28,703 nt of DNA. It comes from a virus. Of this stretch, positions 1-28,703 are shown one piece after another (within the stretch, counting starts at the first letter, position 1; each line of letters begins with the position of its first letter). The DNA is taken from IMG/VR virus record IMGVR_UViG_3300020203_000073, positions 1 through 28,703 of that record. One strand, 5' to 3'. Made by a program: the position numbers and the translations under genes. Below the pieces are notes generated by a model. It ran no database searches. It was given only the letters and a program-made list of their open reading frames with translations, and had not been told where the DNA came from.

Positions 1-786
1 TATGCCGTTAGGGATGACACGATTCATCATTTAGATTTGATGACACTGTGTAATGCGCTGCCGTCGCAATCGGTGGATTTGATCCTGTGTGATCTGCCGT
101 ATGGAATAACGGCTTGCGCGTGGGATAGCGTCATACCGCTTGTGCCGATGTGGGCGGAATTTAAGCGCGTGATAAAACCACGCGGGGCAATCGTGCTAAC
201 AGCGACTCAGCCGTTTACGAGTGCGCTGGTAATGAGCAATCCAAAATGGTTTAAGTATGCTTGCGTATGGATAAAATCATCCCCTACTGATTTTATCCGA
301 GCAAAGCTAAAGCCCATGAATAGGCATGAGGATGTACTTATTTTTAGCCCTGCCGCCGTTGCGAATGGCGCAAGTAATCCCATGAATTATTATCCACAAG
401 GGTTAAGTATTCTTGGGAAACGCAAATACAGACCGGGCGGTACAATCCATACAAAGATTATAGGGTCTAGGCCATCACACATAAACGACTATATTCAGGA
501 ATTCGCGGGTTACCCTGATAGTATTTTAATGTTCGCAAACGGCAACCATTTTAACGTACACCCGACGCAGAAGCCTGTGGCGTTATTTGAGTATCTCATC
601 CGGACGTACACGCAACCCGGCGAATTGGTTTTTGACCCGTGTGTGGGCAGCGGGACGACAGCGATAGCAGCGAGACAGACGGGTCGCCGATTTATTTGTG
701 GCGATAGCTCGCGGGAGTATGTTGAAATTGCGCGGAAGCGATTGGCGATGCCGTATACGCTGCCAATGATGGAGATGATGAATTGA
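1..786 (+). CDS. DNA methyltransferase A (N6-adenine/N4-cytosine, beta-type), 5' truncated by window edge
   Basis: This is an S-adenosylmethionine-dependent DNA methyltransferase of the N6/N4 family. Reading from base 1 in frame 1, the catalytic motif IV appears as DLPYG (codons 31-35) and the SAM-binding motif FDPCVGSGTT lies near the C-terminus, preceded by HPTQKPVALFEYLI (motif X-like). The order IV, then variable region, then I is that of beta-type enzymes. The frame is open to base 1 and matches the second copy at 1276 codon for codon, so the true start lies upstream of the window; the TTG at 37 and ATG at 40 are internal. The central part (about 174-557) is unrelated in sequence to the second copy and is probably the target-recognition region. 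Phages use such enzymes to protect or regulate their DNA. The family is clear; the base methylated and the target are unknown. Confidence 0.88.
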   Translation, partial: YAVRDDTIHHLDLMTLCNALPSQSVDLILCDLPYGITACAWDSVIPLVPMWAEFKRVIKPRGAIVLTATQPFTSALVMSNPKWFKYACVWIKSSPTDFIRAKLKPMNRHEDVLIFSPAAVANGASNPMNYYPQGLSILGKRKYRPGGTIHTKIIGSRPSHINDYIQEFAGYPDSILMFANGNHFNVHPTQKPVALFEYLIRTYTQPGELVFDPCVGSGTTAIAARQTGRRFICGDSSREYVEIARKRLAMPYTLPMMEMMN

Positions 787-799
787 AAGCAGGTTGGGG

Positions 800-1261
800 A
801 TGAGCGCAGACGAGATAATTGTTGGTAGTAAACGGTGTGCGAAATGCGGGGAAACGAAGGCGGTGAGCGCGTTTTCGCGGCACAGCACGAAAAAAGATGG
901 ATTACGATCACAGTGCAAAGAGTGCGCGAGAGAGTACGCCCGCGTTTACTACGCTGCTAACTCAGAAAAGGTGAGAGAGGCAGTCCGCGTCTGGCAGGCT
1001 GCTAACCCGGAAAAGGCGAGAGAGGCAAGCCGCGTCTGGCAGGCTGCTAACCCGGAAAAGGTGAGAGAGGCAGTCCGCGTTTACCACGCTGCTAATCCAG
1101 AAAAGGTGAGAGAGGCAAACCGCGTCTGGCGGGCTGCTAACCCGGAAAAGGCGAGAGAGGCAAGCCGCGTCTGGCGGGCTGCTAATCCGGAAAAGGTGAG
1201 AGAGTACGCCCGCCTTTACTACGCTGCTAATCTAAAAAAGGTGAGAGCGAGATGTGGTTGA
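800..1261 (+). CDS. Zinc-ribbon protein with tandem 15-residue repeats (HNH-endonuclease-like N-terminus without the nuclease domain)
   Basis: The N-terminus carries a four-cysteine zinc ribbon: CAKC, then about 22 residues, then CKEC. The sequence style (KRCAKCGETKAVSAF...KDGLRSQCKEC) is common at the start of phage HNH endonucleases. The rest is about seven repeats of 15 residues built around AANPEKVREA, rich in Arg/Lys/Glu, probably a charged helical array. No HNH core follows: the gene stops where the second methyltransferase begins. ATG 800 was chosen because an AGG lies 6 nt upstream; TTG 794 is the alternative. It sits between two methyltransferase paralogs and its 3' end reaches into the alternative start (1252) of the second. 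It could be a DNA-binding partner or a remnant of a homing endonuclease. The fold of the zinc ribbon is fairly safe; the role is unknown. Confidence 0.72.
   Translation: MSADEIIVGSKRCAKCGETKAVSAFSRHSTKKDGLRSQCKECAREYARVYYAANSEKVREAVRVWQAANPEKAREASRVWQAANPEKVREAVRVYHAANPEKVREANRVWRAANPEKAREASRVWRAANPEKVREYARLYYAANLKKVRARCG
947..1252 (+). repeat. Tandem 45-bp coding repeats (about 6.8 units)
   Basis: Seven in-frame units of 45 bp encode 15-residue repeats (unit core AANPEKVREA followed by V/S/N, R, V, then W/Y and one residue). The units differ by only a few bases each and the last is partial and diverged (AANLKKVRAR). Near-identical DNA units imply recent expansion by slippage or unequal recombination. 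They are coding tandem repeats without spacers, so they are not a CRISPR array. Confidence 0.9.
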
Positions 1262-1275
1262 ACGCGGCGGGCGGG

Positions 1276-2199
1276 ATGATGTTGGAGCTACCAGAATATG
1301 CCGTTAGGGATGACACGATTCATCATTTAGATTTGATGACACTGTGTAATGCGCTGCCGTCGCAATCGGTGGATTTGATCCTGTGTGATCTGCCGTATGG
1401 AATAACGGCTTGCGCGTGGGATAGCGTCATACCGCTTGTGCCGATGTGGGCGGAATTTAAGCGCGTGATTAAGGACGGCGGCGTTATCGCCTTAACCGCC
1501 TCGATGCGCTTTGCTGCACAGCTTATCAGCACGAATTTAGACGGCTATAAATATGATTGGGTATGGCATAAATCCGTAGCAACCAACTTCTTGGATGTGC
1601 AGCGCAAGCCGCTTAAGGATCATGAGCATATTTTGATTTTCCATGAAGGCAAGCCCACCTATAACGCGCAAATGACACCAACAAAACAGCGTGTTATTGT
1701 CAGGCGGAAAGACCATTCCAAGAGTGAAGTTTACGGCAACTACGCGAAAGATTTCGAATACGATAATCGGGGACAAGCCTACCCGCGCAGCGTGGTTTAT
1801 ATCCCATTTGATGCTGCTCGTTTCGATAGCAGCAGGAGTACAACGTTACACCCTACGCAAAAGCCTGTGGCGTTATTTGAGTACCTCATCCGGACGTATA
1901 CGCAACCCGGTGAATTGGTTTTTGACCCGTGTGTGGGCAGCGGCACGACAGCGATAGCAGCGAGGCAGACGGGTCGCCGATTTATTTGTGGCGATAGCTC
2001 GCGGAAGTATGTCGAGGTTGCGCGGGAGCGATTGGCGATGCCGTATACGCTGCCAATGATGGGCATGATAGGAACGGAGGCCAAACCCGCAAAGGCGCTA
2101 CCAACAGAAATCTATAAACAAGTTGACCTGTTTGCTGGGGCAGCCAGTCAACAGCAGACCGAAAGCGCACCCGGCGAGGGGGTCGCTGAACCCAGCTAA
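1276..2199 (+). CDS. DNA methyltransferase B (N6-adenine/N4-cytosine, beta-type), paralog of the gene at 1-786
   Basis: This is a second beta-type DNA methyltransferase. It has DLPYG (motif IV) about 40 residues from the start and FDPCVGSGTTA (motif I) near residue 220, with HPTQKPVALFEYLI just before it. The first 173 bp shared with the other copy (1297-1469 versus 1-173) are identical and the 3' part (1848-2062 versus 558-772) is about 94% identical, but the middle differs and contains its own charged segment. A C-terminal tail of about 40 residues is present here and absent in the first copy. ATG 1276 is preferred because it leaves the usual short lead before motif IV; an in-frame ATG at 1252 overlaps the upstream gene by 10 nt and is possible. 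Neither has a strong ribosome-binding site. The two enzymes probably methylate different sequences. Confidence 0.88.
   Translation: MMLELPEYAVRDDTIHHLDLMTLCNALPSQSVDLILCDLPYGITACAWDSVIPLVPMWAEFKRVIKDGGVIALTASMRFAAQLISTNLDGYKYDWVWHKSVATNFLDVQRKPLKDHEHILIFHEGKPTYNAQMTPTKQRVIVRRKDHSKSEVYGNYAKDFEYDNRGQAYPRSVVYIPFDAARFDSSRSTTLHPTQKPVALFEYLIRTYTQPGELVFDPCVGSGTTAIAARQTGRRFICGDSSRKYVEVARERLAMPYTLPMMGMIGTEAKPAKALPTEIYKQVDLFAGAASQQQTESAPGEGVAEPS
1297..1469 (+). repeat. 173-bp perfect direct repeat of bases 1-173 (5' part of methyltransferase genes)
   Basis: Bases 1-173 and 1297-1469 are identical by direct comparison and end abruptly after the shared GCGCGTGAT. The first copy may continue to the left of the window. 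The later shared region (558-772 versus 1848-2062) carries 12 differences, so the 5' block was copied or homogenised more recently. Direct repeats of this size could recombine and remove about 1.3 kb. Confidence 0.95.
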
Positions 2200-2209
2200 C
2201 TAGCAGGGA

Positions 2210-2225
2210 CGGAACAATTGTTCCG
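2210..2225. promoter_or_regulatory. 16-bp perfect palindrome (possible operator or small hairpin)
   Basis: CGGAACAATTGTTCCG is a perfect inverted repeat located 11 nt after the methyltransferase stop codon and about 37 nt upstream of the -35 box at 2262. As RNA it would make a 6-bp stem with an AATT loop. A T-run follows about 15 nt later, so it could instead help terminate the methyltransferase transcript. As DNA it has the form of a dimeric repressor site. Confidence 0.5.
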
Positions 2226-2261
2226 ACTTTAACAACCTGTTTTTTTGATCTTGCAAAACAC

Positions 2262-2289
2262 TTGACATTATACATATTTTTATGATAAT
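2262..2289 (+). promoter_or_regulatory. Promoter for the 2331-6733 gene block
   Basis: A perfect -35 (TTGACA, 2262-2267) is followed after 16 bp by a -10 of GATAAT (2284-2289). The bases after the -35, TTATACATATTTT, match the spacers of the promoters at 7991 and 28589 (shared pattern TTGACA-N-TATACATATTTT). This suggests common control by a factor that binds inside the spacer. Confidence 0.75.
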
Positions 2290-2330
2290 ATTACCGTATA
2301 AATATGTATAGATTTTATGGAAGGAAAATG

Positions 2331-3308
2331 ATGACAATCGAACCCGAAGACACCCCGTTGGGGTTGGCCGGAACAGGGCTGCGCGACATCCGTCCTGACG
2401 ACGAAGACGACGAAGACGACGAATTGGTTACGCCAATGTTCCCCGGCGAACAGCAGACTGTAGATCACATTTCAGTATCCAGCGTAAGCCGGATGGCTGG
2501 GGACAAAGTGACAGTGGCGGTGGCATACAACGAGCGCCTGTGGGAGCGTTGGGTTTTAAGTTGTTTTGGACACAAGATTGAAACAATTGTCTTAAAAACC
2601 CCGTCTACTTTTCTGGCTTACATCGTCCATTATTCTTCCGACTCTGGCAACAACCATGAGCAATTATCGGTATTGCCTACCGACCCCGTAAAACTTGTTT
2701 TTCCGCGTACTTCCACCCCGCCGCCCGTTCCCCCGTCCACAGAAAGCGATGAGGACGACGAGGACGACGATAACGATAAGGACAATGAGCCAACGAAAAG
2801 CGAAAGCTGCAAACTCACCGAAGGCGCAACGACAGCCGTCATCCGCTACGACCCGGCGCAAGACGCGGCGGTACAAGCGTATGTGAAGGCCTCAGACGGG
2901 TTACAGAAACGCGGGTTTCAGTTTGCCGCGAAGGTCGCCTATTACGACGGCGAGATGATTGCAGTGACCTACATCCGTACGGGTAGCGTGGGAACGGGTA
3001 GCGGGGTGCTGACGGAAAGCGCCCCGACTTCGTGGGTAAATGCTATCAACGAAATCATAGATGATGAGGACGAGGACGAGACGGGGTTAACGTTGATTCA
3101 GATGGACGGCATATTGTACGGCGCACAGTCTACGATCAAAGAAATACATGCGAAAGGCGGCACATGGGTGCAGGCCGCCGCTCTCCATAACCAACTGGCG
3201 CAAGACCGCCTAAGCGAGAATAAGTCTGCGCTCAAGGCCAAGCAATCAAGCCGCCGCGAAGCGCTGTTTACTCAATTTAGCCAACCAACGGAGATGACCA
3301 ATGAATAA
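2331..3308 (+). CDS. Acidic protein with Asp/Glu tracts, unknown function
   Basis: This protein of about 325 residues has no family that I recognise. Three strongly acidic tracts (DDEDDEDDE near residue 20, SDEDDEDDD near 140, DDEDEDE near 245) separate more ordered parts. Two of these parts look alike: one around AVAYNERLWERW and one around AVIRYDPAQDAA, each followed about 25 residues later by a short beta-like stretch (LAYIVHY, IAVTYIRT). The second also resembles the start of the 5000-5578 product (AIVTYDP...LDDLQ), so a small domain may be shared. ATG 2331 sits 5 nt after AAGGA; ATG 2328 and 2304 are upstream alternatives. It is the first gene behind the 2262 promoter and overlaps the next gene by 8 nt. 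Acidic phage proteins are sometimes DNA mimics, but nothing here proves that. Confidence 0.72.
   Translation: MTIEPEDTPLGLAGTGLRDIRPDDEDDEDDELVTPMFPGEQQTVDHISVSSVSRMAGDKVTVAVAYNERLWERWVLSCFGHKIETIVLKTPSTFLAYIVHYSSDSGNNHEQLSVLPTDPVKLVFPRTSTPPPVPPSTESDEDDEDDDNDKDNEPTKSESCKLTEGATTAVIRYDPAQDAAVQAYVKASDGLQKRGFQFAAKVAYYDGEMIAVTYIRTGSVGTGSGVLTESAPTSWVNAINEIIDDEDEDETGLTLIQMDGILYGAQSTIKEIHAKGGTWVQAAALHNQLAQDRLSENKSALKAKQSSRREALFTQFSQPTEMTNE
3274..3304 (+). repeat. Gene-junction direct repeat J1, first copy (31 bp)
   Basis: This segment, from AATTTAGCCAACC to GATGACCAATGA, recurs exactly at 3876-3906. Here it encodes the last residues of the acidic protein (FSQPTEMTNE) and the start codon of the next gene at 3301. 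In the second copy it is non-coding apart from the start of the gene at 3903. Three more bases match upstream after a single mismatch. Confidence 0.95.
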
Positions 3309-3813
3309 ACAAGAATTTGCACAGCAAGCCTTGAGAAACGCCATGATTGCACTCGGTACAGAAGAAGAAGCCCTCGAAGGAATGAACTGGACTGACATGA
3401 GTTCTGCGCTGTTGTCAGTTGCTCACGCACAATATTCAGATTCTCATGAGGAAATGACGGCGACACCGCACCAAAGCACCCGCATCCGTCCGGCAACGAC
3501 AGCGTATATGATCGTTTTCAGTCCACTCATTACGGACGGTAGAAATTCCATCACCGAAGAGGGGATGGAATCCGTCTTCGCACTTGTTGATTACGCAGAC
3601 GCACTTGAGGCAACAAATAAAGAGTTGCTCGCTGCGCTGGAACGCGCATACTCCAACGCCTTCTACGAAAATGCAACCGAAACAAATTTGTTGATGGACT
3701 GGCGCGGGGCAGCCGAATCCGCAAAACGTCTGCTGCTGAAAGTCGGAGTCTCCGAAGAGCGCCTGAGCGAGTTGGAGAAAGCTGTTATGTACGAGGGACT
3801 CGACGAGTACTAA
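3301..3813 (+). CDS. Hypothetical helical phage protein
   Basis: This is a 170-residue soluble, mostly helical and acidic protein with no recognised family, signal peptide or membrane segment. Its C-terminal half (about residues 90-165) is Glu/Ala/Leu-rich and likely helical (DALEATNKELLAALERAY). ATG 3301 overlaps the end of the upstream gene (stop at 3306-3308) by 8 nt, and CGGAG about 6 nt before the ATG serves as ribosome-binding site. The gene lies exactly between the two copies of the 31-bp junction repeat, which suggests that it entered or was duplicated as a cassette. It is probably co-transcribed with its neighbours from the promoter at 2262. Confidence 0.7.
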   Translation: MNKQEFAQQALRNAMIALGTEEEALEGMNWTDMSSALLSVAHAQYSDSHEEMTATPHQSTRIRPATTAYMIVFSPLITDGRNSITEEGMESVFALVDYADALEATNKELLAALERAYSNAFYENATETNLLMDWRGAAESAKRLLLKVGVSEERLSELEKAVMYEGLDEY

Positions 3814-3829
3814 ACCTAACATCTTATCG

Positions 3830-3850
3830 GGGCGGATAACATGTCCGTCC
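3830..3850 (+). terminator. Weak hairpin after the 3301 gene
   Basis: GGGCGGA (3830-3836) can pair with TCCGTCC (3844-3850) in a 7-bp stem with one G-U pair and a 7-nt loop. Only a short AT-rich stretch (TAATTTG) follows, so termination would be partial at best. It lies in the 89-bp gap before the second copy of the junction repeat. Confidence 0.35.
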
Positions 3851-3875
3851 TAATTTGCCTTAATCGAATTAACTA

Positions 3876-3906
3876 AATTTAGCCAACCAACGGAGATGAC
3901 CAATGA
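3876..3906 (+). repeat. Gene-junction direct repeat J1, second copy (31 bp)
   Basis: This is an exact copy of 3274-3304. It supplies the ribosome-binding site (CGGAG) and the ATG (3903) of the next gene. Since the segment is a natural coding junction at 3274 and non-coding here, the first copy looks ancestral and this one the by-product of an insertion or duplication. Confidence 0.95.
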
Positions 3907-4409
3907 CCAATAACTTAGAAGACATCGCAAATCACAGAGACCGCAACATGGTGCTATTGGAGGTTCACGCGCAGACAATTTGGGCAGCCATTGGCAACCT
4001 GCCACAAGACCAAACCGCCGCCGCCGATTACGCCACCCACGCTATATGTGCGGCGTTCAACAATATGGCCGATTTGCTTAAGGAAGCGCTCACATCCTTA
4101 AATGAGGATGCCGCATACGAGAGCCGTCTACAGGCGCGGGTAAGTCAACTGGAAAACGAAATTGTCTCGCTGGCGGACAGTTTACAGGAGTATGCAGGAC
4201 GCGAAGACGCAATTGGCGACGATGCCGAATCCTACGCATACGATCAACTGATCAGTCAGATCGCACGAACTTTGGACATCAAGTCAAAGACCGCCAATAC
4301 TCTCCTCGAATTGCTGACTGGCAACCAGCCGCTTTCTGAAGACTGGAAACAAGCGATCCGCGAATACGCCATCCGGCGCAAACGGGAGGCCACAAATGCT
4401 AACGCTTAA
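3903..4409 (+). CDS. Hypothetical coiled-coil protein, paralog of the 6209 gene
   Basis: This is a 168-residue acidic helical protein with a likely coiled coil in the middle (ARVSQLENEIVSLADSLQEY, about residues 78-97). Its C-terminal third (DQLISQIARTLDI...LLELLTG) is similar to that of the 6209-6733 product (QRLIGDLAQALNM...IIDMLTG), and the N-terminal halves share a similar helical pattern, so the two are probably paralogs. Start ATG 3903 has CGGAG at a suitable distance inside the repeated junction. The gene overlaps the next one by 14 nt. There are no catalytic motifs, and the role is unknown. Confidence 0.72.
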   Translation: MTNNLEDIANHRDRNMVLLEVHAQTIWAAIGNLPQDQTAAADYATHAICAAFNNMADLLKEALTSLNEDAAYESRLQARVSQLENEIVSLADSLQEYAGREDAIGDDAESYAYDQLISQIARTLDIKSKTANTLLELLTGNQPLSEDWKQAIREYAIRRKREATNANA

Positions 4410-4581
4410 CCTGCTGCCGCATGTTGATTTCGATGCCGATACCGAACTGTTCCCGGTGTCCGATTTCAGCGAGCCGTACTCCGCTAACAGATTGCTTCTG
4501 GAAGCTGATTACGTGGTGACGGATTTTGGTAACTTGTCCGCGCTGGTCGCGGAAGCGCTGACGGCGGGGGTAGCGCGATGA
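4396..4581 (+). CDS. Small hypothetical acidic protein (61 aa)
   Basis: This short acidic protein (MLTLNLLPHVDFDADTELF...) has no recognised domain. It is supported by context: its ATG overlaps the end of the previous gene by 14 nt, a GGGAGG sequence lies about 6 nt upstream (4384-4389), and its stop overlaps the next start in an ATGA (4578-4581). Such coupling fits a compact phage operon. A function cannot be suggested. Confidence 0.6.
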   Translation: MLTLNLLPHVDFDADTELFPVSDFSEPYSANRLLLEADYVVTDFGNLSALVAEALTAGVAR

Positions 4582-5003
4582 TGATTGACCGTTCCCCGAT
4601 TGACCGCCTGCACACCGAAATCGTGGAAAATCTTGACCGGGCGCTGACTAAAAGCGGTTATCCGCATCAACCCGGTAAATCGCTCATTGGGCGAGTGATT
4701 ACATTGGTCTCTGAACTCAAGTCGCTCCGTACCCAGACAGCAGAATTCGTTAACTTACAAACGCAGTTCTCGTCAGTGTTCAATAAACTGGATCGCTTTA
4801 AACGGCAGCTTGAAACCATTCGCGCCCAGCTAGACAACGCGGGTATCCCGTCGGCTGTCTTCACACTTGAAGGCCAGTTTAAACGCGTCCGGTTGCTCAT
4901 TGATCGTGAAAACGCCGCCCGTCAACAGGTCATCACGCTCACCGCCGAGCGCGATCTGCTTGCCCGTAAACTTAAAGTCAAAGAAAAAGAGGATGCAAAA
5001 TGA
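4578..5003 (+). CDS. Hypothetical coiled-coil protein
   Basis: This 141-residue protein is predicted to be almost all helix with heptad-like patterns from about residue 48 to the end (VSELKSLRTQTAEF, RFKRQLETIRAQL, TAERDLLARKLKVKEKED). Two ATG codons lie in tandem (4578 and 4581). The first overlaps the preceding stop and the protein's own stop overlaps the next start (ATGA at 5000-5003). Its last codons form the 48-bp junction repeat found again at 6955-7002, where they are no longer part of a gene. Structural or scaffolding roles are typical of such proteins, but nothing specific can be assigned. Confidence 0.7.
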   Translation: MMIDRSPIDRLHTEIVENLDRALTKSGYPHQPGKSLIGRVITLVSELKSLRTQTAEFVNLQTQFSSVFNKLDRFKRQLETIRAQLDNAGIPSAVFTLEGQFKRVRLLIDRENAARQQVITLTAERDLLARKLKVKEKEDAK

Positions 5004-5007
5004 CCAC
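4960..5007 (+). repeat. Gene-junction direct repeat J2, first copy (48 bp)
   Basis: This segment covers the last codons of the coiled-coil gene (ending KVKEKEDAK), the ribosome-binding site AAAGAGGATG and the first codons (ATGACCAC) of the next gene. It recurs at 6955-7002 with one mismatch (G at 4977, A at 6972). This is a second case of a duplicated gene junction in the block. Confidence 0.95.
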
Positions 5008-5578
5008 TATTTATCAATTTTCTAGCACAGAAGAAACAACACCTCGCGAGCCTCGCACTCTGCGTTACGCGCCCGAAATCGGTAAGCGCACCGCCATCGT
5101 CACCTATGACCCACTCGATACTGATGAACGGAATCTGGCGATTAAAGCGCTGGACGACCTGCAAGACCGGGACTGGAACATCATCAGCACGACCACCCCC
5201 GCGCACAATCACGGCTTCATCACGGTCATGCTCACCCGCTACATCTTCGCCACGCCCGACCCCGAGCCAGTCGCACTGGTTGAAGTTCCCGTTGAGGTTA
5301 AGCCCGAACCCGAAGTTCGCACCGTTACGGGAACGCTCATTATGGATGTGTATGAACTCGATGCACATATTTACGGGGGGTCGTTGAGCAATCCGACCTT
5401 CATTGAGGCGTTGCGCTCCAAGCAGTATTCATTGGATGAGCTAAAAGCAGTTGGCAACAATGCGCCAACCGTTCAGCATGGCAAAGAAATAATTTTGGAT
5501 GCCATTGAAAAGTTGATGCGCCCACCGTCTTTCCCCTTTAGACCGTTTGGATTACCCGCTGAGGTGCAGCAACCATGA
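5000..5578 (+). CDS. Hypothetical protein sharing a small domain with the acidic protein
   Basis: This 192-residue protein is of unknown family. Its first part (about residues 30-80: RTAIVTYDP, IKALDDLQDRDW, GFITVMLTRY) resembles a segment of the 2331-3308 product (TAVIRYDP...DGLQKRGFQF...IAVTYIRT), which suggests a common alpha/beta module. A Pro/Val/Glu linker (EPVALVEVPVEVKPEPEV, near residues 92-109) leads to a second part (TLIMDVYELDAHIYGG) that may correspond to TLIQMDGILYGA in the same acidic protein. The ATG at 5000 is coupled to the previous stop and GAGGA lies just upstream. The gene overlaps the next by 4 nt. The paralogy is my reading by eye and no function is implied. Confidence 0.7.
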   Translation: MTTIYQFSSTEETTPREPRTLRYAPEIGKRTAIVTYDPLDTDERNLAIKALDDLQDRDWNIISTTTPAHNHGFITVMLTRYIFATPDPEPVALVEVPVEVKPEPEVRTVTGTLIMDVYELDAHIYGGSLSNPTFIEALRSKQYSLDELKAVGNNAPTVQHGKEIILDAIEKLMRPPSFPFRPFGLPAEVQQP

Positions 5579-6219
5579 CCATGACACAAGACCCACAAAC
5601 CGAAACCGCACGTCAACTCGTCGCCGTCCAGAAGCGCATCGGCGCGCTAGCAGATGGACAAGCGACATTGGGAGAAATTTGGGCATCCTTAAACACCGTC
5701 TACCTCAAAGCGCAAGAGGCGAACGATCAAGAGACACTCGCCGCAGTTCCGGCAATTTGGGAACGCGCCGAGCAGCTTGCGAATACCAGCGCAGCCGCAA
5801 TCACGGTTGCGGGTGGCGCACTTGAGATTGCAGGAGCGGTAGCCTTGCAGCGCGACGAAGCCGCGAAAGCCTACAAAGAGTTACACAAGGCGGCGGTTGA
5901 TGGCGATGGCAAACACCCCGTCATCGGTCAGCTTATCGAGGCAGTTGAAGAACATGTCCATGAGTTCATGGAAGAGATGGAAGCCATCCATTACCAAGAC
6001 AGTCCCGAAGACGATATGCAAGTCGCCCACGAAAACGTATCGGGCGAACTTGAGAAAATCGGCGTAAGCCAAAAAGCAGCGATTCGGTTTGCAAATTGGA
6101 CACTTTACTACACCCTCATAGAGGTTACACCGGAGCAGGGCAAAGCCCTTGCTGCTGCTATTGAAGTGCTGTTCGGCGGTACACATCCCGAATGGGAGGA
6201 TGAATTAGATGACGAATAA
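5575..6219 (+). CDS. Hypothetical alpha-helical acidic protein
   Basis: This 214-residue protein is rich in Ala, Glu and Gln, mostly helical, with a hydrophobic Ala/Gly stretch near residues 76-90 (AAITVAGGALEIAGAVAL) and an acidic C-terminus (WEDELDDE). The start ATG 5575 overlaps the preceding stop (ATGA) and its end overlaps the next start at 6209 by 11 nt. No enzymatic motif or transmembrane segment is convincing. It belongs to the same coupled gene block as its neighbours. Confidence 0.7.
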   Translation: MTMTQDPQTETARQLVAVQKRIGALADGQATLGEIWASLNTVYLKAQEANDQETLAAVPAIWERAEQLANTSAAAITVAGGALEIAGAVALQRDEAAKAYKELHKAAVDGDGKHPVIGQLIEAVEEHVHEFMEEMEAIHYQDSPEDDMQVAHENVSGELEKIGVSQKAAIRFANWTLYYTLIEVTPEQGKALAAAIEVLFGGTHPEWEDELDDE

Positions 6220-6733
6220 TACCCTCGCCCTACACCCGTCGCACATCGACCAAGAGGTTATGGAAGGCGCGCTCGTTAAGCCTGATCGCCTAGAAGCCCT
6301 ACGCACCTGTTTCGAGTGGCTGATAACACCCAACCTCGAAGATGTCCAGATGGTGGAGTACCTCGCTGAGATGTGGGGATTGATCGCCAGCATGGACTCG
6401 GACGTGCGCCACCTGACCAAAGCCTATCAGGGCGCGATGGGTATGGCATCAGAGTTCCTGAGTCAGCGTGATGCGGTGTTGGATGAGAACGCGATTGATG
6501 TAAAAGACGCAGAGAAAAACGGTCAGCAGCGGCTGATCGGTGATCTGGCGCAGGCGCTTAATATGGGCATCGCGCAGACGGAGCGCATCATTGATATGTT
6601 GACGGGCGACGATGATGTGATTTACATCAGTCGCTTTGACCTATACGAAGCGCTACGGAAAGTCAGCAGTGAGATTGAGGAAGCCTTAGCCTGTGACGAC
6701 GAAGCAGGGGAGGGCGACCCGGACGACGATTAA
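6209..6733 (+). CDS. Hypothetical helical protein, paralog of the 3903 gene
   Basis: This 174-residue acidic helical protein ends in a strongly acidic tail (CDDEAGEGDPDDD). Its region QRLIGDLAQALNMGIAQTE...IIDMLTG aligns by eye with DQLISQIARTLDIKSKTA...LLELLTG of the 3903-4409 product, and both end with a short helix after this motif. The ATG at 6209 is within the end of the previous gene, with GGGAGG 5' of it at 6195-6200. The stop is followed by the folded RNA candidate rather than another gene, so this ends the coupled cluster. Confidence 0.72.
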   Translation: MTNNTLALHPSHIDQEVMEGALVKPDRLEALRTCFEWLITPNLEDVQMVEYLAEMWGLIASMDSDVRHLTKAYQGAMGMASEFLSQRDAVLDENAIDVKDAEKNGQQRLIGDLAQALNMGIAQTERIIDMLTGDDDVIYISRFDLYEALRKVSSEIEEALACDDEAGEGDPDDD

Positions 6734-6737
6734 ACCT

Positions 6738-6936
6738 TTGTCAGCGACTCCATAGCTAAAGCTAGGGGCTTGTAGCAATGCAAGCCGTGCTGACCAGACT
6801 CAGTTCCCTTCGGGGAACTCCGTTAGTGGTGAATACATAGGCACTTTGGGATGCTTCTCCATTCCCAAACTCTGCGGTACACGATTAAACAGGCTGAGGG
6901 TCTAAGTCAGTGTCGTGTACACAAAACCACCGCATA
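6738..6936 (+). ncRNA. Structured non-coding RNA candidate (HEARO/omega-RNA-like architecture)
   Basis: The gap between two genes folds into many perfect stems: GTCAGC (6740-6745) with GCTGAC (6789-6794); inside it GGCTTG (6767-6772) with CAAGCC (6781-6786); AGTTCCC (6802-6808) with GGGAACT (6813-6819) closing a TTCG tetraloop; TTTGGGATG (6845-6853) with CAT-T-CCCAAA (6860-6869, one bulge); TGCGG (6873-6877) with CCGCA (6930-6934); TACACGA (6878-6884) with TCGTGTA (6913-6919); and CTGA (6894-6897) with TCAG (6907-6910). The pairing spans about 200 nt without an ORF. The length, the successive stems and the GGTGAATACAT segment between them recall HEARO RNAs (omega-RNA guides of IscB elements), which also occur without a nuclease gene. 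No IscB is present here. The structure is directly visible; the family name is an inference and could be wrong. Confidence 0.6.
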
Positions 6937-6954
6937 ACATTGTTGAGGAGACCA

Positions 6955-7002
6955 TTGCCCGTAAACTTAAAATCAAAGAAAAAGAGGATGCAAAATGACC
7001 AC
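6955..7002 (+). repeat. Gene-junction direct repeat J2, second copy (48 bp)
   Basis: This is a near-exact copy (47 of 48 bases) of 4960-5007. Here the upstream half is a coding relic: it encodes the C-terminal residues of the 4578 gene but has no gene before it. It now provides the ribosome-binding site AAAGAGGATG and ATG for the gene at 6995. The two copies bracket three genes and the RNA candidate. Confidence 0.95.
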
Positions 7003-7948
7003 GCAAACCCTAGAGCCAACCCAAACCGCTACCGTCGTCGGACAGCGCGTTCACATTCCCGGCTTTGGCTACGGCACGATTACCGAAGTCCGCTTGCTGA
7101 TTACGGCGTGGGCAGTCATCGAGACATCAGGCTTCTGCCATCCGATGCGCTATGCCGTCCGGTTGGAGAAAGCGGAAGCCCTCGCCCGTGAGCAGAACCA
7201 CTGGACACCGGAAGCCGCGCCCTCGCTACCTGCCGCCGATACCGTTATCCAGTTAGCCGAAAAAGCCATCAGCCAACCGCCTTCGGTGTTTTCGGCGCAA
7301 GACCACCTGACGGACATGCCGCTGGAACATGCCATTGACTCTATTCAGTATGAAGATATCATCTTCAAAGTTACTCATAAGAACGGCGCACACCAAATCA
7401 GCGGTAGTATGAATGACGCGGCCTACAGCAATTTTCTAAGGATATGGATGCAGGGCATTAGATCGCCATTAGCACCCCCGTTTGTGGTGTCCCTGAAAGA
7501 TATGACCGCCGTCATTGATAACGAGCAACCCGGTCAGCCTTCCGTGACTGCTGACCAGTATCAGCAAATTTTCAGTGCGCTGATCGCCGAGCGCGTAGGA
7601 CATCAGGTAGCAAATCGCAAGTTGGCAGCCGCATACGATCTGGCGCAAGCGCGGGTTGCAGAACTCGAAAGCGAATACCTTGAACAGAGCCTAGCGGTTA
7701 CTGATTTGGTGCCCTACAAGGGCGTTGTAGAGGGCATACGTGCTATCTGTGACGAAGCCTACGGAGAACACCTACATACCCCCGTTTACGACCTCGTATA
7801 CGGTCTTGGGAAAACGTTCAAAGAGTTCATTGCCCTGCACAAGGTAAATGTTGGGTTGGAAATGGAACTGCATAAACTGATTACCGCCCTTGACGCGGAG
7901 CGGGAACGGAACGCGGTCTTGGTTAATCATTGGGCTGATGGCAAATAG
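6995..7948 (+). CDS. Hypothetical protein, 317 aa
   Basis: The N-terminal 60 residues (VVGQRVHIPGFGYGTITEV ... HPMRYAVRLE) look like a small beta-barrel of the kind that begins with a glycine-rich 'GTI' turn. A middle alpha/beta part (IIFKVTHKNGAHQISGSM, FVVSLKDMTAVID) follows. The C-terminal third is helical and probably coiled coil (AAYDLAQARVAELESEYLEQ, then LEMELHKLITALDAERE). No catalytic motif is recognised. The ATG at 6995 uses the GAGGA of the duplicated junction. A GC-rich hairpin (7960-7981) lies immediately downstream, so this is probably the last gene of its transcript. Confidence 0.7.
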   Translation: MTTQTLEPTQTATVVGQRVHIPGFGYGTITEVRLLITAWAVIETSGFCHPMRYAVRLEKAEALAREQNHWTPEAAPSLPAADTVIQLAEKAISQPPSVFSAQDHLTDMPLEHAIDSIQYEDIIFKVTHKNGAHQISGSMNDAAYSNFLRIWMQGIRSPLAPPFVVSLKDMTAVIDNEQPGQPSVTADQYQQIFSALIAERVGHQVANRKLAAAYDLAQARVAELESEYLEQSLAVTDLVPYKGVVEGIRAICDEAYGEHLHTPVYDLVYGLGKTFKEFIALHKVNVGLEMELHKLITALDAERERNAVLVNHWADGK

Positions 7949-7959
7949 GCGTTCTGTGA

Positions 7960-7981
7960 CCCCCCCCTAAAAATTGGGGGG
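7960..7981 (+). terminator. C-run/G-run hairpin after the 6995 gene
   Basis: Eight C (7960-7967) can pair with six G (7976-7981) across a loop of TAAAAATT. The stem is very stable, but no T-run follows: the downstream sequence is TGAAACC and then the 7991 promoter. It separates the 2331-7948 block from the next transcription unit and may act as a Rho-independent-like block or an insulator. Confidence 0.5.
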
Positions 7982-7990
7982 TGAAACCTA

Positions 7991-8019
7991 TTGACAGTAT
8001 ACATATTTTGGTTTATACT
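7991..8019 (+). promoter_or_regulatory. Strong promoter of the winged-helix gene (repeated module E)
   Basis: Consensus -35 TTGACA (7991-7996), a 17-bp spacer and -10 TATACT (8014-8019). The surrounding 56 bp (7988-8043) recur at 28586-28641 with a single mismatch, including the untranslated leader TTTATAGCTTAGATAAACAC. AGTATA at 7996-8001 and TATACT at the -10 form an inverted repeat, which could be an operator. Confidence 0.88.
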
Positions 8020-8071
8020 TATTTTTATAGCTTAGATAAACACCCGCGCACACGGGGAAGGAAACAAAATC

Positions 8072-8623
8072 ATGGCAAAAGTAACGGCAGCGCAAAAAAG
8101 CATCTTGGAAGTAATGGCAAACGGCGAAACAATTTTCAAAGATTATCGCGGTATGCACTTATTAGGCAACAAGACGGTCAGCATTACAACACTGAATTCG
8201 CTGTTGGATGCGCGCCTAATTCAATATGAGAAAATGGTTCGGGGGGTTCAGACCTACTCCATAACCGAAGCAGGCCGTAGCATCGTTACCCCGATTGCCG
8301 AACCAATCGTTGAGACCACGCCAATCGTTGAAATCGTTGAGACCGCCGCCGACGTGGAACGTACCAGCGAACTAGTAGCCACAATCGCCGCAAATCTGAA
8401 CACAGACGATATAAACCCCACCTTCGACATTGGCAACGGCAATGTTGCCAAAGCCTCTAAATGGTTTTGCGAGGAGCGCGCCCAGTTAATTTTCAGCATT
8501 GGCTACTACGAGGAAGGACTCGGCCTCGTAAACGCCGACGAATTTGCAACCTTCGGGAATCTGATTGTAGGGATGGAAAGACTTTCTGGCGATCTTGGCC
8601 TTTGGCACATCAGCGAGGAATAA
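8072..8623 (+). CDS. Winged-helix DNA-binding protein, putative regulator
   Basis: Residues 4-70 have the pattern of a winged helix-turn-helix domain: AAQKSILEVMANGE, then VSITTLNSLLDARLIQYEK (recognition helix region), then the wing TYSITEAGRSIV. A linker of Pro/Ile/Val/Glu/Thr repeats (about 73-92: PIAEPIVETTPIVEIVETAA) leads to an unrecognised C-terminal domain of about 80 residues containing FDIGNGNVAKASKWF. ATG 8072 is preceded by GGGGAAGG at a good distance. It has its own strong promoter, whose leader is shared with the gene at 28661, and it is the last plus-strand gene before the convergent late operon. A role in phage transcription control is plausible, but it has not been matched to a known repressor. 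Confidence 0.75.
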   Translation: MAKVTAAQKSILEVMANGETIFKDYRGMHLLGNKTVSITTLNSLLDARLIQYEKMVRGVQTYSITEAGRSIVTPIAEPIVETTPIVEIVETAADVERTSELVATIAANLNTDDINPTFDIGNGNVAKASKWFCEERAQLIFSIGYYEEGLGLVNADEFATFGNLIVGMERLSGDLGLWHISEE

Positions 8624-8655
8624 GCAAGCCAGTCAGCAGACCCCCGATAAACAAA

Positions 8656-8689
8656 AACCCGACGAAAGACAACATGCCTTCGCCGGGTT
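8656..8689 (-). terminator. Terminator between the convergent blocks
   Basis: AACCCG (8656-8661) pairs with CGGGTT (8684-8689), extended by CGAAAG against CTTCG with small bulges. On the minus strand the stem is followed by TTTTGTTTAT, so it fits an intrinsic terminator for the late operon ending at 8759. On the plus strand the hairpin lacks a T-run but may still stop transcription from the 8072 gene. Confidence 0.8.
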
Positions 8690-8758
8690 CTCCTATCCCC
8701 CGCCACCCCTGTTCACTGGGCAGCGGTTTCCAAGTTAGCTTAGTTTGCGGGGAACGGG

Positions 8759-9526
8759 TCATACCAGCGCCAGCCTACCCACACGGGCGGCAAAGGTCAA
8801 CTTGCTTGCTGTTATCTTGAGGAAGCCGCCGCCCCTCCCCGATTGTCCGTTATCCTGCCACGAAAGCCACAGCGGATCGTGTACCTGAAAACTGTCACCC
8901 TCGTAACCGACCACAACGAGCCAATGGTAGCCTTGCTGGATTCCTGTCAACAAGTGGTTTTTGAACCCCAAGTCAGCATAATTAACCAGTAGGATAATCG
9001 GCTTTCCACGATCTAATTCTAGACGGAGGAATCCGGGAACGTCATTAGTCAGCACGTTTTGCAGCAGCGAGAGGCTAAAGCGACCTGCAAGCTGCTGTAA
9101 CTGTTTTGCTGTCGTCTTCCCGTAAACGATGTCCGTCAGGTCTTTGACATTAATCGACCCGCTGCCACGCCCATAGAAACGCATTAGCATCGCAATACAC
9201 GCTTGACCGCAGTCAAAACTACCTGGAGATGTTACGCGGTCAAGTTGAGAGAGCCACTCCACTCCCAACCGTACACCGTCCCCGCTTTCCGGTATCAAGG
9301 GAATCTCTTGCAGGTACACCCCGAATCCGCTGACCGTTTGCTCTGCTGCCCATCCGCCGCTTGTGATTTCGCGCCACACGTAGCCACCATCGAGAACCGC
9401 CGTCATGCAGGTTACAAGTTGACCCGCAGACAGCTTACCTGTAATCTTGGCGGCCTTGCGTGGGGCAGCGCGGATATTCAACCAGTCAACAATGACGCGG
9501 CATTGAGCGCCAAAGGGTGCTGTCAT
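8759..9526 (-). CDS. Endolysin-like SH3 + C39-family cysteine peptidase
   Basis: The N-terminus (about residues 10-65) is a bacterial SH3 domain (VIVDWLNIRAAP ... ITGKLSAGQLV ... WREIT), which commonly binds cell-wall peptide. Residues about 85-235 match papain-like C39_2 peptidases: SFDCGQAC with the catalytic Cys near 106, YHWLVVVGY with His near 201, and VHDP with Asp near 217. Enzymes of this design cut peptidoglycan or other peptide links, so this is the best candidate for the phage lysin. ATG 9526 was chosen; a TTG at 9547 is in frame. It is the last gene of the minus-strand late block, behind several membrane proteins, and is followed by a terminator. No signal peptide is seen, so export would need a holin. 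Confidence 0.82.
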   Translation of the reverse strand: MTAPFGAQCRVIVDWLNIRAAPRKAAKITGKLSAGQLVTCMTAVLDGGYVWREITSGGWAAEQTVSGFGVYLQEIPLIPESGDGVRLGVEWLSQLDRVTSPGSFDCGQACIAMLMRFYGRGSGSINVKDLTDIVYGKTTAKQLQQLAGRFSLSLLQNVLTNDVPGFLRLELDRGKPIILLVNYADLGFKNHLLTGIQQGYHWLVVVGYEGDSFQVHDPLWLSWQDNGQSGRGGGFLKITASKLTFAARVGRLALV

Positions 9527-9569
9527 CCCGCCGCCACCAATTTCCAAACGCTGTCATAGCTCATCAAAG

Positions 9570-10178
9570 TTAGCCTTTTGCGTCTTCAGGATCGGTTCTG
9601 TTGAAGAGTTTGGCGGCGTTGGCTTTGATCGCTTCGGCATCCTGTTTAATCTCATCTAGCGTGACGTTAGTTTCGCCCCGCGCCGCCTTCGTAATCGTGT
9701 CCGCGCCGACTGCCAGTAAACGGTTATCGACTTGCGTGAATTTAAGCAAATCCAGCGTCCGCATTTTATCAGCGATACTCTCAAGGCTTGTTTGCAGTGC
9801 AGGGCGCAAGAATTCAGGGACTTCATTCCGTGCAGCCTGAATAGCCACTGCCGTAAACTTATTCAACAAGACAAATGCGCCAACCACCACGCCAACCAAA
9901 ATTGCCAGTATTTTGTTAAACAAGGGCGTGACCTCCGTGCTGACGGCATCGCGTACTTCGGCTTCTAATGCGCCTGCATCTACCAACGGTGCGACGGCGG
10001 TCACTTCTGCCGTTGCCTCAACAGTGACGACCTCAATTGGGGCAGCGGTCACTTGGGGCGCGGTGTCCGTGTTAACGGGTAGCGGGTCTTCTGTAGATTG
10101 CGCCAGCGCGGGATAGATGGCGGCGGTCAGCAGGAGCGTGGCAATCAAGATGACAAGTATGCGGGTAATGTGTTTCAT
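9570..10178 (-). CDS. Secreted/membrane-anchored protein of the lysis region
   Basis: MKHITRILVILIATLLLTAA followed by IYPALAQS is a good signal peptide with likely cleavage after ALA. Next comes a low-complexity linker rich in Thr, Val, Ala, Glu and Pro (residues about 27-65). A second hydrophobic helix (ILAILVGVVVGAFVLL, near 88-105) is followed by a helical C-terminal domain ending in acidic/basic residues. ATG 10178 has GGAGA about 9 nt upstream; a GTG at 10199 is less likely. The linker style (VEATAEVTA) is frequent in Chloroflexota secreted proteins. Position next to the lysin and other membrane proteins suggests a role in lysis, such as a spanin-like or holin-associated protein, but no family was recognised. 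Confidence 0.7.
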   Translation of the reverse strand: MKHITRILVILIATLLLTAAIYPALAQSTEDPLPVNTDTAPQVTAAPIEVVTVEATAEVTAVAPLVDAGALEAEVRDAVSTEVTPLFNKILAILVGVVVGAFVLLNKFTAVAIQAARNEVPEFLRPALQTSLESIADKMRTLDLLKFTQVDNRLLAVGADTITKAARGETNVTLDEIKQDAEAIKANAAKLFNRTDPEDAKG

Positions 10179-10210
10179 GGTTAAATCTCCTCTATACACA
10201 AGTGTGCTGG

Positions 10211-11017
10211 TTATACAGTTAATTCGGGAACGGGTTCGGTCAACTCTACGGCTAACAGTTGGTCGGTAGACTTGGGCGCAAGGTCGTGCAGGTTCGTGAC
10301 CTGCTGCCGCAATTCCACCATCTCCTGAAAGATAGACTTATTCATTTGCTGGCTATCTTCAACTTTCCTAAGTGCGTCGTTGCGCTCATCGCGCAGTCGC
10401 TTGATTTCCGCGTCCTTACCCATATCCGCCGTCACAAGACGATCAAGGTTTTTCTCCATCGCTTCAACCCGATTAGCGATTTCTTTCAGGGTCGCATTTT
10501 CCTTAGCCATTGCGAGGAGTTCCGCCGTCCGCGCCTGAAAGTCAGTGCTTATTTTTTCAAGTATCTGCACCGTGCGATCATGGATTACTGTTAACTCGCG
10601 ATGTGAGGCTTTCCAGAAATCCAGTTGCGGGGTTAGTGCGCTGAGTTCGCTTTCAACTGACTGCAAGGCTTCGGACTTGGCGGAAAGATTCATGGTCGCA
10701 TCTTCAAGTCTGCGCCCCAGCACCCCGTAAGCATCTCTTGACTTTGATATTTCCATTCTAAACTGTTCGGTAATATCAGCGAGTAGGTTATCGCGTCGAT
10801 TCTCAGTTTCGGATTTAGCGCGGGATGCTTCGATTTCAAGTTGCTGGTTTGCCTCATCTAGATCAAGTTGCATTCGCGCCCGTTCTGAATCCAATTTGAT
10901 TTGTGCCGCTGCTTCGGCGTGGCGTAGTTCCTGCTTGTATTTCAACCGCAGTACCAGCACACCTATCCAGGGACCGACAATGATAGTTAAAATTGCGATA
11001 ATTAGTTCGTTAGACAT
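10211..11017 (-). CDS. N-terminally membrane-anchored long coiled-coil protein
   Basis: MSNELIIAILTIIVGPWIGV gives one N-terminal transmembrane helix, followed by about 240 residues of nearly continuous coiled coil (ELRHAEAAAQIKLDSERARM, MEKNLDRLVTADMGKDAEIK and others). This topology resembles spanin or Rz-like proteins and some tail-anchored phage proteins, though it is much longer than a typical Rz. ATG 11017 is the natural start for the membrane helix. A strong AAGGAGG lies about 26 nt further upstream near an in-frame TTG at 11059, so the exact start is uncertain. A candidate extended -10 promoter lies at 11072-11080. Confidence 0.72.
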   Translation of the reverse strand: MSNELIIAILTIIVGPWIGVLVLRLKYKQELRHAEAAAQIKLDSERARMQLDLDEANQQLEIEASRAKSETENRRDNLLADITEQFRMEISKSRDAYGVLGRRLEDATMNLSAKSEALQSVESELSALTPQLDFWKASHRELTVIHDRTVQILEKISTDFQARTAELLAMAKENATLKEIANRVEAMEKNLDRLVTADMGKDAEIKRLRDERNDALRKVEDSQQMNKSIFQEMVELRQQVTNLHDLAPKSTDQLLAVELTEPVPELTV

Positions 11018-11071
11018 TTGTTTATTCGCGTATTGACCGCGCCCCTCCTTTCTGTACAAGTGTTCTATTTA

Positions 11072-11080
11072 ATTGTAGCA
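11072..11080 (-). promoter_or_regulatory. Possible extended -10 promoter
   Basis: On the minus strand TGC-TACAAT forms an extended -10 element. It resembles the TGTGCTAGAAT and TGTGCTACCAT elements of the late leader modules. No good -35 is seen at 17 bp. It lies in the 80-bp gap before the 10211-11017 gene. Confidence 0.4.
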
Positions 11081-11097
11081 TACACGGCGGCTACTTA

Positions 11098-11373
11098 TTA
11101 AAGAACCTCATTAGATTTTTTGGTCAGTAGTTCCTTGAGTTTGTCGATTGTATCCTGCATTAAAAGAATGGTCGTTGCGTCTTTGAGCATCTTCTCGCGC
11201 TGCTCATCAACGAGCGTCTGCTCACGCCTTAGAACCTTCCGAATCAACAGCCCAACCGTTGGCGATGTTCGGAGGGAAAAATAGCGCGTTGCCAGCACAA
11301 GGAAAATAATCACACAGACATCTAATAGGATGCCCACTGAAATCAGTACGGCGAGTTTCTGGATTCGTTTCAC
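11098..11373 (-). CDS. Small membrane protein with coiled coil, holin-like candidate
   Basis: Starting at GTG 11373, which has AGGAGG 7 nt upstream, the protein begins VKRIQKLAVLISVGILLDVC and continues VIIFLVLA, one strong transmembrane helix. The rest (about 60 residues) is charged and helical (RREQTLVDEQREKMLKD, DTIDKLKELLTKKSNE). An in-frame ATG at 11418 lacks a good ribosome-binding site. Length (91 residues), single membrane helix and location between other membrane proteins and the lysin fit a holin or antiholin, but no known holin class was recognised. Confidence 0.65.
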   Translation of the reverse strand: MKRIQKLAVLISVGILLDVCVIIFLVLATRYFSLRTSPTVGLLIRKVLRREQTLVDEQREKMLKDATTILLMQDTIDKLKELLTKKSNEVL

Positions 11374-11469
11374 CTCATTCCCTCCTATCCACTTCGGCGC
11401 GTACTTGGCAACAAGCATTCTGTTACCCCGTTTACTACAACCCGCCCAGTTTCGGTCAAATTATTTTAC

Positions 11470-11631
11470 CTATGTAAATGTGAGTTTGCAAAGGTTTACA
11501 GGGTCGCTTGTTTTTACCCGCCGCGCTGTCGGTAGCAGTATGCCAATCCCTAGAACCGCCATGTAAATCAGGCTGATAACTGCGATCACCGGAAAACAAA
11601 GGATGCCGATAACGGTGTACAGCGTATTCAT
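11470..11631 (-). CDS. 53-aa small membrane protein, holin candidate
   Basis: This small gene is supported by translational coupling: its ATG (11631-11629) overlaps the stop of the upstream gene in an ATGA. It encodes MNTLYTVIGILCFPVIAVIS and then LIYMAVLGIGILLPTARR, i.e. about 34 hydrophobic residues that form one long or two short membrane helices, followed by a basic turn and a short polar tail to a TAG stop. Size, hydrophobicity and place in the lysis region suggest a small holin or similar pore-forming peptide. The membrane nature is clear; the function is inferred. Confidence 0.68.
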   Translation of the reverse strand: MNTLYTVIGILCFPVIAVISLIYMAVLGIGILLPTARRVKTSDPVNLCKLTFT

Positions 11632-11918
11632 TCAGCGCTAATTTTGGTAAGGCGTTCAATAACTTCTCTTGCACGGTCACCGCCGTCTTGAGACCCCCCC
11701 GCGTAAAACGCCAGAGCGTCAAACAACACTACAAACCGCTGCTTCAAAACAACTAATATAGCCGAATTCTCCTCAGCCACATCAATGTAATGCCGGATGC
11801 TGTCGTGGTCAACCGGAAATGAATATTGCTTTTGCGCCTCTTCGAGCAAAAATTCTATGGGCGCATTAAAAGCGTTATCGTATAACTTGGCACGTTCTTT
11901 TTCACGATGATGATTCAT
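11628..11918 (-). CDS. Small hypothetical protein (96 aa)
   Basis: This is a soluble, mostly helical protein (MNHHREKERAKLYDNAFN ... AREVIERLTKISAE) with a hydrophobic middle (NSAILVVLKQRFVVLFDALAF, residues about 51-71) that is interrupted by charges and is therefore probably not a membrane helix. Both ends are coupled: its ATG overlaps the stop of the SH3 protein gene and its stop overlaps the start of the 53-aa membrane protein. It may cooperate with that membrane protein, but no family was recognised. Confidence 0.68.
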   Translation of the reverse strand: MNHHREKERAKLYDNAFNAPIEFLLEEAQKQYSFPVDHDSIRHYIDVAEENSAILVVLKQRFVVLFDALAFYAGGSQDGGDRAREVIERLTKISAE

Positions 11919-12931
11919 CGCAAATCCGTCAACATATCTTGTACGGTTTTGAGCGCAATCTCGATTTCCCTAATCGCCATCAGGACAGCGGTAATCCTGT
12001 CCAGCGCTGGCTTAATCACACTTTCAGGGTCAATGATTGGCGGGGTCAGTGTGACCGGATCAAAATGGATTGAAAACGTAGGCGCTATGCTGACCACCCA
12101 TCCAACCGCTGCCGCTGCCGCAATCTTGCGCCAAGTGAAGTCACCCGACACCCGCTCATCAGCATACACGTTTACGATTTCGCCATTCAGCAGTGTCCCG
12201 GTTATCTCGCTATCCGTTGACGGCGTACTGCGGATGTTGCTTTTGCCGTGCGCCAGCACAGCGCGACGGCGTACCGAATCTGGTAGATGAATAGTGTCCG
12301 GGTCAACCGCTTGCCCAAATGCAGTAATCGGCGGCATCTTCAGCCATTCAATCGTTTCGCGGGGATAACCCGCCTTGATGCCAGCAGGAGCGTAATGCGT
12401 CAGTTTAGAGGCTTGATTGCCGTCGGGCGACTGATGCCCAATCAACCCGTGACCACGCGCAAACCACATCGTATCAAATGGTAATTGACCGGGCAGCGAA
12501 ACCGACATCTGGATCGCATCCAACTTTTGCCCCGTCGGGATGAGGTAGGCGGGGTTGTGCGCTACCAGTTTGATAACGTGGGCAAGGTCGCCCCAATTAG
12601 AAATCACGCCATCCGGTTTTCGGTAATGGGTAATCTTGGTCGCCATCGTAAACGTTTCCCCGACTGCCATAAATCGCGGACACCACGCTGCGCCGCTGCC
12701 GGGTGGGTCGCCTACCATGTACATCAGGCCGCCGCCTTGCGACGTGTCTACCGTGCGCCCGATTACGTCGTCGGCGGCGTAAAAGCCTTCATATTGATTA
12801 TTCTTGACTTGGTAGAACGTCTTGCCAACGATGTCGGTGTAGCAGAGTTCTTCAGCACCGGAATTGTGCGTTAGGACGTATTCGCGCCCGTCGCCGCGTA
12901 TATAGGCAAGGATGTCGAATTTCTCAGTCAT
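11915..12931 (-). CDS. SH3-domain protein, possibly tail- or wall-associated
   Basis: This 338-residue protein has three parts. The N-terminal 210 residues are beta-rich and unassigned (with Trp/Gly/Tyr-rich stretches such as FDTMWFARGHGLIGHQS). Residues about 223-283 form a bacterial SH3 domain (AVLAHGKSNIRSTPSTDSEI, then GTLLNGEIVNVYADE and FTWRKI...GWV). A short C-terminal helix follows (ALDRITAVLMAIREIEIALK). SH3 domains of this kind bind bacterial cell walls, so a role in wall binding or wall degradation during entry or lysis is likely. It sits between tail genes and the lysis region and is coupled to both neighbours by ATGA overlaps. The catalytic nature of the N-terminal part is unknown. 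Confidence 0.72.
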   Translation of the reverse strand: MTEKFDILAYIRGDGREYVLTHNSGAEELCYTDIVGKTFYQVKNNQYEGFYAADDVIGRTVDTSQGGGLMYMVGDPPGSGAAWCPRFMAVGETFTMATKITHYRKPDGVISNWGDLAHVIKLVAHNPAYLIPTGQKLDAIQMSVSLPGQLPFDTMWFARGHGLIGHQSPDGNQASKLTHYAPAGIKAGYPRETIEWLKMPPITAFGQAVDPDTIHLPDSVRRRAVLAHGKSNIRSTPSTDSEITGTLLNGEIVNVYADERVSGDFTWRKIAAAAAVGWVVSIAPTFSIHFDPVTLTPPIIDPESVIKPALDRITAVLMAIREIEIALKTVQDMLTDLR

Positions 12932-13245
12932 GGTCGTTTTACCTGTAGATAAATAGCATCATCTATTTGCCCTTTGCAAGTTGCGTAAGGCAAGCTATGA
13001 CGAACTAAAACATAGCGCCCGTCAGAAAGTTGCCCCGTGACACAAAAACGATAGGACGCATTTCCCATAACAATACGGTGTTCAGTGTTAATCTCAAGGC
13101 TTGCCCCGCCAACAAGAATAATATTACCTTCTACAACCCATTCTTTTACCCAATTAGCGTGATGGTATATCGTGATGAGAAAAGTCAAGCCCAGAATACA
13201 CAGTATTAGAATAAGCACACTACACAGGTGCGATTGTTTGAGCAA
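12928..13245 (-). CDS. Small membrane-anchored hypothetical protein
   Basis: About 105 residues with an N-terminal hydrophobic helix (CSVLILILCILGLTFLITIY) followed by a beta-rich domain of about 70 residues (GNIILVGGASLEINTE ... YRFCVTGQLSDGRYVLV). The start is uncertain: TTG 13245 overlaps the Tal gene by 26 nt, and GTG 13218 comes right after that gene's stop. The 3' end overlaps the next gene by 4 nt (ATGA). It could be an exported or membrane protein altering the host surface, for example in superinfection exclusion, but this is only suggested by topology and place. Confidence 0.62.
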   Translation of the reverse strand: MLKQSHLCSVLILILCILGLTFLITIYHHANWVKEWVVEGNIILVGGASLEINTEHRIVMGNASYRFCVTGQLSDGRYVLVRHSLPYATCKGQIDDAIYLQVKRP

Positions 13246-15049
13246 CGCCTTGTATCCTTACATTTAACTCAATATTGCCTTGCGAAGCCCACGCTTGATT
13301 CAGTGGGCTATTAACCCCAACGTCGCCTATTCGCTCTTCACATTGAAATCGGATTGGGTGATCCGAATACATTCCGTTGGAGGAATTAATGATTAAATCA
13401 GTAATATCACATTCTACATCTACTGCCGTATTTACTGCAATTGCCCACGGGCCCCCATATTGCGTAGAAACATTAACGTTGTCTACCCAAAGCGATATAC
13501 CAGATGGATACTGATCGTGATAAGTTAGACTCCAAAAAATAGGCAAATTGACTTGATGATCGTGTATGCCGACGGCGGGAGACGAGGCTGTAAAAAACGG
13601 TGCTGAAAATCCGGTTGTTACGTACAAAGGCGAGGTTTTAAATCTGATCTTAACTCTGGTAATTTCCGTCACCGAATTGTCAACTTCAATTTTAAAGTTT
13701 GCCCATTTCGTATCACCATCACCCAGCCCGTTTTGCATGGTATCCGTCCAAGTATTTTCGCTCCAGTACGCCGCAATCGCAGGCCGCCTAAATTGCGCCT
13801 TTAATTTCTCAACAGCGTTGACTACATACATCGCTTCATCTTCTACCTGCTGCTGTACGTTACTGATTTCCAACGACACCCCAAATCCGCCGTCAGCACC
13901 CACGCGCTCGTTTACCTTGAGGACGTAAAAGGATTGCTCAATGTCTTGGTCGGGCAGCGGTTTACCGTGTGCGTCCAACACCTGTCCGCGATAGCTGACA
14001 TTTACCATGTCACCGGGTCGGATCGTCTTACGGCATTTCCTGAGCGTAATCCGGTATACAGTTTGCGGGATGCTGTGGTCGTCTAAATAGGCGCGTCCTG
14101 CATCGTAAACCATGTTAGACGATTGCTGTTTACCCGCCAGCGAATTGCTGACAACGGTGATGTCTTCAAAGGTGACGGTCTTCATACGGATGCCGTAAGC
14201 GGCAATGCTAGCCTCATCCATCATATACCAAAGAGTTTGCCCGGCGGGCCCGATCATCGTCCGAATGTTTTCACGAGTGGAATAGCGTAGATCAAGCGCC
14301 CCGACACCCGTTCCGTTCCCAAAAGGCAGTATCCAGTTGACAATATCCTCGCTGTCACTGGTAACGCTCATGGTTTCGATGAATGCCACATCATCGTTAT
14401 TCTGTACGCTGAGTGAAACACTGTACGGCGGCGTGAGGCATTGCAGCACAACCGCCCCGCCAAACTTGCCAATTTCGACCACGTTATCTAGCGGACTAGG
14501 CGTGTCCAGTTTTTGCCGTAGATGAAGGCCGCGCCCCTTGATTAATGTTTGCAGCGCCTTGAGGACAGAGCCGCCGTCCATCCGTGCCTCAATGAGGTCA
14601 TCCATATAGGCGCTTTCCACTTCCACACGCCAGTTTCCCGACAGCACGGTAGCGCTGCTCGTGAGGTCTGTTACCACGTCCTCAAATCGCGTATTTCGGT
14701 AGACGCGCCCCGTCAGCACATCGTAGTTCTTGAGTTCGTCCAAAATGTCGGGACCGTCAAACGAGCGCGATTCGCCCGTTGCCGCAATCCGGCGGTTGCG
14801 TTTTCTCAGGAGTGCCGCACCCAGTTGACGGACAACCCCGTTCTGGTTCACGTAAACCCGTATACGGCTCTCGTTATCCAGTAAACGGATAGCGCGCTCA
14901 TCGCTGCCGAGGATTTCAATTTGCACACTGCCAGCGCCATCTAGAATACGGCTGACGCTGGCGCTCACTAGCGGGATAGGTCCCTCGGCGGCAGTCGATT
15001 TGCTCCAGTCGGGAGCGTGAAGTTCCGCCCATAAATACAAACCCGTCAT
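13220..15049 (-). CDS. Tail-tip hub protein (Tal / siphovirus Gp37-like) with C-terminal binding region
   Basis: The N-terminal 370 residues have the character of tail-associated hub proteins: short beta domains with PIPLVSASVSRILDGAGSVQ, ESRIRVYVNQNG, FDGPDILDELKNYDVLTGRV and a helix (GGSVLKALQTLIKGRGLHLR), then a segment IRPGDMVNVSYRGQVLD typical of the siphovirus ReqiPepy6 Gp37-like group. A short helix (EAMYVVNAVEKLKAQFRR) links to about 190 C-terminal residues of beta-sandwich type, probably for receptor binding. Here a fibre-like gene stands between Dit and this gene, unlike the common order. Its ATG overlaps that gene's stop (TAATG). The hub assignment is an inference from pattern and position. 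Confidence 0.72.
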   Translation of the reverse strand: MTGLYLWAELHAPDWSKSTAAEGPIPLVSASVSRILDGAGSVQIEILGSDERAIRLLDNESRIRVYVNQNGVVRQLGAALLRKRNRRIAATGESRSFDGPDILDELKNYDVLTGRVYRNTRFEDVVTDLTSSATVLSGNWRVEVESAYMDDLIEARMDGGSVLKALQTLIKGRGLHLRQKLDTPSPLDNVVEIGKFGGAVVLQCLTPPYSVSLSVQNNDDVAFIETMSVTSDSEDIVNWILPFGNGTGVGALDLRYSTRENIRTMIGPAGQTLWYMMDEASIAAYGIRMKTVTFEDITVVSNSLAGKQQSSNMVYDAGRAYLDDHSIPQTVYRITLRKCRKTIRPGDMVNVSYRGQVLDAHGKPLPDQDIEQSFYVLKVNERVGADGGFGVSLEISNVQQQVEDEAMYVVNAVEKLKAQFRRPAIAAYWSENTWTDTMQNGLGDGDTKWANFKIEVDNSVTEITRVKIRFKTSPLYVTTGFSAPFFTASSPAVGIHDHQVNLPIFWSLTYHDQYPSGISLWVDNVNVSTQYGGPWAIAVNTAVDVECDITDLIINSSNGMYSDHPIRFQCEERIGDVGVNSPLNQAWASQGNIELNVRIQGVAQTIAPV

Positions 15050-16125
15050 TAATTTTGCTCCACATAAAAACGACTCAGGCCAATGGAGCGCGTCACAGCA
15101 ACGAGGTTGTAGAAGGCCAAACCCGGTCCCAAGTCCGTCCCAACGGGTGGTAGGTTGGTACTGATGGTTGTTTCGGTGCTGTTGTTCACGGAAAAGTAAA
15201 CTACGCCGTTAGCGCTGTCTACCCGCGCCCGTAGTCTGTAGCGTGTGCTGACCGCTACCGTGCCGATTGCTGTGCCTGTGGTTTGGTTGCCTGAGTTGTC
15301 ATTGCATACAGGCCTCCATCCGGTATCTCCGGCAGCAGTGGAGTACCGAAAACCGATTAGCCCCGACCCAGAGGCTTGCGTGTCCACGTTGATCGCCCCG
15401 CTTGCGCCAAAAATGCCCACCCACACGCGAAGCGAACTGATGTCCGCTGTCGTCCGTAAGACCACTTCAATAATCGGGTCATACGCCCGACGTACCAAAC
15501 TGCCGACGATGTAAGCCCCGCTTAGCGAGTTGATCGTTGCGGAACTGGCAAAGTTGACGTAATTGCTATCCGACTGCATGGATTCGGTCAACGTGCCTGT
15601 GGTGGCCGGGGTAGCGGTCATTGTCGCCACGATTGCAGCTTGCGATGCTCTCCACATGAAAAAGCCGCGTGTGCCGGGAACGGGAATCGCGTTGGCCGCT
15701 TGCGGCGGGTTAAACATGCACCACTTAGCCAACGTGTGATTCCATATTAACCACAGGACTTCGGCAGGGTCGTCAAGCGTGTAATTCTCGCCATTAAGCC
15801 AGATATTGCCGACGTTATGCCGAACCACGACTACTCGCGCTGCGGACACCGAAGATAGCGCCAAAATCGGAATTAGCGAGGTTACTAGATTAATCGTAGA
15901 CAGATCATCCGTACTGGCAGCGGCTTGCGTGTCCACTAGATGACGGGTACGGGTGACGGTGATCGCATCGCTGACAAGTGTAAGGGTTGTGGGCAGCGCA
16001 AAGGCTTGCAGCGTCAAGCCGGATGTCCCCGCGATGAGGGCGTTGATGTTGCCGTCGATTTCGGTAAACCGCGTGTTAAAAAGTGTGGCGTTCCCGGTGT
16101 TGCCATTTGTGATAGGTGTATACAC
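15049..16125 (-). CDS. Tail fibre/receptor-binding-like protein
   Basis: This is a 358-residue beta-rich protein with many Thr, Ser, Ala and Val. The N-terminus (NGNTGNATLFNTRFTEIDGN, then INALIAG) is of a kind often found at the trunk-binding end of phage fibres. The middle (NVGNIWLNGENYTLDDPAEV) resembles short fibre domains. The C-terminal half (VYFSVNNSTETTISTNLPP, GLAFYNLVAVTRSIGLSRFY) resembles a lectin-like beta-sandwich. A GTG start at 16125 lies 9 nt after GGAGG; the upstream Dit gene ends in that same sequence. It likely helps host recognition at the tail tip. Confidence 0.68.
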   Translation of the reverse strand: MYTPITNGNTGNATLFNTRFTEIDGNINALIAGTSGLTLQAFALPTTLTLVSDAITVTRTRHLVDTQAAASTDDLSTINLVTSLIPILALSSVSAARVVVVRHNVGNIWLNGENYTLDDPAEVLWLIWNHTLAKWCMFNPPQAANAIPVPGTRGFFMWRASQAAIVATMTATPATTGTLTESMQSDSNYVNFASSATINSLSGAYIVGSLVRRAYDPIIEVVLRTTADISSLRVWVGIFGASGAINVDTQASGSGLIGFRYSTAAGDTGWRPVCNDNSGNQTTGTAIGTVAVSTRYRLRARVDSANGVVYFSVNNSTETTISTNLPPVGTDLGPGLAFYNLVAVTRSIGLSRFYVEQN

Positions 16126-16131
16126 TATTAG

Positions 16132-17001
16132 TTACCTCCAAGCGTCGTAGTAATCAAGTTCAAGTGAAACCGTGCTGGAAAATGCGCCGTTAATCCGAAT
16201 GCTGTTTGCGCCCGGACGCAAGATAATGAAGCCGTCGCCCACCAAGCGCGTAAACGGTGTAAAGGCCGCCGTCTTCACGCCGTTGTCAACGTGGTAAACC
16301 GCTAACTGCGAACTGTCTACAGCAAGCGTTTCGTTAGCTTGTAGACTGCCCTCCCATCGCCAGCGGTTGATGATCTCGCCCCATTCATTCAGGTGTGAGG
16401 CTTCGATGACGGTAGCGGTGCCGGGGGTTGCCACAAACTGCATGAGGATAGGGGTTTCAGCGCTCCCGTTATTGGTTGCCGTAATCAGGGTGCCGTTACC
16501 TACGCTGGTATTCGTCACCCGTGCGCCGCCGATAATCAGGCTGCTCCCAATGACAATATCGTCACCGATGTACCACGCGCCCGGCCACGCTAACCAGCGC
16601 GGGTCTTCCACTTGGAAATCAATCGTCACGGGTTGAAAGATGTCCGTGTACTGATCAAAGCGCTGCGGCATACTGATATTGTTGATCGTGGCATAGCAGA
16701 AGCGCTTATCTGCTGATGGGTTACTGGTTTCAATAAAGAGTTCCTGCTGCCCCTTTTGTAGGAGCGCGTTGACCGCATCCCGTTTCGCTGTCATCCCCGT
16801 TAACGTGTAATCAACTAAGGTAAACGAAATCGTCACCTTGCCCGATTCGATGGGCGGCGGGAAGCGCCCGTATTCATTGAAACTGCCATCCATCCCCGCC
16901 AACCGCGTCGTCCGTGGAACCGCATTCCTAAAGTTATCGGTAAAAGAGGACTGCTGCGTTGGGAAGGTGTAATTGCCAAACCGGACTAGTTTACTGGTCA
17001 T
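16132..17001 (-). CDS. Distal tail protein (Dit)
   Basis: The protein (289 residues) directly follows the tape measure gene with a 4-nt overlap, which is the usual place for Dit. The N-terminal domain (KLVRFGNYTFPTQQSSFTDN, then GKVTISFTLVDY, ALLQKGQQELFIET, and VTIDFQVEDPRW) has the beta-sheet ring pattern of Dit proteins that link tail tube to tip. The C-terminal part (GEIINRWRWEGSLQANETLA, GFIILRPGANSIRING, VSLELDYYDAWR) is the galectin-like sandwich found in larger Dit proteins. The family is supported by both sequence style and gene order. Confidence 0.82.
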   Translation of the reverse strand: MTSKLVRFGNYTFPTQQSSFTDNFRNAVPRTTRLAGMDGSFNEYGRFPPPIESGKVTISFTLVDYTLTGMTAKRDAVNALLQKGQQELFIETSNPSADKRFCYATINNISMPQRFDQYTDIFQPVTIDFQVEDPRWLAWPGAWYIGDDIVIGSSLIIGGARVTNTSVGNGTLITATNNGSAETPILMQFVATPGTATVIEASHLNEWGEIINRWRWEGSLQANETLAVDSSQLAVYHVDNGVKTAAFTPFTRLVGDGFIILRPGANSIRINGAFSSTVSLELDYYDAWR

Positions 17002-20000
17002 CCGTTTGCCCTTCTGAGTTCGCGTAAACGGTTATCGAATTTATTAGCGGCATCCGTGCCGTCGGCGGCGTAGATCGTGATATTGAAGTTGTCACCGCCT
17101 GCCCCTTGCGCGAGCGCGTTGTTTGGAACGATGCTACCGGATTGACCGGGTATAAAGAGTTCGGGACCAGCCTCGCCCACCATGTACGGCATCCCGCCCA
17201 TGACATCGCCGCCGAGAGCGCGTCCGGGTATGCCGGCAAAGCTGCCGCTACCGACGATAGTCTCTTGAAGCGCTATAATTTCGGCGCTAACGCCGGTACT
17301 CTCTTCAATCGCTGCCATTTCGGAGGGACGCATCCCCTCAGCACGTCCGAGAAAATTGTTTACGTCCCAAGCGGCATTCTGCACCTTTAACACAATGTCA
17401 TTAATGACCACCAAAAACGGGTCTATCACATTGGTTTTAATCCAGTCAAAGACCCCCTGAAAGCCATCTCTTAGGCTTTGCAATCCCGGCGACACCGCTG
17501 TCCAGATACCCGTTAACAGGGTGATGAAGCCCTGAATGGCTGTCGTTACCGGTCCCTCAATAAACGCCATAATCGCGGGTAGCGCGTCGGTAATAAACCA
17601 GTCGTAAAGCTGCGTAAGGACAGGGCTTACGATTTCCCAAATCCCCGCCAATATGTTGATAAACCCCTGTACAGCAGGAAGCACTACGTCATTGATGTAA
17701 GAGATGACAAGCGGCAGTCCGGTATTCACAAACCAATCGAATAACTGGATAAGGAACGGGCTTACATCATTCCAGATGCGAACCAGCACCGCGATAAAAT
17801 CCGTGATGAACGGGATAACCACGCCAGAAATGAATTGCTGAATAGCGGGTAACGCGGAGACGAGAAACCAGTCTGCCAGCGACATGAGCGCAGGGGCGGC
17901 GATTGCCCATATTTGGCCTAAAAAGTCAAAGAAACTCTGGATTGCCGGGATAATAGTTCCGGTAACAAAAGTGATGACTTGTGGCAACACGTCAACGAGA
18001 AACCAGTTAGCGAACTGCTGAAGAGCGGGGATAACGATGGCTGCAATTGACCCTACGAAGTTAAAGAAATTCTGGATTGCCGGGATAACTGTCCCTGTAA
18101 GGAACGTAATCACTCCTGGTAGCGCGGTTGTCGTAAACCATTCGGCAAACTGCTGCAAACCGGGAATGACAACGGCGGTTACAAAGGTAATGACATCGCT
18201 GAAGGCGGTTTCTAGGAAGTCAAAGAATCCGTTGAGGCCGGGAATGGCGGCGCTTAACCCGTCAAAGAATGATCCGCCATCATTTATTGCCCCAAAAAAC
18301 CTAGTCACAGCATTTACAACGGTTTCAAAAATAGATACCACGTCAACACTGAATAACCGCAGAACTGTTGTGGCAATACCTATCGGGCTAGTGAGTGACA
18401 GTAGTACCTGCCCAATTTTAAAGATTTGTTTGAAGTCGATATTTTCAAAAAGGTTGACGAGGAATTTCCCAACCTCAGTAAATAGTGGGCGGAGGGTGTT
18501 GACGACGCGGTTAAATGTTTTCTCAATACCCTCCACAGCATCGAAGAAAACACGCTGAATACCATTAGCCGCCTCTTCTGAAAATCCTAACGCTTCAAAA
18601 ATCTGGTCAACAAATTGACCCAATCCATAAACAATTGCATCAAAGATATTGTCGCCTAGTCTGAGTTGCTCAAAGGTTGACTCCACTCCACGCGTAAATA
18701 AACTCAATGCGTTAGAAACACGATCAAATATCCCCAAAAAGCGTTGAACAGTAGCACCTATTTGATCGGTAATTCGTATCGCGTCGTCACGCGCTATTCC
18801 GAAGTTGAAAATGACACCTTCCAGCCAAGACTCACCACCCGATTCCTCTGCCGCTTTCCCCCATCCAAATGCCCCTAAAATTGCGTCACGGATACCAAAC
18901 GTTTTAATGTCCTCAACAAACCAGCCCAGTGACAGCATCAGACGATCAAGGCCGTTAGTTATATTCGTAAAAGATATATTTATACGATCAACGACGGGTT
19001 GCAATAAATCCCTGACACCTAAGAAGTTATTTTTAAAGGCGAGATATAATCCTGCTAACGCTACTCCAACGAGTGCGATTGGCCCCAAAAACGCGGCAAA
19101 AGCAACCACTGACGCGTTTGCCATAAGCGCTCCAACGGTACTAATTGCAAATCCAAGCGGGATTAGTACCGCGCCTAGTGCCGCAACCGCGCCTACAACC
19201 AGTCCTATGGTGCGGACGAGTGCGGGGTTTTCGGTGGCAAAGGCGCTAATCCCTCGGATAATGGGTGTTATGTACTTCATTATCTGCGCCAGTGCGGGTA
19301 AGACTGCCTCCCCAATGGTGATGCTCAGGTTCAGAAAGGCCGATTTCATAAGGTCAAGCTGCGCGGCAAAACTCTGGTTTTGGGTGGCTTGCGCGGCTAC
19401 TGTTGACCCGTCAACTGCACTTGTAAAGTTATCGGCAAACTCAACAAACGTATCGGAAGCTAACGCCGTTGCGCCGCGTAAGGCTTCCGTATTCGTGATA
19501 ATGCCATCAAATGACCCGCCCGCCGCCCGCCTGATTTCGGCATACGCGCCGGAAAGCCCCTTTGCATCAACTAATGCTTGTCCGTTTTCGTAGCCAAGAC
19601 CGTGTATAACGTCAGCGAGTGCCTGTGTCGGGTTTTGGAGCGTTGTCATCATAGCGCCCAACTGAGTCGCGGATTGCGATGCTGTGTTACCTTGCGTAGT
19701 CAAGTAAGCGGCTTGGGCTGCTAGATCATCAAATTCAATACCCATCGCGTTGGCAAGCCCCGTAACTTGGGGCAATGCACTAGCGAAATCCCCCATGGTG
19801 CCAACCCCAGCCCCGACTGTCCGCGTCAGTACGTCGCTGGCAAATGCTGCCTCCTCAGCGCTAAAACCATAGCTGTTCATGATTGAAATCATGGCGTTGG
19901 TAGTCTCGCCTAAATCAGCGTTGCCTGCTTCCGCTGTCCGGTTGGCGGCTTCCAAGATCGCCATGTGGGTCGTAGCATCGGTAACGCCGCCAACGATGTC

Positions 20001-20375
20001 GTAGAAAGCATCGGCTACCGCTTGCGGTCCCGCCCGTGTACCCTCGCCAAAGGCTTGCAGTTCGTTTCCTATTGCGGTAATTTCTTCGCGAGTCACCCCC
20101 ATGACCGCGCCAATATTGGTCATCGACTCGTCAAACTGGCTGGCGCTACTAATGGCGGCGACTCCGAAAACCGAAAGCGGTGCAGTAAGCGCGGTAATAT
20201 TGCCGCCAAGTTGCATCATGCTTTGACCCGCGCTGCTGATGCTGTCGCCAATACCTTGCAAGCCGTCTGAGAAGATGTTTTTTGCTTGTGACATACTGGA
20301 ACGCAAACCGTCGAGATTCATCTCGATAGAAGCGTAGGCCACGCCTAAATTGACACCACCGCCAGAAGCCGACAT
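16998..20375 (-). CDS. Tail tape measure protein
   Basis: This very long protein (1125 residues) sets tail length and is later ejected with the DNA. The N-terminus is helical with the typical pattern of tape measure proteins (ASQFDESMTNIGAVMGVTRE, ALASDTFVEFADNFTSA). Membrane-like helices occur near residues 388-438 (LVVGAVAALGAVLIPLGFAI and neighbours). Residues 737-961 hold five tandem 45-residue repeats. The end (GGMPYMVGEAGPELFIPGQS, GSIVPNNALAQGAG) is a common C-terminal signature of these proteins. ATG 20375 has AAGGA upstream. The gene has its own leader with promoter and hairpin (20399-20492), separating it from the tail chaperone genes. Confidence 0.93.
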   Translation of the reverse strand: MSASGGGVNLGVAYASIEMNLDGLRSSMSQAKNIFSDGLQGIGDSISSAGQSMMQLGGNITALTAPLSVFGVAAISSASQFDESMTNIGAVMGVTREEITAIGNELQAFGEGTRAGPQAVADAFYDIVGGVTDATTHMAILEAANRTAEAGNADLGETTNAMISIMNSYGFSAEEAAFASDVLTRTVGAGVGTMGDFASALPQVTGLANAMGIEFDDLAAQAAYLTTQGNTASQSATQLGAMMTTLQNPTQALADVIHGLGYENGQALVDAKGLSGAYAEIRRAAGGSFDGIITNTEALRGATALASDTFVEFADNFTSAVDGSTVAAQATQNQSFAAQLDLMKSAFLNLSITIGEAVLPALAQIMKYITPIIRGISAFATENPALVRTIGLVVGAVAALGAVLIPLGFAISTVGALMANASVVAFAAFLGPIALVGVALAGLYLAFKNNFLGVRDLLQPVVDRINISFTNITNGLDRLMLSLGWFVEDIKTFGIRDAILGAFGWGKAAEESGGESWLEGVIFNFGIARDDAIRITDQIGATVQRFLGIFDRVSNALSLFTRGVESTFEQLRLGDNIFDAIVYGLGQFVDQIFEALGFSEEAANGIQRVFFDAVEGIEKTFNRVVNTLRPLFTEVGKFLVNLFENIDFKQIFKIGQVLLSLTSPIGIATTVLRLFSVDVVSIFETVVNAVTRFFGAINDGGSFFDGLSAAIPGLNGFFDFLETAFSDVITFVTAVVIPGLQQFAEWFTTTALPGVITFLTGTVIPAIQNFFNFVGSIAAIVIPALQQFANWFLVDVLPQVITFVTGTIIPAIQSFFDFLGQIWAIAAPALMSLADWFLVSALPAIQQFISGVVIPFITDFIAVLVRIWNDVSPFLIQLFDWFVNTGLPLVISYINDVVLPAVQGFINILAGIWEIVSPVLTQLYDWFITDALPAIMAFIEGPVTTAIQGFITLLTGIWTAVSPGLQSLRDGFQGVFDWIKTNVIDPFLVVINDIVLKVQNAAWDVNNFLGRAEGMRPSEMAAIEESTGVSAEIIALQETIVGSGSFAGIPGRALGGDVMGGMPYMVGEAGPELFIPGQSGSIVPNNALAQGAGGDNFNITIYAADGTDAANKFDNRLRELRRANG
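17493..18167 (-). repeat. Five tandem 45-residue repeats in the tape measure protein
   Basis: Residues 737-961 consist of five units of exactly 45 residues with the pattern I/S-P-x-L-x-x-hydrophobic-x-D/E/N-W-F, then LP, then a V/I-I-P-A-I turn and a helix ending in I-W. The DNA units are diverged, so the repeat is old at the DNA level. Changes in repeat number would change the tail length if the usual ruler mechanism applies. Confidence 0.92.
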
Positions 20376-20398
20376 TGATCTTTTCCTTCAAAACAAAA

Positions 20399-20466
20399 AA
20401 CGCCGCAGAATGTCTAAGACACTCTACGGCGTTCAGGAATTTAAACTTGTGGCGCTCAAGGCGCTC
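20399..20466 (-). promoter_or_regulatory. Late leader module, copy 1 (heptamers + terminator-like hairpin before the tape measure gene)
   Basis: Read on the minus strand: GAGCGCC (20466-20460), two bases, GAGCGCC (20457-20451), a 17-nt gap, then hairpin AACGCCGTAGAG ... CTGCGGCGTT (20433-20399), followed by TTTTTTGTTTT, AAGGA and the ATG of the tape measure gene. It has the form of an intrinsic terminator in a 5' leader. The 3' arm GGCGT can pair instead with the GCGCC of the heptamers. Copies 2 and 3 lie at 22333-22399 and 28425-28492. Confidence 0.85.
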
Positions 20467-20483
20467 TAAATGTTCTCTTTATT

Positions 20484-20492
20484 ATTCTAGCA
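20484..20492 (-). promoter_or_regulatory. Extended -10 promoter upstream of the tape measure leader
   Basis: On the minus strand TGC-TAGAAT is an extended -10 element within TGTGCTAGAATAATA. It lies just after the terminator of the chaperone gene and before the heptamers. There is no clear -35 at 17 bp. The sequence is alignable with the promoter at 22414 (TGTGCTACCATAATA). Confidence 0.65.
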
Positions 20493-20512
20493 CATATTTT
20501 CTACAAAAAGAA

Positions 20513-20533
20513 ACGGCAGCCCTTCGCTGCCGT
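20513..20533 (-). terminator. Intrinsic terminator after the tail chaperone gene
   Basis: ACGGCAGC (20513-20520) pairs perfectly with GCTGCCGT (20526-20533) around a 5-nt loop. On the minus strand the stem is followed by TTCTTTTTG. This is a textbook Rho-independent terminator placed 11 nt after the chaperone stop codon, so the tape measure gene depends on its own promoter or on read-through. Confidence 0.9.
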
Positions 20534-20543
20534 CGTTGTATCG

Positions 20544-20840
20544 TTAAGTTGACTCTAACCCGCTTGCGATAAACTGAGCGATTAAGCCATTCATCATCTT
20601 GGAGGCTTCGGCGCGTCCGGCGAGTACCTGTTCAACCGTCCACTTCCGTTTGCGGTGTTTGCCCTTACCCTCATATTCTTCCATCTTGATTTCAACATAC
20701 CGCCCTAGATACCCGACGGCGCTATCGAATTGGTAAGCGACCCACGTATCTTGTAAACCGATGACGGTTGCCGGACGGCTGCCGAAGTCCTTACTGTTCT
20801 GGTACAGCCTCCACATCTGGCTGTGGTTCTTTACGAAAGG
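20544..20840 (-). CDS. Tail assembly chaperone, downstream frame (likely made by frameshift from the 20791-21243 gene)
   Basis: This frame runs from the overlap with the upstream chaperone gene to a stop at 20544 and contains NPFVKNHSQMWRLYQNSKDF followed by GSRPATVIGL, a pattern typical of the second (T-like) part of siphovirus tail chaperones. Conserved-looking residues lie before the first ATG (20816), which argues for entry by a shift rather than a separate start. The frame is +1 (equivalently -2) relative to the upstream gene. A candidate slip site is TCC-TTT-C at 20841-20835, where a Phe tRNA on TTT could move to TTC. The product would be a chaperone extension, about 98 residues, that binds the tape measure protein. 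The exact site is uncertain. Confidence 0.75.
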   Translation of the reverse strand, partial: PFVKNHSQMWRLYQNSKDFGSRPATVIGLQDTWVAYQFDSAVGYLGRYVEIKMEEYEGKGKHRKRKWTVEQVLAGRAEASKMMNGLIAQFIASGLEST

Positions 20841-21243
20841 ATTTGGCTTTCGCTGTCTCGCTTGCAGGCATTGCCCAGTTGTAGACAAACATCTTGTCTG
20901 GGCGGCTCACGTCATGGATACTGATTTCACCGTTTTCGTAATCAGGATGCCCGTTTTCTGAAATACGGGGTTCAATGAAAGCTTCGCGGGTTACACGGTC
21001 AATAAATCGCCCCATCTTCGTGAGGTCTTCTAAGCCCATATCAACCGTGTCCGTTTCCTCTTTTTTGGGTTTCTTACCTTTGAACTGCGCCAAAACCTGC
21101 GCCGTCAGGAAGTCAGGCACATCCCCGTTATGTTCACTCATGAGGATGTCCATTAGGTCAGGCTTTCGCGCCTTGACGACCCGTCCTGACGGGAGTTCGA
21201 GTTCTTCAGCTTGCCGTTGCCACTGGCTTGCAGGTGTCGTCAT
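20791..21243 (-). CDS. Tail assembly chaperone (gpG-like)
   Basis: This is a 150-residue protein between the tail tube gene and the tape measure gene, the standard place of the tail assembly chaperone. It has LPSGRVVKARKPDLMDILMS, then a charged stretch, then DLTKMGRFIDRVTREAF. Its ATG overlaps the tube gene's stop (TAATG) by 1 nt. Its 3' end overlaps the next frame by several tens of nucleotides, in agreement with programmed frameshifting that makes a longer form. It should coat the tape measure protein during tail assembly. Confidence 0.82.
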   Translation of the reverse strand: MTTPASQWQRQAEELELPSGRVVKARKPDLMDILMSEHNGDVPDFLTAQVLAQFKGKKPKKEETDTVDMGLEDLTKMGRFIDRVTREAFIEPRISENGHPDYENGEISIHDVSRPDKMFVYNWAMPASETAKAKSFRKEPQPDVEAVPEQ

Positions 21244-21833
21244 TATGAGAACATCCCTGCAAAGAACGCCTGAAAGTTAACCTGAGAAATCGGGATAGCG
21301 GCGGCGGTTTCGTGGCTTCTCAGGCGGATCGGGCTATTTGATATTGTGCCTGCTGCGATGGCGCTAAAGCTAGCTTCACCGCGCCGGAAAGCGTTCTGTT
21401 CAACCGCAAACGCAGGCGTGGAATCCAGTTTGCATTTTGGCATCCCAACTAACACGTTTGCCCCGTACAGCGCCTCGAAGCGCAAGATACAACCAAAGTA
21501 AGGTAAGCCTGCCCCGCCAACCTTGAAATCCATCGTATTCACTTGGTTTGGTGTTGACCCGCTGCCAGACGACGTGTCACCTGTTAACACCGTAAGCGCG
21601 GCGCGGTTGATACTGGCCTCTTTAATGGTCCCTGTTACCTTGGTGATGATTGAAAGCAAGTCAGTGATTAACCCACCGCTCATCAGTTCGTCATTCATTG
21701 CTTCATAGTCCCAATCAGCCGTGTCAAACCGGGTGACTTCTACAGGTGTACCGTAGACGTTGCTACTGCTGAGTGCCGCTACAATCAACGCGGTTGGGTT
21801 GTAAAGTACCTCTCCAAAAAGTGGTTCAGCCAT
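21243..21833 (-). CDS. Major tail tube protein
   Basis: This 196-residue protein has the features of a siphovirus tail tube subunit: an N-terminal beta strand region (PLFGEVLYNPTALIVAALSS), a central loop-rich part (GDTSSGSGSTPNQVNTMDFK), and a C-terminal beta part. It stands just before the tail chaperone genes and just after the tail terminator, the usual order. The ATG at 21833 follows GAGGAG AAAGATC with a proper gap. It is expected to be one of the most abundant proteins made from this block. Confidence 0.82.
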   Translation of the reverse strand: MAEPLFGEVLYNPTALIVAALSSSNVYGTPVEVTRFDTADWDYEAMNDELMSGGLITDLLSIITKVTGTIKEASINRAALTVLTGDTSSGSGSTPNQVNTMDFKVGGAGLPYFGCILRFEALYGANVLVGMPKCKLDSTPAFAVEQNAFRRGEASFSAIAAGTISNSPIRLRSHETAAAIPISQVNFQAFFAGMFS

Positions 21834-21845
21834 GATCTTTCTCCT

Positions 21846-22304
21846 CTAACTCCGAATGAAGTAATTCATAAATCGCGCAAACTGGCAGGAAGCCCCGCCT
21901 AGTTCCATCGTTCCGTCATACAACTCGCCGCTGGCGTACACGAATTCCGTATACAGGATGGCGCGGTCATCAGTGGTCGTATACTTGCGATGCAGCAGCA
22001 CCTTAACGCGAGTGATCGCTCTCTCAATAAGGTCATAACCTTGAGGCTGGTAAAAATAGACCTCTGCCGTCTGCCGTTCCGAACCAACTACCGAAGGCTG
22101 GTAAACTGTGGAAGCCTGCCAACGGATAACGGCAAACGGCGAAATCCGCGTCTTGCTGGCCGATTTCGGCACGTTGCGCCACCCGTCGCCATCAATCGTT
22201 TCCGCTGCGTCCAACACCCCGCCCGGTAGGATAGCAAGCAAGCCAACCGTTGGCGTGGTATCGGATGCTAGGATCGCTTTGAAGGCTGCTCGCTGTGTTG
22301 CCAT
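21846..22304 (-). CDS. Tail terminator/completion protein
   Basis: The 152-residue protein (MATQRAAFKAILASDTTPTV ... ISPFAVIRWQAST ... VYFYQPQGYDLIERAITRVK) has the alpha-beta pattern of tail terminator proteins, with the typical central 'YDLIERAITRVKVLLH' helix. It is placed directly before the tube gene. Its ATG at 22304 follows its own leader module (22333-22442) and lies at the start of a transcription unit; the ribosome-binding site is weak (GGGAAAA). It would cap the tail tube and join it to the head. Confidence 0.75.
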   Translation of the reverse strand: MATQRAAFKAILASDTTPTVGLLAILPGGVLDAAETIDGDGWRNVPKSASKTRISPFAVIRWQASTVYQPSVVGSERQTAEVYFYQPQGYDLIERAITRVKVLLHRKYTTTDDRAILYTEFVYASGELYDGTMELGGASCQFARFMNYFIRS

Positions 22305-22332
22305 TGATTCGCTGTTTTCCCGGTAAACGTAA

Positions 22333-22399
22333 AACGCCGTAGAATGTTAGACACTCTACGGCGTTCTGTGGTTAAAAGTTTACGGCGCTCAAGGCGCTC
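22333..22399 (-). promoter_or_regulatory. Late leader module, copy 2 (before the tail terminator gene)
   Basis: On the minus strand: GAGCGCC (22399-22393), two bases, GAGCGCC (22390-22384) followed by GTA, an 18-nt gap, then the hairpin AACGCCGTAGAG ... CTACGGCGTT (22365-22333) with TTTACGTTTACC after it. The second heptamer plus GTA (GCGCCGTA) can pair with the hairpin's 3' arm TACGGCGT over 8 positions with one G-U pair. This would break the hairpin, giving a terminator/antiterminator choice. Confidence 0.85.
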
Positions 22400-22413
22400 A
22401 AGATTTAAGTATT

Positions 22414-22442
22414 ATGGTAGCACAAAAATTCTACCGTGACAA
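22414..22442 (-). promoter_or_regulatory. Late promoter, copy 2
   Basis: On the minus strand: -35 TTGTCA (22442-22437), 17-bp spacer, -10 TACCAT (22419-22414) with a TGC extension. The sequence TGTGCTANNATAATA is shared with copy 1. It starts immediately after the stop codon of the upstream gene (22453). Confidence 0.7.
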
Positions 22443-22452
22443 CTATTTTACT

Positions 22453-22809
22453 TTAACGGAATATGCCGTCCAACATTTGCTTAATCGCGGGTAGGTGGCC
22501 TTCGATTGAAGGCCATAAAATTTGATAAGCGCCGCCATGACTGACTTCAAGGTAAATCCCGTATTCAACTCCGTGAGACAAGTACAAAACTACCGTATTC
22601 TGCGAAAGGTCGGCCACGTAACTTGTGAGTGTCTGTCTTGCATTCCCGGTTTGGTCTTCCCAGCTTGCGTTTTCTTTCGCATACGTTTCCAGCACCCCGC
22701 TAAAGTACACGGCAACCTGATTCACTGCATACCGTGTCCGGTTCTCGTATTCAGTCATCGCGCTGAGGATACCGTCTACACCCGCCCATCGCGTCGTGTT
22801 TGCTGACAT
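22453..22809 (-). CDS. HK97 gp10-like head-tail/neck protein
   Basis: The 118-residue protein has the pattern of the HK97 gp10 family: an N-terminal helix (NQVAVYFSGVLETYAKENAS), then NARQTLTSYVADL and the beta stretch VVLYLSHGVEYGIYLEVSHG followed by AYQILWPSIEGHLP. Members act in head-tail joining or tail completion. It overlaps the previous gene at 22809 by one base (TGATG) and is the last gene before a new promoter/leader module. The match is by sequence pattern and position. Confidence 0.8.
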   Translation of the reverse strand: MSANTTRWAGVDGILSAMTEYENRTRYAVNQVAVYFSGVLETYAKENASWEDQTGNARQTLTSYVADLSQNTVVLYLSHGVEYGIYLEVSHGGAYQILWPSIEGHLPAIKQMLDGIFR

Positions 22810-23192
22810 CAGCTATCCATGCTTTCGGCTTTCGCTTGCATCCCGCCGGGAACGTGCTGCACGTTGACGACGCGGTAGATTTGACCACCGTAATCAAAGC
22901 GGTCATCTCTTTGCAGGTTGGTATCTAGAATATCATCATCCCCGTGTCCTCGCACACCGAAGACCATCGCCATCTGTTTACCGGATGACCCGGCGTAGCC
23001 TTTGGCTTCCTGTCCGCCGCTATCAGGTTCTACGCGGACGGTTTGCGCGGTGAGTAAGACTTGGTTTCGGTCAACGATGATGGATGCGGGAGTGCGTTGG
23101 ATGAGCGCCCAGACACGGGCGGCGCGGCGTTCATTACTAATCGTATCCTCACCGCCGTTAAGCCAATTTCCGTAGCTAATATCTTGGCTCAT
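22809..23192 (-). CDS. Head-tail connector/head closure protein
   Basis: This 127-residue beta-rich protein (RTPASIIVDRNQVLLTAQTV, QMAMVFGVRGHGDDDILDTN, FDYGGQIYRVVNVQHVPGGM) has the look of head closure (SPP1 gp16-like) proteins, which often contain a 'G..YRV..V....G' end. Its position between the adaptor and the gp10-like gene fits. The ATG at 23192 overlaps the previous stop (ATGA). The assignment is based on gene order and the short motif. Confidence 0.7.
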   Translation of the reverse strand: MSQDISYGNWLNGGEDTISNERRAARVWALIQRTPASIIVDRNQVLLTAQTVRVEPDSGGQEAKGYAGSSGKQMAMVFGVRGHGDDDILDTNLQRDDRFDYGGQIYRVVNVQHVPGGMQAKAESMDS

Positions 23193-23458
23193 GCGCCCAC
23201 CCGAAACCTTTCGAGAGCATCTTGGGTGGATTTAACGAATGCTAGGGCGATTTGCTGTTTACCGTATGAGGTATCAGGTAGCGTAACATTTACCGCAACG
23301 GTCACGGTAATTAGAGCGGTGTTATCGGGCGCATCCGAAACCGTAACCTCTTGAACCAGCGCTACCGGAAAGGCATCAGCGGCATGATGTCCGCCTATGA
23401 TAAACATTTTCCCGCCGTCTACAATCCCGCCATTGGCAAAGCGTTTTGAGTCGTTCAT
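23189..23458 (-). CDS. Hypothetical head-tail region protein (89 aa)
   Basis: Start ATG 23458 was chosen because GGGAGAG lies 4-10 nt upstream; the longer open frame to 23680 covers the neighbour gene out of frame and has no support. The product (MNDSKRFANGGIVDGGKMFI ... LITVTVAVNVTLPDTSYGKQ ... FVKSTQDALERFRVGA) is beta then helical and has no recognised family. It is coupled to the connector gene by a 4-nt overlap, so a virion or head-tail joining role is likely. Confidence 0.68.
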   Translation of the reverse strand: MNDSKRFANGGIVDGGKMFIIGGHHAADAFPVALVQEVTVSDAPDNTALITVTVAVNVTLPDTSYGKQQIALAFVKSTQDALERFRVGA

Positions 23459-23468
23459 TTTCTCTCCC

Positions 23469-23843
23469 TCATGCATCAGGCCATTCTCTACGTTTACGTG
23501 GTCGCCCACCCGCCAACGCGCCCCAGCGCACGGACGAACTCGCATCCGCGACTGCCATATCCAGTTCGCCTGCATACGTGGATTCCAGTTTACTGAGGTT
23601 AGCGAACACTTGGGATAATTTTTCACTCGCATCATTCTGGTCGTAATCAACATCCTTGACTGCCAGCGCCCGAAGGTCACGGATAGCCAGTATGCGGACG
23701 CAAGCCTCTATCGCGGATGTATTCCCGCTGTATTTGCCGTTGGCCTGTACATAGTAATCGTCAATGACATCCGCAGGCATATTCGCGCCCGTTGCGCCAA
23801 CGTTCCTACGCAGTCGGTTACGCTGTAATTCGGTGGGTGCCAC
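23469..23843 (-). CDS. Head-tail adaptor (HK97 gp6-like)
   Basis: This 124-residue helical protein (NMPADVIDDYYVQANGKYSG, AIEACVRILAIRDLRALA, ASEKLSQVFANLSKLE) has the all-helical layout of adaptor proteins that attach below the portal. It begins with GTG 23843, which has AGGAGG 6 nt upstream. That ribosome-binding site lies inside the end of the glycosyltransferase gene, with an overlap of 26 nt. The basic C-terminus (GGRPRKRREWPDA) is notable. The gp6-like name is inferred from pattern and location. Confidence 0.72.
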   Translation of the reverse strand: MAPTELQRNRLRRNVGATGANMPADVIDDYYVQANGKYSGNTSAIEACVRILAIRDLRALAVKDVDYDQNDASEKLSQVFANLSKLESTYAGELDMAVADASSSVRWGALAGGRPRKRREWPDA

Positions 23844-24837
23844 GACTTACCTCCTTGACGTGCTGCCAGACGGCGCAAACGCTATCTGTGAACTGTTTCC
23901 ACGAATACCGTGCGCTGGCATACAACGCCTTATCATGCGCTTCCTCAAGATAGCGCTGGCGGTGATCTACGAAGTCGGTCATCTGGGTTGCCATATCGTC
24001 AACGTCTGCTTTGCCCCATTCGCCTAACCCGCGCAGCGCGGCGTTGTCAGACCAAGCGCTTTCCATCGTTGATGTGAGCGGATAACCCCATAGCCCCAAG
24101 TCATCAGTCGTCCCGCCCCAATCAAGGGCAAAAGCAGGCGCACCAGTTGCGGCAAACTCACGCGGCGGCAGCCCGAAACCCTCACGTCCGGCAAAGAACA
24201 TCGCATCACATTGGGCGTACAGCATTGCCATTTGCGTATTTGTCATATCGGATTCAAGCACTTCAATGTTGGGGTTGGTAATCCGAATAGGGAATCGTCG
24301 CGCCTTCATCGTCAACTGGACATGCTTTGAATCGCCAAATGCCCGTTGAAAGGCATACGCGACCTCATGCGACCCCTTCCGATACCCGCGATCTGCAATC
24401 GTCAGCAGGCGCACGGGGGAACGGTCAACGGGTCGCCGTGTGTACTGGAACTCGTCACTCACACCCAGCGGGATAACGTACAAAGGCGCTGTCACCCCGT
24501 TATCGCGGAATACGTCAACGAGGAAACGAGCAGGCAAGATAACGGCATCAAAGGTATTGAGGATGGCAGCCCATTCGGGCGGAAGCTGGGTAGACTCCCA
24601 CATGGTTATTGCAATCTTCACTCCCGCTTGCATCCACCACCCGTACCCCTTAAAATTGGTAGGCCAGCCCATCAAAATCCCCCCCATAGCGGGTTTGATA
24701 TACACATCGCTGGCATCACCCATCCGGTTAACATGCACACCGGAAACAACAAGCCGGCTTGCCAGTTCGCAAGCTAGTCTACCATAGCTATCAGCAGGCG
24801 ACCAGTTAGGCGCGGCGAGGTTGATAATGTCGTTCAT
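23818..24837 (-). CDS. GT-B-type glycosyltransferase embedded in the head gene cluster
   Basis: A 339-residue glycosyltransferase of the GT1/GT4 type. The N-terminal half has MWESTQLPPEWAAILNTFDA followed by VILPARFLVDVF and YVIPLGV, the usual hinge region of this fold. The C-terminal half has RLLTIADRGYRKGSHEVAYA, IEVLESDMTNTQMAMLYAQC and EGFGLPPREFAATGAP, where two Glu spaced by seven residues (near 219 and 227) bind the donor sugar nucleotide. It would transfer a sugar to a virion protein, host surface or nucleic acid. ATG 24837 has AAGGGG upstream; a TTG at 24855 is less likely. It lies between the capsid gene and the adaptor, which is unusual, and a stable hairpin separates it from the capsid gene. 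Confidence 0.85.
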   Translation of the reverse strand: MNDIINLAAPNWSPADSYGRLACELASRLVVSGVHVNRMGDASDVYIKPAMGGILMGWPTNFKGYGWWMQAGVKIAITMWESTQLPPEWAAILNTFDAVILPARFLVDVFRDNGVTAPLYVIPLGVSDEFQYTRRPVDRSPVRLLTIADRGYRKGSHEVAYAFQRAFGDSKHVQLTMKARRFPIRITNPNIEVLESDMTNTQMAMLYAQCDAMFFAGREGFGLPPREFAATGAPAFALDWGGTTDDLGLWGYPLTSTMESAWSDNAALRGLGEWGKADVDDMATQMTDFVDHRQRYLEEAHDKALYASARYSWKQFTDSVCAVWQHVKEVSRGTHRITA

Positions 24838-24856
24838 GCTTGACCCCTTATGCAAT

Positions 24857-24888
24857 ACAGGGGTTTAAGCCAAAGCCTAAACCCCTGT
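24857..24888 (-). terminator. Strong hairpin after the major capsid gene
   Basis: ACAGGGGTTTA (24857-24867) pairs perfectly with TAAACCCCTGT (24878-24888), 11 bp with a 10-nt loop. No T-run follows on the minus strand, so it probably slows or trims rather than fully stops transcription. It lies between the capsid gene stop (24913) and the glycosyltransferase start (24837), and could lower expression of later genes or protect the capsid mRNA 3' end. Confidence 0.65.
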
Positions 24889-24912
24889 AGGAAATGACAA
24901 TGAGCGACCCTA

Positions 24913-25935
24913 TTAAGACGCGGGTAGGGCAATTTTCTGAACGGCGCGAAGCGGGTTCGCATAAACGCCACGAATAAGCGACCAGACCGTTTGGTCTTTG
25001 ATGAAGCGTGACACATCGGCGTTGCCTTCATCCGTGTGCAGGTCACTTTTCAGGATGCTTTGGAAATCGGAGTCCCGGTTTGCCAGCGAAATCAGGAAGG
25101 CGGTGTTTGCAGGGACACCCGCATACGTGGTGACTTTTGCGCCACGTTTACCCGTCCAACCCTTGTACACGATCACTTTAGAAATCATGTCAATTGCGCC
25201 GGACTGGTTCTCAAAGTTCTGTTGAGGGACGCGGCTTAACGCACGTTCAATACGGAAGCGCGAGCCGCTGCCCACTAGTAGTACGTAGGGACCATAGCGC
25301 GGATTAGCCGTGTCGGTTTCGGCTTCTACAATCGCGTCTTCCAGTGTACGGATCGTTTTCTCAATAACACCCGTGCCGTCGGCGCTGGCAGCAACTGAGT
25401 TAGTGGCGGGATAGACAAAATTGATGATCGGGTCAATATGGATAGCGTTCATTTTCGCGCTAAACGCCCGGCCTGCTGCACGTTCAATCAGGGGCATAAA
25501 GTTGACCTGATTATAGATGAGTACGTCTTCCGAATACTCAAGGCCAAACGCATACCGTTTCATGGGAATAGTGAAATTGCTAGACAAGACAGAGGCAAAC
25601 TTGACCTCGCCACCTTCCAACACTTCATCAACAACTACGCCGCCCGGTCCCATTTCGAGGACAGAAACATTCTTCGGCGCATCCGGCATGGGGATGTCGG
25701 TGTAGATGTCACGCCAGATTTCCGGCTCTTCTTCGCGTCCCGCAAAGACTTCGTAGCGCTGACGGATAAAATGGGCAGCGGGAAAGTCACCCGTGCCGAC
25801 AAATTCCAGAATGGGGGTGCCTTCGGAGTTCCGATTCCCACTCATTTTTATATGCTCAGCCAATTTCACGCCTTCTGCAAAGGAAGCATAAGCGCTGCTT
25901 TTTGCCCGGCTTTCGCTTGAAATAAATTCAACCAT
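24913..25935 (-). CDS. Major capsid protein (HK97 fold)
   Basis: The 340-residue protein starts at ATG 25935 (MVEFISSESRAKSSAYASFA), with an upstream GGAGG in the end of the decoration gene. An N-terminal helical arm is followed by an E-loop-like strand region and the P-domain pattern (RRYEVF-type, with FNPLIE-like FMPLIERAAG, and FSAKMNAIHIDPIINFVYPA). The A-domain-like end (VYKGWTGKRGAKVTTYAGVP, ANTAFLIS) is typical of major capsid proteins. It follows the protease-scaffold and decoration genes, the normal order. It should be the most abundant virion protein. No cleavage site could be predicted. Confidence 0.83.
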   Translation of the reverse strand: MVEFISSESRAKSSAYASFAEGVKLAEHIKMSGNRNSEGTPILEFVGTGDFPAAHFIRQRYEVFAGREEEPEIWRDIYTDIPMPDAPKNVSVLEMGPGGVVVDEVLEGGEVKFASVLSSNFTIPMKRYAFGLEYSEDVLIYNQVNFMPLIERAAGRAFSAKMNAIHIDPIINFVYPATNSVAASADGTGVIEKTIRTLEDAIVEAETDTANPRYGPYVLLVGSGSRFRIERALSRVPQQNFENQSGAIDMISKVIVYKGWTGKRGAKVTTYAGVPANTAFLISLANRDSDFQSILKSDLHTDEGNADVSRFIKDQTVWSLIRGVYANPLRAVQKIALPAS

Positions 25936-25940
25936 GATGA

Positions 25941-26324
25941 TTACACGCCCTCCGGCAGTAAAATGCCCGTCACAAGTAATTTTCCAGAAAAGCTCACCGT
26001 GTCGCCTGCCGCCGTTGCCTTGCATAGCGCTTTTTTACCAGCACCGCTTGTAGTGCTGTAAGCAGCGTCAGGGACGTTATTGGTCGGGGCGCTTGCCAGC
26101 GTTACGTAAATGGTGTCGCCTTTGATGACGGTTAACGCTGTTGGAAACAGGAATTGGTGTTCGCGGCGATCAATCGTTACCGCAATCGTTTCGCCTGAAT
26201 TACCAGAACCTTCCGCCAGTCCTAGCCAGCCTTCGCCGTAAATAGGTTCGCCGTTCCCTGGGACCGTTGCTACAAGGGTTACGTTGACGGCTCTTCCGTC
26301 GCTTTCAAAATATGAAGGTGCCAT
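25941..26324 (-). CDS. Capsid decoration (cement) protein, DUF2190-like
   Basis: The 127-residue beta-rich protein (VNVTLVATVPGNGEPIYGEG, GETIAVTIDRREHQFLFPTA, VIKGDTIYVTLASAPTNNVP, FSGKLLVTGILLPEGV) has the repeated strand pattern and 'GD-x-V/I-Y' motif of DUF2190/capsid cement proteins. It lies between protease-scaffold and major capsid genes, where such proteins are typical. The start ATG 26324 is 3 nt after the previous stop and uses AGAGGAG in the end of that gene. It would bind the capsid surface and stabilise it. Confidence 0.8.
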   Translation of the reverse strand: MAPSYFESDGRAVNVTLVATVPGNGEPIYGEGWLGLAEGSGNSGETIAVTIDRREHQFLFPTALTVIKGDTIYVTLASAPTNNVPDAAYSTTSGAGKKALCKATAAGDTVSFSGKLLVTGILLPEGV

Positions 26325-26327
26325 GTG

Positions 26328-26822
26328 TTACTTCTCCTCTGGGATGGAGACGTAGGCTTTCCAGCCCTCGCCTAATGTATTGTTCGGATTCTTTGGGTTG
26401 CGCTGTGAAACAGGTCCCATTTCGGCGGCGACTGCGGCCTTCAACAGCGCCTTGATTGACGGGCGATCCACAACCGATTGCACGGCTGCCTTCACCTGTG
26501 CGCTGGTTGTTGGCTTCTGCATATCTACCAGTTCACGGACGACGGGCTGCACGTCAACAAGTTTCACCGCTTCCGCGATTTCAGCCACGATTGCAGTTTC
26601 CAGTAAACGGGTATTCTCTTCACCCATTTCTTTGACCGCTTCCACGATTCCGGCTTCCTTACCAACCAGATCACCGATAGCGGCGAACTCTGTCAATTTG
26701 GAGGCAGTGGCAACGGCGGCGGTTTCCAGTTCACTCACTTTTGCTTGAAGCTGCTCAGTGAGCGTCTTCAAGGTGTCGCGTTCAACGGTAATTTCCGTGA
26801 GCGCTTTATTTTCATCGGCCAT
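26328..26822 (-). CDS. Nested in-frame scaffold protein (internal start)
   Basis: Inside the protease-scaffold gene, ATG 26822 (M529, MADENKALTEITVERDT) follows a very good ribosome-binding site, GAGGAG, at 7 nt distance. Translation from here would give a 164-residue scaffold alone, in the same frame and with the same stop. Many phages make such a nested scaffold (the lambda C/Nu3 design), which supplies extra scaffold compared with protease. The helical segment and the C-terminal VSIPEEK would be shared. The site is visible directly; its use is an inference. Confidence 0.65.
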   Translation of the reverse strand: MADENKALTEITVERDTLKTLTEQLQAKVSELETAAVATASKLTEFAAIGDLVGKEAGIVEAVKEMGEENTRLLETAIVAEIAEAVKLVDVQPVVRELVDMQKPTTSAQVKAAVQSVVDRPSIKALLKAAVAAEMGPVSQRNPKNPNNTLGEGWKAYVSIPEEK

Positions 26823-28406
26823 AACGGTCTCCTCTAACTTATTTGGTGTTAACATTTCGCTTGTTGGCATAGGAACGGTACTCATGTCCGGTATTCCCAC
26901 TCGTGCCGGATCAGCTAGATCAATACTAATCAGCCGATAATCTACGATTTCGCCAGCGTCTTCCGTTGGTTTATCCGCAAAAATCGACGTGCCAACGGCA
27001 GACTCTAACGCAGAGGACATTTCTACTAAGATTTCCGCGTCCGCTGTAAGCGCAAGCATTTTAGCCCACGCCGTTTTCGTGAGAGGGTTGTAAACTGCCG
27101 CAATCCATTTCACGGCAGGCAGTTCATACTTCGTGCTAAGTTCGTCCTCGCGCAGATGTCCCCAGCGTCCGCCGGGTCGGTTGGTGTTGACTTGGCGCAC
27201 CAGCGACTCCACGCTCCGCTCACTGTATACGCGCCCGTTGCGGCTCGTTGTCACCTTGCCAATTGGCCGGGTATCAAAGACAAGCTGCGACGGGTCGGGG
27301 TTGCCACTGGTATCCATTTTCTTGAGCGATTTCGCCAGCGCTGCAAGGTTGATACTTCTGGGCAGCGGAATGTCCGGCGCGTCACCCGGCTTCACCATCT
27401 CCACCATCTCGAACATCAATTCGGCTTGCGCGCTCTGCTCAGCAACTACGCTTCCTACCGTCGCCATCTCCTGCACTGGAACCTCTTTGCGTAGTTCCCA
27501 TGTTTGCAAGTTAACGTAATCGTCCGCTGTAAGCGCAAACTTGTTGACTTCTAAGTGAACGGCATACGGTAGTGAAATGTAATTGCTAGACATCGATTCG
27601 CTGTCGTCGTCATGGCGCGTTTGCGGCGGTGGATAGGCTAATGTGATATGAGGCCGCCACGCACCCGGATAACTGTACGCGGATACCTTCATCCCCATTG
27701 CTGCCAGTTTCCAGTACAGGTCGCTTTGCAGATAGACAAGATGCGCGCAGGACTCGATGGAGAGCGCCAGCGCGGGGTTTTCCAGCGTTCCGAATGTGGT
27801 CATCCCCCACGCGCCCACCCCAAACAGCGGTAAGTGATCGGGGGTTGGCATCAGTGCGATGTCGGTTTCGCTGCCTGTTTCCAAGTAGACAAGGGTGATA
27901 TGGAAGAATGCCGGGTCAATAAATTCCGTGCCTTCAGGAAGCGCACGGCGTAGGTAATTTTGCAGTTCAACTAAAGTCGGGTGGTTCGGTAGTGGGATGT
28001 TGAAATACAAGCCGCTGAATTCGCGCTCGTAACCCCCATACGTAAGCGGCATTTCCTGCAATTCCGTCACCTCCTTTGGTGTGTAGTTCCAGAGGCGCAG
28101 CGACGGCAACCCCTTAGCGATGAGGCGCGGCGTCCGCACGAATTCGCCGCCGTTGCCCTTGCGCCACATGCGGACTTTCGCGCCCGGTTTCTTCGCATTG
28201 GTTTTCAGCGTTTTCCCGTCATCAAGTTCCAGCGTGCCGTCATCGTGAACAGATTCGATTTGCCCGTATGCCCACGACCCGCGATAAGGCCAGCGCACGA
28301 AGACACCGCTGGCAGCTTCCGTTATCTGTTCAATCAAAAGCAACGGAACAGGTGTTCCGTTTTCGGTAGGCTGGATTTCAGAAGTCGTGCTATCGGTTTG
28401 TGGCAT
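26328..28406 (-). CDS. Fusion: 2H phosphoesterase + prohead protease + scaffold
   Basis: The 692-residue protein holds several parts. Residues 30-95 form a small beta-barrel (GVFVRWPYRGSWAYGQIESV, DGTLELDDGKTL). Residues about 130-305 resemble the 2H phosphoesterase (2'-5' RNA ligase-like) fold, with FHITLVYL (His 169, Thr 171) and PHITLAYP (His 253, Thr 255) as the paired HxT motifs. Residues about 375-515 resemble a prohead protease (GRVYSERSV, GGRWGHLRED with His 417, AVGTSIFA with Ser 474). Residues 530-692 are a helical scaffold (ALTEITVERDTLKTLTEQLQ). It leads the late block. ATG 28406 has GGCGGG upstream. A second start lies at 26822. Domain limits and the catalytic Ser/His are my reading and need structural support. 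Confidence 0.75.
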   Translation of the reverse strand: MPQTDSTTSEIQPTENGTPVPLLLIEQITEAASGVFVRWPYRGSWAYGQIESVHDDGTLELDDGKTLKTNAKKPGAKVRMWRKGNGGEFVRTPRLIAKGLPSLRLWNYTPKEVTELQEMPLTYGGYEREFSGLYFNIPLPNHPTLVELQNYLRRALPEGTEFIDPAFFHITLVYLETGSETDIALMPTPDHLPLFGVGAWGMTTFGTLENPALALSIESCAHLVYLQSDLYWKLAAMGMKVSAYSYPGAWRPHITLAYPPPQTRHDDDSESMSSNYISLPYAVHLEVNKFALTADDYVNLQTWELRKEVPVQEMATVGSVVAEQSAQAELMFEMVEMVKPGDAPDIPLPRSINLAALAKSLKKMDTSGNPDPSQLVFDTRPIGKVTTSRNGRVYSERSVESLVRQVNTNRPGGRWGHLREDELSTKYELPAVKWIAAVYNPLTKTAWAKMLALTADAEILVEMSSALESAVGTSIFADKPTEDAGEIVDYRLISIDLADPARVGIPDMSTVPMPTSEMLTPNKLEETVMADENKALTEITVERDTLKTLTEQLQAKVSELETAAVATASKLTEFAAIGDLVGKEAGIVEAVKEMGEENTRLLETAIVAEIAEAVKLVDVQPVVRELVDMQKPTTSAQVKAAVQSVVDRPSIKALLKAAVAAEMGPVSQRNPKNPNNTLGEGWKAYVSIPEEK

Positions 28407-28424
28407 GGAGTCCCGCCAATAAAA

Positions 28425-28492
28425 AACGCCGCAGAATGTGTTAGACACTCTACGGCGTTCTCGTAATCGGTATACGGCGCTCTGGGGCGCTC
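28425..28492 (-). promoter_or_regulatory. Late leader module, copy 3 (before the protease-scaffold gene)
   Basis: On the minus strand: GAGCGCC (28492-28486), three bases, GAGCGCC (28482-28476) followed by GTA, a 16-nt gap, then the hairpin AACGCCGTAGAG ... CTGCGGCGTT (28459-28425), then TTTTTATTGGCGGG and the ATG at 28406. The GCGCCGTA can pair with the hairpin's 3' arm TGCGGCGT. The same arrangement occurs in copies 1 and 2. Confidence 0.85.
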
Positions 28493-28511
28493 ATAATTAA
28501 TGAATGCCTTT

Positions 28512-28540
28512 ATTTTAATGGTAGAACATTTGTTTGTCAA
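28512..28540 (-). promoter_or_regulatory. Main late promoter
   Basis: On the minus strand: consensus -35 TTGACA (28540-28535), 17-bp spacer, -10 TAAAAT (28517-28512). It drives the head/tail block through leader module copy 3. It diverges from the plus-strand promoter at 28589, about 50 bp away, so both may be controlled together. Confidence 0.85.
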
Positions 28541-28588
28541 CCTTAATTCAAAATCCCGTAAACGTTAACGGATTGCAGAAGTTGTCTA

Positions 28589-28617
28589 TTGACAATATAC
28601 ATATTTTGGTTTATACT
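28589..28617 (+). promoter_or_regulatory. Promoter of the gene at 28661 (repeated module E, second copy)
   Basis: Consensus -35 TTGACA (28589-28594), 17-bp spacer, -10 TATACT (28612-28617). The 56-bp block 28586-28641 is identical to 7988-8043 except for one base next to the -35. The leader then continues to the start codon at 28661. Confidence 0.88.
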
Positions 28618-28660
28618 TATTTTTATAGCTTAGATAAACACGCAAACGGAGAAATAAAAA

Positions 28661-28703
28661 ATGAACGCAACAATCGAAGTACACGGCGAAAACAGTTTAT
28701 ACC
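28661..28703 (+). CDS. Start of an unknown gene, 3' truncated by window edge
   Basis: ATG 28661 follows CGGAGAAATAAAAA and lies behind a strong promoter. Fourteen codons are visible (MNATIEVHGENSLY), too few to assign a family. The frame is open to the end of the window. The shared promoter with the winged-helix gene at 8072 suggests the same time of expression. Confidence 0.6.
   Translation, partial: MNATIEVHGENSLY

Follow-up and report, generated by a model that had tools for sequence, protein, structure and literature searches.

A stand-alone HEARO RNA in a tailed phage, with a filled and empty site of a gene-less sister element

Introduction

HEARO is the guide-RNA scaffold (omega-RNA) of IscB, an RNA-guided nuclease that needs a motif 3' of its target. 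Stand-alone HEAROs are known from Chloroflexota, and Weinberg's original discovery study of 2009 reportedly described HEARO insertion before ATGA or GTGA. IscB omega-RNAs carry the spacer at their 5' end, a HEARO match is present in 65% of nuclease 5' UTRs, few HEARO nucleases adjoin TnpA, and more than 16% of the fragments with HEARO nucleases are likely viral or prophage-derived (PMC9755519). PMC11870625 is devoted to gene drive by insertion sequences that have RNA-guided nucleases.

Here we describe a HEARO in a viral contig, IMGVR_UViG_3300020203_000073. The window analysed is the whole IMG/VR record of 28,703 bases, which may be incomplete, and its tape measure, Dit, tail chaperone, capsid-like and N6/N4 methyltransferase genes are those of a tailed phage. 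Compared with the HEARO family RF02033, the window RNA is alike in length, helices, covarying pairs and 5' guide position but is followed by an unrelated phage gene instead of IscB. Copies in five related viral contigs (sister contigs) resemble IscB/HEARO mobile elements with IS200/IS605-like ends in having a HEARO at the left, a hairpin at the right and an ATGA right flank, and one of them also carries IscB. The window copy differs from such elements in lacking the right end, and the sister contigs differ in lacking TnpA and in that five of their copies are gene-less. Stand-alone HEAROs of Chloroflexota likewise consist of a scaffold without its own nuclease gene in genomes that have IscBs elsewhere, but they are chromosomal, whereas the window HEARO lies on a phage contig in which IscB was not found. 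The HEARO nucleases of viral contigs are an equally virus-borne system but were found via the nuclease gene (PMC9755519), while the window has the RNA alone.

Results

The RNA and its surroundings in the window comprise the following features; G001 is the sister contig IMGVR_UViG_3300020201_000050.

4960..5007, + strand: other copy of the duplicated junction, between genes 4578-5003 and 5000-5578 (98% direct repeat)
6209..6733, + strand: upstream early gene of 174 aa, family not found, its last bases inside the guide
6720..6739, + strand: presumptive guide CGGACGACGATTAAACCTTT, the 16-20 nt that immediately precede the scaffold, placed by comparison with IscB omega-RNAs and because the flank shared with G001 stops at the HEARO start
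6740..6958, + strand: full-length HEARO RNA (omega-RNA scaffold), by Rfam RF02033 match and covariation in 25 relatives
6748..6768, + strand: left-end hairpin CTCCATAGCTAAAGCTAGGGG in the HEARO 5' domain, counterpart of the sister right-end hairpin by sequence comparison
6955..7002, + strand: 48-bp duplicate of 4960-5007 with early gene end, ribosome-binding site and ATGACCAC (98% direct repeat)
6995..7948, + strand: downstream gene of 317 aa, family not found, ATGA start

An initial annotation had proposed a structured RNA at 6738-6936, possibly a HEARO. That interval folds with a minimum free energy of -73.3 kcal/mol on the + strand (z = -4.0), a stability reached by none of 200 shuffles, and its reverse strand folds more weakly (z -2.3). 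A search of Rfam with cmscan matched RF02033 end to end (model positions 1-211 of 211) over window 6740-6958 with 135.5 bits (E 2e-28), against a curated cut-off of 83 bits. The structured RNA is thus real and the guess at its family was right; its place was nearly exact, while its limits have to be redrawn to 6740-6958. Of the consensus pairs, 65 have a place in the window HEARO, and 59 of these are standard pairs. The stem with the TTCG loop, the closing helices pairing TGCGGTACACGA with TCGTGTA...CCGCA and the bulged stems, all picked out in the initial annotation, are HEARO consensus helices. No long ORF crosses the gap, as had been noted, and indels that are not multiples of three in the alignment of relatives argue against a protein-coding interval. 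We consider it highly probable (roughly 85%) that the window RNA is a HEARO, that is an IscB omega-RNA, descended from a small IscB (IS200/IS605-like) mobile element whose left end is the HEARO. The alternative raised at the outset, an unrelated new phage RNA merely resembling HEARO, can be discounted given a complete-model match far over the cut-off and 88% identity to the HEARO directly upstream of a sister-phage IscB gene.

Covariation was measured on 25 aligned HEAROs of viral and Chloroflexota origin, with the Rfam consensus as the structure tested. Across 59 pairs, 91.1% of cells are paired, a percentage somewhat favoured by the exclusion of pairs not formed in the window copy. With the partners shifted by 1-3 columns, pairing falls to 34-40%. 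Changes on both sides occur in 37 of the 59 pairs compared with 30.7 in shuffles, and not one of 500 shuffles reaches 37, so that the covariation by which the RNA was to be judged is present. The window HEARO diverges from the sister HEAROs by 11-13%, with paired changes, which points to selection on the structure at some stage in this lineage. These differences may predate the loss of the right end.

Sister contig G001 was first met via the gene upstream of the window HEARO, and a HEARO 5'-domain pattern recovered it along with four more contigs. These five contigs contain six HEAROs above the cut-off; a seventh copy is cut by the end of contig G002, where its 3' part alone is visible. Among the copies readable to the right end, five are gene-less (368-370 bp) and one has IscB. 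The gene-less copies of G001 and G004 share one site, giving four distinct sites for the five. In all six readable copies the right flank begins at once with ATGA, which opens a reading frame, and the right-end hairpin resembles the HEARO 5' hairpin. Judged by eye, the right ends of IscB elements in other viruses and in Chloroflexota often precede ATGA or GTGA as well, and some do not; in part of these elements the right end is unreadable.

The copy in sister contig G005 (IMGVR_UViG_3300020192_000319) defines an exact empty site in the window. G005 is 99.3-99.6% identical to window 8641-17231 and carries an insert of 368 bases precisely where window 11632 adjoins 11631. The insert consists of a 221-nt HEARO and a further 147 nt ending in ...CCCCATAGCTAAAGCTAGGGGTATCTCGCACCAATTTTG, its right-end hairpin is a repeat of that in the HEARO 5' domain, and no ORF longer than 30 aa was found within its 368 bp. 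The window sequence at this place reads CTTACCAAAATTAGCGCTGA, then ATGA.

11628..11651, - strand: empty site, a 20-nt guide match (11651-11632) followed by ATGA (11631-11628), located by the G005 insertion point

Two observations concern the contigs themselves. Contig IMGVR_UViG_3300020186_000112 stops partway through a second 368-bp element copy, which means that assemblies may break there and that copy numbers may be underestimated. G005 joins both places of a 56-bp direct repeat of the window (7988-8043 and 28586-28641), which includes a strong sigma-70-like promoter (TTGACA-17-TATACT), and the stretch from 28642 across the contig ends to 7987, including the window HEARO, is missing. The cause may be a deletion, a different arrangement or a join made in assembly.

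At the window HEARO the left boundary is equally exact. The window is 98.8% identical to G001 from 5030 to the HEARO start, the identity ending at 6740/6741, and the G005 insertion likewise begins at the HEARO. G001 was rejected as the clean, empty counterpart of this site because it holds a different module past the boundary until window 8630. The right end, a hairpin followed by ATGA in six sister copies, is absent from the window copy: no right-end hairpin was found after 6958, degenerate forms included. A C/G-rich hairpin near 7960-7982 was dismissed as it is without the right-end layout. The place of the element remainder and right end of the sister copies is instead occupied by 6955-7002. 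The duplicated gene junction reported straight after the RNA is indeed there, with 98% identity over 48 nt to 4960-5007, the meeting point of two early genes, which includes a ribosome-binding site and ATGACC. Most simply, the duplicated junction took the place of the right part of an IscB-type element, in an order of events that we infer. A second duplicated gene-start junction lies at window 3267-3304 and 3869-3906, again with a ribosome-binding site and ATGACC. Together the two duplications suggest exchange of early genes at their start codons.

The RNA directly precedes the 317-aa gene that starts at 6995 with a ribosome-binding site of its own, a position that would also suit a cis-regulatory leader. 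We regard this as very improbable, since the ribosome-binding site belongs to the duplicated junction and lies outside the RNA, and since other HEAROs precede many unrelated genes as a consequence of insertion before start codons. No relatives of the 317-aa protein were found among viral contigs. A promoter scan of 4500-8100 returned sites no more numerous than in shuffles, with none near 6700.

No IscB is visible within the 28,703-base window by PF14239 (RRXRR) or by IscB similarity, as the initial annotation had it, and the TnpA Y1 transposase (PF01797) is absent from the window and from all five sister contigs. An IscB/HNH reading frame directly 3' of the HEARO is lacking in the window and present in G001. 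We take the lack of a downstream IscB to lower the case for a complete IscB element, not that for a HEARO RNA: the 65% figure for nuclease 5' UTRs, together with genomes that have more HEAROs than IscBs, indicates that a downstream IscB is usual, not universal. The IscB-bearing element of G001 is 1,581 bp long and comprises HEARO, a 432-aa IscB (RRXRR and HNH) and right end, followed by ATGACC. Its IscB has solved IscBs among its relatives, and its catalytic motifs look intact by eye. Outside the phage group the closest proteins are a viral IscB (75%) and Chloroflexota IscBs (65-70%).

The nearest non-phage relatives of both the window RNA and the sister-phage IscB are in Chloroflexota genomes, which bears out an early suspicion of a Chloroflexota link. 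We infer a Chloroflexota host for the phage. Against 400 Chloroflexota genomes the 368-bp element has best matches of 83% over 158 bp and 74% over about 270 bp; these were rejected as evidence of the host itself because such partial similarity marks relatives only. The window HEARO has no match in annotated phages, nor has the exact HEARO pattern in 84,980 genomes. In two Chloroflexota assemblies HEARO matches outnumber those of IscB (32 against 19 in G008 and 7 against 4 in G007, with weak and partial matches counted too), which means that stand-alone copies are no rarity. A separate 185-kb virus record, G012 (IMGVR_UViG_3300034684_000299), has six HEAROs along with four matches to IscB and a single TnpA, and is thus a heavily colonised viral genome.

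Several other repeats are present in the window. An array of tandem 45-nt repeats at 883-1242 (six overlapping 135-nt register copies) lies inside ORF 794-1261, which resembles endonuclease VII families, and has many overlapping matches to related repeats of G001 and G004. The two N6/N4 methyltransferase genes (37-786 and 1252-2199) are near-identical in part, with 1-173 equal to 1297-1469 and 557-779 matching 1847-2069 at 94%. A 43-nt hairpin-like repeat (ACGCCGCAGAATGT...ACACTCTACGGCGTT) occurs in three copies (20392-20434, 22324-22366 and 28418-28460) in or beside gene gaps and has related copies in G002, G003 and G005. At 26328-28448 on the - strand a 706-aa protein includes a 2'-5' RNA ligase-like stretch that scores 26.6 bits against a Pfam cut-off of 27.

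Discussion

The window HEARO is a stand-alone copy, either inert by now or dependent for its use on IscB provided in trans. With neither IscB nor right end it is probably immobile as a unit, leaving a trans guide as its only use. Our estimates for these two readings of present activity overlap with that for its identity and are not additive. At somewhat under even odds, the copy is an inert relic whose right end and any IscB were lost by the recombination that brought in the 48-bp junction, a reading that is compatible with HEARO identity and concerns present activity. The missing right end and IscB point this way, as does the duplicated junction straight after the scaffold. The search for targets points in the same direction: no match to the window guide followed by ATGA or GTGA was found in the sister contigs, where the only other guide site (G001:2031) has one mismatch and is followed by GTGG. 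A single viral-contig hit to the guide and RTGA pattern was set aside as chance, sharing only the 14 searched guide bases and being otherwise unlike the window. Against a relic stand the complete scaffold, far above the RF02033 cut-off, and the preservation of pairs among its differences from the sister copies, with the reservation on timing given above.

Conversely, the phage may keep an immobilised, gene-less HEARO as a guide in trans, with the IscB of a co-infecting phage or of the host cutting competing phage alleles. Guide and scaffold are intact in the window and a sister phage encodes an IscB; set against this, a target with the proper motif was found in neither sister nor viral contigs and the insertion shows no conservation beyond one phage. 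We consider retention as such a guide unlikely.

Our working model is as follows. Intact sister copies of the element lie directly before ATGA, the start codon of the next gene, and directly after a left flank that would serve as the guide. Read-through transcription of the early phage operon would produce guide and HEARO together, and an IscB acting in trans, such as that encoded by the sister phage or one of the many held by Chloroflexota, may bind them. The loaded nuclease would then cut alleles in which the guide sequence adjoins ATGA, i.e. the empty site, and the element may spread when the cut is repaired from the filled copy, or by means of an external transposase.

HEARO/IscB elements are already known, also in viruses; what is added here is a phage-borne minimal element with a natural pair of filled and empty alleles. 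The phage group contributes a gene-less 368-bp guide-RNA element, an IscB-bearing version of it and, in G005 and the window, an exact filled/empty pair. The ATGA flank suggests an insertion habit suited to phage operons, as the element always points the same way as the operon and does not disrupt the next reading frame. The filled/empty pair makes homing of an omega-RNA element between phages, with IscB provided in trans, directly testable.
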